A stretch of 64,000 bases of DNA from Cyanobacteriota bacterium erpe_2018_sw_21hr_WHONDRS-SW48-000092_B_bin.40 (lineage in GTDB: Bacteria > Cyanobacteriota > Vampirovibrionia > Obscuribacterales > Obscuribacteraceae): the NCBI GenBank assembly GCA_030917395.1, contig JAUPUU010000180.1, forward strand, positions 1 through 64,000. The letters are read 5' to 3'. Under the pieces are notes generated by a model. The model was not told the origin of the DNA and made no database searches. It was given only the letters and a program-made list of their open reading frames with translations. This document shows, piece after piece, positions 1 through 64,000 of this stretch. Each line of letters starts with the position of its first letter. Position 1 is the stretch's first letter. The position numbers and the translations under genes were made by a program.

Positions 1-92
1 AGAATAGTGGCAATCTAGAATAGTGGTAAGTAGATACGCGGGTGAGGGAAGTAAACCAATCTTAGCGGCTACATTCTCAAATCACACTATTT

Positions 93-155
93 CACAGAGG
101 CAGCCTTCAGGCACCGCGAGGTAACCTGAGCACGCACGTCTATTTAGCCTCTGTG
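93..155 (+). promoter_or_regulatory. Inverted repeat in the leader of the sigma-like gene
   Basis: A perfect 9-base inverted repeat, CACAGAGGC at 93-101 and GCCTCTGTG at 147-155, encloses 45 bases. A smaller inner pair, TCAGG with CCTGA, lies between them. If transcribed, the leader could fold into a long hairpin whose right arm contains the GTG at 153-155, one of two possible starts of the next gene. The sequence matches no riboswitch class that I recognise. It could be a translational control hairpin or an operator, or it could be chance. Confidence 0.3.
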
Positions 156-170
156 GGAAGACCATCAAAC

Positions 171-749
171 ATGCCCCTGCTTCCATCGAAGAATAACACC
201 AAAGAATTTGACCAGTCTGCAGTTGCAGTGCTCACCGATCTTAAAAAAGGTGGCAATGACAAGCGCAACGAGTTCATATGGGTGCACCAAGAACGCATCT
301 ACGCAGTGGCCTTACTAGGCACTGGCGACCATGAACATGCTGCCGAAGTTACTATTTCATCTTTCAACAATGCCTTCAGCGCTCTCAATCAAGGATTACC
401 GAAAAATCCTGATATGTCTATCTGGGACTGGCTTTCTCAATATGTTGTTGAAGCCATGGGTGAATATCACAGCCAGAATAGCGGACCGCCAGACGAAGAA
501 GATACAGACCCAGCTCAAGATGGTTCGGCCAGTATGGATTGGGAAACAACTGTATTGCTAGGCGTTCAAAGAGTAAAACGCTGTATCGGTTCTTTACCAC
601 AAGAACTAAAGCGAATTTTCCTCTTGCGACACAGTCTTGATCTTAACTACGAACAAATTTCCATCGTAACCAATCAAAGAGTAGAGAAATGCATGGCCTT
701 GCTCTACAGAGCCAGGGTGCAAGTAGTCAAATGTCTAGGTCGCGGGTGA
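171..749 (+). CDS. Divergent sigma-70 family (ECF-like) sigma factor
   Basis: This is a 192-residue protein if it starts at ATG 171, or 198 residues from the in-frame GTG at 153, which lies inside a leader inverted repeat. The C-terminal half resembles sigma region 4. It has a helix beginning GVQRVKRCIGSLPQ, then LKRIFLLRHSLDLNYEQIS, then a recognition-helix-like stretch with LLYRARVQVVK. The N-terminal half could be region 2, but the usual acidic and aromatic core-binding and melting residues are weakly conserved, so promoter recognition may be unusual. The gene ends 33 bases before the start of a giant protein whose N-terminus looks like an anti-sigma domain. The pair is therefore read as a sigma/regulator operon. 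Function as a sigma factor is inferred from the fold pattern only. Confidence 0.65.
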   Translation: MPLLPSKNNTKEFDQSAVAVLTDLKKGGNDKRNEFIWVHQERIYAVALLGTGDHEHAAEVTISSFNNAFSALNQGLPKNPDMSIWDWLSQYVVEAMGEYHSQNSGPPDEEDTDPAQDGSASMDWETTVLLGVQRVKRCIGSLPQELKRIFLLRHSLDLNYEQISIVTNQRVEKCMALLYRARVQVVKCLGRG

Positions 750-782
750 TGCAGAATATGGCAAGTAGAAGGTTGATATCTC

Positions 783-3700
783 ATGTCTGACGCCGAGTAC
801 AGATTACTGATTCAAAGATCGTTCGATGAAGAACTCTCTAAACAAGAGCATCGCGCCTTCGTCAATCACCTAGAAACTTCTGACTCGGGTCAAAAGTTTC
901 ATCACCAACTCGATCAAATGATTCAAGCCGCTCAGGACACTCCACTTCCTGACGATTTGCGTCCCCAGAACCCGGAAGCACTCGCGAGAACGATCATGGA
1001 ACAACTCCCTCAGAAAAAAGGTTCTATCTTCGCCATGTTCACCAACTTGTTTGGTGGCGGGCAACCTAAGGCCAAAGCCAGTCAGAGCAAAGATTCTGGC
1101 AGAGGCAAGGCAGATAAGACCGATAAAAAAGGCGCCATCAATAGAGGCGGCAAGAAAGGCAAGGGCAAAGACCCAGTAGAAGACGACGAAGTTGAATCAC
1201 CAAGCGATCGACGCAAACCCGGCGTCAAATTCGGCCGCAAAGACAAAGAAGCTGACATTTCAGCAGATGAACGCGAAGATCAGATGGGAACGTTCTCTCG
1301 TCTTAAATCAATTAGCTCCCGCGCCAATGATGCCGCTGAAAATCGCGACAATCAATCGACCACCAGATCTCTTGGCGAGAAATTTGGTATGCCAGGCGGT
1401 GCTACTTCCAATCCACTAGACGAAGCGCCTCTTACGCTGGCTGAATCGATCAAACGAAAAGTATCTGAATCACAGAAACTCTCACCTTTAGAGATGGATT
1501 CTGATGATTACTCCAGTCAAGAAATGCCTGCAACCGGAGGAGACTTCGGTCGCCCACAGAGCCAAGGACAAGAAGTTGCTGATGCCGACTCAAGCTGGAG
1601 TGCACCAACACCAATTGGCCTACCTATAAAGCAGAAGATGGGCGCACCAGTCACGGCCCAAGGGCTAGACTGGAGTGGGGCTCCCGCTGGCAGTCCAGCA
1701 AGTTCATTCGAGCAACATCCTGGTTCAGCAATTGGCTTGGCACCACCGGGGCAAAAGCCCACCACCGGTTCCAACCCTGCCGCTCCCTCGGGCGGCGGTC
1801 TAGATTGGAGTTCGGGAACCGCCTCAACAAGTAATGCAAGCAGCACTCAAAGTGGCTGGGGTAGTAATGCGCCAGCTATGGAGCCCACCGCAGTACCAGC
1901 CAAGACTGACAGCGGCTGGGGTTCTAGTTGGGGAAGTGAAAACCAAGCGGGCGTGGCACCTCAAAATACTGGCGTTCCCTTGAAGTCATCTGATTCGTGG
2001 GCCGTGCCAGGTTCTGAAGCTGCTGACGCCTGGGGTCAACCAGCAGCTCAAGCGGCTCCAAGCCCAGCGGCTCAAGCTGCTGTATCTCAACCTGCACCAG
2101 TCCCACCACAGAATGGACAAGATCCATGGGGAAGTGCAGCTGTAGCCGGTTCTGGCGCAGCCAATCCGTCAGATGGTGGCGGCTGGTCTAGCCCAGGCAG
2201 CAACGCCGCTTCGAGCCCCGCAAGCGCCACCGAAGGCGATGGCGGCAATTGGGGACAGGCTGCTAGTTGGGGCGCTCCCAACACACCAGTACCTAATAAT
2301 ACATCTAACTCCCTGCCGTCAGCGGCCGCACCGACAGCTCAAGCTCCTGCAGCTAATGACCCTTGGGCGCAGCCAGCGCAACCAGCAGCAGCAGCAGCAA
2401 CCGACCCGTGGGCATCTGCGGCTGCACCAGCTCCTACTAACAATGATCCTTGGGCCGCCGCTTCTCCAGCTCCAGCTCCAGCTCCTACAACTAATGATCC
2501 TTGGGCCGCGGCTTCTTCTGCTCCAGCTCCTACAACCAATGATCCTTGGGCCGCTGCTTCTCCTGCTCCAGCTCCTACAACCAATGATCCTTGGGCCGCT
2601 GCTTCTCCGGCTCCAGCTCCTACAACCAATGATCCTTGGTCAGCCTCGGCAGCTTCGGCAGCTCCTGCTGCCGCTCCAGCAGTCAGTGACCCTTGGGCAG
2701 CCGCCGCTGCAGCCCCTCAGGCTATAGCAGCTCCAGCTACTGACTCAGCTTGGGGAGCGCCAGCTCAATCAGAAAACAAAGAACAGGCTCCAGCCGCTAT
2801 GGGCTGGGGGCAATCAGCTGCGCCTCAATCATCCACAGAACCAGCCGCCTGGGGTGCACCCGCACCTTCTCCTGCTCCTGCGCCAGCAGCTCCAGCCATC
2901 GGTGCCAATCAAAGTTGGTCACCAGAAGGTGAGCAGATGGAAACAGGGGTATGGAAATCGTTCACACCTAAAACAGGACCACTGGCACCAGCAGCCCAAG
3001 CTCCTGCGCCGGCAGCATCTACAGCAGACCGCTGGGATTCACCAATTCAAGACCGACCTAAAGAAGCAGCACCGGCAGCAGCAGCTCCAGTAGGGGCATC
3101 GGCTGACCGCTGGGATGTGCCAATTCAAGCACGCAGTGCTAGCGCTGAGTTACCGGCTCCCCAAGCGGTATCGGCGGTTGGTTCTTCAGGACTACCAGTC
3201 AATCAAATCGTTGAGAAAATGGGTTCTGTCCTCGGTGGCGGTGCCGCAACGGATAGCCGCTGGGATGTACCAATTCAGGCACGCAGTGCGGCCGAGATGC
3301 CAGCAGCCGCACCACCAGCAGCACCAGCGGTGAATTCATCTGGTATTCCAGTCAATCAAATTGTAGAGAAAATGGGCACAGTACTTGGTGGCCCTGCTGC
3401 CGGTGCAGACAGCCGCTGGGATCTTCCAATTCAAGAACGCAGCAAAGAGACTAAAGCTGAACCTGAGCAAGCACCAGCTCCAGTTCAGAGCTTTGCTCAG
3501 CCAGCCGCGCCAGCCGCTTGGGGTGAGACTCCAGCCGCTAGTAGCACCTGGGGAACTCATCCAGAACAACCCACCACAACACCATGGGGTGCGGTCAGTG
3601 CAGCTCCAGAGCCAGCTCAAAGCCCTGCCGCTGCTCCATCAGGATGGGGCTCCGAGCCGGCAGCACCAGCAGCATGGGCAGCGCCAGCTGCAGCTCCAGT

Positions 3701-5342
3701 TGCGCCTGCAGGTACACCATCACCGACTGCTTGGGGCACCGAAGCACCTACAGCGGCAGCTCCAGCCAATAGTTGGGATGCCGCTGCCGCCGCGTCACCG
3801 GGTTGGGGCAGCGAACCACAACCGCAAGCAGCTCCAGCCAGCGCTCCCGATCAATGGGGCCAACCGCCAGCCTGGGGTCAGTCTCAAGTGCCACAAGCTG
3901 CTGCACCGACCTTCGCACCAGCTCCAGTCGCTGCTCCAGAAGTAACTGACAAAACAGCTCCTAGCGGCATGTTCAACCTGGGCGATCAAGATATCGACAA
4001 GATCTTTGGCGATAACCTGGGCGTTAGCGAACCAGTTGGCCGCACCCTGGTCAATAATGGTGCCGAACCGCAAGCTTCGGCTAGCGCACCGGCTCAAGCA
4101 CCGAATCTAGTTCCGGCTGCCCAGCCAGCACAAACCAACAACTTCGCCCCACCTCAAGCGGCACCAAGCATCACAGCCCCAGCGGCAGCCGCTGATCCAA
4201 ATGCCGCAAAAAACGGTCTCTTCCAATTAACCGATAACGACCTCGATAAGCTCTTCAGTAGCAATCTTGGCGTGGATGAACCTTCCACACAAGTTGGTGT
4301 GCAAGCAACCATCTCGCCTGTTCAATCTGCAGCGGCAGCGCCGAACAATTTTGCCCCACCAGCGGCTGCCAACAGCGCTCCTGGTTGGAATACCGGCGCC
4401 GAACAGCAAGCACCTTCAGGTTGGGGAGTATCGGCACCAACTCCATCCCCAGTTGCAGCAGCAGGTGGAGCTAATGGTTGGTCGGGCGCTCCACAAGCAC
4501 CAAGTGGATGGGGAATGGAACAGCCACCTGCTAGTGGACCTAGTGGTTGGTCCAATGCACCAGCCGCTGCTCCGGCAGAAGCTCAGCCCAGTGGTTGGGG
4601 TTCACCTACTCCTCCCACACCACCGGCATGGAATCAACCGGCAGCTCAAGCACCTGCAGCAAACGTTGCTACTAGCCCAGAGCCAGCTAAAGGTGGTCTA
4701 TTCTCAGTTGACGACAATGTCATGAACCGGATATTCTCCGACAATCTTGGCATTCCAGAAGACGCCACTTCTAAGCCTGATGCCTATGCTATTCCAGATC
4801 AAGGCGGTGAGCAGGTCTCCCCACCTAAGATTGCTGGTATCGGCCGTCTCGATGCTTCCGGTGATCAAAACCAAGACGCTGGTTCTGGCAGAATTGCTTC
4901 AATTGGCAAATTCTTACTCGATCAAAAAGATCTAGATAAGATTGGCAAATTGACCAGTTCAGACTTGAACGAAGGCAAGATGAGAATTCTCACTCTAGAG
5001 GCATCTCAAGATTTGCAGTCGTTACTGAGTCAGATAGGAACTCAGCAGGGCGTGATTGGATCAGTGATCGTGGGCCATGATGGTCTATTGATTGCTAACA
5101 CCATGCCTGGAGACATGGACGCAGAATCAGTTGGAGTTTGGGCACTCGGTGTCTATATGAACACTGAACATGTCACCAAGAAAATGGGTCATGACCGCGT
5201 GCACCAGGTTGTTTCAAGAACACCCCGGGGCTATGTTGTTATTGCCGATTTTGGTGGAGGCCTTCTAGTCACAGTCACTGATGGCAGAGACACTGACTCG
5301 TTGATTCCACTGATGAGAACAATTACACAGCTAGTCAACTAA
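783..5342 (+). CDS. Giant anti-sigma-like, Pro/Ala/Trp-rich protein with C-terminal roadblock/LC7 domain
   Basis: This protein has 1519 residues. Residues 1-80 resemble the zf-HC2/ZAS anti-sigma fold, with a pattern of FDEELSKQEHRAFVNHLE. The zinc ligands of the usual HxxxCxxC motif are replaced: His is kept, but both Cys positions are Ser and Gly. Residues about 100-230 are basic and charged. A long low-complexity region rich in Pro, Ala, Gln, Trp and Gly follows to about residue 1300. It holds DPWAAA repeats, four WDxPIQxR motifs and two PVNQIVEKMG motifs. Four copies of a DLDKIF-type motif lie near residues 1064, 1146, 1306 and 1376. Residues about 1400-1519 form a roadblock/LC7 (MglB-like) domain, with a GVIGSVIVGHDGLLIAN core. 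No signal peptide or membrane segment is visible, so it is probably cytoplasmic. It lies just downstream of a sigma-like gene and may link sigma control to a small-GTPase or roadblock switch; that link is inference. Confidence 0.75.
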   Translation: MSDAEYRLLIQRSFDEELSKQEHRAFVNHLETSDSGQKFHHQLDQMIQAAQDTPLPDDLRPQNPEALARTIMEQLPQKKGSIFAMFTNLFGGGQPKAKASQSKDSGRGKADKTDKKGAINRGGKKGKGKDPVEDDEVESPSDRRKPGVKFGRKDKEADISADEREDQMGTFSRLKSISSRANDAAENRDNQSTTRSLGEKFGMPGGATSNPLDEAPLTLAESIKRKVSESQKLSPLEMDSDDYSSQEMPATGGDFGRPQSQGQEVADADSSWSAPTPIGLPIKQKMGAPVTAQGLDWSGAPAGSPASSFEQHPGSAIGLAPPGQKPTTGSNPAAPSGGGLDWSSGTASTSNASSTQSGWGSNAPAMEPTAVPAKTDSGWGSSWGSENQAGVAPQNTGVPLKSSDSWAVPGSEAADAWGQPAAQAAPSPAAQAAVSQPAPVPPQNGQDPWGSAAVAGSGAANPSDGGGWSSPGSNAASSPASATEGDGGNWGQAASWGAPNTPVPNNTSNSLPSAAAPTAQAPAANDPWAQPAQPAAAAATDPWASAAAPAPTNNDPWAAASPAPAPAPTTNDPWAAASSAPAPTTNDPWAAASPAPAPTTNDPWAAASPAPAPTTNDPWSASAASAAPAAAPAVSDPWAAAAAAPQAIAAPATDSAWGAPAQSENKEQAPAAMGWGQSAAPQSSTEPAAWGAPAPSPAPAPAAPAIGANQSWSPEGEQMETGVWKSFTPKTGPLAPAAQAPAPAASTADRWDSPIQDRPKEAAPAAAAPVGASADRWDVPIQARSASAELPAPQAVSAVGSSGLPVNQIVEKMGSVLGGGAATDSRWDVPIQARSAAEMPAAAPPAAPAVNSSGIPVNQIVEKMGTVLGGPAAGADSRWDLPIQERSKETKAEPEQAPAPVQSFAQPAAPAAWGETPAASSTWGTHPEQPTTTPWGAVSAAPEPAQSPAAAPSGWGSEPAAPAAWAAPAAAPVAPAGTPSPTAWGTEAPTAAAPANSWDAAAAASPGWGSEPQPQAAPASAPDQWGQPPAWGQSQVPQAAAPTFAPAPVAAPEVTDKTAPSGMFNLGDQDIDKIFGDNLGVSEPVGRTLVNNGAEPQASASAPAQAPNLVPAAQPAQTNNFAPPQAAPSITAPAAAADPNAAKNGLFQLTDNDLDKLFSSNLGVDEPSTQVGVQATISPVQSAAAAPNNFAPPAAANSAPGWNTGAEQQAPSGWGVSAPTPSPVAAAGGANGWSGAPQAPSGWGMEQPPASGPSGWSNAPAAAPAEAQPSGWGSPTPPTPPAWNQPAAQAPAANVATSPEPAKGGLFSVDDNVMNRIFSDNLGIPEDATSKPDAYAIPDQGGEQVSPPKIAGIGRLDASGDQNQDAGSGRIASIGKFLLDQKDLDKIGKLTSSDLNEGKMRILTLEASQDLQSLLSQIGTQQGVIGSVIVGHDGLLIANTMPGDMDAESVGVWALGVYMNTEHVTKKMGHDRVHQVVSRTPRGYVVIADFGGGLLVTVTDGRDTDSLIPLMRTITQLVN
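2442..2640 (+). repeat. Tandem 45-bp coding repeat (DPWAAA units)
   Basis: Near-identical units begin at 2442, 2493, 2538, 2583 and 2628. The spacing is 51, 45, 45 and 45 bases. Each unit encodes about NDPWAAASPAPAPTT, and the first carries one extra Ala-Pro dipeptide. Units differ mainly at third positions. The array keeps the reading frame, so copy number can change without breaking the gene. It lies in the disordered linker of the roadblock protein. Confidence 0.85.
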
Positions 5343-5363
5343 TAGCTAAGCAATAAGCTCTAG

Positions 5364-6968
5364 TTACTTGCCCTGTGATAGAACGTAGTTACTCAAAGTT
5401 CTCGCACCAAATCCGGTGCCGCCTTTGCATAGCTCATCGCGTTCTCGGTCAATCCAACCCACCCCAGCAATATCGAGGTGAGCCCAAGGCTTACCTTCGG
5501 TGAATTCTTTGAGGAACATAGCAGCGGAGCTAGAGCCAGCTTCACCGCGGGAGCCAGCATTTTTCAAATCAGCAATATCACTCTTCAGGCCCTCTTTGTA
5601 TTCTACAAACAGAGGAAGCTGCCAGAACTGTTCGCCGCAGATTTTGCCGCTAGCTATGACATTGTCAACCAGGGTCTGATCACTGCCCATGATACCAGCC
5701 GCTACTCTACCTAGGGCAGAAACCACGGCCCCAGTCAATGTGGCAATATCGATCAGTTCGTCAACGCCTTCTCGAATGGCATAAGTAATAGCGTCAGCCA
5801 AAATTAAGCGCCCTTCAGCGTCAGTGTTGTTGACTTCAATTGTCTTGCCGTTCATTGATTTCAACACATCACCAGGATGCAGGGCATTAGAGCCAGGCAT
5901 ATTCTCAGTTGATGCCACCACGGCCAAGACCGACACATTGGGCTTGAGTTGACCAATGACCTGCATGGCAGCAAGCACTGCCGCTGCTCCAGCCATGTCG
6001 TACTTCATATGTTCCATACCTACAGCGGTCTTGAGAGAGAGGCCGCCAGAATCAAAGGTGATGCCTTTACCAATCAGACCAATAGTTTTCTTAGCCTTAG
6101 GCGCAGTATATTTGAGCACAATTAAGCGCAACGGTTCTTTCGCACCCTTGGCCACACCTAAAAGCGCTCCCATGCCCAGCTTTTCTACTTGAGCCGGTTG
6201 AAGTACTTTGACAGAAAGACTGTGGGCCGAAGCAATACGCTGAGCCTCAGCGGCTAATCTAGTTGGTGTCATATACGATGGTGGCTCAGCAATCAAGGTG
6301 CGAGCCATGTTAGTCGCTGAAGCTATAGCAATAGCTTTCTCACTGACTTTCTTCACCGTGGCAAGGTCAAGGCCAGAGGCCTGGACGTGGAGGGTCAGAT
6401 TCAAGCTGTCAGCTTTTTGATTAGCAGCTTTATCGTCATCTTTAACAGACTTATACTTCAAGAAACTAAAGGAAGACAAAATCCAAGCCTCAACCACAGC
6501 CTCAAGACCAGCAGCCGCACTGAAAGAACTTGCCCCTTTCTTAGCAGACTTACCTTTAGCACTTGAGCTGACACGTAAACAAAGCGAAACGTTAGCAGCC
6601 TTGGTCTTACTAACAGCGGCGGAAGCACTAGATATAGAGGCCATGCGCTTAGCACCTTGTACACCAAGCTTGCGAAAAGCTGCAGCGCCAACTTCACTGG
6701 CGCTGCCTAAACCAACCAACAGCAAGCGCTTAAATGGAGCCTTATCATAGGTTGGCAAAATCACTTGCTGTCCTGCTTTACCAGCAAAACCTTCTTCTGC
6801 AGCCATTTTAGACAAAGAGTCTAGAAGATGCTTGTCGACATTTTTGCCAGAAGCATTGCTCAGTTTTGACTCAGCCAGGACATCAGCAATGTTCTCTTGG
6901 GCGAAAACACCTATGATAAGAAGGTCTGCCTTGATGGAGCCAATATCAGTTGCCAATTTTACATGCAT
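5364..6968 (-). CDS. pepA: Leucyl aminopeptidase (M17, cytosol aminopeptidase)
   Basis: This 534-residue two-metal exopeptidase removes N-terminal residues from peptides in the cytoplasm. The family signature NTDAEGRLIL is present around residue 375. The metal-binding Lys/Asp stretch is seen in GLIGKGITFDSGGLSLK near residue 300, followed by MKYDMAGAAAV. The N-terminal macro-like domain is longer and rich in Lys, Ala and Ser (SSAKGKSAKKGASSFSAA, about residues 135-150), which is an oddity compared with typical PepA proteins. The start at 6968 has AGGA upstream at a workable distance. The gene is convergent with the roadblock protein gene, with a 21-base gap, and lies just downstream of the DUF4388 gene on the same strand. 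Confidence 0.93.
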   Translation of the reverse strand: MHVKLATDIGSIKADLLIIGVFAQENIADVLAESKLSNASGKNVDKHLLDSLSKMAAEEGFAGKAGQQVILPTYDKAPFKRLLLVGLGSASEVGAAAFRKLGVQGAKRMASISSASAAVSKTKAANVSLCLRVSSSAKGKSAKKGASSFSAAAGLEAVVEAWILSSFSFLKYKSVKDDDKAANQKADSLNLTLHVQASGLDLATVKKVSEKAIAIASATNMARTLIAEPPSYMTPTRLAAEAQRIASAHSLSVKVLQPAQVEKLGMGALLGVAKGAKEPLRLIVLKYTAPKAKKTIGLIGKGITFDSGGLSLKTAVGMEHMKYDMAGAAAVLAAMQVIGQLKPNVSVLAVVASTENMPGSNALHPGDVLKSMNGKTIEVNNTDAEGRLILADAITYAIREGVDELIDIATLTGAVVSALGRVAAGIMGSDQTLVDNVIASGKICGEQFWQLPLFVEYKEGLKSDIADLKNAGSRGEAGSSSAAMFLKEFTEGKPWAHLDIAGVGWIDRERDELCKGGTGFGARTLSNYVLSQGK

Positions 6969-6988
6969 GCCATGATTCCTATTTATGT

Positions 6989-8914
6989 TTATGTACTAGT
7001 ACTAATCACACGAGAAACAATTTCGTCGACAACTTTGGCGTCAATCTGCCTGCGACAATAGGCTAGATAAGCTTCCATCCAGCGCCTGAGCTCGAGCAAC
7101 ACGGCCGAAACTGGCACCCCTGCTCTCTTCATCTGCGACAAGTTTACCGAGATACGCCCTTCATGATCGATATGAAAGCGTGCTTTCGCCGGTGAATCAC
7201 CATGCACGTAATGGAGAGAAGAGTGGAGCAAAGCTTTGTTGTCTTCCCGCCCGATGAGCTCTTGCATCTCAGAGCCGATCTTTTGCAAAACGGTAAGCGG
7301 CCGGAAGAGACTAGCCTGCTGGATGTTAGCTAGTTTCAGTTCAACTAGCATAAACAGTGCTTTGACAATTTTATGAGTAGGCCAATTATCAAAGGCCTTA
7401 ATTACTTCATCTAAAGTAGATAGACCGTCAATCTGAGCTGCTAGATCAGCAATCATAAAGCGTTCATCATTACTCAGTACAGTCTCATCCATAAGGCGCA
7501 GAGGGGTCCCTGCTAACTGCTGCCAGAGCATCTCAAAATTCCAGACACGTTCTAAAATCGAATCGCGCCCCTGAGGCAAACTAGCAAAGATTTGACTGAC
7601 TTGATCTTGACACAGGGCCGAATCTAACAAAAGTCGCTCTAGTGTCTGAGTGATGCGACAGGTATCATCAAACTCTTGCGAAACACCTTTGTCTCTAAAG
7701 ACAAAAATACCTTCGCCCCAGGTTGTAAGAAACTCAACCATGGCATGATAGCCCAAAAGTTTATTCATCTTGGCATGAGTTGGCTTGCCATCAACAAAGG
7801 CGACAATCAATATCTTGTCGCGGTCTTCAACTGTGAGCAAACCCGTTTTCTTTGCCGTGGCCAAAGACTGCAGCAAACCGGCAGTGTCAATGGCACCAAG
7901 GCTACCAATCATCGAATCACGCATTGTTTCAATATTAACAGTGCGCGAAACACCTGGCAGCTCATCTTCAGTACGGCGGTGATAGCCACCATAAAGATAT
8001 TGATCATCGAGCAAAACTTCGAGTTCACGAGTATTTATATAGCCAGCCCGCACAGCCAAGAGCCCCAAGAAAGTGCGCTGCGATTTTCCCCAGCCTTCTT
8101 CCTGTTGTCGCTCTAAGAGCTCTCTCAGCTGAGCTTCAGTGACAATGCCGCAAGCTACCATGTAGCGGCCGAGACGGAAAGGTTTGCGGTTGTGATAGCA
8201 ATTAGAAAGAAACTGAATGCGGGAGAATACAGGAAAAATCAAGCGAGCAGCCTCAAGCTCTTGCAAAATTCGCAAGGCTTCATCAGAAGGCAGCTGGTGA
8301 TGCGACTCGACATTGCGCACAATCGACTCTACTGAGGCATAGTCTTCAACCATTTGCATAACCCAATTCTGGGGAGCAGGCAAAGTAAAGTCACCTTTGA
8401 TCTGCTTTCCATCGCTGGTCAATACAGGAATAGAGGTCGACAAAATATGATTAGCAAGAGTACTACCGCCGCCCTTCAGTCTTCTTCTATCGATACCACT
8501 GACAGTGGCACAAGCGTAGTCAGCCAGCAGGGGATAGCGGGTAAATATTCCAAAAGGACTATCGTAGATATTGAACGTCAAGCCACCGGCAGGGTCATCC
8601 TTGGTCAAAGTGATGGCGCCATCGCCCTTAACAAAAAGCAGCACCCCTTGCGGGTTAAGCAATTTTTTTGCATACATGGAAAATTTCACTAAGGCATCAA
8701 GCGGCAGCGAAAAGCCAGTCTGCATCAAATCAATTATCAAGCCATCAAGACTTTTACCCTGTTCAACAAGTTTATCGAGTTGGCTATAGAGATTTTCACG
8801 GTAAGAGAAAGTAAGAAACGACAGGGATGAATTGAGATAGCTTTCAGTAGACTCCCTTTCATTGCTGGCGCCAGGAGAGACCCGAGGTAAATCACTAGGT
8901 GAAAAGTCAGCCAT
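6989..8914 (-). CDS. DUF4388 (PATAN) protein with MshEN-like motif
   Basis: This is a 641-residue cytoplasmic signalling protein from the ATG at 8914. Longer in-frame starts would overlap the upstream gene. From about residue 246 it carries RLGRYMVACGIVTEAQLREL and then LERQ, which fits the RLGxxL...G...L...L..Q pattern of MshEN domains; these bind cyclic di-GMP in some type II secretion and type IV pilus ATPases. From about residue 335 it carries a DUF4388/PATAN domain (GSLGAIDTAGLLQSL, then KTGLLTVEDRDKILIVAFVDGKPTHA). The C-terminal 200 residues are helical and unassigned. PATAN proteins are common in cyanobacterial and myxobacterial signalling. The stop of the upstream secreted-protein gene lies 4 bases before this start, so the two are probably co-transcribed. 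Confidence 0.75.
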   Translation of the reverse strand: MADFSPSDLPRVSPGASNERESTESYLNSSLSFLTFSYRENLYSQLDKLVEQGKSLDGLIIDLMQTGFSLPLDALVKFSMYAKKLLNPQGVLLFVKGDGAITLTKDDPAGGLTFNIYDSPFGIFTRYPLLADYACATVSGIDRRRLKGGGSTLANHILSTSIPVLTSDGKQIKGDFTLPAPQNWVMQMVEDYASVESIVRNVESHHQLPSDEALRILQELEAARLIFPVFSRIQFLSNCYHNRKPFRLGRYMVACGIVTEAQLRELLERQQEEGWGKSQRTFLGLLAVRAGYINTRELEVLLDDQYLYGGYHRRTEDELPGVSRTVNIETMRDSMIGSLGAIDTAGLLQSLATAKKTGLLTVEDRDKILIVAFVDGKPTHAKMNKLLGYHAMVEFLTTWGEGIFVFRDKGVSQEFDDTCRITQTLERLLLDSALCQDQVSQIFASLPQGRDSILERVWNFEMLWQQLAGTPLRLMDETVLSNDERFMIADLAAQIDGLSTLDEVIKAFDNWPTHKIVKALFMLVELKLANIQQASLFRPLTVLQKIGSEMQELIGREDNKALLHSSLHYVHGDSPAKARFHIDHEGRISVNLSQMKRAGVPVSAVLLELRRWMEAYLAYCRRQIDAKVVDEIVSRVISTST

Positions 8915-8918
8915 TTCC

Positions 8919-10259
8919 TCAATTCTTTGGCTTGGCATTAGCAGGGTTAGCAGCAGCGGCAGCAGCTGGATTGCCACCAGGCAGAACCATCGTGCCGCTC
9001 AAGCGCTGAGCAATAGCATCTGGAGGAGCAATGAATAAAGCTCTAATGGCCAGTTGGCCCTTCAAGCGACCAGGTTGCAGAATTCTTCCCACTTCAATAA
9101 TCAAGTCATCTTTGCTTGAGGTAACCAGGCGATAGCGGCTGGAACCAGCGGCATTAGACATTGGCACCAGGCGCATAGGCGGGCTAACTCGACCGAACAA
9201 ACCAAGATACTTGGGTATTGAAACGAGCTTGCTATCAACCAACCATGACTTTGCCAACTCTGGCTTAGCACCAGCAACAGCTTGAGCGAAGCTCAAAGCC
9301 ACCGAAAATGGAGCATCATCTGGCATATGACCTGAAAGTGTATATTTGCCAGCAACAAACTTGAGCACTACTTTATAGCCAGCAGAACTAGCAGCAGCGA
9401 CCGGCTTAGACACTGTGTCTTTAACAACCCCAGCCGGTTTTTCTTCCTCAACTTTCTCTTTGCGTACAACAGGAGGTTGAATCGTCAAGACAATATCGTT
9501 GCCAGAAAAGGTCGCTTTACCAGTGACATTCTGAGTAAAGAAAGCTGGCAGTGAGCTAAACAACTCTGTTGCCTCGGGCATTCCTTCAACCAGCTGAAAA
9601 CCCTTAAACCACAAAGTGCCGCTGTTACGGTCAGCACCAATAAGTACCAGCGACTTAGGTCCAGCGGCAGCGTGGACTACAGGATGCACAGGAGGATGCA
9701 CAGCAGCATGAACAGGCGGGTGCGGATGATGAGCGCCCTTACCAGCAACTGGCTTCAGCGCTGCGGCCGCGGGGGCAGTAGCCAAACCGACAATTCTCGC
9801 CTCACGAAATGCCACAGCCTGAGGTAATGGCACCGCAGTAGTGCGAGCAGGTGTCTGAAAAATTACAGCATGGCTTTCTACAATGCGGGGAAAACTCCAA
9901 ATGCGGAAACTGCCAATACCAGTCTCGCTTACTTTCACTTTGAATTCGGAAAGTGACGGATTAGCAGCAATTATTTGAGCTGGCTCAGCACTGACAAACT
10001 GAGGCAGAGCAAGCAAGTCTCGCAAGTAGGTGGCATAGCGGGCCCAACTGAGATCATCGGCAGCGGCGCGGTAATCACTGGCTAATTGAGCAAGATTAGC
10101 TGCCGCTAGAGAAACGGTAGGGGTTGTTGCTGCGGTTTTCTCTCCAGCTTCGGGCAAAGAATGTTCTAGACCGTGGGCACAAGGTGCAGCAAGCTGACAG
10201 ACCAGAGCTAGAGGTAGCGCAGACCCCGATAAAAATGAAAGCGACAGGTTTTTTCTCAT
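8919..10259 (-). CDS. Secreted or periplasmic protein of unknown function
   Basis: This is a 446-residue protein from ATG 10259; an earlier in-frame start at 10277 would add six residues. The N-terminus MRKNLSLSFLSGSALPLALV, followed by a small-residue segment, reads as a signal peptide. Around residues 180-205 there is a His/Pro-rich stretch (HHPHPPVHAAVHPPVHPVVH) that could bind metal or act as a flexible linker. The later part alternates beta-strand-like segments and is rich in Val, Ala and Lys. No known domain is recognised. The gene overlaps or abuts the DUF4388 gene downstream (4-base gap), and they probably share a transcript. The upstream 250 bases are shared with the divergent LysM gene. 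Confidence 0.7.
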   Translation of the reverse strand: MRKNLSLSFLSGSALPLALVCQLAAPCAHGLEHSLPEAGEKTAATTPTVSLAAANLAQLASDYRAAADDLSWARYATYLRDLLALPQFVSAEPAQIIAANPSLSEFKVKVSETGIGSFRIWSFPRIVESHAVIFQTPARTTAVPLPQAVAFREARIVGLATAPAAAALKPVAGKGAHHPHPPVHAAVHPPVHPVVHAAAGPKSLVLIGADRNSGTLWFKGFQLVEGMPEATELFSSLPAFFTQNVTGKATFSGNDIVLTIQPPVVRKEKVEEEKPAGVVKDTVSKPVAAASSAGYKVVLKFVAGKYTLSGHMPDDAPFSVALSFAQAVAGAKPELAKSWLVDSKLVSIPKYLGLFGRVSPPMRLVPMSNAAGSSRYRLVTSSKDDLIIEVGRILQPGRLKGQLAIRALFIAPPDAIAQRLSGTMVLPGGNPAAAAAANPANAKPKN

Positions 10260-10509
10260 ATTCACGAAGATAACCATTCTTACTAAATTACTGGGAATTT
10301 TAACCGCTTGACCTCAGAAAACGTAAGCCAGAAAACCTAAGCAATTTCAGTGATTGGGTTGATTACAAACGACGGGATGGCCGCCGAAGATAAAACTTTT
10401 GACTAATATGCGATTTCTCGCTCAAAACCGTGGGAATCCTCCCATGGTCCCCATGGACAAGCGTCGACCCCGGCTGTAGATTGAAAGAACGGCTTTCAAG
10501 GACTCACAA

Positions 10510-12699
10510 ATGTCATCCCTCGAATTCAGATCTTCAGAACCACTCGACCAGGCCGCTAGCCAGGTTAACTCAGGATCAGATTCGATTGCCCGCGAAGTGC
10601 AGAACCAATTTTCATCAGTAGCCTCGGTGGGCAAAGACGCTGCCATGGCAGCAATGCCCGGCACTGACGCCATGGCTGGCCTGGGTGCTATACCACCGGG
10701 TGGCGAGCAAGCAGTTTCTCCGCTAATCAATATGATTACAAAAATGCCTGGTCACATCGGTCTATTTAGCAGTTTCTTCGAAGCTCTCGGAGCCTTCTTC
10801 GGCCCACAGCTTGAAGCTTTAAGCCAAATTGGCACCCATCTAGGCATGACTCTTGGCCTAGATCACTCACTATTAGGCAATCTGGGTGGCAATCATTTGG
10901 CCTCGGCCCTTAACGCTTTCAAACCTGAGCATCTTGGCCTCAACCTCTCACTGCTTCCCGGCAATGCTCCCTTCTTTGGTCAAATCGGTGGAATCGGGGG
11001 TCATTTACCTGGTCATTTAAGTGGCAGCTTCAACTCCGATTTGCTCTCAAATAAATTAAACACTTCTCTTGGTCAAGGTGAACCTTTCTCACAGCAGGCC
11101 TTTGGCCGCAACGCCCTTAATGTCAGTGGCTCTGGCAATATGGCTAAGCTGCAATTTGAAGGTCAAGGACATCTATCGGGCCCAGGCCTGTCGGCCAATA
11201 CGCCCGGGGCTCAGATTGCTGGTAATAACAGGCTATTCAGCGATAGCATTGGCAGCGCTGGCCACAACCTCAACGCCCAGAGCATGGCTCAATCGCTACC
11301 GATGCAGACACCAAGCACTGCTTCACTTAATGTCGGCAGCTCCACTTTTGGTGAGCCGATTAACAATGATTTGCTCGCTATGGGCAACCAATCTGATTCA
11401 TTCCAGTCAACAGTAGGCAGTGCCAAACCAAGCCTAGACACAGTCAAAGGCGGCGCTGAAAACCTTGGTGGGCTGAAAGCCAAATCACTGAGCTTAGATG
11501 GAAGTAATGGTAACCTCAAGGCCGACGCCCTAGGTGACAAAGTCGTAGCCAAACATGATGCAGTGAGTGCAAAGGCAGATCATGCTGTAAAACATGATGC
11601 TGTCAATCACAAAGTTGAGCACGCCAAGCCTGAAGCCAAAGCCGAAGCCCGCACTCACAAAACCTTCGACCGCACTTCTCATTCTGTTAAAACCAGCAAC
11701 CACCACGCTAATCAGACAGCTAAGGCGCCGGTTAACAACAAACCTCAAGTTGAAGCTCAACAGCAACAATTAAACCCACAACAACAGTTCGAGCAGCAGC
11801 AGCTAGAACAGCAGCAACAAATGCAACAACAGCAAGAAGTTGCTCAAAACAACCAACCTTTAGAACAGGGCCAACAAGCTCAAGCTGCAAATAACCTTGA
11901 GCCGCGCAGCTATACAATTCGCTCTGGAGACAATCTTTGGAATATTGCCAAGGATAACCTCGGCGATGCCACAAAGTGGAACGACATCTATAAGATGAAT
12001 GCCGATGTCCTGGGCGCTAATCCAGAGTTAATTAGACCAGGCACCACTATTCAATTACCTGGCAGCCAAGCCGATATTGCTTCGGCCGCAACTCCTGGCG
12101 CAGCCGGTCAGTACACAGTGCAATCGGGCGATACCCTCTGGGATATTGCTCATGATCAACTGGGTGATGCCACAAAATGGGGCGATATCTATAAGGCCAA
12201 TAGCGAATTGATTGGTTCAAATCCTGGCATGATTCACCCTGGCCAACAACTTTCATTAGGTACGGTTGACCCTTCAAATCAATTAGCCAGCTCCGCTGGT
12301 GCTGGACAGACTCTCGCTTCAGCTGCTCCTGGCCAAATGGCTAATCCAATGCCACAGGCTAATGTCAATGTCGATGTGCAGACCACAGCACAAGCTCCAA
12401 TTGAGAGCTATAGTTCTGAAACCGGCATGACACAAGACATGCAATCACAAGCAGTTCAACCACAACAAATGCAACAGACCAGCTCAACCATGAGCAACTA
12501 TGAAGCAATGCCTGTGCAAAGAATCAACCAATTGCCAGATCCAGCTAGCCTTGGTGAAAAAGTTCTACCAGCAAAGGCCCAGCCTGATGTGTTAATTCAA
12601 CCAGCCCATGCTGCGGCACCAGGTCAGTTTGAAGCTAAACCGGCGGTGAATAGCACTCTGGCCAACGACATGCTTAGCTTCTTGAAAAAACGTCGCTAG
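10510..12699 (+). CDS. LysM-domain protein with Gln-rich linker
   Basis: This 729-residue protein has two LysM domains, near residues 470-520 (YTIRSGDNLWNIAKDNLGDA) and 535-585 (YTVQSGDTLWDIAHDQLGDA). The LysM fold binds N-acetylglucosamine-containing glycans such as peptidoglycan. The first 330 residues are rich in Gly, Leu, Asn and Ser. They are followed by a His/Lys/Ala-rich stretch and then a Gln-rich stretch at about 418-460 encoded by CAA/CAG runs. No N-terminal signal peptide is visible, which is odd for a LysM protein; export may use another route, or the protein may act inside the cell. AAGGA precedes the ATG by 8 bases. The 3' end overlaps the convergent glycerate kinase gene by 26 bases. 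Confidence 0.85.
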   Translation: MSSLEFRSSEPLDQAASQVNSGSDSIAREVQNQFSSVASVGKDAAMAAMPGTDAMAGLGAIPPGGEQAVSPLINMITKMPGHIGLFSSFFEALGAFFGPQLEALSQIGTHLGMTLGLDHSLLGNLGGNHLASALNAFKPEHLGLNLSLLPGNAPFFGQIGGIGGHLPGHLSGSFNSDLLSNKLNTSLGQGEPFSQQAFGRNALNVSGSGNMAKLQFEGQGHLSGPGLSANTPGAQIAGNNRLFSDSIGSAGHNLNAQSMAQSLPMQTPSTASLNVGSSTFGEPINNDLLAMGNQSDSFQSTVGSAKPSLDTVKGGAENLGGLKAKSLSLDGSNGNLKADALGDKVVAKHDAVSAKADHAVKHDAVNHKVEHAKPEAKAEARTHKTFDRTSHSVKTSNHHANQTAKAPVNNKPQVEAQQQQLNPQQQFEQQQLEQQQQMQQQQEVAQNNQPLEQGQQAQAANNLEPRSYTIRSGDNLWNIAKDNLGDATKWNDIYKMNADVLGANPELIRPGTTIQLPGSQADIASAATPGAAGQYTVQSGDTLWDIAHDQLGDATKWGDIYKANSELIGSNPGMIHPGQQLSLGTVDPSNQLASSAGAGQTLASAAPGQMANPMPQANVNVDVQTTAQAPIESYSSETGMTQDMQSQAVQPQQMQQTSSTMSNYEAMPVQRINQLPDPASLGEKVLPAKAQPDVLIQPAHAAAPGQFEAKPAVNSTLANDMLSFLKKRR

Positions 12700-13834
12700 T
12701 TTCAATAAAACGTTGAGCCTCTTGCCTGACGCTATCTAAAGTAGCGGTATTGCCGTCAGCCGAAGTAGGGATGACGGCAGCGAATAGCTCTTCTTGCTCG
12801 CCACTTAGCTGTGAGCAGGCCGGCAGCGCTACGACTTGCTTACCCGCCGAGCTAGCTAATTTCAAGATTTCTCCACTGGCCTTGCCGGCCAGTGACTGAC
12901 TATCAAGACAGCCTTCTGCCACCACCACAAGATCGCACCAGTTGAGCTTTTCAGTTAAATTGGTGGCCTGGGCAAACCAGTGAAAGCCTGAAGTAAACTG
13001 GGCCCCAAGACCCAATGCCAAGCCAAAACCGGCACCACCAGCAGCCCCGGCTCCTGAACACGAGCGGCAACCTTGGTCACTGCCACTGGCAGTCTCTAAG
13101 ATTGTGGCAAAATGTTCAAGGCTTTTTTCTAGATAGGCGACTTCCTCGCGGCTGGCGCCTTTCTGTGGGGCAAAAATAGCAGCTGCCCCGGCAGCTCCTA
13201 GCAGTACATTAGTAACGTCAGTGGCAATCAAGAACTTTACTCCGGACACAGTGCGCCTCAGGTCAGTAAGATCTATACGCGCCACAGCCAACAAGGCACC
13301 GCCACCGCATTCAGTATCGCTGGTCAAGACAGGATTTCCCTTAGCATCATAAAACTTGGCCCCGAGAGCAGCCAAAACTCCACTGCCACCGTCAGTAGAG
13401 GCGCTGCCGCCAAGCATAATAGCCACTTCACTGGCGCCATCGGCAATTGCCCTTGCTAGCATCTGGCCGGTGCCGAATGTATGAGCGCGCAACGGTGCTA
13501 GCTCACTTTTATTCAAGTAAGCAATGCCACTACCCTGTGCTAGTTCGACCACGGCCAATGTGCCCATGTGCAGATAGGCGGCCCGGACAGGCTGAGAAAT
13601 AGGACCACTAACAGTGTCATAGACAAAGTCGCCGCCCCGGGCTAGATGCAGACAGGCGATAGTATCATCACCGCCATCGGCCACCGGCGCCAGCTGTATT
13701 TCTACTTTTGGCTCGGTTTCTGCTTTTAGGGACTGCTGCTCAAGCCCATCATTTAGGCCCTGAGCTATGGCTCTGGCCAAATCCGATGCCTGTAAGGTTC
13801 CTTTGTAAGCACAAGGTGCAACTAAAATTTTCAC
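12674..13834 (-). CDS. Glycerate kinase (GlxK/GarK family)
   Basis: This 386-residue enzyme is predicted to phosphorylate D-glycerate with ATP to 2-phosphoglycerate, feeding lower glycolysis. The N-terminus MKILVAPCAYKGTLQASDLA matches the family start (KIxxAPDSFKGxLxA), with Ala-Tyr in place of the usual Ser-Phe. PVADGGDDTIACL near residue 55 and MLGGSASTDGGSGVLAALGA near residue 145 are the conserved substrate- and nucleotide-loop motifs. GAGAAGGAGFGLA near residue 265 is also typical. The start is GTG at 13834, preceded by AAGGG. The last 26 bases run into the convergent LysM gene. The family identity is clear; the choice between 2- and 3-phosphorylation is taken from the family. Confidence 0.9.
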   Translation of the reverse strand: MKILVAPCAYKGTLQASDLARAIAQGLNDGLEQQSLKAETEPKVEIQLAPVADGGDDTIACLHLARGGDFVYDTVSGPISQPVRAAYLHMGTLAVVELAQGSGIAYLNKSELAPLRAHTFGTGQMLARAIADGASEVAIMLGGSASTDGGSGVLAALGAKFYDAKGNPVLTSDTECGGGALLAVARIDLTDLRRTVSGVKFLIATDVTNVLLGAAGAAAIFAPQKGASREEVAYLEKSLEHFATILETASGSDQGCRSCSGAGAAGGAGFGLALGLGAQFTSGFHWFAQATNLTEKLNWCDLVVVAEGCLDSQSLAGKASGEILKLASSAGKQVVALPACSQLSGEQEELFAAVIPTSADGNTATLDSVRQEAQRFIETSDVFSRS

Positions 13835-13924
13835 AGCAAACCCTTAATTTCACTTTCGTTAGTTTATCCGACAGTGAGCAGTGGAAAAGTATCTATAGAG
13901 CAATTTCAAATTAAAGGGGAATGT

Positions 13925-14389
13925 ATGCCAAGGCAAGAAGAAGTCAAAACCCTTTTGACCAAAATGAATTCAGCAATCAGTCCAGATTCTCTGCAGCGCC
14001 GGCTCGACCTCGCCCCATATAAGAGCAGTCAAGCCTGGCCAGGCAAAACATTTTTACTGGTAGGTAATTCTTACAACGCTGAAAAGCGCGTAAGGGGCAG
14101 CGCCAAAAAGAGAGCCGCTGCTATTGCCGCCATGCTCGAAGAGTCTCACGGAGTATATGGCAAACGCCATTGCCTCACTCTGCGCGATGCCCTCGCCAAT
14201 GAGCGTTTCGTCGCTACTCTTAGTCGTTTTGAAGCTGATTGGCTCAAGCGCGAACCAGACAGTACATTAATTGGCCCAGCTTACGATGAGCAAGGTAATT
14301 TGCTCAGTGAAAGCTTTGCTGTTTGGCGCCGGCTGCAACCAGTCAAAGCACCGCTGACGGTATCAGGTGCTAGGAGCTCAGCCAAATAA
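13925..14389 (+). CDS. Conserved-looking protein of unknown function
   Basis: This is a 154-residue protein from ATG 13925, which has AAGGGGA 4 bases upstream. An in-frame start at 13874 lacks a ribosome-binding site. It is basic, with SAKKRAAAIAAMLEE near residue 60 and FEADWLKREPDSTLIGP near residue 110. It has no signal peptide, membrane segment or Cys cluster. I do not recognise the family. It is divergent from glycerate kinase, and its 3' end overlaps the convergent rpiB by 12 bases. Codon use looks like that of its neighbours. Confidence 0.6.
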   Translation: MPRQEEVKTLLTKMNSAISPDSLQRRLDLAPYKSSQAWPGKTFLLVGNSYNAEKRVRGSAKKRAAAIAAMLEESHGVYGKRHCLTLRDALANERFVATLSRFEADWLKREPDSTLIGPAYDEQGNLLSESFAVWRRLQPVKAPLTVSGARSSAK

Positions 14390-14854
14390 CGTTTCGCCCT
14401 GACGAGACTGCTCAATTTTATCAATGCGCCGTTGATGCCGACCACCTTCAAATTGGGTGGTAAGCCAGGCTGTAATTATTTCTTTGGCTAGGGCTGATGA
14501 AGTAGTACGTGCTCCCAAGCACAGGACATTGGCATCATTATGTTGCCTAGATAATACAGCGGCCTCAACCTCGTTCACTAGAGCGGCTCTTACTTTGCGT
14601 ACTTTGTTGGCAACAATTGATACGCCCACTCCCGAACCACAAACCAAAATGCCTCTGGCACACAAACCTTTTGAAACTGCCTCTGCAACCTTCCTGGCAT
14701 AATCAGGATAGTCGCAAGAATCAAGAGAAAAGGTGCCAAAATCTTCGACGCTCAGACCCTGCTCGATTAGTAGGTCTTTTATCACTTGCTTCAATTCAAA
14801 GCCAGCATGATCACTACCGAGAGCTATTGCTCCTGAATTTGCTTGATTAGTCAC
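14378..14854 (-). CDS. rpiB: Ribose-5-phosphate isomerase B
   Basis: This 158-residue enzyme interconverts ribose 5-phosphate and ribulose 5-phosphate in the pentose phosphate pathway. The family motifs are in order: GSDHAGFELK near residue 13, a DYPDYA segment near 46, GILVCGSGVGVSIVANK near 68 with the catalytic Cys, then NDANVLCLGAR near 100. The length is normal for RpiB. The start is GTG at 14854 with AGGA 6 bases upstream. Ribulose-phosphate 3-epimerase, the partner step, is encoded at 63021-63713 in the same window but not in the same operon. Confidence 0.95.
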   Translation of the reverse strand: MTNQANSGAIALGSDHAGFELKQVIKDLLIEQGLSVEDFGTFSLDSCDYPDYARKVAEAVSKGLCARGILVCGSGVGVSIVANKVRKVRAALVNEVEAAVLSRQHNDANVLCLGARTTSSALAKEIITAWLTTQFEGGRHQRRIDKIEQSRQGETLFG

Positions 14855-14913
14855 GGTCTTCCTAAGATTTAGTATTTAAGTTTTAGTATTGCCCCTAAAT
14901 TTTACTAGCTATT

Positions 14914-15720
14914 TCACGAGTAAACAGGGAGGCGCTTATAACTTATTTGACTGACATCTTTCGGTGCTTCAAAAGTTTGAGCCGTCTCAATAATCTCTTT
15001 AATACGATCGACCCTGAAGAGCAAAATCTCACTAAGTTCATGGCAGAAGGCAACCATGCGCCAATTACCCTGCTCTTTGATTATCACCAAAGGATTGAGT
15101 GTGATGGTATCCACCGATTCACGAGCGAAACTGTAGTACTGGGCCCGGACGCTAAGATGGTTAATCATGGCATTTTCAAGTACCGGCAAAGTCTCGTCTG
15201 TGGCATACATAGGAAAATCAATTTGAGCATATTGAGCGGAGTCGAAACATGACTCCTCAAAGAGATTCAATTGCCCAGCTGGTCGCTCAAAGGCGAAATC
15301 TTCACCTTCTCTATTAGCATCTTCAGCGATGGACCGACGCAACGATTGAATCTCTTCTTCTGAGTAAGTATCGAGGAAAGAATCGCCTTCAACTAGATTG
15401 AAACCCAAGGCATCCGAAACGTAAGAATAGTCATCCTCAAGCTCGTCAGCACCCATAACTGAATCAACAATGGCCTCGGCCAACTCCCCGGAGACCTTAG
15501 ACACCTCTGGCGACACCGACCCAGCCAATTTTTCGATAATTTCTTTTATTAATTCATCTCGCTCTTGGGCATGGATAGTGACGCCAGCCACAAGTTTGTC
15601 GAGCAATTTAGCGCTCGTGAGCAGAAGCATCCCCTCTTCTTTGGTGAATTCTAGAGTGAACTTCTCGGAAAGCTCGTCCCTGCCGCTATCGCGGTTATTG
15701 TTCTCTGCCCTGTCGTGCAT
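14914..15720 (-). CDS. WYL-domain protein without an N-terminal DNA-binding domain
   Basis: This is a 268-residue protein. Residues about 190-258 match a WYL domain, a ligand- or nucleic-acid-sensing module: LSVRAQYYSFARESVDTITL, then NPLVIIKEQGNWRMVAFC, then LFRVDRIKEI. In most WYL regulators a winged helix precedes this domain. Here the N-terminal 130 residues are acidic and helical with no visible HTH, so it may sense a ligand without binding DNA directly, or it may bind a partner. The start ATG at 15720 has AAAGGCG 6 bases upstream. It lies downstream of argS on the same strand after a 123-base gap, which could hold its own promoter. Confidence 0.75.
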   Translation of the reverse strand: MHDRAENNNRDSGRDELSEKFTLEFTKEEGMLLLTSAKLLDKLVAGVTIHAQERDELIKEIIEKLAGSVSPEVSKVSGELAEAIVDSVMGADELEDDYSYVSDALGFNLVEGDSFLDTYSEEEIQSLRRSIAEDANREGEDFAFERPAGQLNLFEESCFDSAQYAQIDFPMYATDETLPVLENAMINHLSVRAQYYSFARESVDTITLNPLVIIKEQGNWRMVAFCHELSEILLFRVDRIKEIIETAQTFEAPKDVSQISYKRLPVYS

Positions 15721-15843
15721 GTAATCGCCTTTTGCATGAAACTAATAGATGCGAGAGCCATAGCTCTAGCCTAGCACCGGATGCCAAGACCGTGAAGTCC
15801 TGATGAAAATTTTCGGTCCCTAATTTGCTTACGACCTATAAAC

Positions 15844-17619
15844 CTACATCCGCTCTGGAGCTGACACGCCTATTATGCCCAGTGCGTTAGCTAATACCTG
15901 CTTAGTTGCAAAAATTAGTCCTAGTCTTGCTTTCGAGACTGATAAATCATCAGTGATCACTCGCGATACTTCATAGAATTTCTGCAAGTCATTGGCTAAA
16001 TCGTAGGCAAAGCGAGCAATACGCCCAGGATTACGGGCTTGCACAGCTTCTTCGACTTCAGAAGGGAAAGTTTCCAGCCTGGCAATCAAGGCTTTCTGAT
16101 GACCAGCAATCACAGCATCAGAGTCAAATAAAGCAGTAAATACTTTTCCTTGCTTATCGCCTTTGTATTCTTGCAAAAATTCTTGCCACTGGTGAGCCGA
16201 GATCGGCGGTTGTTCAGTTTCACCGCTCTCACTATTAGTAGAGGGCTCTAAAGCCTTACGCAAAATAGCGCAGCAGCGCGCATGTGCATATTGAATATAA
16301 AAGGCTGGATTCTCCCGCCCGGTTTTCTTAGCCAGGTCGAGGTCAAAGTTTATGGTGTTTTGCGGACTAGATTCAGCCAAATAGTAGCGAGTGGCATCGG
16401 CACCGACTTCATCTATCACTTCACTCAACATAATGACAGTGCCAGCGCGCTTAGACATTTTCACAATCTGGCCATCGCGACTAAGATTAACCATCTGCGT
16501 CAAAATCACTTCTAGCTTGCTTGGGTCTTGACCAAGAGCTCGCACCGCACCTTTCAGCCCGGGTACCTGACCGTGGTGATCAGCCCCCCAAATATTGATC
16601 ATGAGATCGTAGTTGCGACCATACTTGGTCAAGTGATAAGCAGCATCGTTAGCTAAGTAAGTAGTGGCACCAGTTGATTTACGCAAGACGCGATCACGCT
16701 CGTCACCAAGCTCTTGAGCCTTGAGCCAGTAAGCACCATCTTTTTCGTAGGTAAAACCATGCTTGTCGAACTCTTTGAGCACATCGACAACATTGCCACC
16801 ACTATGCAAACTGCGCTCGGAGTACCAGACGTCAAACTCGATACCCAAGCTTTTCAACAGTGTTCTCTGATTCTCAATGATGAGATCTTTGACCAGGTCG
16901 CCAACTATGCTGCAACCCTCTTCATCACCAACTGTTAAATATTGATCTCCAACAGTATCAACGGCGCTCTGAACAAAGTCGCGCAAGAATTCTTCGGGAT
17001 AGCCTTCTGTTGGATAATCAACCGCCTGACCCAGTAAGCGCTGATAGAGTGCCCAAGCACATCTACCCAACTGCAAAATCTGTTCGCCATAATCATTGAT
17101 ATAAAATTCTTGGTCAACTGAATAGCCACCAAACTTCATCAAATTGGCTAAGCAACTACCAAAAACGGCATTGCGCCCGTGACCGATATGCAATTCGCCG
17201 GTGGGATTGGCCGAAACATACTCAACCAATACTTTTTTATCTCTGTCAGGAGCACGTCCGTAATCGGATCCGAGGTTATGCACTGCACTGATAGTCTCAG
17301 TCAACCAAGCAGTGCCAAGAGTGAAATTTATAAAGCCTGGTGCAGCCACTTCTACCTTTTCAAGATAGGCAGCGCAGGCCTCGTTTTTGCCAATGTACTG
17401 TGCCAAGGTTTCGGCGATACGCAAGGGTGACGTCTTAACCGGCGCAGCCAGCTTGAGAGCCATACCACAGGCAAAATCTCCATGCTCAGCAGACTTTGGC
17501 TTTTCAATAACAACAGCCACAGAGCAATCGGCAGATGACTTGAGAGGGCCCATGGCGCCATCGAGACAAGCGGCAGAAAACGCCTGCTGCACAATCTCAG
17601 CCAATTTCTCCTTGATCAT
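15844..17619 (-). CDS. argS: Arginyl-tRNA synthetase
   Basis: This 591-residue class I aminoacyl-tRNA synthetase charges tRNA-Arg in the cytoplasm. An N-terminal ArgS additional domain leads to the HIGH motif in NPTGELHIGHGRNAVFGS, near residue 135. The KMSKS-equivalent is VKMSKRAGTV near residue 395. A C-terminal DALR anticodon-binding domain follows, with ARFAYDLANDLQKFYEVSRV. The start at 17619 (MIKEK) has AGGTGG just upstream and is preferred over the in-frame ATG at 17631. The length is normal for the family. Confidence 0.96.
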   Translation of the reverse strand: MIKEKLAEIVQQAFSAACLDGAMGPLKSSADCSVAVVIEKPKSAEHGDFACGMALKLAAPVKTSPLRIAETLAQYIGKNEACAAYLEKVEVAAPGFINFTLGTAWLTETISAVHNLGSDYGRAPDRDKKVLVEYVSANPTGELHIGHGRNAVFGSCLANLMKFGGYSVDQEFYINDYGEQILQLGRCAWALYQRLLGQAVDYPTEGYPEEFLRDFVQSAVDTVGDQYLTVGDEEGCSIVGDLVKDLIIENQRTLLKSLGIEFDVWYSERSLHSGGNVVDVLKEFDKHGFTYEKDGAYWLKAQELGDERDRVLRKSTGATTYLANDAAYHLTKYGRNYDLMINIWGADHHGQVPGLKGAVRALGQDPSKLEVILTQMVNLSRDGQIVKMSKRAGTVIMLSEVIDEVGADATRYYLAESSPQNTINFDLDLAKKTGRENPAFYIQYAHARCCAILRKALEPSTNSESGETEQPPISAHQWQEFLQEYKGDKQGKVFTALFDSDAVIAGHQKALIARLETFPSEVEEAVQARNPGRIARFAYDLANDLQKFYEVSRVITDDLSVSKARLGLIFATKQVLANALGIIGVSAPERM

Positions 17620-17711
17620 CTGCCACCTCAAATGTAATTAGGGCTCATAATATTACATTCATGGGCGTCGTCCAGCTTCCGTGTAGGAGCTTGAAGCACT
17701 ATTATTTCAAT

Positions 17712-18308
17712 ATGAAAATGCCTAAACTCTCAATCAGCCCCAAGTGCTTGCTACTGCTCAGCCTCATTAGCCTAGAACTAAGCTATTGTGGCTTTTATGG
17801 CCAGGCCCTCGCCCAACCGAAAGACAAAGCCAAGCCTGTAGACAAAGCGCCAACTAAGCCTGTAGCGCAAATTGACCCCTCTGTCATTGACCCTGTAGGT
17901 CAACTGCAAAAGATTTCAGCCCAGGTCAAGGCCAGTAGCAGCGAGCTAGAAAGTGTTGCCAGTGAATTAGACAAACTCAATGGCGAACTCGACAAATTAG
18001 AAGGCAAGACAGCAAATGACATCGACCGTAAGCAGTTTGCTGCCCTTGAGAAGCGTTTTGACCTTGCCCTTGCTCGCAGTGCCTCGGTAGAAAAAAAAGT
18101 CGGCCTGAACCTCGGCAAGAGCCTAATAGATATCGATAGCGTACGCATTGCATTGAAGAAAGTAGAACAAGATCGCCAACAGGATCGCCTCAAGGGTAAG
18201 AAATTGACACCAATTCTTAGCGACAAAGACCTTAAGGAATGCTTGAAAGACTTAGCAGACCTCGACAAGACTGTGCGTGAATTGCAAGCCAATCTCAAGG
18301 ACAAGTAG
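17712..18308 (+). CDS. Secreted helical protein of unknown function
   Basis: This is a 198-residue protein from ATG 17712; a nearby ATG at 17718 is also possible. The N-terminus (MKMPKLSISPKCLLLLSLIS) is a signal peptide, with likely cleavage after an ALA motif near residue 37. A Lys/Pro-rich stretch follows (PKDKAKPVDKAPTKPVAQ). The remainder is strongly helical, with heptad-like SELESVASELDKLNGELDKL and later LKECLKDLADLDKTV, and is probably a coiled coil. No enzymatic motif is seen. It is probably envelope-associated. A strong hairpin terminator follows the stop. It is divergent from argS, with a 92-base shared promoter region. Confidence 0.7.
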   Translation: MKMPKLSISPKCLLLLSLISLELSYCGFYGQALAQPKDKAKPVDKAPTKPVAQIDPSVIDPVGQLQKISAQVKASSSELESVASELDKLNGELDKLEGKTANDIDRKQFAALEKRFDLALARSASVEKKVGLNLGKSLIDIDSVRIALKKVEQDRQQDRLKGKKLTPILSDKDLKECLKDLADLDKTVRELQANLKDK

Positions 18309-18336
18309 TACTGACGTATTTTGGTGTTTAAAGTAA

Positions 18337-18370
18337 GACCGCCGGCTCAATGGCCGGCGGTCACACTTTT
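18337..18370. terminator. Rho-independent terminator, possibly bidirectional
   Basis: A perfect 10-base-pair GC-rich stem (GACCGCCGGC at 18337-18346 with GCCGGCGGTC at 18353-18362) has a 6-base loop and is followed by ACACTTTT. It lies between convergent genes ending at 18308 (plus) and 18406 (minus) and may serve both. Confidence 0.8.
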
Positions 18371-18405
18371 ATGAAGAGTAGCTAAGCAATCGCAGTAGCG
18401 ACTAG

Positions 18406-19005
18406 CTATACCCCTTCGATTTCTTTAAGTAGGCTAAAAACCTGACTAAGAGCCAGATCGTAGTCGAGACCATCTAGGCAATAGCCGGTCTTGCCGAGGT
18501 TCTCAATGACATCAAAACGCGCAGTGTGTTCAGTCTCATCGATGGTGATAAGCAGACTGGAACCACCAGAAAAAAGACAAGCAATCTCAGTCAACACCGG
18601 CATAAAGACGGCTGTAGACTCTGATTTCTTCGAAATACGACGGACATACAGATTTTTATTGCGCCAATAAGATTCAGTCTCGCTACCGCGGTTTATAGAA
18701 CCCGGTTGAGCTTCGCTGATCTGACACCACTGTTGATAGCGAGTAGCAATATCGCGACGCTTCAAAGCCAATAGCCGAGCCCCGTATTTGACAGCAAGAT
18801 CAATTAGCTTGCGGTACTTCAGTTCATCTACAGGTGGTGCACTAGCAATAGCAATGGTACGGGCACTAAAGGAGCGCGCAGCAACTGAACGCGAAATAGA
18901 GGCTGTAGCTGGATTTGACTGAGTACGGTCAACAAAAGACAAAACATTAGCAGGGACTAAATATTCAGTTTTTAGCTGGAGGGCTGGAGCAATACAAATG
19001 GACAT
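18406..19005 (-). CDS. Protein of unknown function
   Basis: This is a 199-residue protein, with AAGGT upstream of the ATG at 19005. Residues 30-60 are rich in Ser, Ala and Arg. A helical segment follows (KLIDLAVKYGARLLALKRRD), then a region with beta-strand character (SLLITIDETEHTARFDVIEN). There is no signal peptide or obvious membrane segment. I recognise no family. It is monocistronic, with a terminator downstream and a long hairpin-rich gap upstream. Confidence 0.55.
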   Translation of the reverse strand: MSICIAPALQLKTEYLVPANVLSFVDRTQSNPATASISRSVAARSFSARTIAIASAPPVDELKYRKLIDLAVKYGARLLALKRRDIATRYQQWCQISEAQPGSINRGSETESYWRNKNLYVRRISKKSESTAVFMPVLTEIACLFSGGSSLLITIDETEHTARFDVIENLGKTGYCLDGLDYDLALSQVFSLLKEIEGV

Positions 19006-19570
19006 TCAGTTCTTTACCTTATTCAAATTTTTCTTTCTGGGGATGGAAAAAATCCACATCAAAGACGCACTCAGCACTTCTCATGTAAACACAGGAGTTG
19101 AGAGCGGATATATCTTGTAGAGGATCGGATGCCCTAATGTGCTAGTGGCTCGTCCTATTAACAGTGAATCATTATACGAGATTAGTTGCATGCTGATCAA
19201 AGGGTCAGATCAGTTTTAATAATAGGCACCACTGATGGTGATGCATCGCTAATCATGCAATTGATCTCTATCGCTAACAATGCCTACAAGAGGCATTAGA
19301 CATACGCCTTCGCAATATATTCGGATCGCAAAAAATTCCTCCATGTCCAAAAGATCTTCATATTTGAAGCAAAGCAACATCGATTGCAAATCGATCAGAT
19401 ATAGATGCAGCTAAAACAATCGAACTAACGAAAAGCCTGATGAAACACAGCTCATGGTGCCACTTCCAAGTGCATCATGCTGACAACAAAAGCTCGATTT
19501 GGTTAATGAGAGAATCAACAAGACAAGAGATCAAGCAAAAGTAATTGCGCACATCTATATAGATGCTCGA
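19006..19570. other. Long gap with many small inverted repeats; no clear gene
   Basis: This 565-base stretch holds no convincing coding sequence. It carries several short perfect inverted repeats: AATGCCT/AGGCATT at 19279-19297, ATCGATT/AATCGAT at 19379-19395, CTTCA/TGAAG near 19357-19371 and CACTT/AAGTG near 19463-19475. It could encode a structured RNA, hold regulatory sites for the divergent gene at 18406-19005, or be decayed sequence. Confidence 0.4.
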
Positions 19571-19603
19571 AAAAAAAGTAGTTTCCAGGGAAACTACTTT
19601 TTC
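19571..19603. terminator. Rho-independent terminator for the ECF operon
   Basis: A stem of about 13 base pairs (AAAAAGTAGTTTC with GAAACTACTTTTT) has a 4-base loop (CAGG). The A-run on one side and T-run on the other give U-tracts in both directions. It lies 31 bases after the stop of the minus-strand gene ending at 19634. Confidence 0.8.
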
Positions 19604-19633
19604 TCGTTGAACAAAATCTTTGTGCTAACTCTT

Positions 19634-20185
19634 CTATTTAGAATCTACGGGGAAAATGTCACGCACTCTACGCATCAAATTCTGAATTTTATCGGGCATA
19701 ACTTCAGTCTGGGCGCCCGGATTCAGTTGCTGCTTACGACTGATGATCAAGACACGCATCATTTCTTCCAACTGCTTCTGCTGCTTCTCATCAAGCACTT
19801 TGCGCTTGTTTAGATAGTTTTGCATAGCAGCATTACTAAGCTGTTCTCGGCGTCTAGCAATTGACTGCTGCAGAGCCATAACTTGAATGGGATCAGCATT
19901 GTGGTCGGAAAGAAGCTTTTGCAGTTTGGACTGCTCATCGCGTATCTGTGGGCTCAATTCGTTGAAGTCTTTGTACCACTGCTGCTCTAAGCTTTGAATT
20001 TGACTGCTTTGTTGCGGCGAGAGATTGAGCTTAGTCCAGTCAACATTACAAGAAGTTGGCTGGGCATCTTGAGCCATGCTCTCTGGTGGGAAGGATACTT
20101 CTAAAGCGCAGCCAGCTGCCAACGATAAGGCGGCAGACATAAGCCCGTTTGCTGCACTCTTTGCTCCGTGCGAATTACTCTTCAT
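19634..20185 (-). CDS. Spy/CpxP/ZraP-like periplasmic stress protein
   Basis: This is a 183-residue protein. Residues 1-39 include a hydrophobic signal segment ending near SMAQ, so it is probably periplasmic. The mature part is helical and resembles the LTxxQ family: NLSPQQSSQIQSLEQQW near residue 53 and LDEKQQKQLEEMM near residue 131, separated by a Gln/Arg-rich hairpin. Family members are chaperones or metal and envelope-stress sensors. The gene overlaps the upstream anti-sigma gene by 11 bases and shares its operon with the ECF sigma factor. A role as the periplasmic signal input or stress effector is therefore likely, as in CnrX-type systems; that is inference. GAGGCGG precedes the ATG. 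Confidence 0.7.
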   Translation of the reverse strand: MKSNSHGAKSAANGLMSAALSLAAGCALEVSFPPESMAQDAQPTSCNVDWTKLNLSPQQSSQIQSLEQQWYKDFNELSPQIRDEQSKLQKLLSDHNADPIQVMALQQSIARRREQLSNAAMQNYLNKRKVLDEKQQKQLEEMMRVLIISRKQQLNPGAQTEVMPDKIQNLMRRVRDIFPVDSK

Positions 20186-21089
20186 AAACTACCGCCTCAG
20201 CTTTATCTGCTGGTTGCAACAACGATGAATCAATCAAATAACCCTCGGCAGAAACTTGACGGACATTTGATTGTTCAGGACTGTTGAGCCAGAAAGCTCC
20301 CAATCCGAAAACTAATACAAAAACAGCGGCTACGGCTGCCAGTGCATAAACACGTCGATCAATTACACCCTTAACCTTGCTAGTAGTAGTAGCAGTCTGG
20401 GTCTTGGGAGTGAACGGAATAACTTGTAGCTTGCTCTTAATACCAGGCCAGAGATCGAAGTCATCTGGAATAGTTGGTTTATAAGAATCACGAATAATAT
20501 CGCCAACATTTGTTAGTTTGCCAAACTCAACCTGGCAATTAGAACAATCGGTCAGGTGCTTGGTTATCTCGCGGTGACGCAAGGTGACAACTTCTTGGTC
20601 TAAGTAGGCAGAAAGCTCATTGTCAATCAAGGCGCAATCGGCAGTAAGTCTTTCTTTGATAGACGACCAGAGATTGACTTCGACATTCTGCGGCAGCTCT
20701 AACCCCTTAGCCAAGAGACGGTTAGTCTGATTTAAAGCGGTGAACTTAGCCAGACAATCCGAGCAATCTTTTAAGTGCTGATTGACCCCTTCTTGGGCCG
20801 GCGAAGTTAGCTCACCATCTAAATAAGCAGACAGATCATCTACTATCACATCGCAAACTGACGGCATATCAAGGGCGAGCTTTGACCAAATATCAGGGGT
20901 TTCATCCTCAGAGGCAAAAGCCTTGCCCAGTAATTTGCTCACGGTCTTCAAAGACTCGAACTGGGCTGCGCAATCGTGGCAAGCCTCAAGATGCGATTCT
21001 ATTTCACTTTTAAAGCTAGGGGCCACCTGATTGTCAAGCAGGGCCGAAAGCTCATCCTTATATTTATCGCAAGCAGAGTCAACCATCAC
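20175..21089 (-). CDS. Membrane anti-sigma factor with three tandem zinc-binding (zf-HC2) modules
   Basis: This is a 304-residue protein. Three repeats of about 70 residues each carry a Cys, an SAYLD/SALLD helix, an HxxxCxxC motif (HLEACHDC, HLKDCSDC, HLTDCSNC) and a closing Trp motif (DIWSKL, NLWSSI, DLWPGI). Each repeat matches the ZAS/zf-HC2 anti-sigma fold that clamps an ECF sigma factor. A membrane segment lies near residues 248-270 (YALAAVAAVFVLVFGLGAFW), followed by a short outer tail of about 35 residues. Most anti-sigma factors have one such module, so three is unusual. The start is GTG 21089 or ATG 21086. It overlaps the sigma gene by 11 bases, which suggests translational coupling. 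Its target is almost certainly the upstream sigma factor. Confidence 0.9.
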   Translation of the reverse strand: MMVDSACDKYKDELSALLDNQVAPSFKSEIESHLEACHDCAAQFESLKTVSKLLGKAFASEDETPDIWSKLALDMPSVCDVIVDDLSAYLDGELTSPAQEGVNQHLKDCSDCLAKFTALNQTNRLLAKGLELPQNVEVNLWSSIKERLTADCALIDNELSAYLDQEVVTLRHREITKHLTDCSNCQVEFGKLTNVGDIIRDSYKPTIPDDFDLWPGIKSKLQVIPFTPKTQTATTTSKVKGVIDRRVYALAAVAAVFVLVFGLGAFWLNSPEQSNVRQVSAEGYLIDSSLLQPADKAEAVVYEE

Positions 21090-21714
21090 TAGAGACCTCA
21101 GTTACCGACTGTGACTGTTCTATGTATGGCTTAAGCAACTCTTGCAGCTTGGTCCGGGCACGGGCAATCCTAGATTTCACCGTTCCCATCTCTGTCTGTG
21201 TTATCACTGCAATTTCATCGTAGCTTAGGCCCTCCACTTCTCTCAAGACGATGGCTGTACGAAACTGTTCCGGCAAACGCAACATTGCTTGACGTATTAC
21301 TTCTGAGATTTCTTTATTGAGAATTTTTTCGTCCGGCAAGATACCGGTGTCCGGAATATCGCGGGTGGAACCGTCCGATTCACCGTCTTCTCCACCATGG
21401 GAATCGTCCATAGAAACAGTAGGCAGGCGACGGGGCCGCTTGCGCAATTCGTCATAAAAAAGGTTGGTGACAATTTGAGTGAGCCAGCCCCGAAAAGAGG
21501 CCGGATTTCTTAAATTGTTAATAGAGCGCCAAACCCGAATGAAAACTTCCTGCGCCAGGTCAGAGGTGTCTTCCCAATCGGGGGCCAATTGATAGAGCAA
21601 GGAATAGACAGTGCGCTGGTGCCGTTTCACAAGCTCTTCAAAAGCCTGAGGCTCACGCTTCTGACAGGCTAAAACTAAATCACGGTCACTCTTCTGAGAA
21701 TATGCGGTTGGCAT
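21079..21714 (-). CDS. ECF-family RNA polymerase sigma factor
   Basis: This is a 211-residue protein. Region 2 is well conserved, with the QEVFIRVWRSINNL helix and FRGWLTQIVTNLFYDELRKR. Region 4 follows (LPEQFRTAIVLREVEGLSYD, then a GTVKSRIARARTKL recognition helix). A Gly/Asp/Ser-rich linker near residues 103-125 joins them. This is the SigW/RpoE-type layout. It is the first gene of an operon with an anti-sigma factor and a Spy-like protein, which suggests an envelope- or metal-stress response. The short space before metK, which is divergent, must hold both promoters. I could not assign a convincing autoregulated promoter. Confidence 0.93.
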   Translation of the reverse strand: MPTAYSQKSDRDLVLACQKREPQAFEELVKRHQRTVYSLLYQLAPDWEDTSDLAQEVFIRVWRSINNLRNPASFRGWLTQIVTNLFYDELRKRPRRLPTVSMDDSHGGEDGESDGSTRDIPDTGILPDEKILNKEISEVIRQAMLRLPEQFRTAIVLREVEGLSYDEIAVITQTEMGTVKSRIARARTKLQELLKPYIEQSQSVTEVSSDG

Positions 21715-21875
21715 CCAATGTCCCGTCCAATAATAAGTTCCTTAATATGGTAACACTTGATAGATCTATTTCAGTATCATCAAAAAATGGTAGCATAGCA
21801 GGTTCAGCTTTCTGAAAGCGGCTTCACGGCGGCTTTTAAAGCAAAGCATTTTGCATGACTCAAGGAGTTATTCAG

Positions 21876-23159
21876 TTGACCAATACTTACTTATTTACTT
21901 CAGAATCAGTCACTGAAGGACACCCAGACAAAGTATGCGACCAGATTTCTGATGCCATTCTTGACGCCATGCTCTCACAAGACACTAAGTCAAGAGTAGC
22001 GGCAGAATGTGCAGTTTCAACTGGCCTAGTGTTGGTTACCGGCGAAATAACAAGCAAGGCCAACGTAGATTTTCAAGAGCTAGTACGCTCAGTAATTTCA
22101 GAAATTGGCTATACAGCTGAGAAAGGTGGCGGATTTGACGCTGCTTCTTGCGCTATTCTCACCGCACTTAATAAACAGTCCCCCGACATCGCTTCTGGCG
22201 TTGACCATGCTCTAGAGAGTCGCCCAGCAACCAGCGCTGGCAGCAGCCAACAAAGCTCTGATCTCGGTGACGAAACTGGTGCTGGCGACCAGGGTATGAT
22301 GTTCGGCTTTGCTTGCAATGAAACACCTGAAATGATGCCTATGCCAATTTCAGTGGCCCACCGCATTGCCAGACGCTTAACTGAAGTTAGAAAAAACGGC
22401 ACCCTCGAATATTTGAGACCAGACGGCAAAACCCAGGTGACAATCGAGTATGACGGCAACACTCCGGTAAGAGTTGACTCCATCGTTGTCTCCACCCAAC
22501 ACGATCCAGTTGTTGACGGCATCGAAGACAATGCCAAGCTGCAAGAGCGCATTGCTCAAGATTTGAAAGCCTATGTAATCATGCCAATCTTCCAAGATCT
22601 ATCGATCAAACCAGATGAGCAGACTCGCTATTTGATCAATCCCTCTGGCCGTTTTGTCGTCGGCGGCCCCCACGGAGATGCTGGCCTTACCGGTCGTAAA
22701 ATTATTGTCGATACCTACGGCGGATACTCCCGTCACGGTGGTGGTGCATTTTCTGGCAAGGATCCAACCAAAGTAGACCGTTCGGCTGCTTATGCAGCCC
22801 GTCACGTGGCAAAAAATATTGTTGCCTCAGGTTTAGCCGAGCGCTGTGAAGTGCAGATTGCCTATGCTATCGGTGTGGCCAGACCAGTATCGGTTCATGT
22901 CACAACTTTTGGTACCGGAACCTTGCCTGACCACGAGATCACTGAACTAGTGAAAGCCACCTTTGATCTCAGACCGGCAGCCATTATCAAAACCTTTGCC
23001 TTGACCGAATTGCCCAAGCTCAACAATGGCCGTTTCTATCGCAATGTGGCTGCCTATGGCCACTTCGGCCGACCAGACCTCAACCTTCCTTGGGAAAAAT
23101 TAGACAGAGTTGAAGAATTAAAAAAGTCTCTAACAAAAGCTAAAACCGCCAGCGCTTGA
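21876..23159 (+). CDS. metK: S-adenosylmethionine synthetase
   Basis: This 427-residue enzyme makes S-adenosylmethionine from methionine and [23 protein letters not shown] begins a few residues from the N-terminus, as in the family. [18 protein letters not shown] and [18 protein letters not shown] are the other signatures. I choose the TTG at 21876 because AAGGAG lies 8 bases upstream and it gives the usual N-terminus. An ATG at 21855 would add seven residues with no ribosome-binding site. Its product feeds the two CFA-type methyltransferases encoded at 29191-33549. No SAM riboswitch was recognised upstream. Confidence 0.97.
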
Positions 23160-23274
23160 ACCTTAAGCGTTGCACATTGGACGTTTAAAGGTCATTCTTT
23201 ATCAGGAAACTTAAGGGAGTCCTACTTTTGCCGTCGATGCCTCTGCTAGTGAAGACATATATCGGTGTGATTCT

Positions 23275-24246
23275 ATGAGGACAGGCACCCTTACGGTCAA
23301 TCCGGATACTCCGGAATCATACATTGTCGAACTTGCCGAAGGCGAGGTTCTACAAATTGGGCGCAAACCAGCCTCTGGCGGCATTAAGAAGCTCGTTCTT
23401 CCCTACCCAGAAGTGTCGGGTCAACATTCCGAAATTCGCTGCAAAACCGAAGGTTGGACGATTATTGATGCGGGTTCAACCAACGGCACCATGCTCAACG
23501 GCGGCCGCCTCACACCTGGTAAGGAATACCATTTACATTCTGGCGACCGAGTCAAAATCGCTCAATACGAACTACTTGTTAATCCGCCTGAATTCGATCA
23601 TCCCAATCAAGATGACGACAATGATGACTCCCAAGACCGCACACAATTTCGCATACAAATGATGAATGCCACCATTTTAGTTGGTGACATTAAAGGCTTC
23701 ACCTCCTTAATGGAAGACCATGCCAATCAGCCAATGTTGGTTATGGAAGCAGCCCAGAAAGTATTCGACAATCTCAATGATGAGATCAACAAGAACTATG
23801 GCCAGCTAGAAAAAATTGCTGGCGATGCCATCATGGCTTACTGGCAAGGCAACGACGCGAAGAGCGGGGGCGGATTATCGGCCTGCCAGGCCTGTTTCAC
23901 CGCTCTCAAATTGAAAATACTTACCCTTAAGTTGGCTGCTGACAAGAAAATCTGGCCTTTTGAAAATCACCCCCTTATGCTTGACATGGCACTAGCCACT
24001 GGGCCTGTGGCCTCGGGTAATCTGGGCTCAAATGCATCGAATCCTGCCCTATTAGGTGATACTGCCAATCTCGTCTTCCGCCTGGAAAAACTTATTGGCG
24101 ACGATCGTCCTGGCGACGTCATCGTCGAGGGTGCAACCTACGAGCTAGCCAAAGACAACTTCAAATTCGATTTCCTTGGTCAGTTCAACGTCAAAGGTAG
24201 ACAAAAACCAGTCGACGTTTATCGCTTGATTGCCCCAATCTCCTAA
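23275..24246 (+). CDS. FHA domain-class III adenylate/guanylate cyclase
   Basis: This is a 323-residue cytoplasmic protein. Residues about 20-105 form an FHA domain, with the phosphothreonine-binding residues visible as IGRKP, SGQHSEI and GSTNGTMLNGG. An Asp-rich linker follows. Residues 130-320 form a class III cyclase: metal Asp in VGDIKGFTSLME, KIAGDAIMAYW and ALLGDTANLVFRLE. The FHA domain probably ties cyclic-nucleotide synthesis to Ser/Thr kinase signalling. No kinase is in this window. Substrate choice (ATP or GTP) cannot be read with confidence. The 3' end overlaps the glycosidase gene by 17 bases. Confidence 0.9.
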   Translation: MRTGTLTVNPDTPESYIVELAEGEVLQIGRKPASGGIKKLVLPYPEVSGQHSEIRCKTEGWTIIDAGSTNGTMLNGGRLTPGKEYHLHSGDRVKIAQYELLVNPPEFDHPNQDDDNDDSQDRTQFRIQMMNATILVGDIKGFTSLMEDHANQPMLVMEAAQKVFDNLNDEINKNYGQLEKIAGDAIMAYWQGNDAKSGGGLSACQACFTALKLKILTLKLAADKKIWPFENHPLMLDMALATGPVASGNLGSNASNPALLGDTANLVFRLEKLIGDDRPGDVIVEGATYELAKDNFKFDFLGQFNVKGRQKPVDVYRLIAPIS

Positions 24247-25804
24247 ACTTCAATTGAAAAATCTAACTACAAAACAATTGGCAGGCAGACTGGTTATTGG
24301 TCGGCTGCCCGGCCTCATATTAGACGATGAGCACAAACAAGCATTGAGCACCGGCATCCTTGGCGGTATCACCCTCTTTAAAGAAAATGCCCAAGACCTC
24401 AAGCAGCTTTGCACTCTCACCAAAGACATAGTTGACGCCTGCATGCACTCCCCAGTGCTGACCGTAGATCAAGAAGGTGGGGCAGTGCAACGCTTTGATC
24501 ACGTCCTTTCACCTCTGCCCTCCCCCATGGCTCTAGCGGCCGTCAATGATAGTAATTGCACAAAAGAAATTACTTCAATTAGCTGCCGCCAACTGAAAAC
24601 CCTGGGCTTCAATCTACTCTTGGCCCCCACCCTAGATTTACTTACCAACCCTCTAAACCCAGTAATTGCAACCCGTGCTTTCAGCAGCGAAACGGCTCTA
24701 ACAAGCAGCATGGGCCGCCAGGTAATAGAACACATAGAAGCCTCGGCTTTGGTTGCTTGCCCCAAACACTTCCCGGGCCACGGCTCCACTAGCCAAGACT
24801 CGCATCTTGAGCTTGCCATAGTCGACAAGAGCCTGGACGAACTTGAGGCTTACGATCTAGAACCTTTTGCCGCAAATATCGAAGCCATGTCATCGATTTT
24901 AATTGGGCACATCTGGCTGCCCCAATTAGAGAAGCAGCAAAGACCGGCCACACTATCACCACTGGTGGTGAGCGAGATTTTGCGAGAAAAACTTAAATTT
25001 GACGGTCTTGCCATATCAGACGATATGACTATGCATGCCATCACCAAAGCCTATGGCCTGGGCGAGGCCTGCGTCATGGCTATAGAAGCAGGTGTAGATC
25101 TTATTTTGGTCTGTGGTACCTATAGCCAGTCGCAAGAGGCAGTGCAAGCCATTGCTGAAGCAATTGAAAGTGGTCGTATCTCAACTGAGCGACTGAACCA
25201 ATGCTTGGCACGGCTCGATAAACTCTTTTACAAGAAGCCTGACTGCTTAGATCCAACCAATCAAACAGCCCTGGCAGCCTTCGCCCGCACCATCGCAACT
25301 GACACAGCGACCAGCACCAAATTTAGTACCAGCTCTGCCGCTCTGATGAAAGGCACCAGTGAGCAATTAAATTTGGTCGGGCAACCTTTAGCAGTAGTTG
25401 TTCCCCAACACCCCCGCTACAGGCTGCCTTTAGCTGAAGCTCTGGCCCAAGAGAAAGTGGAAGTAGAAGAACACCGCTACAGCCTAAATGCCGGTGAAGA
25501 AGAAATTGCCCAACTTTGCGCTCGCTTAGAAAGAAGCAAGCGCACCATTCTCTACGTCACTTTTCGTGCCTTTATCAATAGCGGTCAAATAACTCTTGCT
25601 GAAAAAATAGCAAAAATAAATGACGATATTAATCTGATTCATATAGCTGTCGACACGCCCTACGATTTTCTCAAAATGCCTCAATCAGTAGGCACTTCGC
25701 TAGCAACCTTTGACCCCAGTGACCAAGCCATGGCCGGGGCAGCCCAGATATTTGCCGGGAAATCCAGAGCAAAAGGAAAGTGCCCGGTAAATTTAAGCCT
25801 GTGA
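24230..25804 (+). CDS. Glycoside hydrolase family 3, NagZ-type beta-N-acetylhexosaminidase
   Basis: This is a 524-residue protein starting with TTG at 24230 inside the end of the cyclase gene. The family 3 catalytic domain spans about residues 15-340. It has DQEGGAVQRF near 82, KHFPGHGSTSQDSH near 180 with the His/Asp loop typical of NagZ, and the nucleophile Asp in LAISDDMTM near 263. Residues 370-524 form a second domain as in two-domain NagZ proteins. The expected role is removal of N-acetylglucosamine during peptidoglycan recycling. No signal peptide is seen, so it is probably cytoplasmic. The 17-base overlap suggests translational coupling to the cyclase. Confidence 0.9.
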   Translation: MPQSPKLQLKNLTTKQLAGRLVIGRLPGLILDDEHKQALSTGILGGITLFKENAQDLKQLCTLTKDIVDACMHSPVLTVDQEGGAVQRFDHVLSPLPSPMALAAVNDSNCTKEITSISCRQLKTLGFNLLLAPTLDLLTNPLNPVIATRAFSSETALTSSMGRQVIEHIEASALVACPKHFPGHGSTSQDSHLELAIVDKSLDELEAYDLEPFAANIEAMSSILIGHIWLPQLEKQQRPATLSPLVVSEILREKLKFDGLAISDDMTMHAITKAYGLGEACVMAIEAGVDLILVCGTYSQSQEAVQAIAEAIESGRISTERLNQCLARLDKLFYKKPDCLDPTNQTALAAFARTIATDTATSTKFSTSSAALMKGTSEQLNLVGQPLAVVVPQHPRYRLPLAEALAQEKVEVEEHRYSLNAGEEEIAQLCARLERSKRTILYVTFRAFINSGQITLAEKIAKINDDINLIHIAVDTPYDFLKMPQSVGTSLATFDPSDQAMAGAAQIFAGKSRAKGKCPVNLSL

Positions 25805-25838
25805 GCCTATAATAGAAAAACTATATGCGAGGCTTAAA

Positions 25839-26132
25839 ATGGAACCTAATTCTGAGCCCAATGCCAATGTGCAAAATGCTGAGCAAGCAAATATAGAGCC
25901 ACCGAAGGCCAGTACCGATGCCAAGGCTCTCTATCCTCATGACGTCCTGGCTAATAGTGAATTGTCAGACAAACTCAGTGGCGCGCTACAAAACCCCCAG
26001 GTGTCCCGCTATTTGGGCAAAGCCACTAAGGTGGTAGTGGCCTGCGCCATTTCCGGTTGCATACTATTACTGATCGCCATTTTTGCGGTGGTCAATGTAC
26101 TGACTATGATTACATCCCAAATTCCGCAGTAG
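25839..26132 (+). CDS. Small single-pass membrane protein of unknown function
   Basis: This is a 97-residue protein. A polar N-terminal half (residues 1-62) is followed by one membrane helix near residues 64-92 (VVVACAISGCILLLIAIFAV). GCGAGG precedes the ATG by 6 bases. A TATAAT sequence at 25808-25813 suggests its own promoter, though I see no good -35. It is convergent with the DUF4388-GGDEF gene. No family is recognised. Confidence 0.65.
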   Translation: MEPNSEPNANVQNAEQANIEPPKASTDAKALYPHDVLANSELSDKLSGALQNPQVSRYLGKATKVVVACAISGCILLLIAIFAVVNVLTMITSQIPQ

Positions 26133-26140
26133 TTCTCAAA

Positions 26141-27748
26141 TTACTTGATATCGCGATAGAGCGCAATTGGCATAGCGGCCCGCAATGCTGCGGCTTTAGC
26201 CGCTTCAGCGGCAGCTAAGAGCACGCCTAGATCAAGACAATCTTCGGGAATACAGGCAACACCAAAAGCCAGCGATAAATTAGAGCTATCAACACCAGGA
26301 GCAAGCGAAGCACTCCAGATTGCCTTAGCTACCCTTTGAGCAAAAGTGTTGGCACCAGTTGTTTTGGTATTAGGCAAGAGCATGGCGTAATCGTATTGGT
26401 CATAATGCGCCAACAAATCGATATGTCGCTTTAATCGACTGACTCGTCGCACTACTTCAGCTAGAGCTGGAGTATCAAGAGGCTGTCTTTCAAAGTTCGG
26501 AGGGCCACTAATGACGCGCATTTCCATCACCATAACCGAGAGTGGACTACCCGAGCGATAGCCCCGGAAGTATTCTTGCTCTAAGAAATAGAGGAAAGCT
26601 TCGTAAGTGAACATGCCGGTTTCGGGACGTCTCAAATTCATCATGACGCTGTGAATCTTCGACTTATCAATTATCTTCGGCGCAATAGTCGGTTTTTCTT
26701 CTTTGACACCAATGTAATCGTTGGTGAAAGTAATCAAATCGGCATTGAGCAAGAGAGTAATTAATGGCACCCACTGACTGCGAGAGAGCCTGGTCTTATC
26801 AACCAAATCTTTGATTGAGGTCTTATCATCAATTACCGAATAAAGCGCTTTGAGCATATGAGCGGCCACGGTCGGATCGTGAGCAGCTAAGTTATCGAAG
26901 TCATATCCAGCCACACTCTCATGCTTGCGAATCAATACAGAGTCAGTCTGCAGGCCAACGTTGCGCAAGAAAGTCACTTTGTCGACTAAATGCACACCAA
27001 GAATTACCAGGCTCTCGATCGGCTGCGCCACATTGCGCTGAGACACCCTTACCCTTGGCTCAAACTTGTATTTTCCTTCGCGCCAGGTCAATAAATCAAG
27101 AATTCCCTCATCGCCAAGAATGCCGCCAACATCGGCATGGAGCGGTTCGCCATCAACGAAGAAAATCTTGCTGTGCAGACTGCCTTGATCTACATCAAGA
27201 CGACCTGTCATCTTAGCCAATAAAATAGACTGCAATAATCGTGAAATCTCAACGAGCGAGAGATCACCAGTAGGCGGTAGCGTTGAACGCGACCAGGCAT
27301 TGTCTTGCGTACCAACCGATGGATTGCTCTTTGGATCAGTAGCATCCATTGTGTTGGCTGTTTGCATGAACAAGGTGTCTCGCCGTTTAGAAGAATCTCT
27401 AAAAGACTCATTCACCGCCAGGACACCATCAGCTTGAATACTTTGATGAACTTCGCCGCAAGAAGAGATGATCAAGTTGTAGACGAGTAAAACATCACAG
27501 CTCTTGTAGTCCCAGACAATACGCATGTTCTTGCCGACAAAGAGCTTCCATTCAGTGTCGCCACCGCGCCAGGGGCAGTGAATATTGAGAGTGAAATCAA
27601 TGGCTCTATCAGGAGTGGACCAGGTAATTTCAACTTGCCGCCCTCTATGTTCCATCGCCACCGACAGATAGTGGTGGATTTCAGACAATCCCGGCGCGGC
27701 CGGCAACTTCTGAAGTGTTTTAGGGATCGGACCAGATCTCCGCAGCAT
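26141..27748 (-). CDS. DUF4388 (PATAN) protein with degenerate GGDEF domain
   Basis: This is a 535-residue protein from ATG 27748, which has AAAGG about 8 bases upstream; the ATG at 27757 would sit right on that site. Residues about 158-245 form a DUF4388/PATAN domain (DLSLVEISRLLQSILLAKMT, then GRLDVDQGSLHSKIFFVDGE). Residues about 370-530 resemble a diguanylate cyclase fold. The GGDEF signature is replaced by HYDQYDYAMLLPNT, so synthesis of cyclic di-GMP is unlikely; it may be a receptor or scaffold. The C-terminal SLAFGVACIPED and AAEAAKAAALRA match the end of GGDEF domains. A second PATAN protein is at 6989-8914. Confidence 0.75.
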   Translation of the reverse strand: MLRRSGPIPKTLQKLPAAPGLSEIHHYLSVAMEHRGRQVEITWSTPDRAIDFTLNIHCPWRGGDTEWKLFVGKNMRIVWDYKSCDVLLVYNLIISSCGEVHQSIQADGVLAVNESFRDSSKRRDTLFMQTANTMDATDPKSNPSVGTQDNAWSRSTLPPTGDLSLVEISRLLQSILLAKMTGRLDVDQGSLHSKIFFVDGEPLHADVGGILGDEGILDLLTWREGKYKFEPRVRVSQRNVAQPIESLVILGVHLVDKVTFLRNVGLQTDSVLIRKHESVAGYDFDNLAAHDPTVAAHMLKALYSVIDDKTSIKDLVDKTRLSRSQWVPLITLLLNADLITFTNDYIGVKEEKPTIAPKIIDKSKIHSVMMNLRRPETGMFTYEAFLYFLEQEYFRGYRSGSPLSVMVMEMRVISGPPNFERQPLDTPALAEVVRRVSRLKRHIDLLAHYDQYDYAMLLPNTKTTGANTFAQRVAKAIWSASLAPGVDSSNLSLAFGVACIPEDCLDLGVLLAAAEAAKAAALRAAMPIALYRDIK

Positions 27749-27879
27749 AATTACCATCCTTTTCCAGCCTGTATCTACAGCAATAGGTCTTGCAACCTAA
27801 CTCAATACAGTTAACGCCTCACGTCAGCTTATATGCCCAGGCTCAGATAAAGCTAACCACTCCTAATGGTCGCATTTCA

Positions 27880-27893
27880 ATCAGGCGCCTGAT
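27880..27893. promoter_or_regulatory. Perfect 14-base palindrome
   Basis: ATCAGGCGCCTGAT is perfectly self-complementary. It lies in the 221-base space between two minus-strand genes, about 130 bases upstream of the PATAN-GGDEF gene. It could be an operator or part of a terminator stem for the membrane-protein gene ending at 27970. There is no T-run next to it. Confidence 0.3.
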
Positions 27894-27969
27894 CAAGGGT
27901 CTTATAAATCTCGAAGACAGCCATAAAAGCCACTATCAATGGTGCTAAATATTGACTACTAAAAGTAGC

Positions 27970-28443
27970 TCAGTTAGCCATCAAATGCTGTCCGGCTAGC
28001 CCTATGAGAAGCCAGAAAACGGCATTAATGGCCAAGGCAACTGCAAACAGACTAGTTCCTACCATTAACTGCCAACAAACCAGGGCATGTCGGGGGGTCA
28101 TTACTCGCAGAATACCAAAGCGACCGACTATATATATGACCAATGCAATAAGGAAGAATGAATCAGCCGCTGTCAGGCAAAGAATGGCGTACTTGGCAAA
28201 ACCAGCCATAGGCAAGAAAAGAAATATCAGCGCTGCCAGAACTGAGCCGCGCAATAAGCGCACACTTTGCTTATCAGTCTCTCTGATAGAAATAGCCTTG
28301 TCAGCGGAGGCTTTTTGCACATGAGCAAGCGACTCTAGACACGCCGCGAATTGGCCAATACGCTTATTGTCACGCTCATTGACTGAGTCAGCGTTGGGCT
28401 CACCGGGAGACTGGGACGGTTGTAGAGGTTCACTTGCGCTCAT
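27970..28443 (-). CDS. Membrane protein of unknown function
   Basis: This is a 157-residue protein from ATG 28443, preceded by CAGGAG at 6 bases; a GTG at 28458 overlaps that site. The first 65 residues are polar. Three membrane segments follow, near 67-90, 93-112 and 125-152 (ALIFLFLPMAGFAKYAILCL, LIALVIYIVGRFGI, LFAVALAINAVFWLLIGLAG). No family is recognised. It is the last gene of the long minus-strand lipid operon, about 65 bases after heme oxygenase, and may be co-transcribed. Confidence 0.65.
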   Translation of the reverse strand: MSASEPLQPSQSPGEPNADSVNERDNKRIGQFAACLESLAHVQKASADKAISIRETDKQSVRLLRGSVLAALIFLFLPMAGFAKYAILCLTAADSFFLIALVIYIVGRFGILRVMTPRHALVCWQLMVGTSLFAVALAINAVFWLLIGLAGQHLMAN

Positions 28444-28508
28444 AGATACTCCTGGCACTACATGTCAAAGTACCGCAATTCGTTACTTTCCAAACCCATT
28501 TTTAACGT

Positions 28509-29141
28509 CTAACAAGTTTCAAGCTCACAGCCAATCTCAAAAAAGGTCTGAAACATGCGCTTAGCTTCGACCACTAAAGCGTCAATCTCACTTTGACTAA
28601 AGCCCTGAGCATTCATAGTGGCCTTAAAATTAGTCCATCTCTCCCGCTGTAAATCGCCATACCGGTCAAAATACTTGGCCCCTCTCTCCTCTGGCAAGTT
28701 AAGGCCTTTTCTCAAAGTCTTAGCCATGAACTTAGCGCCATTAGTTGACCCTTCCAAGACATAAAGCTGGCCTAAGAGCGAAACCGGCGAGTGTTCAGCC
28801 AGTTCGTCCATGGTGTCAAGCAAGGCGGCTGTAGCAGTCAGAGGCACAACACTGTCGGTGCTAGCATCAAAGTATCCTAGGTCACCCACCACTGCGCTCA
28901 AATCACTATGGTAAGGCGCGAGAACAGCGGCTATACGAGCATCGTTAGCAGCGGCATGAGGCAGAAGATCAGCTAAATGCTTATGCATCAAATAAAGCTG
29001 ACCAAGATACTTGACATACAGGTCTTTTCTTACAGTGCCAGAGCCCAGCTGCTTCTGAAACTGATGTCCTTCCGTATCGGCATGCAGTTCTTTGGTTGAT
29101 TCGCGCAGGGCATCCATAACCAAGGGTTGAGAACCTTGCAT
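28509..29141 (-). CDS. Heme oxygenase (biliverdin-producing)
   Basis: This 210-residue enzyme is predicted to open heme to biliverdin, carbon monoxide and iron. The proximal His is H20 in LRESTKELHADTE. The distal-helix signature is LYVLEGSTNGAKFMAKTL near residue 127. Helical content and length fit the family. GAGGAG lies 6 bases before the ATG. It follows a CFA-type methyltransferase by 49 bases in a lipid operon, which is an unusual setting. It could supply iron, or it could act in an oxidative-stress response together with the membrane lipid enzymes. In cyanobacteria the product feeds bilin synthesis; no bilin reductase is in this window. Confidence 0.88.
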   Translation of the reverse strand: MQGSQPLVMDALRESTKELHADTEGHQFQKQLGSGTVRKDLYVKYLGQLYLMHKHLADLLPHAAANDARIAAVLAPYHSDLSAVVGDLGYFDASTDSVVPLTATAALLDTMDELAEHSPVSLLGQLYVLEGSTNGAKFMAKTLRKGLNLPEERGAKYFDRYGDLQRERWTNFKATMNAQGFSQSEIDALVVEAKRMFQTFFEIGCELETC

Positions 29142-29190
29142 AGTAATCTCCTCAAATAAGAGATAAGTCTATTACAAATCTGCCCTTAAT

Positions 29191-30318
29191 TTACGACTTG
29201 GCGAACAAGTAATGGGAAACCATCCATTCTTCACCATCGCTATAGCCCCAAAGCTCAGCGCAAGACATGAAGAATAGCCGCCAGAAAGCCCACCAACGTG
29301 TGGCTTGGTCGGCCCCATAGGTAGTCACTAAAATCGGCATTATCTCAGCCTTATGCCGGTCCATGTTCACCAACCAATGATTAGCTGTCCTTTCATAGTG
29401 CTGGCCGTTGACGGTGTAGTGCTGCTCAATTCTCAAGTCTTGCTGAAAATATAAGAGCAAATCGTTAGACGGCATTATGCCGCCAGAAAAGAAATTACGA
29501 GTCATCCAATCGCTACCGTCTTTATCTTCATAGTGGTAGCAGAGTTCTTTGTGACTGAAGATATGAACAAAAAGCTTGCCCCTATCGCTCAACCAGCCAG
29601 AGATGCGCTGCAAGAGTAAGCGGTAGTTTTTCATGTGCTCAAACATCTCAACTGAAACCACCCGATCTACTTGTTCATAAAACTGAAAATCATTCATATC
29701 GCAGGTGATCACTTCGACATTGGTCAACTGTCGCTTGACGCACTCTGACTCAATATATTGCCTTTGCGTTTTAGAGTTGGAAACGGCTGTGATTTTGGAT
29801 TTAGGAAAATGCTCGGCCATGTAGAGAGTTAGGGACCCCCAACCACATCCAAGCTCAAGCACGCGATCGCCGTCACTAATTTCTGCTCGCTGTACTGTCA
29901 GTTGCAACATGGCCTCTTCTGCTTGATCAAGACTGTAGCCCTTTTCATAGTAAGCACAGCTGTATTTAAGGCGCTTGCCCAAACAAAGCTTGAAGAACTC
30001 TGTGGGAACTTGATAATGCTGTTCGTTTGCCGCGGCAGTTTCAATGGCAATAGGAGCGCTCGATAACTCTTTGACCATCTTAAGCAAATGAGCTTGCTGC
30101 AATTCATACGAAGCATAACTCTCTTCTTTCAACTTGGTCTTAAGCATATGTCTGATACCAGCTCTAATGAGAAAATCAGGCACCATATTTGTCGCCAAAA
30201 TCTCATAGATAAGCGCTTCTGACTGAGGCTTACGCAAGGGGGTAAACCCAGAATCAAAATTAGGAATAGAACTGCCTGTAGTGTCAATATTTTGCTCAGC
30301 CAAATCTGGAGTCGACAT
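29191..30318 (-). CDS. CFA-family SAM-dependent methyltransferase
   Basis: This is a 375-residue protein. The SAM-binding motif is VLELGCGWGSLTLYMAEHFP near residue 145, preceded by the family motif RLKYSCAYYEKGYSLDQAEE. Further motifs such as VVSVEMFEHMKNYRLLL fit the cyclopropane fatty acid synthase superfamily. The overall pattern looks closer to the branch that includes plant coclaurine N-methyltransferases than to true CFA synthases, so the product may be a methylated rather than a cyclopropanated lipid. It is the second such enzyme in the operon (the other ends at 33549). GAGGG lies 6 bases before the ATG. Confidence 0.85.
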   Translation of the reverse strand: MSTPDLAEQNIDTTGSSIPNFDSGFTPLRKPQSEALIYEILATNMVPDFLIRAGIRHMLKTKLKEESYASYELQQAHLLKMVKELSSAPIAIETAAANEQHYQVPTEFFKLCLGKRLKYSCAYYEKGYSLDQAEEAMLQLTVQRAEISDGDRVLELGCGWGSLTLYMAEHFPKSKITAVSNSKTQRQYIESECVKRQLTNVEVITCDMNDFQFYEQVDRVVSVEMFEHMKNYRLLLQRISGWLSDRGKLFVHIFSHKELCYHYEDKDGSDWMTRNFFSGGIMPSNDLLLYFQQDLRIEQHYTVNGQHYERTANHWLVNMDRHKAEIMPILVTTYGADQATRWWAFWRLFFMSCAELWGYSDGEEWMVSHYLFAKS

Positions 30319-30344
30319 GATTTTCCCTCTTCGTTCGTTCCTAC

Positions 30345-31175
30345 CTATGAGCGTTTAAACCAGGGGACAAAGGCACTAGTAGTGCGCTGATAATCAATAT
30401 AGGCCTGACCCTTACTGCGAACAGCTTGCTCTTCTGTGGCCTTCACACCAGTTACTTTGGTCAAGAAAAACAGCATGAGCAGAGGACAGTAAATTGTATA
30501 GATACCGCCAGGTGAGCCTAGCGAGAAGCAAAAGAAAGCCAACCAAACCAGCCACTCAAAAAAGTAGTTTGGATGTCGTGAATAGTTCCAGAAACCGACT
30601 TGGCAAACTTGGCTTACTTGATTTACTTGATTGGCATGGCCAGATTCTCGTCTTCTACTCTTGAAGCCCTCCAGTTGCTGATCTGAAATTGTTTCGCAAA
30701 CAAAGGCTACTAGCCAAATGGCAAAACCAGCAATCTCAAAACCGCTAATTTGCTGATTGGCATTGGTCAGCGCCAGAGCGAAAGGCAAAGTTAGGGAGGC
30801 CAATAAAACAGCCTGCATCTCGAAAGCAAGAAACAATCCTAAACTGGCTCGATTTCCCCAATCTTGGCGATATTTCTTGTAGCGCCCATCTTCTTCTGGC
30901 CACATTCTTTTAAACCGAAAGGCCAAGAAAAAGCCCAGGCGCAGACTCCAGAATGCCACCATAATAAGTATCAGGGCACTGCGACTGAAATTACCCCAAC
31001 CATGCATGTAGGCCAAGGTCGTATCTACAAGCGCCACAACAGCAAAGCCAAAGCCCCAAGCTACATCAACAATTCCGGCATTGCCGATACGCTCACTCAC
31101 CAGCCAAATGATAAACATCATTAAAGTGGTAGTGAGAAAGGCGGCAATCATCAAATAAACATGGGGCTCTGGCAC
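30345..31175 (-). CDS. DUF1295 membrane protein (steroid 5-alpha-reductase-like)
   Basis: This 276-residue protein has several membrane helices. The family motif YSRHPNYFFEWLVW lies near residue 200, close to the DUF1295 and isoprenylcysteine methyltransferase-like signature for NADPH or SAM binding. DVAWGFGFAVVAL near residue 37 and the C-terminal GQAYIDYQRTTSAFVPWF also fit. DUF1295 genes often accompany CFA synthase, DUF1365 and FAD oxidoreductase genes. Oddity: just before the motif, at about residues 186-197, a 9-base repeat encodes NQVNQVSQVCQV. The start is GTG 31175 with AAGGAG upstream. Confidence 0.85.
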   Translation of the reverse strand: MPEPHVYLMIAAFLTTTLMMFIIWLVSERIGNAGIVDVAWGFGFAVVALVDTTLAYMHGWGNFSRSALILIMVAFWSLRLGFFLAFRFKRMWPEEDGRYKKYRQDWGNRASLGLFLAFEMQAVLLASLTLPFALALTNANQQISGFEIAGFAIWLVAFVCETISDQQLEGFKSRRRESGHANQVNQVSQVCQVGFWNYSRHPNYFFEWLVWLAFFCFSLGSPGGIYTIYCPLLMLFFLTKVTGVKATEEQAVRSKGQAYIDYQRTTSAFVPWFKRS

Positions 31176-31196
31176 TATATCTCCTTAGGTAATGGC

Positions 31197-32213
31197 TTAG
31201 GCACTGACTTCGGCGCTGGCTCGCTCTAAGCGATCTCTAACGCCATCCCAGGCGCTACCATAAGGAACAGCTTCAACAAAAATGCGATCGAGTTTGAGCT
31301 TATCGAAACGACGTAACTGCTCATAAAGAGCACGAGCATATTGATCGACTTGCTCGGGAGCCACCACTAAAGAATCAAAAACCAGGCCAGAAAGATTGGA
31401 CCTCAACTTAGCCACAGTAGAATCAAAGGCAAAAACAGCAGCACTTCTCTCCATAGCATTAAGCTCAAGCACTAGCTCAATCAGCTGCTCGGAGGAAGCG
31501 ACAGTCAACTTGGTCTGGGGAGCATAATGACTGGGAAGTGCACCAGGAACACGAGTTTCTCCAGCAGAAGCAGAAGACCCAAAGCTAAAGGCTTCAGCAC
31601 CAAGAACTTCAGCCACCGAATCAGCATCAATCATGCCTGGGCGTAAAATTTTTGCTTGAGAGGAGAGCAGCGAAATAATAGTGGACTCAATGCCCACATC
31701 ACAGGGGCCACCATCAAGCACCATGGCCACTTGATCAGGCGAGTCAGAAAATTCGGCTTCTACGGCTTGAGCCGATGTAGGAGAAAGACGACCAAAACGA
31801 TTGGCCGATGGTGCCGCCAAGCCACCAGAGAATGCCTCTAGTAATTTAAGAGCCAGTGGGTGTGAGGGGATGCGAATGCCAACTGAATCTTGCCCACCGG
31901 TAACTTGACTGAGCACATGATCGGCCTTTGGCAAAATCAAGGTCATGGGCCCTGGCCAAAAACGTTCGGCCAATTGGTAAGCCTGGGCAGGGATGTCCTT
32001 GGCCCAATCGGTCAACTGCTCGACACTGGCGATATGAACAATGACAGGATGCGAAGTGGGCCTTCCTTTGACAGCATAAAGGCGCTCAAGAGCAGCAGCA
32101 CTAGAGGCGTCAGCACCGAGGCCATAGACAGTCTCAGTGGGGAAGGCTACCAGTAAGCCAGCCTTGAGTTTACTAACAGCGTGTTCAATAGATTGATCAA
32201 TATCAGCAGTCAT
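31197..32213 (-). CDS. L-threonylcarbamoyladenylate synthase (Sua5/TsaC type)
   Basis: This is a 338-residue protein. An N-terminal YrdC domain makes threonylcarbamoyl-AMP for t6A modification of tRNA. The signatures are AFPTETVYGLGADA near residue 20, VKGRP near 48, RIPSHPLALKLL near 113 and APSANRFGRLSPTSA near 135. A C-terminal Sua5 domain follows (LPSHYAPQTKLTV near 227), so it is the longer Sua5 form rather than the short TsaC. It lies inside the lipid operon between CFA synthase and DUF1295, 20 and 21 bases from its neighbours, although its function is translational. Confidence 0.93.
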   Translation of the reverse strand: MTADIDQSIEHAVSKLKAGLLVAFPTETVYGLGADASSAAALERLYAVKGRPTSHPVIVHIASVEQLTDWAKDIPAQAYQLAERFWPGPMTLILPKADHVLSQVTGGQDSVGIRIPSHPLALKLLEAFSGGLAAPSANRFGRLSPTSAQAVEAEFSDSPDQVAMVLDGGPCDVGIESTIISLLSSQAKILRPGMIDADSVAEVLGAEAFSFGSSASAGETRVPGALPSHYAPQTKLTVASSEQLIELVLELNAMERSAAVFAFDSTVAKLRSNLSGLVFDSLVVAPEQVDQYARALYEQLRRFDKLKLDRIFVEAVPYGSAWDGVRDRLERASAEVSA

Positions 32214-32232
32214 TTTTGTTTTCCTAGATTAG

Positions 32233-33549
32233 CTAGGCAAAGCGATTTAGCAGCTCAGACCGACTCAAATTGAGATTATTCGGCCTGGTATAAATCGTCT
32301 GCACCACTGTAATGTTGCGCATAGCAAAGGCAGCAAAACAGTAAGACAAATAATAGCGCCATTTACGCACAAAAATTTGGTCAAAGCCAAGAGCTTCTAC
32401 CGCTGGCAGCTGAGCCTCAAAACGTTCTTGCCAGAGCCCAAGGGTCTTGGCATAGTGATTGCCCATATCTTCAAGATCATGCACAAAGAGATCGCTCTGG
32501 CAGCGCTTCATTGCTTCGCTGACGCGGCGGTGGGAGAGAAGCAAAGAACCAGGGAAAATATGCTTTTGAATGAAGTCTGTGTTCTCCCGCAATAAGTCAT
32601 AGCGACTATCGGGACAAGTAATCATTTGCAGGGCCAATAGGCCGCCTTTCGCAAGCAGACGGTCGCACTGCTGAAAGAATATATCAAGATACTCATGACC
32701 AACAGCCTCAATCATTTCTATCGATACGATCTTGTCAAACTGACCAGTAATCTTGCGATAGTCTTGCATACGCAGCTCTACTTTATGGCTAAGACCAGCC
32801 TTTTGGATACGTGCCACGGCATAATCATATTGCTCTTGCGAGATGGTCACACCAGTAATATGACAGCCATAATTAGTTGCGGCATACTGAGCAAACCCAC
32901 CCCAACCACAGCCAATCTCGAGCACACGGTCGCCCTCTTTTAAGGCCAGTTTGCGACAAAGATTCTCATATTTAGCCGCTTGTGCCTCTCTTAAACTAAT
33001 CGACCAGTCCTTAAAATAGGCACTGGAATAAGTCATAGACTCATCCAGGAACAACTTGAAAAGATCGTTGCTTAAGTCATAGTGATAAGCAATATTCTTA
33101 CGGCTATTCGACTCATTGTTATGGCGCAACAAATGCAGCAGCTGATTGCCAATGCCAAGCAAATTGACTATCTGAAACTTCTTACCATTGCCCTCAAGCA
33201 GTGGACATTGACTGATATTGAGAAGAGCCCAGGCAATCACACTGGCCACGTCATTGGTCTGCCATTGACCGTCCATATAAGCTTCAGCCAAACCTATATG
33301 ACCATAAACTACCAGGCGGCGAAAGAATGTTTCTGACCTGACATCGATTTCAGCGCTAATACCACCGTCAACTGGCTGCGACTGACCAAACCAGATTACC
33401 TGACCTTCAGGCAAGGTCAACTTTAGTCGGCCTTCGGTCATGGCACCAAGTGCCGCCAATACAATTTTGCGCCAAAACTTCTGCGCTACTGTCAGAGTGG
33501 TTACAGGAGCCGTTTTTTTATTCTCAACTTCAAGCTTTAAATTGGCCAT
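32233..33549 (-). CDS. Cyclopropane-fatty-acyl-phospholipid synthase family
   Basis: This is a 438-residue protein from ATG 33549, which has AAGGT 6 bases upstream. The SAM-binding motif VLEIGCGWGGFAQYAATNYG lies near residue 195. NIAYHYDLSNDLFKLFLDES and MTYSSAYF near residues 145-170 are the classic CFA synthase entry motif. VSIEMIEAVGHEYLDIFF and the C-terminal WRYYLSYCFAAFAMR also fit. The enzyme uses SAM to modify unsaturated acyl chains of membrane phospholipids. It starts 4 bases after the DUF1365 stop. The desaturase in the same operon could supply the double bond it acts on. Confidence 0.92.
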   Translation of the reverse strand: MANLKLEVENKKTAPVTTLTVAQKFWRKIVLAALGAMTEGRLKLTLPEGQVIWFGQSQPVDGGISAEIDVRSETFFRRLVVYGHIGLAEAYMDGQWQTNDVASVIAWALLNISQCPLLEGNGKKFQIVNLLGIGNQLLHLLRHNNESNSRKNIAYHYDLSNDLFKLFLDESMTYSSAYFKDWSISLREAQAAKYENLCRKLALKEGDRVLEIGCGWGGFAQYAATNYGCHITGVTISQEQYDYAVARIQKAGLSHKVELRMQDYRKITGQFDKIVSIEMIEAVGHEYLDIFFQQCDRLLAKGGLLALQMITCPDSRYDLLRENTDFIQKHIFPGSLLLSHRRVSEAMKRCQSDLFVHDLEDMGNHYAKTLGLWQERFEAQLPAVEALGFDQIFVRKWRYYLSYCFAAFAMRNITVVQTIYTRPNNLNLSRSELLNRFA

Positions 33550-33553
33550 CTTG

Positions 33554-34378
33554 TTACCTTTCATGATTAACTCTCTTAGCGCTGTTAGTCTGCAATTCGG
33601 GCCATTGCTCTTTATAGAAAAACGGTATCTTCTTCAGCCAGAGCAAGAGGGCATGCCAGTGAATTAGCGATATGACACGCAAAGTTACTAGTGGATAGCG
33701 GAAGAATAGTCGCAGCAGTTGCCCATCAGTCAACGGCAGAGCGGCACCACTAACGCTAGTAACTAATATCTTTTTGCTTGGATCTTCACCATCCACAGTA
33801 TCAACACTAAGTTTCAACGCTTGATTGGGGAGAGGCAAAACAAAATGGAATTTATCCTGCAACTGGCCAAAGGGTGAAACATAGAAGTGCTTGGTGAAAA
33901 AGGCATCAAAGACAGATGCAGAGCTCATTTTAGTAGCATCCATGAAGTAGACTTTCATCTCACCGAAGGTATTGCCTACTTCAGCTATGCAAGCTAAGGG
34001 TTGGTCTTGGCGATCGAAAACAAAATAGAATGACACCGGATTGAAAACATAACCGAGCACTCGAGGATAGGTGAGCAAATAAGCTTTTCCCATAGGCTCA
34101 GAGATGCCATGGTCGGCAACCAAGCGGCCCAAGCGCGTAGGCAAGGAGCTATCGGCACCAACCGGCTCGGTGCCAAATAAATGATCGCTATCATAGAAGC
34201 TGAACAAATTAAAACTATTATGATTGAAAAGACGTGAATTCTGAGCTAAACAGCTCAGTTCGCCCAATTCTAGATAAAGCATAAAAACGCCGTGCTTAAA
34301 CCTGTGACCGCTGGGCAGCAAGCGCTGGTGGGCCACTGAGCACTCAAATAGTCTAGACGTCATTGCTAAATCAGTCAT
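33554..34378 (-). CDS. DUF1365 family protein
   Basis: This is a 274-residue protein. SVAHQRLLPSGHRFKHGVFM near residue 13 and YPRVLGYVFNPVSFYFVFD near residue 108 are DUF1365 hallmarks. The motif FGEMKVYFMDATKM and the C-terminal RYPLVTLRVISLIHWHALLL also fit. The biochemical role is not settled for the family. It travels with FAD oxidoreductases and CFA synthases, and roles in modified or furan-type fatty acids have been proposed for such clusters. The gene follows the FAD oxidoreductase by 2 bases and precedes CFA synthase by 4. Confidence 0.9.
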   Translation of the reverse strand: MTDLAMTSRLFECSVAHQRLLPSGHRFKHGVFMLYLELGELSCLAQNSRLFNHNSFNLFSFYDSDHLFGTEPVGADSSLPTRLGRLVADHGISEPMGKAYLLTYPRVLGYVFNPVSFYFVFDRQDQPLACIAEVGNTFGEMKVYFMDATKMSSASVFDAFFTKHFYVSPFGQLQDKFHFVLPLPNQALKLSVDTVDGEDPSKKILVTSVSGAALPLTDGQLLRLFFRYPLVTLRVISLIHWHALLLWLKKIPFFYKEQWPELQTNSAKRVNHER

Positions 34379-34380
34379 AT

Positions 34381-35661
34381 CTACTGAGCCGCTCCAGCTA
34401 AGCTATCCACAGCCAAACTTGAGAGAATGGCACTCAAATCGTAGGCAGAGGCCAGGGCGTCTTCGTGGAAACCATAACGGAAGTAGCTGCCGCAGAAATA
34501 CAAAGCTTGCTCAGGGCTGACCAAGTTGAGTTGCGGCAGCTGAGGCTGAGCCTCAAAGGTTGCTAGATCAAAAAGTGGGTGTGTATATTCAAGCTGGCGC
34601 ACAATTTTACCCGGGTCGATCAAGCCTTCGCTGTTTAACGATACAAAATAATCTTCCTGGCATTTTAGGCCTTGCAGATTATTCATCCAATAATGTGTAT
34701 TAGACTGCTCAGCGATGCGATAGTTCCATGATGCCCAAGCCTTTGGCTCTGTAGGCATTACCCGGCGGTCAGAGTGCACAGTAACCGCATTGTCCTGGTA
34801 CTTAAACGGGGTTAACAGGCGAGCCTCTAAAGCCGTTGGCTCACTAATCAGGGCGAGGGCCTGATCTGCGTGACAGGCAAATATCACCTTATCAAAATCG
34901 CTAAAGCCCCTCTCTGTATGCACCCGAGCGCCATGAACAAGACGCTCAACACGTTTTACTCCAGACGAAAACTTTGTAGTAGGTGAAAGAGCCGCTAGCA
35001 AGCGTTTAACGTACTCTCTTGCACCGCCATCGACTGTGTACCACTGAAAATGAGTGTCTAGGCCAAGAAAACCATGGTTATGGAAGAAGCGAATTAAGGT
35101 GGCAATAGGAAAGTCGTGCACTTTATCTGGTGGCGTGGACCAGACCGCCGAAGCCATCGGTATCAAATACCAATGCAAAAAATCCTCGCCCAGTTTAAAG
35201 TGACTGACATAGTCGCGCACTGAAAGCCTTGAGACATCGGTGGATATATTGGCATTATCCATGTGCAGCAAGGCATTTTTATTGAACCAATCAAGCTTTA
35301 GCAACATACGCCAAAAGCGCGGACTGATTAGATTTCGTCTCTGCGCAAAAATTCGATCTAAACCTGCCCCATTCCATTCAATTTTATCGGGCAAATATTG
35401 CACTGAGAAAGACATGTCGGTCTTCTTAGTAGGAACATCGAGTTCGCTAAATAAAGCCGTCAAATTTGGATAAGTAATATGGTTATAAACCATAAAGCCA
35501 GTATCAAAGGCAACCTTACTGCTGCCAACCACATCAATAGTATTGGTATGACCGCCAAGATAAGAGTTACTCTCAAAAATAGTAAGGTCATATTGGCGGC
35601 TTAGTTTGTGAGCACAACCCAATCCAGCAATTCCAGCCCCGATGATGGCAAGCTTTTTCAT
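34381..35661 (-). CDS. FAD/NAD(P)-dependent oxidoreductase (amine-oxidase-like)
   Basis: This is a 426-residue protein. The dinucleotide-binding motif is IIGAGIAGLGCAHKLS at residues 5-20, followed by ESNSYLGGHTNTIDV. These are hallmarks of the NAD(P)-binding oxidoreductases found beside DUF1365 and CFA synthase genes. FDTGFMVYNHITYPNLTALF near 53 and the C-terminal FCGSYFRYGFHEDALASA near 393 are the FAD-contact segments. The substrate is likely an acyl chain of a membrane lipid, by context. The start overlaps the desaturase stop by 4 bases (ATGA), so translation is coupled. Confidence 0.88.
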   Translation of the reverse strand: MKKLAIIGAGIAGLGCAHKLSRQYDLTIFESNSYLGGHTNTIDVVGSSKVAFDTGFMVYNHITYPNLTALFSELDVPTKKTDMSFSVQYLPDKIEWNGAGLDRIFAQRRNLISPRFWRMLLKLDWFNKNALLHMDNANISTDVSRLSVRDYVSHFKLGEDFLHWYLIPMASAVWSTPPDKVHDFPIATLIRFFHNHGFLGLDTHFQWYTVDGGAREYVKRLLAALSPTTKFSSGVKRVERLVHGARVHTERGFSDFDKVIFACHADQALALISEPTALEARLLTPFKYQDNAVTVHSDRRVMPTEPKAWASWNYRIAEQSNTHYWMNNLQGLKCQEDYFVSLNSEGLIDPGKIVRQLEYTHPLFDLATFEAQPQLPQLNLVSPEQALYFCGSYFRYGFHEDALASAYDLSAILSSLAVDSLAGAAQ

Positions 35662-36677
35662 GTGGTCGCCTTTTTACCAGAAGGATAGCTATAAGCTTCC
35701 GCAGGGACGGGCCTAAGCTGCCAAATAATACCAAGAGCGGCCAGCAGCTTAAGCAAGTAAAAACTAAAGTCTACTTCCCACCAGTAAAAGCCTTGCCTGG
35801 CGGCCCCAGGGAAATAATGATGGTTGTTGTGCCAGCCTTCGCCCATGGTAATTAGGGCGAGAAAGAAGTTATTGCGGCTCTGGTCACCGGTCTCATAGCG
35901 CTGTGAGCCGAACATATGGGTAAAAGAATTGATTGAGGCCGTGCCGTGGAAGAGCACCACCGTACTGACAAAGAAGCCCCAGACCAGCATCTGCAATGGG
36001 CTCGTGCCCAGTTGAGGATAGAACAACTGCAGGCAATAACCCAAAAGCAATAGGCTGCAACCCAAGAGCACAGGAACGAACCAATCGAAGCGATTCAGTA
36101 AAACAAGTTCGGGATAACGGGCCAGATCTGGAATTTTTTCATAGTCCGTCGGCATGTTGCGATCAGCTGTTATCCATCCAATATGGGACCAAATGAAACC
36201 ACTGACCGATGGTGAATGTAAATCTCCATCTTTATCTGAAAGCTTATGGTGGGCACGGTGGTGAGCGGCCCACCACAATGGCCCGCGCTGGACAGCCGAG
36301 CAGGCCATTAGAGCAAAGATAAACTGCGCTCCACGACTAGTCTTAAAAGTACGGTGGGAGAAATAGCGATGAAGAAATGCAGTTACGGCAAACATTCTCA
36401 GCCAGTAGAGGGCGACAGCTGTGGCCAGGGCAATCGGTGACCAACCAACAAAAAAGACAGCGAATACACCAGCATGGAGAAAAGCCAAAGGAAACCAACG
36501 ACTGAACCGAGTTTTCACCGGCTTCTCTCTGACCCGCTCAGCTCCTTCACCAAAATGATCTGAATCGAGCCAGCGCAAAGTAGGAGGCAGCGTGAAATAG
36601 CAATTGCCAGGGTTTGGGGAGCCTACAGTTATAGGTCCGAGTTTAGGTTTAGTGCTATTGGTCATTTTCATCATCAT
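35658..36677 (-). CDS. Acyl-CoA/acyl-lipid delta-9-type fatty acid desaturase
   Basis: This is a 339-residue membrane di-iron enzyme from ATG 36677; an in-frame GTG at 36710 would add 11 residues without a ribosome-binding site. Three His boxes are present: HRYFSHRTFK, HRAHHKLSDKDGDLHSP and WHNNHHYFPGAARQ. Membrane segments flank them (FLHAGVFAVFFVGWSPIALA, GCSLLLLGYCLQLF). It introduces a cis double bond into fatty acyl chains using oxygen. It is first in the long operon, so it can supply unsaturated substrate to the downstream CFA-type methyltransferases. A candidate promoter and palindrome lie 64-115 bases upstream. Confidence 0.93.
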   Translation of the reverse strand: MMMKMTNSTKPKLGPITVGSPNPGNCYFTLPPTLRWLDSDHFGEGAERVREKPVKTRFSRWFPLAFLHAGVFAVFFVGWSPIALATAVALYWLRMFAVTAFLHRYFSHRTFKTSRGAQFIFALMACSAVQRGPLWWAAHHRAHHKLSDKDGDLHSPSVSGFIWSHIGWITADRNMPTDYEKIPDLARYPELVLLNRFDWFVPVLLGCSLLLLGYCLQLFYPQLGTSPLQMLVWGFFVSTVVLFHGTASINSFTHMFGSQRYETGDQSRNNFFLALITMGEGWHNNHHYFPGAARQGFYWWEVDFSFYLLKLLAALGIIWQLRPVPAEAYSYPSGKKATT

Positions 36678-36740
36678 GGCAGCGCCATCGCACCTTTTCC
36701 CCAAAAACACGAGTTAAAGAGCTTTTCAGAACCTAGAAGT

Positions 36741-36780
36741 GCTAACAATTATAAGTTTGACCGAAAAGGTCTTTTCAGTC
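36741..36780 (-). promoter_or_regulatory. Candidate promoter and operator of the lipid operon
   Basis: On the minus strand a perfect TATAAT (36753-36748) lies about 70 bases before the desaturase ATG. Overlapping its spacer and -35 region is a near-perfect inverted repeat, GACCGAAAAG at 36759-36768 and CTTTTCAGTC at 36771-36780, with one mismatch in ten and a 2-base centre. No good TTGACA box is present, which would fit activator-dependent or repressor-controlled transcription. A second small repeat, CAATAG-C-CTATTG, lies next to it at 36780-36792. Confidence 0.45.
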
Positions 36781-36792
36781 AATAGCCTATTG

Positions 36793-37091
36793 GTCATAAT
36801 CTTTTAGACAGTCTCTCAGGCGGAGCTAAGGAAGCCTTGGCGCGGACCACAGGACCATATCCAAACCTGGAGTATTGATTGGACTAACCGCCTATGAGCC
36901 TGGGCGACAGGCTGTCAATCAACGAGAAGGGACAAAGATCAATGACATGGTTAGGTGAGTAGTCGCTTCTATCTTGAGTTTTTAGCGGAGAGTCTCGGAT
37001 TTCCGTATTTGCCCGACGCCACCAGGTTGTCTTGGCGTTCTTGATAATGAGCATATAATCGGTAATAGAAGATATTCACAGGATAAACAAT
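36793..37091. other. Intergenic stretch; one 22-codon ORF of doubtful value
   Basis: This stretch separates the lipid operon from an orphan membrane protein gene. It holds a short open frame at 36894-36962 (plus strand) that would encode MSLGDRLSINEKGQRSMTWL plus two residues, but it has no clear ribosome-binding site. No terminator or tRNA is seen. Confidence 0.35.
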
Positions 37092-37436
37092 GTGTTTGAA
37101 CTGTTGCTGAAACTAAACATTGATGGCACAGAGAATTCTTGGTCGCGAATGGTTCGGAGTTGTCGAAATCTGGCCTTCTATTTTGGTTTTGTTGTCTTTG
37201 GAGTATTCCTGAACTACTTTCTTACGCTGACCGTCTATATTGGTCAGTTTTGCATTTTTGTTTTTCCAGCGATAGAACTATGCAAATTAACAGGTTTTGC
37301 TATATTCCCTTTGCTGCAAATATTTCTGCCCATACTAATTACTACTTTCCACATTTTTGCACTTTGTGGTTTTAGCATTGTTTATATTTTGAACGGTAGC
37401 AAACTTGGCGGCACCAGACGAGGGCAAGCAGCTTGA
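37092..37436 (+). CDS. Small multi-pass membrane protein of unknown function
   Basis: This is a 114-residue protein starting at GTG 37092, with AGGAT a few bases upstream. Two or three hydrophobic segments cover residues 27-105 (FGFVVFGVFLNYFLTLTVYI, FAIFPLLQIFLPILITTFHI). Base composition is richer in A and T than in neighbouring genes, and codon use differs. No family is recognised. It may be an orphan or a recent acquisition. It could also be a chance frame, though the hydrophobic pattern argues against that. Confidence 0.5.
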   Translation: MFELLLKLNIDGTENSWSRMVRSCRNLAFYFGFVVFGVFLNYFLTLTVYIGQFCIFVFPAIELCKLTGFAIFPLLQIFLPILITTFHIFALCGFSIVYILNGSKLGGTRRGQAA

Positions 37437-37543
37437 CCTTAGCTACCGTAAGTTAAGGGCACCGGCCCGTTTAGGCTGGCTATTCGGATCGTCCTAGTGT
37501 TTGACCTTTTGCCAGTGTCTAAATTTTTTTCGAGGATTGATAA

Positions 37544-37957
37544 TTGATTCCCGTGATATCGAAAGCTGACTGGAACAGATGGTGTGTAAAGAACAGCATC
37601 GACCTTTCAGACGCTGAATTTGTACTGGATACGTGTTATCTGGATACCACAAATCTCAACTCGCGACCAGGTACCTTACTGATTGCGAAAGATTCAATTA
37701 TTCACCAATCATATTCTTGGAATGAAGCCCCACCATGGTCTTTTGGGGAATCGAAAGTGAGAGTTGTTGTGCCTTTCGAAAAAATCAAAGATGTTAAAAA
37801 AATGATGCCATTGTCGCTTAGGGTGAAGATTTGTCAGCTGTGGCCGGATGCTCACTATAAGTTTCGTTTGTATGATGAAACGGAGTTGGTCTTAAATCTG
37901 CAAAGAGACTCGGATGTATTCGAGTTTGTTTTGTCACAACATGGATTTGTCATCTAA
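37544..37957 (+). CDS. Protein of unknown function
   Basis: This is a 137-residue protein. The TTG at 37544 has AGGA 8 bases upstream; a GTG at 37553 is an alternative. The central part shows alternating beta-like segments (PGTLLIAKDSIIHQSYSW, KVRVVVPFEKIKDV, KFRLYDETELVLNLQR), which could form a PH- or GRAM-like barrel. That is only a pattern impression. The composition is AT-rich, as for the preceding orphan. It may be followed by a small coupled ORF at 37941. Confidence 0.55.
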   Translation: MIPVISKADWNRWCVKNSIDLSDAEFVLDTCYLDTTNLNSRPGTLLIAKDSIIHQSYSWNEAPPWSFGESKVRVVVPFEKIKDVKKMMPLSLRVKICQLWPDAHYKFRLYDETELVLNLQRDSDVFEFVLSQHGFVI

Positions 37958-38045
37958 GCCAATGTACTTTGAGATAGCAGGCGAAGATGCAAAGGTATTG
38001 TTTAGGTCAAACCTTCCATTTAGAGAAGCCACGCCACAAGAGTAG
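37941..38045 (+). CDS. Possible 34-residue ORF coupled to the preceding gene
   Basis: An ATG at 37941 lies inside the end of the preceding gene in another frame. It reads to TAG at 38043 and encodes a protein beginning MDLSSKPMYFEIAGEDAKVL. The overlap would allow translational coupling. It could be a genuine small protein or the remnant of a longer gene cut by a deletion. No known motif is seen. Confidence 0.25.
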   Translation: MDLSSKPMYFEIAGEDAKVLFRSNLPFREATPQE

Positions 38046-38077
38046 ATAGGTTTTTAAAATTTTGCAGTCGTCAGGGA

Positions 38078-39220
38078 CTATATGGGTGTATAGCCATTGT
38101 GCCTTGGATTCAAGGCACTGATGAGAAGGTCGTCACCAAGGAAATTAGCGCCAGTAATTTGCCACTCAACACTGTCTGCCATCAATCTAGTATTAGCTGA
38201 AGCCACCACTGGCAATGCCTCTTTATCGACCAGCATTTTGGGCGCAACGAACCAATAAAGCTCATCAACTAAGCCAGCGTCAATGAGACTGCCAGCCAAT
38301 TGACCGCCGCCTTCGCACAATACTTTCTGACAGCCCTGATCAAGCAAATACTGAAGAGCCGCTCTAGTATCAAGCCTACCGTTACCCTCATGCGACTGAG
38401 ACAGAGCTACAAGACTGCAAGATGAGGGATAATCACTCTGTTTGACCAGCAGCTCCTCTCGGCAAAAAATTACGGTCTTTCCTTGAGCAGCAAAAATACG
38501 AGCATCAGGCTTTACTGTGCAATTGGGGTCAAGAACGGCTCTAACAGGATTGCGCAGGACCTTTTCTGCGTCATCTCCAAGCCGAACATCTAACTGTGGG
38601 TCATCTAGCCTGGCGGTATTAGCACCAATCAATACAGCATCATAGGCAGCACGCAAGGCCATAACAAATTTTCTAGCAGTGGCACCAGTAACATAGCGAC
38701 TAGCAGCAGTACGATCGGCAATGCGACCATCAAGGGTTAGTGCCATCTTGAGCGAGAGCCAGGGCAGATTTTCTTTGATGGCCTTGAAAAAACCGCGATT
38801 TAAGTAACCACACTCGCTTTCCAATACACCAACTGTCAGGTCAATACCAGCCTCACTAAGCTCTTTCAAGCCACCGCCAGCAACTTTCGGATTGGGATCA
38901 GCAATACCTACCACGACTCGACTAAGCTTGTGTTCTATGATTTTTTTTGAGCACGGAGGCGTGCGGCCAAAATGACAGCACGGCTCTAAGTTGACATAGA
39001 GCGTCGCCCCAACACTCTGGTCTCCAGCTTGATTGAGAGCCTCAACTTCGGCATGGGGCAAACCCGGAGCGTGGTGATAACCTTCTCCTACGATGCGACC
39101 ATCGGGGCTGACCACCACCGCTCCAACCATGGGGTTTGGCGCAGTAAAGCCTTCTGCTTCTTGCGCCAGCTCAAGGGCCCGGCGCATAAAATGCTGGTCG
39201 GCAGTATCGAAACTATCCAA
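38078..39220 (-). CDS. ribD: Bifunctional riboflavin biosynthesis deaminase/reductase
   Basis: This is a 380-residue protein. The N-terminal deaminase domain has zinc-binding HAEVEAL near residue 55 and EPCCHFGRTPPC near residue 80. The C-terminal reductase domain (about 155-365) has SLKMALTLDGRIADR, LIGANTARLDDPQLDVR and VLCEGGGQLAGSLIDAGLVD. The two domains carry out consecutive steps from the GTP-derived pyrimidine toward riboflavin. The start is TTG 39220, which overlaps the pfkA stop by 8 bases and gives the typical N-terminus before FMRRALELA. The rest of the rib pathway is not in this window. Confidence 0.94.
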   Translation of the reverse strand: MDSFDTADQHFMRRALELAQEAEGFTAPNPMVGAVVVSPDGRIVGEGYHHAPGLPHAEVEALNQAGDQSVGATLYVNLEPCCHFGRTPPCSKKIIEHKLSRVVVGIADPNPKVAGGGLKELSEAGIDLTVGVLESECGYLNRGFFKAIKENLPWLSLKMALTLDGRIADRTAASRYVTGATARKFVMALRAAYDAVLIGANTARLDDPQLDVRLGDDAEKVLRNPVRAVLDPNCTVKPDARIFAAQGKTVIFCREELLVKQSDYPSSCSLVALSQSHEGNGRLDTRAALQYLLDQGCQKVLCEGGGQLAGSLIDAGLVDELYWFVAPKMLVDKEALPVVASANTRLMADSVEWQITGANFLGDDLLISALNPRHNGYTPI

Positions 39221-40256
39221 AGAAAACTTCAGCCACGCGATAAAGCTCCATATCGAGAGTCTTCAAACTACTTGTGGCTTCCTCAATGGCGACATCGTGC
39301 AACTTCGAACCTGACAGTGCTACCATGCGTCCAAATTTTTGTTCATGCACAAGTTGGGTAGCTTTAACGCCAAAGCGGGTGGCCAAAACTCTATCAAAGG
39401 CTGTAGGGGCGCCACCACGCTGTATGTGGCCAAGAATAGTGGCACGAGTCTCAAAGCCGGTTTCGGCTTCGATTAATCGCGCCAATTGATTGCCGATACT
39501 AGAACTATCGGAAGGTGAATCATGGGTAGGCTCGGCGCTGAGTTCACTAGCCTCAGTCGCACCGTCTGGCGACTCAAAGCGTGCGCCCTCAGCCACTACT
39601 ACAATAGAATAATCCCGGCCCCGTGAGTGCCTGGTCTTGATTGCTTGTACTACTTCTTGCGCCTTAATCGGCTTCTCTGGCACCAGAATAAAATCGGCAC
39701 CACCAGCAATACCGCCGTAGCAGGCAATCCAGCCGGCTTTGCGGCCCATCACTTCGCAGACAAGCACGCGGTTATGCGACTCGGCCGTTGTGTGCAAGCG
39801 ATCTATAGCCTCTGTAACGATGTTAATGGCAGTATCAAAACCAAAAGTGAAGTCAGTGGCATTGATGTCATTGTCGATAGTCTTAGGCACACAGACAACG
39901 TTCAATTTGTGCTCTTGGTGCAGCCGGTTAGCAACACTACAAGTATCAATGTCGCCCACAGCAATGAGAGCATCTAGTCGATTTTTGACGATATTTTCGG
40001 CAATGCGCTCAGGGCCACGGTCAAGCTTAAAAGGATTAGTGCGAGATGTGCGCAGGATAGTTCCACCACGGTGAATCAAGCCACCTGTAGATTGCATAGT
40101 CAGTGGCATCACCATATTCTCGATGGGGCCACGCCAACCTTCTAAGAAACCAACTACTTCAGATGAATACTCTTTGACGCTTGTTCTCACCACCGCTCTA
40201 ATTACGGCGTTCAAGCCAGGGCAATCCCCGCCACCAGTCAAAATTCCAATACGCAT
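39213..40256 (-). CDS. 6-phosphofructokinase, likely group III with pyrophosphate-type signature
   Basis: This is a 347-residue glycolytic enzyme. The N-terminus MRIGILTGGGDCPGLNAVIR and RGGTILRTSRTNPF mark the phosphofructokinase A superfamily. PKTIDNDINATDFTFGFDTA carries the catalytic Asp. Two positions that separate donors look like the pyrophosphate type: the residue equivalent to E. coli Gly104 appears to be Asp (AVGDIDTCSVA), and that equivalent to Gly124 is Lys in PKTIDND. The loop is odd, because the usual GGD/GGE reads GDI. A Ser/Thr/Asp-rich insert near residues 228-252 (ATEASELSAEPTHDSPSDSS) is unusual. It is coupled by overlap to ribD. Confidence 0.9.
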   Translation of the reverse strand: MRIGILTGGGDCPGLNAVIRAVVRTSVKEYSSEVVGFLEGWRGPIENMVMPLTMQSTGGLIHRGGTILRTSRTNPFKLDRGPERIAENIVKNRLDALIAVGDIDTCSVANRLHQEHKLNVVCVPKTIDNDINATDFTFGFDTAINIVTEAIDRLHTTAESHNRVLVCEVMGRKAGWIACYGGIAGGADFILVPEKPIKAQEVVQAIKTRHSRGRDYSIVVVAEGARFESPDGATEASELSAEPTHDSPSDSSSIGNQLARLIEAETGFETRATILGHIQRGGAPTAFDRVLATRFGVKATQLVHEQKFGRMVALSGSKLHDVAIEEATSSLKTLDMELYRVAEVFFG

Positions 40257-40391
40257 TATCGTTTCTCTTTTGATTTTCCCATGCCAAGCGGCAACTATCG
40301 TTCGTCATCGTTAGTATGTAAGGGCCATCAGTATACTGAGCAGCCAAATCGACGGGCGGAAGGCTTAAGAATCATAAAGTTCTAAGGGTTT

Positions 40392-40420
40392 TTGTCAGCA
40401 GTGTCTTACATTTATAGACT
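40392..40420 (+). promoter_or_regulatory. Candidate sigma-70 promoter for sucCD
   Basis: TTGTCA at 40392-40397 and TAGACT at 40415-40420 are spaced by 17 bases and lie about 20 bases before the sucC start. The -35 is 5/6 and the -10 is 4/6 against consensus. A TATAGA at 40413 overlaps it with a shorter spacer. Confidence 0.35.
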
Positions 40421-40440
40421 GCCAATAAGAGGACACGATC

Positions 40441-41586
40441 TTGAATCTCTACGAATACGAAGCCAAGCGAATTTTTGCCGAAGGGGGCATCAATGTACCG
40501 CCTTCTCAGCGCATCACTAAGCCAGAAGAATTGGCCAAAATCCATTTCGGTTATCCCCTAACCCTAAAATGCCAGGTCTTGGCAGGCGGCCGCGGCAAAG
40601 CCGGCGGCATCAAATTTGCCAAAGACTTGAAAGACGGCATGGCACTTGCCAAGGACATGCTCAAACTTTCAATCAAAGATTCAAAAACCGAAAGTCTATT
40701 GGTTGAGCCCAAGATGTCTATCGCCCGCGAACTCTATCTCGCTGTCACCCTAGACCGCGACCGCGGCTGCCCAATTTTCATCGCCTCAGCTGAAGGCGGC
40801 ATTGAAATCGAATCTTCGTCAAACGTTTTGACCGAGCCAATTCCTCATCCATATCAGCCTTTCGTTGGCCGCAACCTCGCCCAAAAGCTGGGCTTGAAGG
40901 GTGCTGTGCTCAACAAAGTAGCTGACATTGCCAACAAGCTCTATAAAATATTTGAAAGCAAAGACCTAGACCTTGCTGAAATCAACCCACTAGTTATCAC
41001 CGAAGGCGACGATGTAGTTGCCCTCGATGGCAAAATCATCATCAACGACGATGCTGTTGATAGACAACCTCAATTCAGAGGCTGGGAAGAAGCTCACCTC
41101 TGCGACCTCTCAGTAAGAGAACGCAATGCCAAGATGACCGGTTTAAACCTGGTTGAATTAGATGGCAACATCGGCATCCTCTGCAACGGCGCTGGACTAA
41201 CCATGGCCACCATGGACATGGTCAAAGCTTTTGGCGGCCAACCTGGCAACTTCTTAGATGCTGGCGGCGGCTCTGACCAAAAGAAAACACTAGCAGCGCT
41301 AGAACTCGTTAACGACAACCCCAATGTTGATGTCATTCTGCTCAACATCTTGGGCGGTATCACAGCCTGCGACGAAGTTGCCGGTGCCCTCGTTGAGTTC
41401 ATGAAAAAGTATCCAGAGCGCGCCATGGTCGTAAGACTGCGGGGCAACAACCAAGACATCGCCGAAAAAATGCTGGCTCAATCGGGTCTCAAGCTTTATC
41501 CAGATTTGGAAGAAGCAGTTAAGGAAGCGGTTAGCCGCGCCAAAACAGGTAGTTCCAAAAAACCAGTTGCCGCCGGCAAAGCCTAA
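40441..41586 (+). CDS. sucC: Succinyl-CoA ligase (ADP/GDP-forming), beta subunit
   Basis: This 381-residue subunit of the citric-acid-cycle enzyme makes succinate and ATP from succinyl-CoA. The ATP-grasp N-terminus [20 protein letters not shown] and [20 protein letters not shown] are typical. The C-terminal [20 protein letters not shown] and [14 protein letters not shown] form the CoA-ligase domain. The start codon is TTG at 40441 with AGAGGA upstream. sucD follows after 14 bases with AAGGAG, so the two subunits are co-expressed. Confidence 0.96.
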
Positions 41587-41600
41587 AAGGAGATTCTAAA

Positions 41601-42482
41601 GTGATTCTTGTCGACAAACATACAAAAGTAATCGTCCAGGGCATAACTGGCAAAATGGGCGCTGCCCACACCAAGCGCATGATCGAGTACGGCACCAACA
41701 TTGTTGGCGGCGTAACGCCTGGTAAGGGCGGCGAGAAAATGCATGGCGCCCCTGTATTCGACACTGTCAAACAAGCAGTAGAAGCTACAGAAGCAACTTG
41801 CTCAGTAATCTTTGTGCCACCGTACCTGGCTCTTGATGCCGGTTGCGAAGCCCTTGATGCCGGAATTAGCCTCTTGGTTCTAATTACCGAAGGCATTCCA
41901 CCACTAGATACAGCGAAATTGGTTGCTCAAGTGAAAGCCAAAGGCGCCAAGCTAATTGGTCCAAACTGCCCTGGTATTATCACCCCAGGTCAATCACTCA
42001 TCGGCATTCTTCCTGGCTCGATTTTCAAATCAGGACCAGTAGGTATGGTGAGCAAGAGCGGCACTCTCACCTATGAAATCGCTCTAGCTCTAACTGAAAG
42101 TGGCCTTGGTCAATCAACTTGCGTAGGCACCGGTGGCGACCCTATTAAAGGTGTTGACTATCAAGAATGCCTCACTATGTTTGAAAACGATCCAGCCACC
42201 GAAGTGATTGTTATGATCGGTGAAATCGGCGGTAACGCTGAAGAAGAAGCCGCTGCCTTCATCAAGAAGTCAATCAAAAAGCCAGTAATTGGTTTCATTG
42301 CTGGACAAACTGCACCTCCCGGAAAACGCATGGGCCACGCTGGCGCCATCATTTCTGGTGGCAAAGGCACAGCCGAATCTAAGCTAGAAGCTTTCAAAGC
42401 TAATGGCGTAAGAGTGGCTATGACCCCAGCAGAAGTAGCTAAGCAAGTAGCAGATGCTCTCAAGCAACCAGCTAAAGCTTAA
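41601..42482 (+). CDS. sucD: Succinyl-CoA ligase, alpha subunit
   Basis: This is a 293-residue subunit starting with GTG at 41601. The CoA-binding Rossmann fold begins [32 protein letters not shown] near residue 122 is a family signature. The phosphorylated active-site His lies in [18 protein letters not shown] near residue 247. It forms the complex with SucC and is followed by a strong terminator. Confidence 0.97.
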
Positions 42483-42504
42483 GCTCTAAAAACTAAATCG
42501 AAAG

Positions 42505-42536
42505 CGGAGAGATCAATTGGTCTCTCCGTTTTTTTT
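42505..42536 (+). terminator. Rho-independent terminator after sucCD
   Basis: The stem CGGAGAGA (42505-42512) with TCTCTCCG (42521-42528) extends inward by two more pairs, one of them a wobble. It is followed by eight T residues at 42529-42536. It lies 22 bases after the sucD stop and before the convergent DUF1493 gene. Confidence 0.9.
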
Positions 42537-42544
42537 GAGTTAAA

Positions 42545-42928
42545 TTATTCGGCTGGTCGATTGCTCAAGTCTGGAAATTTCTTTGTCACCGCAGCCTCGT
42601 ACAAGTCCATAACCGTTATAGGGACAAACTTCCAGGCAGTCCCACTGATATTTATCTTCTCCCGCTCGAATATGAGCCAGTACAGCCAAGCAAACGGATT
42701 GAAAGGCTCCTCTGGACCAAAATGTCTGTCAAAACTAAAATTGGCCATATCAATATCAAATTTCTTCTCTAGCGCGGCCATCAAGTCTTCAGCGTCGATG
42801 CCAGCAATTCCGAAATCATGCGTAACACGCGACAAGATCTGAACGTTTTTAATTCCGCCGCTCTCTTTGACAATAGCAACAACACAATCGTAGATGTCTT
42901 GGTCTATTTCTTGAGGGAAATTATTCAC
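42545..42928 (-). CDS. DUF1493-like, acyl-carrier-protein-like protein
   Basis: This is a 127-residue protein. The segment HDFGIAGIDAEDLMAALEKK, continuing to FDIDMANFSFDRHFGPEEPF (about residues 36-75), matches the DUF1493 pattern: D-G-GxD-AE-L...F-(V/I)D...F.F.R.F..E. DUF1493 is related to acyl carrier proteins. The usual Ser of the phosphopantetheine site appears to be absent; the position reads Gly-Ile-Asp. It may therefore be a non-modified ACP-like helper. It starts 14 bases after the stop of the FAD hydroxylase upstream, so the two are probably one operon. Confidence 0.65.
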   Translation of the reverse strand: MNNFPQEIDQDIYDCVVAIVKESGGIKNVQILSRVTHDFGIAGIDAEDLMAALEKKFDIDMANFSFDRHFGPEEPFNPFAWLYWLIFEREKINISGTAWKFVPITVMDLYEAAVTKKFPDLSNRPAE

Positions 42929-42942
42929 TACGTCGATTTACC

Positions 42943-44712
42943 TTAGCTACTCTTGAGCAAACCCACAAGATAGTGGGATAGCTCATCCCAGCTGGCTGGC
43001 TGACTGCGAAACGCAATGTAGCCATCAGGACGAATCAAATAGAGACACTCCGAACTAGCACCATAAACATTGTGCAGTTCCCGCTCAGCATCAAGCAACA
43101 GAGACTTAAACTTCGGCATTTTCGGTGTTTTAGCTAGAGCTGGCACAATTACATGAACATCGATTAGGTCTTTGTAGTGCTCTTCTACATTTTTCTCAAT
43201 GGCGCCGAACTGCAAGTAGCCCGGTTCTGAATTAACAAAGCCATCAAAGAGCAATAACTGAAACTTAGTGGAAGCCATTTGCAGAGCCAACCTTGTGCTT
43301 TTGCCATTGGTGGTTTGACATGGCCCATCAACGACCCGGTCACCGGCCACAGGCCCACGGGTAAACTCCATCCACGACTTAAAACCAGGGCGTTCGCCCA
43401 CTTCGCCATGGCCAGTAAAGCGCAAAATACCGCTGTCCACAGCTTTGAGGGCTCGCTCAAGGGGGCGATGAGCCTCGGCGGAAAGTGAACTCTGACGATA
43501 GCTGATACCAGTTAAGCTACCAGCTCTAAGTATGCGCTGCTGCACCACTTCTTGCGCTGACAAAAAGGACATCATACGATCACGCACATTTTTAGCCAAA
43601 GGGTTACGCAGAGTAACAGCCTTGGTGGCCATATCAGTGCCTTTCAAAACGGCCTGACCAACGGTATGACGCTCTTCGTGATAAGTATCAAGCAAGCGCT
43701 CATTATCAGCAGCCAAGTCATTTAAAGCCAGGTGCAATTTCCATGACAAGTTCATAGCATCTTGCATACCGGTGTTCATACCAACTCCACCCACAGGGCT
43801 GTGGATATGAGCGGCGTCACCAGCGAGAAAGACTCGGCCCTGGCGGTAAGAAGTGACGCAGCGTCGATTGATTTTGAACCAGCTCAGCCAATGGGGATCC
43901 GAAATTGTCAGAGGCTTTTGCTCAGGACTATCTAGCTGTTGATTAAGGCGAGTCTTAACTAGCTCAACTACTTCTTCAAACTTGAGTTCACTAGCGGCAT
44001 CAACACTAGAATCAGGCGTCATATCGAAAATTAGCCTGTAGCGGCCCCCACCAAAGGGAAAGAAGGTGACCAGGCCGCTTTCAGAAAAGTAAATATAGGC
44101 CTCATCTTCAAGCATTGAGATCTGACTTCCCGTATCAACTGCTACGTCAGCGGCACCAAACACTTCCTCATAAGCAACCCCTTCAAAAGTCAATCCAAGG
44201 CCATGGCGAGCAGCACTATGGGCACCGTCGCAGCCAACCAAATAGCGACATTTAACAATCTCAGGCTCGCTCTGACCTTCACATTTGAGAGTCGCTACTA
44301 CCTCTTCACCATTCTGGCAAAGGCTGACCAACTCTTTGCTGCGTTCAATATTTACACCATTACCAGCAAGATTATCAGCCAGAATCTCCTCAGTTTTACT
44401 CTGGGGAATAGCCAAAATAAATTTATAGAATGACTCAATTTCATCGGTGTTTAGATGAACAATGCGTTTGTTTTGACTGTAGATATTGCTACCGCGAATG
44501 GGCATGCCATGAGCAAGGAAAGGCTCAACCAGAGACATGTTTTCAAACATTTCTAAATTACGGGCGTGCACCACAATGGCTTTTGAAATTGTGGTGGCAG
44601 CATCAGCCTTGTCGATTATGCGAAAGTTAACACCACGCCGGCGCAAGTCATTGGCGAGAGTGAGCCCGGTGGGGCCAGCACCAACAATCAAAACATCAAC
44701 TATATCTGCCAC
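42943..44712 (-). CDS. FAD-dependent aromatic-ring monooxygenase (UbiH/PheA/TfdB type)
   Basis: This is a 589-residue protein from GTG 44712; a TTG at 44724 is an alternative, and a GGGGG tract favours the GTG. The FAD-binding motif is VLIVGAGPTGLTLANDLRRR near the N-terminus. The DG motif is YLVGCDGAHSAARHGLG near 160, and the second FAD motif is VFLAGDAAHIHSPVGGVGMN near 300. The C-terminal 150 residues look like the thioredoxin-fold tail of phenol hydroxylase-type enzymes. It probably hydroxylates an aromatic compound with NAD(P)H and oxygen. The substrate is unknown. The DUF1493 gene downstream is a possible partner. Confidence 0.88.
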   Translation of the reverse strand: MADIVDVLIVGAGPTGLTLANDLRRRGVNFRIIDKADAATTISKAIVVHARNLEMFENMSLVEPFLAHGMPIRGSNIYSQNKRIVHLNTDEIESFYKFILAIPQSKTEEILADNLAGNGVNIERSKELVSLCQNGEEVVATLKCEGQSEPEIVKCRYLVGCDGAHSAARHGLGLTFEGVAYEEVFGAADVAVDTGSQISMLEDEAYIYFSESGLVTFFPFGGGRYRLIFDMTPDSSVDAASELKFEEVVELVKTRLNQQLDSPEQKPLTISDPHWLSWFKINRRCVTSYRQGRVFLAGDAAHIHSPVGGVGMNTGMQDAMNLSWKLHLALNDLAADNERLLDTYHEERHTVGQAVLKGTDMATKAVTLRNPLAKNVRDRMMSFLSAQEVVQQRILRAGSLTGISYRQSSLSAEAHRPLERALKAVDSGILRFTGHGEVGERPGFKSWMEFTRGPVAGDRVVDGPCQTTNGKSTRLALQMASTKFQLLLFDGFVNSEPGYLQFGAIEKNVEEHYKDLIDVHVIVPALAKTPKMPKFKSLLLDAERELHNVYGASSECLYLIRPDGYIAFRSQPASWDELSHYLVGLLKSS

Positions 44713-44839
44713 TGGAGCCCCCAAGAAAGAATTGCCAGTATTTTACAGCAGTTGCCGAAGCAATTAGCTAGAAGGGTTGCCACATGGCAGCAGGTAACAT
44801 ACGATAGATTGGTAAGAGTCTATATGTAAGGTCTTAACC

Positions 44840-45772
44840 ATGGCATCCGACAATACCGAAAAGCCTCACCGTCCAATGCGTGCCCTTGTGCTACCCGGCG
44901 GCGGCGGCAGAGGAGCTTATCAAGTTGGTGTTACCAAGGCCTTCAAAGAAGCCGGAATAGAATTCGATCTCGCCTTTGGCACAAGCATCGGCGGCATCAA
45001 TGCCAGCCTTTATGCTCAGGGAAATCAAACTCGTCTAGAAGAGCTGTGGTGTTCAATACGTAGCAAAGATGTATTCAGCCTGCCCTCAGCTCACCAGATC
45101 GGTCGCCTGGTGCTCGGACACAAGCTTGGCCTGCTTGATACTTCCCCCTTAGAAGAACTCTTACGGCGCGAACTAAATTTGCAGAAGTTGAAATCGAGCA
45201 CGACAAAAGTTGGCTGGTGTACCACTGATTTGTGCAGCCTAGAGACCAGACTGATCACCATTGATGACATTATGTCTACCAATGAGCTAATCGACGTATT
45301 AATGGCGACATCAGCTCTGCCCATGGCTTTTCCACCCCGGCACATTCATGGTCAGGGCCTCTGGATTGACGGCGGCCTAGTGCGCAATACGCCAATGGAA
45401 ACGGCAATACATCTTGGCGCTGATGAAGTCTATATGGTGCTCCTGCATCCAGAACGCATCAACGTTTGCCCCGTTAATATGTTTGAAGTATTGGTGCGCT
45501 GCCTCGATATAGTCTTAGATGCTTCTGCCCGCAAAGAAGTGCAAGCGGCAGAACTCTACAACCGGCTGATTGACGCTAATTCAGTCGAATCGAGAGGGCG
45601 CAAAAAAGTAAAAATTAGAGTATTCCAGCCCAAGCACGGCGTCAATGTTACCTTGCTAGAGATTGACCCCGAGCGCTCACGCCGCCTCATAAGACAAGGC
45701 TACGACGACGCTCGCGAGCAACTCGCCCAGATCTTCAGAGAAGAAGCTGAAGTTAAAGCCCTTTCTAACTAG
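44840..45772 (+). CDS. Patatin-like phospholipase
   Basis: This is a 310-residue serine acyl hydrolase. The oxyanion motif is [13 protein letters not shown] near residue 20. The nucleophile Ser lies in [16 protein letters not shown] near residue 49, and the catalytic Asp in [10 protein letters not shown] near residue 177. It probably cleaves acyl chains from lipids. There is no signal peptide, so it acts in the cytoplasm or at the inner membrane face. It is divergent from the FAD hydroxylase. Its stop codon lies in the first copy of a 15-base tandem duplication. Confidence 0.92.
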
Positions 45773-45792
45773 TACTTTTCTAACTAGTACTT
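45763..45792. repeat. 15-base tandem duplication spanning two convergent stop codons
   Basis: TTCTAACTAGTACTT occurs twice in direct succession (45763-45777 and 45778-45792). The first copy holds the TAG of the patatin gene (45770-45772). The second holds the TAG of the minus-strand flavin reductase gene (45784-45786). Confidence 0.95.
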
Positions 45793-46293
45793 GAAGCCAT
45801 CTTTGCGCAAGTGAGTCATCGGTTCATCTTGACCGTTGAGCAGCTCGCCATCGATTACTTCACCAACCACTAACACATGATCACCAACTTCAGTGACTGA
45901 TTGCACTTTCAGGTCGATGTAAGAGACAGCCTCAGCAAAGACCGGGCCGGCAGACAGTGAACCTTCGAGAGAACCGGCAAGAGATTCTTTGAGAGCAAGA
46001 CCGGCAAATTTCTCGTCGTTATGCGGCTTGGCAAAAGCTTTAAAGATATCCATGTTGCGGTTCGAGAGCACATTGATAGTAAATCTATCACCCACGTTCA
46101 TGGCTCTAAGAATATCGCGCTGCTTATTCACCGATACCACCAGCGATGGCGGCTCAAAACCAGCTTGGGTAATCCAGGTAGCCAGCATACCGTCTTTCTT
46201 TCCAGCAACATCAACAGTGACGATATAAACACCACTGGCCAAACGACCAATTGCTGGACCAATTTTTTCTTTCGATGGGGCTGCCGAGCTCAT
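45784..46293 (-). CDS. Flavin reductase-like FMN-binding protein
   Basis: This is a 169-residue protein. AIGRLASGVYIVTVDVAGKK near residue 13 and MLATWITQAGFEPPSLVVSV near residue 36 match the split-barrel flavin reductase domain, in the form also found at the end of cyanobacterial flavodiiron proteins. DRFTINVLSNRN near 68 and DHVLVVGEVIDGELL near 138 also fit. It likely binds FMN and uses NAD(P)H to reduce flavin. GAGGAGG lies 5 bases before the ATG. It follows yvcK by 26 bases on the same strand. Confidence 0.9.
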   Translation of the reverse strand: MSSAAPSKEKIGPAIGRLASGVYIVTVDVAGKKDGMLATWITQAGFEPPSLVVSVNKQRDILRAMNVGDRFTINVLSNRNMDIFKAFAKPHNDEKFAGLALKESLAGSLEGSLSAGPVFAEAVSYIDLKVQSVTEVGDHVLVVGEVIDGELLNGQDEPMTHLRKDGFKY

Positions 46294-46319
46294 AAAACCT
46301 CCTCAATGGGAAATAGCAA

Positions 46320-47768
46320 TTATAATTTGCGGCCGAGTTTGGCCAGGGGAGCTTCAGGAACAGTGGCACCTGCGGTTGGCGGACCAGAGTTACCACTGGG
46401 TGGCTTAGGAGTGGCAAGCTTACGCTTAACCTTATAACTGAAGAACTGCATGATTACTTCAGCCAGCTTAGCTGGATCGTGATGGCTGGCGGCCTCTTCA
46501 CTGACCAACATCTTACGAAACGGCATCACACCAAGTTCTTTTAAGCGCTCGGGGTCGAAACGCACAGGCTTAGAACCTGAAGGCAATACCGGAGCAGCCT
46601 TGCCATAGTCGTTGACCAGTACCCCTTGCATCAGCCGACCAGCAGCCCCAGGGGGGGTCTTAGAATGACTGAGCAAAACTTCCACATGGTCACCCACTGA
46701 ATAATCAGTGGTCTCACCCGGCTGAGTCATTACGTTGCATACATAGATTTTCTTGGCCCGTGAATTGCGCACGGCATCGGCAATTCCAGGCACAATCAAA
46801 TTAGGAACAACTGAAGTGTAAAGGCTACCGGGGCCAAGCACAATTAACTCAGCTTCCATAATTGCCGCTACCGCTTCAGGCACTGCCACCGGTTCGGCCG
46901 GTTCGCTGAAGAGGCGCTTAATGCGCTTGTTAGGAGCGGCAGCACCTTCTTCGGTTATGTGAGACTCACCTCTAACTATGCTGCCATCTTCAAACTCTGC
47001 CATCAGAGTCAAACTATCAAGGGTCGAAGGCAAAACCTGACCACAACTATTGAGTACCCGACTAGCAGTGCGCACCGCCTGGATCATGTCGCCATGGGTA
47101 ACGGCACAAACCGCCGTAATAAAAAGGTTGCCGAAACTGTGGCCCTCTAAGCCTTCCCCCGACTCGAAACGATAGCGGAAAAGTTCGGTAACTAACTTAT
47201 CTTCATCAGCTAGGGCAGTAATGCAGTTGCGAATATCACCAGGAGGCAGCACTCCAAGCTCCTCTCGCAAACGTCCCGAGCTACCGCCATCATCACCAAC
47301 CGTGACAATGGCTGTGATGTTATAAGTATGTTTTTTCAGGCCGCGCAAGAGATTTGATAAACCTGTGCCACCACCTATGACCACAACTTTCGGGCCGCGA
47401 CCAAATTTACGGGCGCGGTAGAGCATGTCGGGTATAGATTCGCGCTCGGGCAAATAAGCGCCCAACACAAGTTGCGTAATGCGCACGATTGAAACGAATA
47501 CAGCTACTGAACCAGCCGTAATTAAAATAATGGCGTTGAGCTGCTTGTGCATCACTGAAGCAATTTCGGCCACCACAGCCCGAATATCTTTCAAAGCCCA
47601 GATGATCAAACGAAACATCTTGTCGACTGGGTGCACATCGAGCAAGGTCAAAACACCAAATACGATGGCAATAATAGCCAAAATCACAATACCCAGATAG
47701 CGCTTCAGACCTGGCAACATCCAGCTCTGGAAACGATAATCTAGCGATTTCTTTGGCTTCTTGGGCAC
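46320..47768 (-). CDS. YvcK/CofD-family gluconeogenesis factor with membrane N-terminus
   Basis: This is a 482-residue protein. Residues 15-100 hold two membrane helices (YLGIVILAIIAIVFGVLTLL, AIILITAGSVAVFVSIVRIT), which most YvcK proteins lack. The catalytic-like domain begins VVVIGGGTGLSNLLRGLKKH near residue 130, then TVGDDGGSSGRLREELGVLP and PGDIRNCI. YvcK proteins bind UDP-N-acetylglucosamine and affect cell-wall synthesis and carbon use. The start is GTG 47768, directly after the TGA of the RapZ-type gene, so translation is coupled. Confidence 0.92.
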   Translation of the reverse strand: MPKKPKKSLDYRFQSWMLPGLKRYLGIVILAIIAIVFGVLTLLDVHPVDKMFRLIIWALKDIRAVVAEIASVMHKQLNAIILITAGSVAVFVSIVRITQLVLGAYLPERESIPDMLYRARKFGRGPKVVVIGGGTGLSNLLRGLKKHTYNITAIVTVGDDGGSSGRLREELGVLPPGDIRNCITALADEDKLVTELFRYRFESGEGLEGHSFGNLFITAVCAVTHGDMIQAVRTASRVLNSCGQVLPSTLDSLTLMAEFEDGSIVRGESHITEEGAAAPNKRIKRLFSEPAEPVAVPEAVAAIMEAELIVLGPGSLYTSVVPNLIVPGIADAVRNSRAKKIYVCNVMTQPGETTDYSVGDHVEVLLSHSKTPPGAAGRLMQGVLVNDYGKAAPVLPSGSKPVRFDPERLKELGVMPFRKMLVSEEAASHHDPAKLAEVIMQFFSYKVKRKLATPKPPSGNSGPPTAGATVPEAPLAKLGRKL

Positions 47769-48230
47769 TCAGCCCCCTTCTTGAAGAGCGAGTGATTCCT
47801 CGCCATGAGAAGTATTTGTTAGTTGATCGAGCTCGCGATGAGAAAGGGATACTCTATATTGAGGATAACTCTCTTGGAGAAACTTAGCCACTTCCTCAGC
47901 CACAGCCACTGATCTATGCTGGCCACCGGTGCAGCCTAAGGCAATAGTAAAGCTATCCACATTAGCTTGATTGTGAAACATTGCCGGTATCACATGCGAC
48001 ACCAGAGCCTTGAGATTGCCCATAAATTCTTGAGCCGAGCTCTGCTCCATAACATAATCTCTGACCGGCTGATCTCGGCCAGTTAAGGGCCTCAACTCTT
48101 CCACCCAGAAAGGATTCTTCAAAAAGCGCACATCCATAATCACATTGGCTTGAGGTGGATCACCGTTTTTAAAGCCGAAGGATAAAACGTTAACCGAATG
48201 ATTTGCTTGCGTTTGCTTGTTGGCGTTCAT
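47769..48230 (-). CDS. Stand-alone RapZ C-terminal domain protein
   Basis: This is a 153-residue protein. It matches only the C-terminal half of RapZ/YvcJ. VLSFGFKNGDPPQANVIMDV leads to RFLKNPFWVEELRPLTGRD, and then comes the signature IALGCTGGQHRSVAVAEEVA near residue 100. The N-terminal P-loop kinase domain is missing. In E. coli the C-terminal domain alone binds the small RNA partner. The neighbour yvcK is the usual partner gene of full-length rapZ. The ATG overlaps the upstream gene's stop (ATGA). Confidence 0.88.
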   Translation of the reverse strand: MNANKQTQANHSVNVLSFGFKNGDPPQANVIMDVRFLKNPFWVEELRPLTGRDQPVRDYVMEQSSAQEFMGNLKALVSHVIPAMFHNQANVDSFTIALGCTGGQHRSVAVAEEVAKFLQESYPQYRVSLSHRELDQLTNTSHGEESLALQEGG

Positions 48231-48574
48231 TTTAGTAGTTTCTTTTGACTGCTCTCTAGCTTCATGCTTTCAAAAGTAGGCAAGGTCTCAGTCCATTCAA
48301 CCAGCCTGTGCTTGTGCAGTATCACATTATCCGCCACCGCCGAGCAAGCGGCAAATTGATAAGTACCAAGATTAACGGAAAATATGGCGAAGCCACAAAA
48401 GCGACAGGTCAAAGGCTTACCATGGTCGTCAAAGGCTGGCTTCAAGTCGAGGTCAGGAAAGCTTTTATTCAAACTCTGTATGTACTTTGACGTGTCCTGA
48501 CGCAAAACCACCCGAGCAGTTAAGCGAGAGAGATGCTTCAAACCGCCGATATTCTCGCGCAGGCTCCAAAACAT
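48227..48574 (-). CDS. Protein of unknown function
   Basis: This is a 115-residue protein between def and the RapZ-type gene. Features are LTCRFCGFAIFSVNLGTYQF near residue 55, with a CxxC that could bind metal together with a later Cys and His (residues about 77-88), and a basic N-terminus. There is no signal peptide. It starts 3 bases after the def stop and overlaps the next gene by 4. It may be a small zinc-binding accessory of the RapZ/YvcK unit, by context only. Confidence 0.55.
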   Translation of the reverse strand: MFWSLRENIGGLKHLSRLTARVVLRQDTSKYIQSLNKSFPDLDLKPAFDDHGKPLTCRFCGFAIFSVNLGTYQFAACSAVADNVILHKHRLVEWTETLPTFESMKLESSQKKLLK

Positions 48575-48577
48575 TGC

Positions 48578-49174
48578 TTAAAGCGCTACTGGCTGATTGG
48601 CTGTTTGAGTGAGAGAAATAGTGTGTGCCTCTTTCTCCAGCTCCAATTCTCTTTCTAGCTCGGCCACGTCGCCTTCGCGGAAACCAGCTTTGGTCATCTC
48701 TAAATCGGCCTTCAACTGAGATACAGCCCGATCTATGAAGAGTTCACCATCAAGGTGATCAATTTCATGCTGAATTGCCCGGGAGAGCAAATTGCCGTCG
48801 GCTGTCAGCTTAAGGGTTTGACCCTTGAGATTCTGAAACTTGACTACAACTTTGCTAGCGCGCTTAACCTCAAAGAAGACATCGGGAAAGCTGAGACAGC
48901 CTTCTTGGCCGGTCATTTCGCCATCTCGTTCAATGATTTCAGGATTGATAAAAACTATCGGCCGAGGGGTCTCTTCTTCACCGCTGACGTCAATCACCAT
49001 CAGGCGCTTAGAAACGCCAACCTGCGGGGCCGCCAGGCCTACGCCATCGTTCTCGTACATAGTGTCGAGCATATCTTGTGCAAGTTTGCGCACCGAAGAA
49101 TCAAAAATTGTGATCTTTTTGGCCTTAGCCTTGAGCACTGCATCAGGGTAGTATCTAATCTTCAGTAATGACAT
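48578..49174 (-). CDS. def: Peptide deformylase
   Basis: This 198-residue metalloenzyme removes the formyl group from new proteins. The three motifs are GVGLAAPQVG near residue 45, EGCLSFP near 92 and QHEIDHLDGELFIDR near 135. They hold the metal-binding Cys and two His and the catalytic Glu. The Phe in EGCLSFP replaces the more common Ile or Val. The C-terminal 30 residues are a Glu-rich tail. GAGG lies 8 bases before the ATG. It heads the operon with the RapZ-type and YvcK-type genes. Confidence 0.96.
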   Translation of the reverse strand: MSLLKIRYYPDAVLKAKAKKITIFDSSVRKLAQDMLDTMYENDGVGLAAPQVGVSKRLMVIDVSGEEETPRPIVFINPEIIERDGEMTGQEGCLSFPDVFFEVKRASKVVVKFQNLKGQTLKLTADGNLLSRAIQHEIDHLDGELFIDRAVSQLKADLEMTKAGFREGDVAELERELELEKEAHTISLTQTANQPVAL

Positions 49175-49305
49175 GATTGCTGCCTCTTATGAAAACCGGC
49201 CTCCATTGCCGAATTTCTAATATGTACTAAATCTCTCACACCCGATTGCACGGGGCTCTTAGCCGATATTATCACACCATAGCTTAGTTTTTGTAGACTA
49301 TTTAG

Positions 49306-50406
49306 ATGCCTCTAACACCACTCTACACATATTTCACCCAAATAGCCTCCTCTAACTCGGCAGAAAGGTTAGGCGCCAGCAGGCTGTTGCGACTTATTTT
49401 AGCCTTCAACCTATCCTCGGCCTTACCGGCTCTAGCCCAGGGAGATTGGGGTTATGAAGACAAAACAACTGCAAGTCCAGATAAAGCCGCCCTTAGCCTC
49501 CCAGCGCTGCCTGCCGCCAAGCAGTCAGCGACAGAAAAAGCGAAAGTGCCAGCTAAAATTCTTGTTCCAACTAAAGATGTAGCTCCAGCCAAGGCGGCAG
49601 TCTTAAAAAAACCTCAGGTTGAGGCAAGCGGGCCCATAGTTACCCTCGACGACAGCCGCTGCTGGCTTGAACTCTTTGCTCTCTGCGCTTCAAGCAGCAA
49701 CGAAGACGACCGTAAAGAAGTTCTAGAACTGGCCACGCTGTCGCTGGACCAGAAAAACCGCCTCGGCAAGCTGGTGGAAAGTAAATTAAAGGCGCCAAAC
49801 AACAATTGGGTCGGCGTGGCTGCGGTATGGAAACCTTTGCGACCACGAATATTGCAAGAGATGGACGTCAAAGAGAGCTATCGTCTGCTCTTTCGCGCTT
49901 TGATTCGGCACCATTTGAGCAAGGTCCAAGAATCTTCGCCCGATATAGAACTCTTACAAGACTTACTTGGCGCAGTGCGAATAGCTGATCCCGGTCCGCC
50001 GGTGCTGACCGAAGATGCCGTTAATGCCTACTCAGACATGACCTGTTTTCTCTACCAGAAGCGCAAGCCAGACCGCTCAGTCGATGGTGACGATAATCGC
50101 CAGACATTTGCTCTGGTAATAAAAGACCGCTTTGTCCGCGCTCCTAACCTGGCTGCAAAAACAGCCATGACCAACTTTGATTTGACCTGGGCCTGCTTCC
50201 GTTGCCGGTTTCTTGATGTCAGTGCCGATCAGCAAGAAAAGCTCAGTGCTTTAATGGCCTCAGGTGATAGCAAAAGCAGCGCCCAACTAAAAGCAGAGCT
50301 GGTCAGCCCGACAATGCTCAAGATTTTTGCCCTTGGACCCTGGAGCGAAAAAGCTAAAGAATTGAAAGAAGAGCACGCCAAAGCAGAGAAATTAGAGATT
50401 AAATAG
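49306..50406 (+). CDS. Secreted protein of unknown function
   Basis: This is a 366-residue protein. The N-terminal 45 residues contain a hydrophobic segment (RLLRLILAFNLSSALPALAQ) that looks like a signal peptide. A linker rich in Lys, Pro and Ala follows to about residue 108. The remainder is helical and charged, without recognised motifs. The ATG has no clear ribosome-binding site, and a GATATTATC sequence lies about 35 bases upstream, so a short or leaderless mRNA is possible. The gene overlaps the convergent ubiA-type gene by 8 bases. Confidence 0.65.
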   Translation: MPLTPLYTYFTQIASSNSAERLGASRLLRLILAFNLSSALPALAQGDWGYEDKTTASPDKAALSLPALPAAKQSATEKAKVPAKILVPTKDVAPAKAAVLKKPQVEASGPIVTLDDSRCWLELFALCASSSNEDDRKEVLELATLSLDQKNRLGKLVESKLKAPNNNWVGVAAVWKPLRPRILQEMDVKESYRLLFRALIRHHLSKVQESSPDIELLQDLLGAVRIADPGPPVLTEDAVNAYSDMTCFLYQKRKPDRSVDGDDNRQTFALVIKDRFVRAPNLAAKTAMTNFDLTWACFRCRFLDVSADQQEKLSALMASGDSKSSAQLKAELVSPTMLKIFALGPWSEKAKELKEEHAKAEKLEIK

Positions 50407-51349
50407 GCAGCCGCCAAGAATCGATAGTATGAACCAGCGAGGCTGCCAGCTTAGGCAACCAGCCATAGACTACCGACATGCAGGCGAGAAGCCACAGTAT
50501 GATGGTATTTTGAATTGGTCGATCTTTCAGTAAGACCTCTTCTGGGCTGCCAGTATTGTTGTCTCGCACCGAGAGCACCTGGTAGCGCAAAATGCCATAG
50601 AGCACCATTGGTAATGTCACCATCATCCACTGACCATACTGCGATTGAAAACTATAAAAGGCATAGGCCGTAATTAGGCTGGGCACAATAGCCGCTTCCA
50701 TGCGATCGAGCAGCTCAATCGAATATTTCCCCAGGACTTGGCGGTGACTACTCGCCTCTGCGCCCAAGCTGCGAATTTCCTGACGGCGCTTTTCTAGAGC
50801 AAGAAACAAGGCTCCAAGTGAAGTACAGAGCAAGAACCAGGCAGAAAGGGGGACATGAGCAGCAGCACCACCAGCCAAAGCACGCAAAACAAACCCAGCG
50901 GCGATACAAAACACGTCAAGGATGATGCGTTGCTTCAATTTCAAAATATAGGCTGCCTGTAGCAACAAATAAGCAAGCAAGACAAGACTCAGAGCTGGCC
51001 TAGTCAAATAAGCAACGACAAAACTGGCAAGCAGCGACAGAGAGGCAACTATTACGGCCGTTCTGATAGTGACCAAATTAGCGGCAATAGGACGTTTGCA
51101 TTTAGTCGGGTGCTTACGATCGGCGTCAACATCAATTAGGTCGTTAAAGACGTAAACAGAGCCCGAAATTAAACAAAGAGCTACAACACACATCGAAGCA
51201 TGCAACAGAGCATCGCCATCAAGCATCCGCCCAGCAAACAATATTGGGGCAAAGGCAATTAAATTCTTAGTCCACTGCCTGGGCCTCAGCAACTTTATCA
51301 ATATCGCTAGATTTAGAGGAGCAGCCGCAGAGGCCTGACTTGAATTCAT
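50399..51349 (-). CDS. UbiA-family prenyltransferase, decaprenyl-phosphate phosphoribosyltransferase-like
   Basis: This is a 316-residue membrane enzyme with about eight helices. LLRPRQWTKNLIAFAPILFA near residue 19 and VFNDLIDVDADRKHPTKCKR followed by PIA near residue 67 are the UbiA motifs, in the form seen in enzymes that join phosphoribose to decaprenyl phosphate. FVLRALAGGAAAHVPLSAWF and LEKRRQEI near residue 190 also fit. Such enzymes supply arabinose donors for cell-wall glycans. No partner epimerase gene is in this window. No clear ribosome-binding site is seen; a TATAAT-like stretch just before the ATG may mean a leaderless mRNA. Confidence 0.85.
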   Translation of the reverse strand: MNSSQASAAAPLNLAILIKLLRPRQWTKNLIAFAPILFAGRMLDGDALLHASMCVVALCLISGSVYVFNDLIDVDADRKHPTKCKRPIAANLVTIRTAVIVASLSLLASFVVAYLTRPALSLVLLAYLLLQAAYILKLKQRIILDVFCIAAGFVLRALAGGAAAHVPLSAWFLLCTSLGALFLALEKRRQEIRSLGAEASSHRQVLGKYSIELLDRMEAAIVPSLITAYAFYSFQSQYGQWMMVTLPMVLYGILRYQVLSVRDNNTGSPEEVLLKDRPIQNTIILWLLACMSVVYGWLPKLAASLVHTIDSWRLPI

Positions 51350-51396
51350 ACTTATATTATGCCCTGACGCCCTGCAACTTCACAGCGGAGAAACCT

Positions 51397-51972
51397 TCAC
51401 TTCAGTTGCAAACCAAGCCCGGATATTGCAACAAATACCTGCTCAGCGCGTGCGGCAAATTTTTGATTGGCAACTCCAAGAAGGTCGCGATAACTACGCG
51501 CCAAATTGTTATCAGGCACAATACCAGAACCAACTTCATTGGTGACAACAATAAAGCTCAAATCGTCGCGCTCAAAAATTGCAGCCAAAAGATCATCAAC
51601 TTCGCTCAGAATATTTTCTTCTAGCTCTTTGCGCACTCCACTGCTTTCAATTGTGTAAGGAATTGAGAGCAAAAGATTAGAGACAAAAAGCGAGAGACAA
51701 TCAATCAAGCAAAGAGTTCTGGGGGCACTGACCACTAGCTTCTTAATAGCTTTAGCCAGCAACAAAGGCTCTTCTATGGTTTGCCAATCTGGCGATCGTC
51801 TCTCAACATGCATCTCAATACGCTCGACCACTTCGGCATCCGAGGCAATCTTCCCCATAGTTGCAAAGTAGACCACCGGTAATTCACTTTTTTGCGCCAT
51901 AGTCTCGGCCAAAAACGATTTACCGGACCGGGCACCGCCGGTAATGAGAGTCAATTTTGCCAAATTTTGCAT
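51397..51972 (-). CDS. cobU: Adenosylcobinamide kinase / adenosylcobinamide-phosphate guanylyltransferase
   Basis: This is a 191-residue enzyme of cobalamin assembly and salvage. The P-loop is TLITGGARSGKSFLAETMAQ near residue 9. VERIEMHVERRSPDWQTIEE near residue 50 carries the guanylylated His region. VTNEVGSGIVPDNNLARSYR near residue 142 and the C-terminal QVFVAISGLGLQLK are family signatures. The length is normal. GGAG lies 9 bases before the ATG. No other cob gene is in the window. Confidence 0.94.
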   Translation of the reverse strand: MQNLAKLTLITGGARSGKSFLAETMAQKSELPVVYFATMGKIASDAEVVERIEMHVERRSPDWQTIEEPLLLAKAIKKLVVSAPRTLCLIDCLSLFVSNLLLSIPYTIESSGVRKELEENILSEVDDLLAAIFERDDLSFIVVTNEVGSGIVPDNNLARSYRDLLGVANQKFAARAEQVFVAISGLGLQLK

Positions 51973-52073
51973 TGCTGAATACTCCAGTCAAGCTGTTGCC
52001 ATAAGAGGCTAAAACCCTTAAGCTATCACAATCGATAAATAATTATGCCACTACTTGCAATACCTGTATAAAA

Positions 52074-52910
52074 GTGACAGTAGATAACAGATTTCACGAG
52101 TTTAGTAGACACACAGCCAATCTGGAGAAGTCTAAGGCCAAGGCCGATGACCAACCAGGTGAAAGCCCTGACGGTATATCAAAAGCTACACTCAAGCTAT
52201 ACAAATCGTTTATGCAGTCCTACGTCAAGCGCATAAACGATGCCACCTTCAATGTCACCATTGGAGGTGTACGAATTGGTTCTGCAAAGTACACAAGACT
52301 GGCTCAAATTAACCTTAAAACTAAAGTAATTACATTTTCGCGCTTTGCTATAGAAAACGTTCCAGAGCGCGGTCGACGCTATTTAGTGCTCCACGAACTG
52401 GCTCATGTTCATGAAGCCAGTCACAACCAACATTTTTGGAACTTAGTTGGTCGGCATGAGCCTGATTACAAAGACATCGGTATCGATTTAGACCGGGCCT
52501 TCAAGAAGAACGTTCAGTCGCACGAGCGCTTAGTTCGTCGCCGCATGAAAAACGGAGAGAGTGAAGAAGCCAGTGTCATTTATCAAAATGAAAATTTGAT
52601 CTGGACACCAGATCACGGCTACGTAGCAACGGGAAGCCAGCAGTTCGGACTACACAAAGATCCAGTAGAGAATTTCCTCAAAGGCGTAGACAACCGCTTT
52701 GCCGACGAAGCTTTCCGGGCTTACGTAGACTTGAAATTTGAAGACGACAGTGAGCATTTTGATATAGATTCTGAATTAGAAGAGACAGAATTGGAAAGCT
52801 CCGAAGCTGACGACAACGAAGAACAACCATGCCACTTCTTCGATGACGATGATGATTTTGACAACAACTACGGCACCATCAGTGGTGGCGATTGCTCAAT
52901 GGAAAATTAG
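52074..52910 (+). CDS. YgjP-like metallopeptidase (DUF45)
   Basis: This is a 278-residue protein from GTG 52074. The zinc-binding motif YLVLHELAHVHEASHNQHFW lies near residue 104, with the third ligand His in the NQHFW part, as in YgjP/SprT-like gluzincins. The N-terminus is helical and basic. The C-terminal 70 residues are strongly acidic (LEETELESSEADDNEEQP, then a DDDDD run), which may bind a basic partner. There is no signal peptide. The start has no clear ribosome-binding site. It is probably monocistronic. Confidence 0.82.
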   Translation: MTVDNRFHEFSRHTANLEKSKAKADDQPGESPDGISKATLKLYKSFMQSYVKRINDATFNVTIGGVRIGSAKYTRLAQINLKTKVITFSRFAIENVPERGRRYLVLHELAHVHEASHNQHFWNLVGRHEPDYKDIGIDLDRAFKKNVQSHERLVRRRMKNGESEEASVIYQNENLIWTPDHGYVATGSQQFGLHKDPVENFLKGVDNRFADEAFRAYVDLKFEDDSEHFDIDSELEETELESSEADDNEEQPCHFFDDDDDFDNNYGTISGGDCSMEN

Positions 52911-52950
52911 CCATTTTGCTACTTTTTGGCAAAAGCTTCGTTTCAAAGAG

Positions 52951-52964
52951 GATAATTAATTATC
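52951..52964. promoter_or_regulatory. Perfect 14-base palindrome upstream of fabF
   Basis: GATAATTAATTATC is perfectly self-complementary and lies 82 bases before the fabF ATG. The AT-rich palindrome could be an operator for a fatty-acid regulator. No known consensus was matched. Confidence 0.3.
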
Positions 52965-53045
52965 AGCTAAGGGCATCAAACCGAGCATTAGTGGCAAGCG
53001 CGCTAAAATGTTTGGGTTACATACATATATAAGAAAAGTGAATCA

Positions 53046-54311
53046 ATGAGCGAGCGCAGAGTAGTTATTACTGGCCTGGGGATGGTAACTCCAGTCGGAA
53101 TCGGCAAGGACGAATGCTGGGAAGCTCTTCTAGCCGGCAAATCTGGCGTTGCAGCGCTGACTTTGTTCGATCCAAGTACAGTAGCCCTGGAAATCAAAAT
53201 TGCCGCAGAAGTAAAAGACTTCAATATCCAAGATTTTTTTCCAGATAAGCGCAAAGTCGGCTCGATGCTCAAAGAGATGGACCGTGTCACCTTGTTCGCC
53301 ATGGCTGCGGCCAAATTAGCACTTGAAGACGCTAACTTCGATGTTAGAGCAAATAACCCGGAGCGTGTTGCTACTTTCTTGGGCACTGGCGTCGGTGGTC
53401 TGATAACTACCACTGCAGACCATATCAAGCTACTTGAAGGGGGCGCAAGAAAGCTCGGCTTACGTTCAGTCATCAGACTTATGCCCAATGCACCATCCGG
53501 ACAAGTTGCCATCGAATATGGTGCCAAGGGACGAGCCAAAGCAGATTCAACAGCATGTGCTAGCGGCCTAGACTCTCTATTTGATGCTTTCATGTACATC
53601 AAGGACAATCGTGCCGACGCTGTAATTTCTGGTGGCTGCGAAGCCGCTATCAACGCTTTCAGCATGGCTTCTTTTGGCAATATGATGGCGCTTTCTAAAC
53701 GTAATGATGATCCAGAAGGAGCTAGTCGGCCATTTTCCAAAGACCGCGATGGTTTTGTCATCGGGGAAGGCGCGATTGTACTGATTCTAGAAGAGCTAGA
53801 ACACGCAGTTAAGCGCAATGCCAGAATCTACGCTGAGATAGTTGGCGGCGGTGCCACCTGCGACGCCTACCATATCGTTGCTCCTCATGAGACCGGCGAA
53901 GGGGCCGCGGCCGCTATGCGTGAAGCCATGCGCGATGCCAAGATAGAGCCAACTGACATCGATTATATTAATGCACACGGTACCTCAACTCCACTCAATG
54001 ATGAGCGTGAGACCATGGCAATAAAACAAGTGTTGGGTGAACATGCCTACAAGATTCCAATTTCCAGCACTAAATCAATGGTTGGCCATTTACTCGGCGG
54101 CGCCGGGGCGATAGGCACAGCAGTGGCAGCGCTTAGTATTTACAATCAAAAAGTACATCCAACCATCAACCTGGATACGCCAGATCCAATGTGCGATCTC
54201 GACTATGTGCCAAATAAATGTCGTGACGCCAAAATAAAATATGCCATGGTTGAAGCCCTCGGATTCGGCGGCCATAACACAGTGCTTATTTTAAAGGCCT
54301 ACACAGCCTGA
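53046..54311 (+). CDS. fabF: 3-oxoacyl-ACP synthase II
   Basis: This is a 421-residue condensing enzyme of fatty-acid synthesis. The N-terminus RRVVITGLGMVTPVGIGKDE is typical. The active-site Cys lies in DSTACASGLDSLFDAFMYIK near residue 175. The two His are in INAHGTSTPLND near 310 and KSMVGHLLGGAGAIG near 347. GFGGHNTVLIL closes the fold. The gene is not in a fab operon here. It stands alone between the metallopeptidase gene and the convergent giant protein gene, which it overlaps by 13 bases. Confidence 0.95.
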   Translation: MSERRVVITGLGMVTPVGIGKDECWEALLAGKSGVAALTLFDPSTVALEIKIAAEVKDFNIQDFFPDKRKVGSMLKEMDRVTLFAMAAAKLALEDANFDVRANNPERVATFLGTGVGGLITTTADHIKLLEGGARKLGLRSVIRLMPNAPSGQVAIEYGAKGRAKADSTACASGLDSLFDAFMYIKDNRADAVISGGCEAAINAFSMASFGNMMALSKRNDDPEGASRPFSKDRDGFVIGEGAIVLILEELEHAVKRNARIYAEIVGGGATCDAYHIVAPHETGEGAAAAMREAMRDAKIEPTDIDYINAHGTSTPLNDERETMAIKQVLGEHAYKIPISSTKSMVGHLLGGAGAIGTAVAALSIYNQKVHPTINLDTPDPMCDLDYVPNKCRDAKIKYAMVEALGFGGHNTVLILKAYTA

Positions 54312-57300
54312 TTGATCGGCTGCCGCTTTTTAGGTGGGCCGGGCAATACTGTTCTAGGTTGAACCACTTGTGGATCGACATTATTCTGAGATGTGCCAGA
54401 CTGGGCGACAACAGTTTGGTTGACAGAATTGCCGCCTTCGCCTTCATCGTCATCATCATTGGCCAAGTTAGCAGCGCTGTTATTGCTCGATGTACCAGTG
54501 CTGCCTTGCTCTAAGACGTCAGCTTCAGTGCGTTCTTCACCTTCGGTCACCTTGCCACGACCACTGCCGCCTTCACTAGCGGTAGCAGCCAGAGAAGAGA
54601 ACAATTGCTTAGTATCAGACGAAGATCTTGTACCAGTGCCAGTATGGTTAACTCCGAGAGTTCCAGAAGTGTTATTGCCAAAGGCGTTAAGGCCATTGTT
54701 TCGGCCAGCGGCCCCAGCGTTCATTAGTGAAATGGGGCTAGTCAAAGACAAAGCTGGAGCTATTGCAAACGCATCTCTAGCTGGCTTCTCAAAACGATTG
54801 CCATCAGCGCGCACAACTCCATTTGTCTTCCAATTAGCCTGTTGTGTAGACAGGAACACCAAATTATTTATTTCTGCCGAGGTTGGCTCAGCACCTTTGC
54901 CTATGAAATGATCAGCACCATAGGCTGCCATCAGGAATTTCTTGTGCTGATAGTCAGGATCTCTAGGATCTAAACCGTAAGCACCAACTTCGACTTTAGG
55001 AGCGCTATCTTTATTGAACGCAGCAGCGCGAATAATTGGCGAAAGCGAAAGATTAGAGGCACTACTAGCAGTGGCACGATTGCGCAATTCAGCAGAGTAA
55101 GCATTACGCACTACAGCCTGACCATTAGTGCTAAAAGTAACCTCAGGCTTACTGGCTACGGCCTGAGCACTTACCGCAACAACATCAGGAACTGCTGTTC
55201 TGTCTTTAGTCTCGGCTTTAGTCTCGGCTTTAGTCTCGGCTTTAGACTCAGTGCGACTAGCATCTTTACCACTAGCTTCTGTATTCTGCGGCACTCTTGC
55301 ATCTGGTGCAAAATTCTGCTGTTCAGCTTGCCTATTAGCTTCGCGAGCATCAAGCATTCCACCGGTGACGAACATGCTACCAAGGCCCAAAGCCATTGTC
55401 GCTCCACTTGCAGCACGAACAACATTGGGATTGAAAATAGCGGCTCTGTTCAAAGCAAAAATATCATCGCTGGCAGAGAGTGTACGCATCATGCGGCCCA
55501 CATCACCACCACCACCAATCAACGGCACCATATGACCGCGAACAGCAAAGAAATCTTGGAATGTGGTTCTAAAGCCGTCCGAGGTTAACCCGGCAAAGAG
55601 CAGCTTACCAGCGGCTTCCGCGTCGCCGTTAGCAGCCAATTTTATCAGCGATCTACTGTATGCAGCCACTTCTAACTGATTAGCAGCTACGACTAAATTT
55701 GCTTGGGCTTGCTCAAGCTGCATTGTGATTTTTGCTGAGGTATCTCCACCAAGGTAACGCAAGGTTTGAATCTCAGCAGCAGTTTGCCGAATCAGCTCCC
55801 GTTGCACGGTAGAACTAGTAGAAACTCCAACTTGGCTCAGTAGATTTTCGACGTGGGGCAACCGTTTTTCAATGATGCTCTGAGCCAGAAGACCTGCATC
55901 ACTTACCGATTCAGCAACGACTTTGTGGCTTTGTCTAAGAGCGTTCAGTTCAGTAGTAGCTTGACCTGGAACTTTAAGTCCTTGCACTTCGCGTTCAATT
56001 ATGGCCAGTTGCTGGTCCATTTGCTTCAGAGCAATAGAACGTTCAGAGCGCACAGCCAGATTCTCAGCAGCTTTTGCATAATCAGCCACAGCTTGCTTGA
56101 GTGGCAAATTGTTGCTCAAGGTAGCTTCTTTCGCTACAGCCTGCTCAAGACCCTGGGTCGCTTTAATCACCGCAGGAGCCTGCGCCTCAATTTTTACGGT
56201 GGTCTGCTCTAGAGCACGTACTTCTAAGTTTTGCTTGAGATTATTGACACCAACCTTAAGGTCATCGAGCACCTGTCTGCCTTCAATTGATTTGCCCAAT
56301 GAACTCTGCAAACGAGGATCATCGATCTCACCACTGAGTTTTTTCAGTGCGGATGACTGTTGTTCAAAAGTAGTAGCAGCCTTAACCTCGGCAGCGGCTC
56401 TCTCAACCTTGGCTAAACGCTCCGTCACGACGGCGTCGCCACGCAGAGCCGAGTTCTCACCAATACGAGCAGTGACTCCGACCATCTTGTCTGCTTCACG
56501 AACGATGGCCTGGGTGCTGTTCTCGAATGCACGCAGACCTTGTGCTTCAACAGCAGCACGATCAAGGGCGGCCACTGACTGCTTCAGCTCACGATAGGCG
56601 ATGGCCTTCTCCCCACTGAAGAGAGCCGGTCCACCGAGTTCGTCGATTTTCGCCAATGAATCTTTGATGCGTGTAACCGCCTGAACATCGTCAACAGCAT
56701 TGGTTAGATTTTTGGACTGCCTGGAAATGAAGTCTAGATTTTCTGATACTTTTGCTTCAACAGAAGCCACTGGCTTGACACCAGCATTGACACTTGGTTT
56801 TTCAACAAGGCGAAGATCGTCAGCGAGACCACTAGAAAGTTTCTCGGCTTGAGTACCTATTTTGCCGGCCTCACGTTCAATGGTGCCAACTGAAGCTTCC
56901 ATTCGCTGCACCCGACCAACAGCAGCCGAGCCTTTTTCTAATTCTGCAACAGTAACTTTTAATTCCTGGGCCAGGTTGCGGGCACCGCTAGCTTCAATTA
57001 ATTCAATACGACTGCGCACTGAAGTCATGGCTAGGTCAGGATTAGCACCAGACTTAATTGCCTTGAGGTCATCGGCAATCTGCTTGAGTTCGGTGGCAAC
57101 ATTTGGCAGTCGAACTTCGTTTGTAGCAGTGGTTGCTAGTTTTTCAATTTGAGAAGCCACAGCAGTAGTTTGCTCACCAAACTTAGCAACAGTTTCTATG
57201 CGCTCTAAGGCTAAAGCAGAAGACTCAACCTTAATAGCTGAGTTGCCGATGGTTGCTGTCGAACCTTTCATATCTTCAAGAAGACGAGCAGCCCGAGGAT

Positions 57301-59422
57301 TCTCAACAAAGAATTGATGGAACTCGGGGCGCTCGAATTGTTTGACTAATTGTTGTATCTCTCTGGCTTTAGCCACAGGTTGGGAAGAAGACTCGAGAAC
57401 TTCATCGATTTTGCGAACAGTGCCATTCAAGCGGTCAACAACAGCACTGTTTTTGGCACTAGGTGCAGTCTCTTGCAATAGTTGGGCAAAATCGCCATTT
57501 TGACGACGAAGATTAAGGCCCGAATCTTCCATGACCTTTAAGCTGCGTTCAATTTGGACAATACCACTGCGCTCAGCTTGAGCGGTAACAATCGAATTAA
57601 CTGCTTGTCTTGTTTCAAGGAGACCCTTGCCTGCGCTAGAGTCGAGGACCTCTTTGCCAAGGTTTTGCTCAACAGACCGCATTGCTCTGGTCAGGTCTTC
57701 AACTACCTGAGGAGTTGCTCCTTTTTCAGCAATGGTTTTAAGACTACGTTCAACGGTTTGCAGTGAACTAGCGACTTCATCACTAATTTTCACTCCGCTT
57801 TCGCTAAGCCTGGTACCAATACCTTCTAACTTAGCCAAGCCTTGCTCGGCAGCAACCTGAGTGATAGGACCTTTACTGGCCAAGTTATCAGTCAAATTAG
57901 CAGTTATCTCTTGCACGCGGAAGGCAGTGCTGGCATTCGGCAATGCTGCTCTTTCAACAGCAGTAGCAGCATCGGTTAAAGCAGTGCTCGTTCCTTTTAT
58001 ATCTTGCAAGAGCTGAGCGGCTTTCGGATTTTCAGCAAAGAACTTGGCAAATTCAGGACGCTCCAGCTGCTTAACCACCGCCTCCACTTCACGCACGGTG
58101 GTTTGACTGGAAAGCTTTGGACCGCTCTCGAGAATGTCATCTAGCTTTTTAACGGTAGCAGTGAGGCTTTCGCTAACAGTACCGCGACCGGCATTAATAG
58201 TTCCGGCACCGCTTTGTTCAACCACTTCTGCCAAATTGCGCGATTGACTGCGCAAGGCCAAGCTTTCACGCTCAACCACCTGATTGGCAACGGTCAAGGC
58301 TTCAGTGGCAACCACTGGCTCGCCAACTTTGGCTACCGGGGCCTCAGCTTTGACCACTGGAGCCTCAGCTTTGACCGCTGGAACTTCGGCCACTGGTTTA
58401 ACTACTGGTTCGCCAGCTTTAACAATTGGAGCCTCTGCTTTAACTACTGGCACTTCGCCAGCAGGTTTAACTGCTGGGGTTTCAACTACTGGCTTGGCGG
58501 TAACCTGGGCTTCGCCAACAGGCTTAACTGCTGGGGTCTCGACCACTGGCCTGGCGGTAACCTGGGCTTCGCCAACAGGCTTAACTACCGGGGTCTCAAC
58601 CACTGGCTTAGGCGTAACATGGGGAACTTCAGCAACCTTAGGTGTCACTTTTGCAGCGGCGCTCTCGCTGCTAGCAAAAGCACGAGTATTGCCAAAATTA
58701 TGATCTAGGCGGGCAGCCAATGACTCGTTCGCGGGGCTGAAAATTGATCTTAGAGTCTCACCAATCGGCTTAACTGTCGAAAGAATGGTGTTGGACTTAA
58801 CCGTTGTTTCAGCAACCTTGGGCACCAACCCTTCGGGAATACGCTTTGTTCCTGCCAGAGCAAGATCGTCTATAGAATCTTTGCCAACCGTCTTCAAAAC
58901 AGCCCCGGCATCACGAACCAGAGCTTGGGCTACTGTAGTACGGCCCAAAGCTTGCTCGGCGCCCAGCAGTGCTTCAGTACGAGCACCGACCCGACCAACA
59001 GTGTTAGCTCCGCCGAGTCCGGCTGTACCCAAGGTGAATGCCAAGCCGCCGCTGAGGTGAGCTATACCTAGGACATCTCCGCTCTTTACAGTCTGATAGG
59101 CCTTTACTGTCTGGTCTTTGATACCGGTGGCTGTGCGCACAGGATCTTTGACCACATCATATAAATTGAGGGCGACGTTCGAAACCGTGCCGCCCTTGGT
59201 CGAGTCGTGCCGCGTGACGATGGCGGCAGTGCTAATACCTGCGTCGATAGCGCCCGCGGTAAAGGCACCAGCAGTCTCCAGAAGACTTGGAGTCTTTGCC
59301 TTAACTTCTGACCGCTTGGTGGGAGTAGACATTAGTGAGTCGAGCAACGGATTGGCAGCCGCAACCGAGGGCTTGCTGGAGTCCTCTGGCTTATCTCTGC
59401 TGGCTGATGTATTTTGGGGCAT
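54299..59422 (-). CDS. 1707-residue repeat-rich helical protein of unknown function
   Basis: This is a very long protein with no signal peptide. Residues 1-65 are Ser/Pro/Lys-rich. Residues 75-145 are Gly/Ala/Thr-rich. Residues about 265-380 hold imperfect repeats of the KPVGEAQVTAKPVVETPAV type. Residues about 390-1300 are almost all helical. Two segments are clearly homologous: one with VKKLDDILESGPK followed by LERPEFAKFFAENPKAAQLL, and one with VRKIDEVLESSSQ followed by FERPEFHQFFVENPRAARLL. Near residue 1350 a hydrophobic stretch (AASGATMALGLGSMFVTGGM) could cross a membrane. A KAETKAETKAET run and a disordered tail with an acidic DDDDEGEGG stretch end it. It overlaps fabF by 13 bases. 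It may be a surface or scaffold protein. Confidence 0.7.
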   Translation of the reverse strand: MPQNTSASRDKPEDSSKPSVAAANPLLDSLMSTPTKRSEVKAKTPSLLETAGAFTAGAIDAGISTAAIVTRHDSTKGGTVSNVALNLYDVVKDPVRTATGIKDQTVKAYQTVKSGDVLGIAHLSGGLAFTLGTAGLGGANTVGRVGARTEALLGAEQALGRTTVAQALVRDAGAVLKTVGKDSIDDLALAGTKRIPEGLVPKVAETTVKSNTILSTVKPIGETLRSIFSPANESLAARLDHNFGNTRAFASSESAAAKVTPKVAEVPHVTPKPVVETPVVKPVGEAQVTARPVVETPAVKPVGEAQVTAKPVVETPAVKPAGEVPVVKAEAPIVKAGEPVVKPVAEVPAVKAEAPVVKAEAPVAKVGEPVVATEALTVANQVVERESLALRSQSRNLAEVVEQSGAGTINAGRGTVSESLTATVKKLDDILESGPKLSSQTTVREVEAVVKQLERPEFAKFFAENPKAAQLLQDIKGTSTALTDAATAVERAALPNASTAFRVQEITANLTDNLASKGPITQVAAEQGLAKLEGIGTRLSESGVKISDEVASSLQTVERSLKTIAEKGATPQVVEDLTRAMRSVEQNLGKEVLDSSAGKGLLETRQAVNSIVTAQAERSGIVQIERSLKVMEDSGLNLRRQNGDFAQLLQETAPSAKNSAVVDRLNGTVRKIDEVLESSSQPVAKAREIQQLVKQFERPEFHQFFVENPRAARLLEDMKGSTATIGNSAIKVESSALALERIETVAKFGEQTTAVASQIEKLATTATNEVRLPNVATELKQIADDLKAIKSGANPDLAMTSVRSRIELIEASGARNLAQELKVTVAELEKGSAAVGRVQRMEASVGTIEREAGKIGTQAEKLSSGLADDLRLVEKPSVNAGVKPVASVEAKVSENLDFISRQSKNLTNAVDDVQAVTRIKDSLAKIDELGGPALFSGEKAIAYRELKQSVAALDRAAVEAQGLRAFENSTQAIVREADKMVGVTARIGENSALRGDAVVTERLAKVERAAAEVKAATTFEQQSSALKKLSGEIDDPRLQSSLGKSIEGRQVLDDLKVGVNNLKQNLEVRALEQTTVKIEAQAPAVIKATQGLEQAVAKEATLSNNLPLKQAVADYAKAAENLAVRSERSIALKQMDQQLAIIEREVQGLKVPGQATTELNALRQSHKVVAESVSDAGLLAQSIIEKRLPHVENLLSQVGVSTSSTVQRELIRQTAAEIQTLRYLGGDTSAKITMQLEQAQANLVVAANQLEVAAYSRSLIKLAANGDAEAAGKLLFAGLTSDGFRTTFQDFFAVRGHMVPLIGGGGDVGRMMRTLSASDDIFALNRAAIFNPNVVRAASGATMALGLGSMFVTGGMLDAREANRQAEQQNFAPDARVPQNTEASGKDASRTESKAETKAETKAETKDRTAVPDVVAVSAQAVASKPEVTFSTNGQAVVRNAYSAELRNRATASSASNLSLSPIIRAAAFNKDSAPKVEVGAYGLDPRDPDYQHKKFLMAAYGADHFIGKGAEPTSAEINNLVFLSTQQANWKTNGVVRADGNRFEKPARDAFAIAPALSLTSPISLMNAGAAGRNNGLNAFGNNTSGTLGVNHTGTGTRSSSDTKQLFSSLAATASEGGSGRGKVTEGEERTEADVLEQGSTGTSSNNSAANLANDDDDEGEGGNSVNQTVVAQSGTSQNNVDPQVVQPRTVLPGPPKKRQPINQAV
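58281..58620 (-). repeat. Coding repeats (KPV/GE/ETPAV units)
   Basis: Imperfect 12-16 residue units such as VKPVGEAQVTAKPVVETPA recur about four times, followed by KAEAPVVKAGEP-type units. The DNA copies are close enough to allow slippage or recombination within the 1707-residue gene. Confidence 0.75.
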
Positions 59423-59704
59423 CGACTGACTTAAAAACCTATAATCAACTTGCGCCTATGGGTCTATACCGGTTGCCAAGAATTTAGACAAATTTCTCAT
59501 TTTTCTAGTCTTACTTCGATGGGGGAACCACGATAAAAGCCAAAAAAGTCGGCAATAGTGGTAATTTGTTTCTACTTTCAGCAGTCAGTTTGACCATCAA
59601 TCAAACTAATTACAACTTATATATCCCCTCGGCGCAGGCGTTCTAAACGCCATTAAGGCCTAAAAGCCGGTTGCCAAGAGGATTCTGAGGATTCCCTTTC
59701 GCCA
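59423..59704. other. Intergenic region with direct repeat and small hairpin
   Basis: A 13-base direct repeat, CCGGTTGCCAAGA, occurs at 59469-59481 and 59667-59679. A small perfect hairpin, GGCGTT-CTA-AACGCC, lies at 59637-59651. The region holds the divergent promoters of the 1707-residue gene and cysE. No gene is seen. Confidence 0.5.
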
Positions 59705-60520
59705 ATGTATCTAAAAGAGAGCCTGGACAACATACTAGCCAAAGACCCAGCAGCAAGAAGCCGCCTTGAGGTAATTTTGTGCTACCCAGGCTTTCACGCC
59801 CTGTTTTTCCATAAAATTGCCAATGCTCTATGGAAAGCGGGTTTTCGCACACCTGGGCGGTTAATGTCCCATATTGGACGAGTCTTCACCGGCATTGAAA
59901 TTCACCCCGGTGCCACAATCGGCCGAAGAGTCTTCATAGACCACGGTATGGGGGTGGTTATCGGCGAGACAGCGGAAGTCGGCGACGACTGTGTCATATA
60001 CCAGGGTGTCACCCTGGGCGCCGGGGCCGCAGCCAGACAAGGAGCTATGTCTCGCGACACTAAGCGCCACCCGACCTTAGGTAAAGGAGTTATTGTCGGC
60101 AGCGGTGCCGAAATCCAGGGAGCAATTACAGTAGGCGACAATGTCCGGGTAGCATCACGCTCAATTGTGCTCAAAGATGTGCCTGATAATTCTGTAGTCG
60201 TAGGGGTCCCTGGACGGGTTATATACCGCAATGGTGAGCGCGTGGCACCAGAAAAGCCTCAAGAAGACGTACCTGACATCGAGGCCCAGGCCATAAAGTC
60301 GCTGCATAGCAAGCTTTCAGAACTTGAGTGCACGGTTAGAGACCTCAAAGGCAAGCTCAAACAGCAGACAAAAGAACTGGAACAATTCAAAGACAAAGTT
60401 TGCCCAGAACTTACCTTAGACATTAATGACCCGGCTAATTCGGGTATTAATTCAAGTGTCGACCTTAAGTCAGTGGACCAAGACCCAGTCGATGTATTTT
60501 TGCAAGGAGCGGGAATCTGA
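59705..60520 (+). CDS. cysE: Serine O-acetyltransferase
   Basis: This is a 271-residue enzyme that makes O-acetylserine for cysteine synthesis. The short helical N-terminal domain (YPGFHALFFHKIANALWKAG) and left-handed beta-helix hexapeptide repeats are typical. Catalytic residues are in IDHGMGVVIGETAEVGDD near residue 78. The loop before KRHPTLG is longer than usual: GAGAAARQGAMSRDTKRHPT replaces the common GGTGKxTGKRHPT. The C-terminal 70 residues (LSELECTVRDLKGKLKQQTK onward) form an extra coiled-coil tail with an acidic end, where many CysE proteins stop near 240. That tail might replace or alter binding of cysteine synthase. Confidence 0.93.
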   Translation: MYLKESLDNILAKDPAARSRLEVILCYPGFHALFFHKIANALWKAGFRTPGRLMSHIGRVFTGIEIHPGATIGRRVFIDHGMGVVIGETAEVGDDCVIYQGVTLGAGAAARQGAMSRDTKRHPTLGKGVIVGSGAEIQGAITVGDNVRVASRSIVLKDVPDNSVVVGVPGRVIYRNGERVAPEKPQEDVPDIEAQAIKSLHSKLSELECTVRDLKGKLKQQTKELEQFKDKVCPELTLDINDPANSGINSSVDLKSVDQDPVDVFLQGAGI

Positions 60521-60593
60521 CAATATGAGTTAGAGACTGCGATAACGGGTAGAATAACTTTGGTTCTGAGATAAAGACGGAGAAAGGATTCGC

Positions 60594-60818
60594 ATGGCGG
60601 TTAGCGAGCTTGAGAGAGCATTCGGTACTCTTTCCGAAGCCCTAAATTTGACTGAATCGGAGATTTCCGAGGAGATCAAAATTATTGAGCAACAAATTGA
60701 AGAGTTAAAAGCGAGAACCATTGAACTTGTGGGCAAACAAGAAACACTGGCACACGATAGGGCATCGATATCTGAGATGGTCAATCGATATTGTGACACC
60801 GAGGACGGTGCGTCTTAA
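60594..60818 (+). CDS. Small coiled-coil protein
   Basis: This is a 74-residue protein. Almost all of it is helical with heptads (IIEQQIEELKARTIELVGKQ). AAAGGA lies 5 bases before the ATG. No family is recognised. It lies 74 bases after cysE and 59 before the zinc-ribbon gene on the same strand. It may act as a dimerising partner. Confidence 0.6.
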   Translation: MAVSELERAFGTLSEALNLTESEISEEIKIIEQQIEELKARTIELVGKQETLAHDRASISEMVNRYCDTEDGAS

Positions 60819-60876
60819 CCATTTTGGCGTAAGATAAGTCGATCCAAACTAGATTAAGCTAGGAAATACCTTCACA

Positions 60877-61359
60877 ATGTCAGGTTCCTGTCCCTACTGC
60901 GGCGCAAAACTCAATTACGGGATTAAGTTCTGCGTTGTCTGTGGGCGGCCGATAAACGGCCAAGACAGCGGGAAAGCCAGCAAAATGGCAGGTGGCATGC
61001 GCTCGGGTATCCGCCCGGCCGACGTCACGCGCCGCCTTGACGACCTGATGACGGTGGCAAGATTTAAGCATTCAAAGCGCACTACCACGTTAGACAGCAA
61101 TATGCGCTGGGTGTCCCTTAACTTCGTCTCTGTTGCTCTCGGTATCGCCCTGTTTTTCTGTGCAGTGAAAATCAGTCTCGATGGCGGCTTGGTCAAGAAA
61201 AGCGATAAGGCCATCACGCCACTAGCAGCGATTTTGACAAAACTTGGCCTAGATGGCATTGGCAAGAAATCTACTAGTGATGCTGTCAAACCAGACAGTG
61301 CCAAAGCGTCAACGAAAAAGTCGAAAACGAAAAAGTCATCGAACAAAAAGAATCGCTAA
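60877..61359 (+). CDS. Zinc-ribbon membrane protein
   Basis: This is a 160-residue protein. The N-terminal zinc ribbon has CPYCGAKLNYGIKFCVVCGR (two CxxC motifs, residues 5-23). A basic middle is followed by one membrane helix near residues 88-108 (WVSLNFVSVALGIALFFCAV). The tail is Lys/Ser/Thr-rich (SKTKKSSNKKNR). The ribbon probably lies in the cytoplasm. No enzymatic role is apparent. Confidence 0.75.
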   Translation: MSGSCPYCGAKLNYGIKFCVVCGRPINGQDSGKASKMAGGMRSGIRPADVTRRLDDLMTVARFKHSKRTTTLDSNMRWVSLNFVSVALGIALFFCAVKISLDGGLVKKSDKAITPLAAILTKLGLDGIGKKSTSDAVKPDSAKASTKKSKTKKSSNKKNR

Positions 61360-61376
61360 ATCACTTAATAGTTCAG

Positions 61377-61583
61377 TTAGTCAATTAGCCTGATAATGCC
61401 ATGCTCAAGCAGTAGTTCAAATTGCTCGTGCGTCCATTGCTTCTTCACCTTAGGTGAATGGCGCAGACTAGCGCGAATCACTTTGTCACCAGCGCCGGTT
61501 ACTTCGTAGATATATTCTTTTTCGAAAAGCGGAGGCGCTTTGACGCCAAGTAGCTGGCCCTTGGCGAAATTCAAATCATCCAT
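61377..61583 (-). CDS. Small protein of unknown function
   Basis: This is a 68-residue protein starting 2 bases after the stop of the acyl-CoA dehydrogenase gene, so it is co-translated. The sequence is alpha/beta mixed (YIYEVTGAGDKVIRASLRHS, WTHEQFELLLEHGIIRLID). No family is recognised. The tight coupling suggests it works with, or is controlled with, the dehydrogenase. Confidence 0.6.
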   Translation of the reverse strand: MDDLNFAKGQLLGVKAPPLFEKEYIYEVTGAGDKVIRASLRHSPKVKKQWTHEQFELLLEHGIIRLID

Positions 61584-61585
61584 GA

Positions 61586-62740
61586 CTAGACGGCAGTAAC
61601 TAAGTGTCTGCCCATCTCAACTTTAAGCCCTTCAGAAGTATGCTCAAAGAGCTGATAAACCTTAGCGTCACGCATTAGCTTCTCAACAGGATACTCGCGA
61701 GAGAAACCGTAGCCACCATATATTTGCACCGCATCGGTGGTGACTCGCATCACCATTTCTTGGGCAAAGGCTTTTGCACAAACAGCTTCGCTGGTCGAAA
61801 CAACACCTTGATCAGCTAGCTGGGCGGCCTGATACACCAACAGCCGCGCAGCCTCTATATCTTTCGCCATATCAGCCAACATAAAGCTAATGGCTTGATG
61901 CTGAGCAATAGCCACGCCAAAAGTAAATCTCTCTTTGGCATATTTAAGTGCATGGTCGAGGGCGCAACGAGCGACCCCGACCATTCCAGCACCAATCAAA
62001 GCGTAATTGCGAGTGAGAGCGAGGCGATACATGTGTTCGCCCTCCCCTTCAGCCCCTAAGAGTGCAGAAGCTGGCAAATAAATCTCATCGAGCCGAGCAG
62101 AGCTAATCACCTGGGCGCGACGTCCCAGACTCGCGGCTCTATCACCGAAATCAATATCGTCATCGGCACCAACCAAGAAGTAGCTAAAGCGTTCTTTGCT
62201 ACCTAAGGCCTGACCGCGACCACTAACTTCACGCCGATCTTCACTAGCAGCAACAAGATACCACTGGGCGATACCGCCATTGACAAAAGCAGGGTGCTTA
62301 CCGCTCAAGACAAATTGCTCGCCTTCCTTGCGGTAAAATACCCGACCACTTTTGATTCCGCCAGACATGCCGAAGCCAGCCAAGCAAGCTTCTTCCATCA
62401 GAGGGGAGAGAAACTTTGCTTTCTGCTCATCGCTACCAAAATCGATAACGAACTGCTGCGCAATAGAAGAAGCCTCAACACTGCCAGCGATACCACTACA
62501 GCCATAGGCCAATTCTTCAGCGATTAAGCAATTATCGAAACAGCTGAGACCAAGACCGTTAAGAGCCTCAGGCACGCAGGCATTTGCTAGACCTGTTTGC
62601 CAAAGCTTGTCAAAAATGTCTCCGGCAAAATCAGCCGACTGGTCATACTTATGAGCCTGGGCCGCAATTTCTCGAGCAGCGAAATCGCGAGCCAACTTTT
62701 GGTATTCCTGCTGCTCTGAAGTCAATTTGTGGCTGATCAT
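61586..62740 (-). CDS. Acyl-CoA dehydrogenase
   Basis: This is a 384-residue flavoprotein that oxidises an acyl-CoA at the alpha-beta bond. The order of motifs is typical: ALNGLGLSCFDNCLIAEELA near 60, GFGMSGGIKSG near 117, VGVARCALDHALKYAKERFT near 250 and YGGYGFSREYPVEKLMRDAK near 340. The usual catalytic-Glu motif (I/VxEGT) reads QLFEHTSEG; the Glu is kept but Gly is His. Substrate length cannot be told. AGGT lies 7 bases before the ATG. A 68-residue protein gene follows directly. Confidence 0.9.
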   Translation of the reverse strand: MISHKLTSEQQEYQKLARDFAAREIAAQAHKYDQSADFAGDIFDKLWQTGLANACVPEALNGLGLSCFDNCLIAEELAYGCSGIAGSVEASSIAQQFVIDFGSDEQKAKFLSPLMEEACLAGFGMSGGIKSGRVFYRKEGEQFVLSGKHPAFVNGGIAQWYLVAASEDRREVSGRGQALGSKERFSYFLVGADDDIDFGDRAASLGRRAQVISSARLDEIYLPASALLGAEGEGEHMYRLALTRNYALIGAGMVGVARCALDHALKYAKERFTFGVAIAQHQAISFMLADMAKDIEAARLLVYQAAQLADQGVVSTSEAVCAKAFAQEMVMRVTTDAVQIYGGYGFSREYPVEKLMRDAKVYQLFEHTSEGLKVEMGRHLVTAV

Positions 62741-63020
62741 GATTTACCTAGCTAAGCTCTTGTTTGATGTAGACATATATTGTAGGACTGCTAACAATTA
62801 GCATCTTATTATCGAATTAAGGCACGACATCTTGGCAAGCGAGCAATTGTCTAGAACCCCGCGGCCTGGTGCTTTGAAGGTCAGGCTAAAAAAATCTTCA
62901 TGCCCGAGTTCAAGACTGCTAGAGAAAGGGGCGACTTACCGCTTGACCATTGGAGCAGAGAAGGGCATCATTACACTGTCAAGTGAAAATCAAACCCATC
63001 AGGCCAATTCGCAGCCATAT

Positions 63021-63713
63021 ATGAACGTAATAGTTGCTCCTTCAATTTTATCGGCTGACTTTTCCCGCCTGGGAGAAGAAGTTCGCCGCGCCGAAGCCGG
63101 TGGAGCAGACTGGATACATGTCGATGTTATGGATGGCCACTTCGTTCCCAACCTAACCATTGGCGCACCTGTGGTCAAATGCCTCAAGGGCGTGACCAAA
63201 TTGCCACTCGATGTTCATTTGATGATCAGCGATCCTGACAAATATCTTTCTGACTTCGCTAGCGCTGGAGCCGACTACATCACCGTGCACCAAGAAGCCT
63301 GTCATCACTTGCAGCGCACCTTATCGCATATTCGCTCACTGGGAAAGAAAGCAGGTGTAGCGCTCAATCCGGCCACCCCGGAAGATACACTCAAGTATGT
63401 TTTACAAGACCTCGACTTAGTCTTGATTATGTCAGTGAACCCAGGCTTTGGCGGTCAAAAGTTTATCGCTGAAGTCATACCCAAAATCGCCAATTTGCGA
63501 AAAATGTTTGACGAAGCTGGGCGTCCAGAAGTAATAATTTCAGTTGATGGTGGTATCAATGCCGATACCGCCAGGCAAGTAGTGGCCCATGGCGCCACGG
63601 CCATGGTAGCTGGCAACTTTGTCTATGGTGCAGCCGATTTAGGCAAAGCTATTCAAGATTTAAAAGCCGCGGGAAAGAGTGCCCCCGTCAAAGAAAAAGC
63701 AGTGCTCAAGTAG
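63021..63713 (+). CDS. rpe: Ribulose-phosphate 3-epimerase
   Basis: This is a 230-residue TIM-barrel enzyme that interconverts ribulose 5-phosphate and xylulose 5-phosphate. The signatures are VAPSILSADFSRLGEEVRRA, HVDVMDGHFVPNLTIGAPVV, PLDVHLMISDPDKY and MSVNPGFGGQKFI, then VDGGINADTARQVVAHGA. The start ATG at 63021 gives the standard length, though no ribosome-binding site precedes it. The frame stays open upstream to a TTG at 62832 (63 extra residues, Lys/Ser-rich), so a longer form is possible. The next gene follows 13 bases after the stop. Confidence 0.95.
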   Translation: MNVIVAPSILSADFSRLGEEVRRAEAGGADWIHVDVMDGHFVPNLTIGAPVVKCLKGVTKLPLDVHLMISDPDKYLSDFASAGADYITVHQEACHHLQRTLSHIRSLGKKAGVALNPATPEDTLKYVLQDLDLVLIMSVNPGFGGQKFIAEVIPKIANLRKMFDEAGRPEVIISVDGGINADTARQVVAHGATAMVAGNFVYGAADLGKAIQDLKAAGKSAPVKEKAVLK

Positions 63714-63726
63714 TAAGGAGAAAACA

Positions 63727-64000
63727 ATGACCGAGTCGTTGAAAATGACTAAGCGTATTCCGGGAGTACTGGCACTGACAATAGCAGTGGCAACAGTGTT
63801 ATCGACTCAATTCGTTTTTCCTGGCAAGGCAATGGCCGCCTATGATGATCTTTTCGTCGACACCTCAGAGATTGGGCAAGATCACCACGGAGTTGTGAGC
63901 TCTGACCAGTTTCTTGAACTAGGTGTTCCTTCTGCTAACGGCCTAAGAATCGAAGGCGAGCAATCAATGCGCCTCGGCAAATTAGACCGGGCAATTATGG
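63727..64000 (+). CDS. Exported protein, cut off by the window end
   Basis: The open frame from ATG 63727, with AAGGAG 6 bases upstream, runs past the window end. The 91 visible residues begin with a signal peptide (MTESLKMTKRIPGVLALTIA, then a hydrophobic stretch to GKAMAA). The mature part begins YDDLFVDTSEIG and includes QSMRLGKLDRAIM, which could start a TPR-type helical repeat. It is 13 bases after rpe and likely co-transcribed. The function is unknown. Confidence 0.65.
   Translation, partial: MTESLKMTKRIPGVLALTIAVATVLSTQFVFPGKAMAAYDDLFVDTSEIGQDHHGVVSSDQFLELGVPSANGLRIEGEQSMRLGKLDRAIM

Follow-up and report, generated by a model that had tools for sequence, protein, structure and literature searches.

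Two adjacent genes near the start of the window (the whole 64,000-nucleotide stretch that was analysed) most likely constitute an Obscuribacterales-wide two-gene signalling module, the best-supported core of which is a sigma/anti-sigma-type pair whose anti-sigma component is tethered to a roadblock domain. The sequence-only reading had described a sigma-like gene followed after 33 bases by a gene for a 1519-residue protein, and this arrangement was confirmed: the two ORFs (171-749 and 783-5342) lie on the same strand, separated by positions 750-782. The first runs from an ATG at 171 to a stop codon at 747-749, and a GTG 18 bases 5' of this ATG is likewise open. The joining of a ZAS domain and a roadblock domain in a single protein, also claimed earlier, is real (Table 1).

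The host genome is an Obscuribacterales (Melainabacteria) MAG, incomplete at 6.07 Mb in 560 contigs (88.6% complete), and the window is the start of its contig C233. An orthologue of the sigma-like protein (E below 1e-50) was detected in 50 of the 53 Obscuribacterales genomes, being missing in G001, G013 and G055, and in none of the 291 other sampled genomes of the phylum at E<=1e-25. A ZAS gene lies 3' of the sigma gene in 43/43 loci, at a spacing of 14-120 bases, and of the 33 partner ORFs that run uninterrupted, 32 have a roadblock domain at their end; the exception (L122) closes at 298 aa, and in the remaining ten loci the locus or the contig ends first. Such recurrence over 43 loci, both of the gene order and of the domains at the ends, means that the pair is not a product of chance. 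Most relatives of the locus that carry a name are MAGs of Candidatus Obscuribacter, Obscuribacterales or Melainabacteria, a few being filed under other bacterial titles, and the genes at the locus look vertically inherited and syntenic.

The surroundings of the pair are conserved as well. On its 5' side lie a primary-sigma-like gene, an MgtE-like transporter, a carboxyltransferase and a divergent gene of no named family, the first three names being our reading of the sequences. Contig C84 of the same genome ends with the divergent gene and the carboxyltransferase, and probably adjoins the contig of the window, because it carries this divergent upstream neighbour of the pair. Extra roadblock genes are found 3' of the pair in two lineages. 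Two genes away from the pair is a gene for a DUF4388 protein, a domain that we take to be the same as PATAN. PATAN-type genes near MglB homologues are reported in an earlier study (PMC4316618).

Table 1. Features of the two-gene module and its conserved 3' neighbours, in window coordinates.
Feature	Position	Strand	Basis
ECF-sigma-like protein, 192 aa	171..749	+	ORF; Sigma70_r4_2 above cut-off, without Sigma70_r2
Sigma2-like region, degenerate	213..485	+	alignment with AlgU, RpoE and the window's second ECF
Inter-domain segment MDWETTVLLGVQRVKRC, highly conserved	534..584	+	invariant residues in 17 orthologues
Sigma4-like helix-turn-helix region	570..722	+	PF08281
ZAS-tether-roadblock fusion protein, 1519 aa	783..5342	+	ORF
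Class I anti-sigma (ZAS/ASDI) domain, zinc-less	783..1052	+	orthologue profile against RsiW; zf-HC2 in 16/17 orthologues
Positions of putative ancestral zinc ligands	Asp3 789-791, His29 867-869, Ser33 879-881, Gly36 888-890	+	orthologue alignment
Low-complexity Ala/Pro/Ser/Gly/Gln/Trp tether	1068..4901	+	composition
45-bp tandem array, unit with NDPWAAAS, 4.7 copies	2422..2639	+	
Three RWDxPIQxRS and two VNQIVEKMGxVLGG repeats	3108..3443	+	
Conserved tether motif, copy 1, GMFNLGDQDIDKIFGDNLGVSEP	3966..4034	+	
Conserved tether motif, copy 2, GLFQLTDNDLDKLFSSNLGVDEP	4215..4283	+	
Conserved tether motif, copy 3, GLFSVDDNVMNRIFSDNLGIPED	4695..4763	+	
Roadblock/LC7 (MglB-type) domain	5022..5276	+	PF03259
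M17 leucyl aminopeptidase, convergent conserved neighbour, outside the module	5364..6968	-	
DUF4388 protein, second conserved neighbour, outside the module	6989..8977	-	

The sigma-like protein

Sigma70_r4_2 is the sole Pfam domain found in the sigma-like protein (E 2.7e-7, exceeding the curated cut-off), and it was matched by all 17 orthologues examined, with E-values down to 1e-14. The family profile aligns over its full length with AlgU, RpoE and SigW (best E 3.1e-9), and a two-domain ECF fold is predicted by the AlphaFold2 model and its Foldseek matches to AlgU, SigW and RpoE. Sigma70_r2 (PF04542), however, was matched by 0/17 orthologues at E<=1. In this respect the protein is an exception in its own genome, which encodes nine other ECF-type proteins with both regions and with Sigma70_r2 above cut-off, as judged by pairing region 2 and region 4 matches by contig and position; the second ECF of the window (21079-21714) is canonical, with Sigma70_r2 at E 1.3e-20.

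Alignment with AlgU, RpoE and this second ECF revealed what has changed. The DxxQE of region 2.2 is absent, with a hydrophobic residue in place of its Gln; regions 2.3-2.4 are acidic rather than basic, nearly all basic residues having been lost, so that the aligned segment has a net charge of -5 to 0 compared with +4/+5 in RpoE, AlgU and the second ECF; and the RSR of region 4.2 is missing. These signature residues are lost in 17/17 aligned orthologues. Invariant residues concentrate instead between the domains, as MDWETT..LG..R.K.C (M122, W124, E125, T127, L130, G131, R134, K136 and C138), and at the C-terminus. On the general assignment of single residues to core or DNA contact, the sigma-like protein lacks those with which ECF sigmas grip core RNA polymerase and bind the -10 element. 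Divergence of these residues is in itself no proof of inactivity, and the sigma4-like match is still clear.

Because these residues are lost, we consider a sigma mimic or adaptor the most likely role of the protein, acting in a partner switch tied to roadblock/MglA-like GTPase signalling; this is a tentative reading, to which we give a little less than an even chance, and it is slightly favoured over an active sigma factor. The coupling of transcription to polarity or GTPase state that the sequence-only reading had put forward is therefore not to be assumed, given the loss of the residues for core and -10 contact.

The competing explanation, which is a serious though somewhat doubtful one, is that the protein, though very divergent, is still active as an ECF sigma and recognizes an unusual promoter. 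A soluble class I anti-sigma would hold it, with the roadblock domain as the sensory end, and GTPase binding would release it. This explanation would account for the full-length profile match and for the sigma4-like match above cut-off, and its setting would be a familiar one, as class I anti-sigmas stand beside about one third of ECFs and mostly carry any extra domains on the C-terminal side of the ASDI (PMC7406223). It has to contend with the absence, in all 17 aligned orthologues, of both the contact signatures and a recognizable region 2, and also with the upstream sequence. An element, ATCAKGTAAACTG, is common to most loci at -57 to -378 relative to the sigma genes; the window is without it because it begins 170 bases before the ATG, and the single occurrence in the host genome is at the end of contig C84. 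ECF autoregulation through ATCAKGTAAACTG was rejected, since one genomic occurrence reveals no regulon, and the element could equally be a housekeeping -10. Positions 1-900 of the window yielded neither a sigma70-type promoter nor a terminator.

The anti-sigma domain and its zinc ligands

The sequence-only reading had assigned the N-terminus of the fusion protein to the ZAS class, with the conserved His kept and Ser and Gly replacing two zinc Cys, and the orthologues bear this out. The zf-HC2 search that it proposed had a divided outcome: residues 5-33 of the window protein fell below the cut-off (E 0.023; 15.3 bits against 22.2), but 16/17 orthologous N-termini were matched at E<=0.1, the best at 4.1e-6. 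In addition, the profile of orthologous N-termini matches the solved anti-sigma RsiW (E 1.6e-6). These two results together make the ZAS assignment firm.

A structure prediction of the sigma with the partner N-terminus had likewise been proposed earlier. As the sigma-like ORF and the first 95 residues of its partner are in one frame, they were translated by read-through (TAA/TAG as Q, TGA as W) into one artificial chain; AlphaFold2, given 15 paired rows, modelled it with a pTM of 0.81 and a mean pLDDT of 81. The best Foldseek matches were the sigma chains of AlgU-MucA and SigW-RsiW, at low whole-chain TM-scores (0.25-0.32 by query), so the domain arrangement either differs from that of these complexes or is uncertain; and, because a single artificial chain was modelled, the sigma-ZAS interface is no independent prediction. 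Resemblance to ZAS proteins and a conserved neighbourhood with the sigma-like gene, the two points on which the sequence-only reading had staked its proposal, were both found, the latter in 43/43 loci, with the sigma orthologue present in 50/53 genomes.

In the window protein His29 is kept, but Ser33 and Gly36 stand in place of Cys, so that the Hx3Cx2C zinc motif reads H-x3-S-x2-G, and a third Cys, at position 3, is also replaced (by Asp). The ligand set Cys3-His29-Cys33-Cys36 (CHCC) is kept in 33/43 orthologues. Of the 24 complete CHCC proteins, 15 have no cysteine besides the three ligands in 744-1733 residues, and the window protein and the other complete proteins of its clade, seven in all, contain no cysteine. 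The nine Asp-His-Ser-Gly (DHSG) rows form one clade of the sigma tree (support 98/83), to which the window belongs, and the zinc/no-zinc label changes twice on this tree, the second change being L096 (DFSC). The number of label changes does not set the direction of change; loss is favoured over gain because CHCC is spread through the rest of Obscuribacterales. The simplest reading of these sequences is a canonical CHCC ancestor, from which the zinc-less state would have been derived by a single loss in the clade of the window, with one further, partial loss elsewhere. About 56% of class I anti-sigmas are zinc-binding and 44% non-zinc, mixed within groups (PMC7406223), and since zinc-less members are so common, a loss here would be ordinary. 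A clade that is without zinc and has retained the pair offers a natural experiment on the role of zinc in ZAS domains.

Related ZAS-roadblock proteins also occur as paralogues in several of the genomes (L046, L047, L139-L142, L144-L148 and L152) with no sigma gene within the fetched stretch; they are mostly zinc-less, with cysteine pairs kept in L046, L145 and L152. No ZAS-domain copies were found on plasmids.

The existence of such paralogues, together with the clade that lost zinc yet kept the pair, would suit an explanation in which the sigma-ZAS complex, frozen as a structural pair, does no more than cap a roadblock scaffold and has no regulatory role of its own. We regard this as improbable: the order-wide invariant residues of the sigma-like protein, and the retention of exactly three ligand cysteines in the 33 CHCC orthologues, suggest continued functional constraint. 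That the ZAS resemblance is a matter of chance, in what would be an ordinary roadblock protein whose N-terminus is disordered, would fit the window protein alone, which is under the zf-HC2 cut-off, and can be dismissed almost entirely, contradicted as it is by the zf-HC2 matches of the orthologues, the match to RsiW and the predominance of CHCC.

Tether, roadblock domain and MglA-like GTPases

The claim of a C-terminal roadblock/LC7 domain was substantiated by Robl_LC7 on residues 1414-1498 of the fusion protein (E 5.6e-8, above the curated cut-off). The C-terminal model is a confident roadblock fold, with block pLDDT mostly 80-91 across about 100 residues, and matches p14 of MP1-p14, Asgard roadblocks and MglB of M. 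xanthus (6hjm, E 1.5e-6); at the level of sequence profiles, Asgard and dynein roadblocks score best among solved chains. With the roadblock end as query, matches were obtained in 27 of 40 relatives, comprising 27/27 Obscuribacterales and 0/13 other class members.

The linker between the two domains is indeed long, at about 1300 residues rather than the 1200 first estimated, but to call it a repeat linker was not accurate: it is low-complexity, and a clean tandem array is confined to 2422-2639. In complete orthologues (744-1843 aa) the tether varies from 527 to 1627 aa. No transmembrane segment was predicted in the fusion protein (maximum 19-residue hydropathy 1.27). A 23-residue tether motif, GLFxLDDxAIDxIFxxNLGVxE, is present in 1-3 copies, with three in 21/32 complete proteins, and its copies sit roughly in the C-terminal half. 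In the host genome it is confined to the fusion protein, a weak match in a kinase-like protein having been set aside as apparently due to chance. By eye, an LFxxGxDxDIDxIF repeat in the roadblock protein L051 resembles it. Docking of the motif onto the roadblock domain was not seen in the structure model (pTM 0.49).

The host genome encodes three MglA-like proteins of about 200 aa each, on contigs C175, C476 and C44. Across the 40 relatives covered, with MglA-like GTPases classed by ORF length, small forms were detected in 26/27 Obscuribacterales, and forms of about 200 aa in 0/13 other class members, in which the Arf matches fall within long ORFs. No GTPase gene was found among the conserved neighbours of the pair, and no MglA gene adjoins it. 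It is thus co-occurrence in genomes, by itself, that points to a contact between the roadblock domain and a GTPase.

If the sigma-like protein is a mimic or adaptor, the module may work as follows. The ZAS domain would clamp, in vivo, the ECF-sigma-like product of the gene just 5' of its own, and a long disordered tether would connect this clamp to the roadblock domain, which most likely would dimerise and dock onto an MglA-like small GTPase of the cell. The sigma-like protein would occupy, or be released from, ZAS domains, both those of its own partner and those of the paralogues without an adjacent sigma gene, in a partner switch linked to the roadblock/GTPase complex. An extended form of this proposal, which we think unlikely, is that the mimic and the ZAS-roadblock family make up a partner-switching network read by MglA-like GTPases, in which the roadblock domain, perhaps along with the tether motifs, would sense the GTPase state, and this state would determine which ZAS domains are available to real ECF sigmas. 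If true, such a network would parallel PhyR-NepR switching, but under GTPase control.

Relation to known systems

Each element of the module is already known: ECF/ASDI pairs, zinc-less ASDIs, roadblock fusions and sigma mimicry. As in SigW-RsiW and other ECF/ASDI pairs, the sigma gene precedes the anti-sigma gene and the ZAS profile matches RsiW, and most orthologues keep the Hx3Cx2C motif and N-terminal Cys of ECF/class I anti-sigma pairs. RsiW is membrane-bound, whereas the fusion protein is without a transmembrane segment, is 744-1843 aa long in complete orthologues, ends in a roadblock domain and has a degenerate sigma partner. PhyR combines an ECF fold with degenerate promoter- and core-contact regions and titrates an anti-sigma (PMC8103513), and the sigma-like protein resembles it in being a degenerate ECF fold paired with an anti-sigma. 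Unlike PhyR, it is a stand-alone protein without a receiver domain, and its partner is a class I ZAS rather than NepR; PhyR chains were only weak Foldseek matches of the sigma-ZAS model.

With MglB, the GAP of MglA, the module shares the roadblock fold and the presence of MglA-like GTPases in the same genomes. MglB, however, is a small protein coupled to an mglA gene, whereas the roadblock domain here is part of a large protein, fused to a ZAS domain, with no GTPase gene alongside. Roadblocks in signalling, and their fusion to regulators, have been described for the actinobacterial conservons (CvnA-D) and for Response_reg-Robl_LC7 proteins (PMC4316618, PMC8510531); their passages on such systems mention no roadblock that carries a fused sigma or anti-sigma domain. 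Our search of the open-access literature yielded no report of an anti-sigma-roadblock fusion and, for Obscuribacter paired with sigma factor, a name list only.

The Ras-like GTPases of bacteria, together with the roadblock proteins that regulate them, are associated chiefly with polarity and motility, and anti-sigma factors with transcription under stress. The anti-sigma-roadblock fusion provides a testable bridge between GTPase switches and gene control, and the degenerate sigma may be a further case of sigma mimicry, outside Alphaproteobacteria. In non-photosynthetic relatives of cyanobacteria, the module hints that gene control and GTPase switches may be connected in a way not described so far.

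Upstream of the ECF-sigma-like gene

An element resembling ATCAKGTAAACTG is conserved 5' of the sigma gene, at -57 to -378 (loci L086-L127). The copies in L095, L101, L121 and L127 have a GCTGACC-N2/3-GGTCAGC-type palindrome in front of them.

Further genes of the window

The window encodes a further ECF sigma/anti-sigma pair, of canonical type, the anti-sigma of which carries three tandem zf-HC2 matches and a hydrophobic segment close to its C-terminus. A second DUF4388 protein is present, and the 1707-aa ORF yielded no Pfam match at E<=0.001.

Additional features
Feature	Position	Strand
Canonical ECF sigma/anti-sigma pair	window 20175-21714	-
DUF4388 + GGDEF protein, additional to DUF4388 protein at 6989-8977	window 26141-27757	-
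1707-aa ORF	window 54299-59422	-
Roadblock protein distinct from fusion protein, 1029 aa (own genome, contig C332)	L051:3424-6510	
Extra stand-alone roadblock genes (1 or 2), 3' of fusion gene	L103:12488-13310; L110:12069-12903	

Other roadblock genes

Hydrophobic segments lie in the N-terminal part of the 1029-aa roadblock protein, which also contains roughly four copies of LFxxGxDxDIDxIF, a repeat that by eye looks related to the tether motif of the fusion protein. The stand-alone roadblock genes in L103 and L110 are apparently tandem duplicates of the fusion protein's C-terminal domain.
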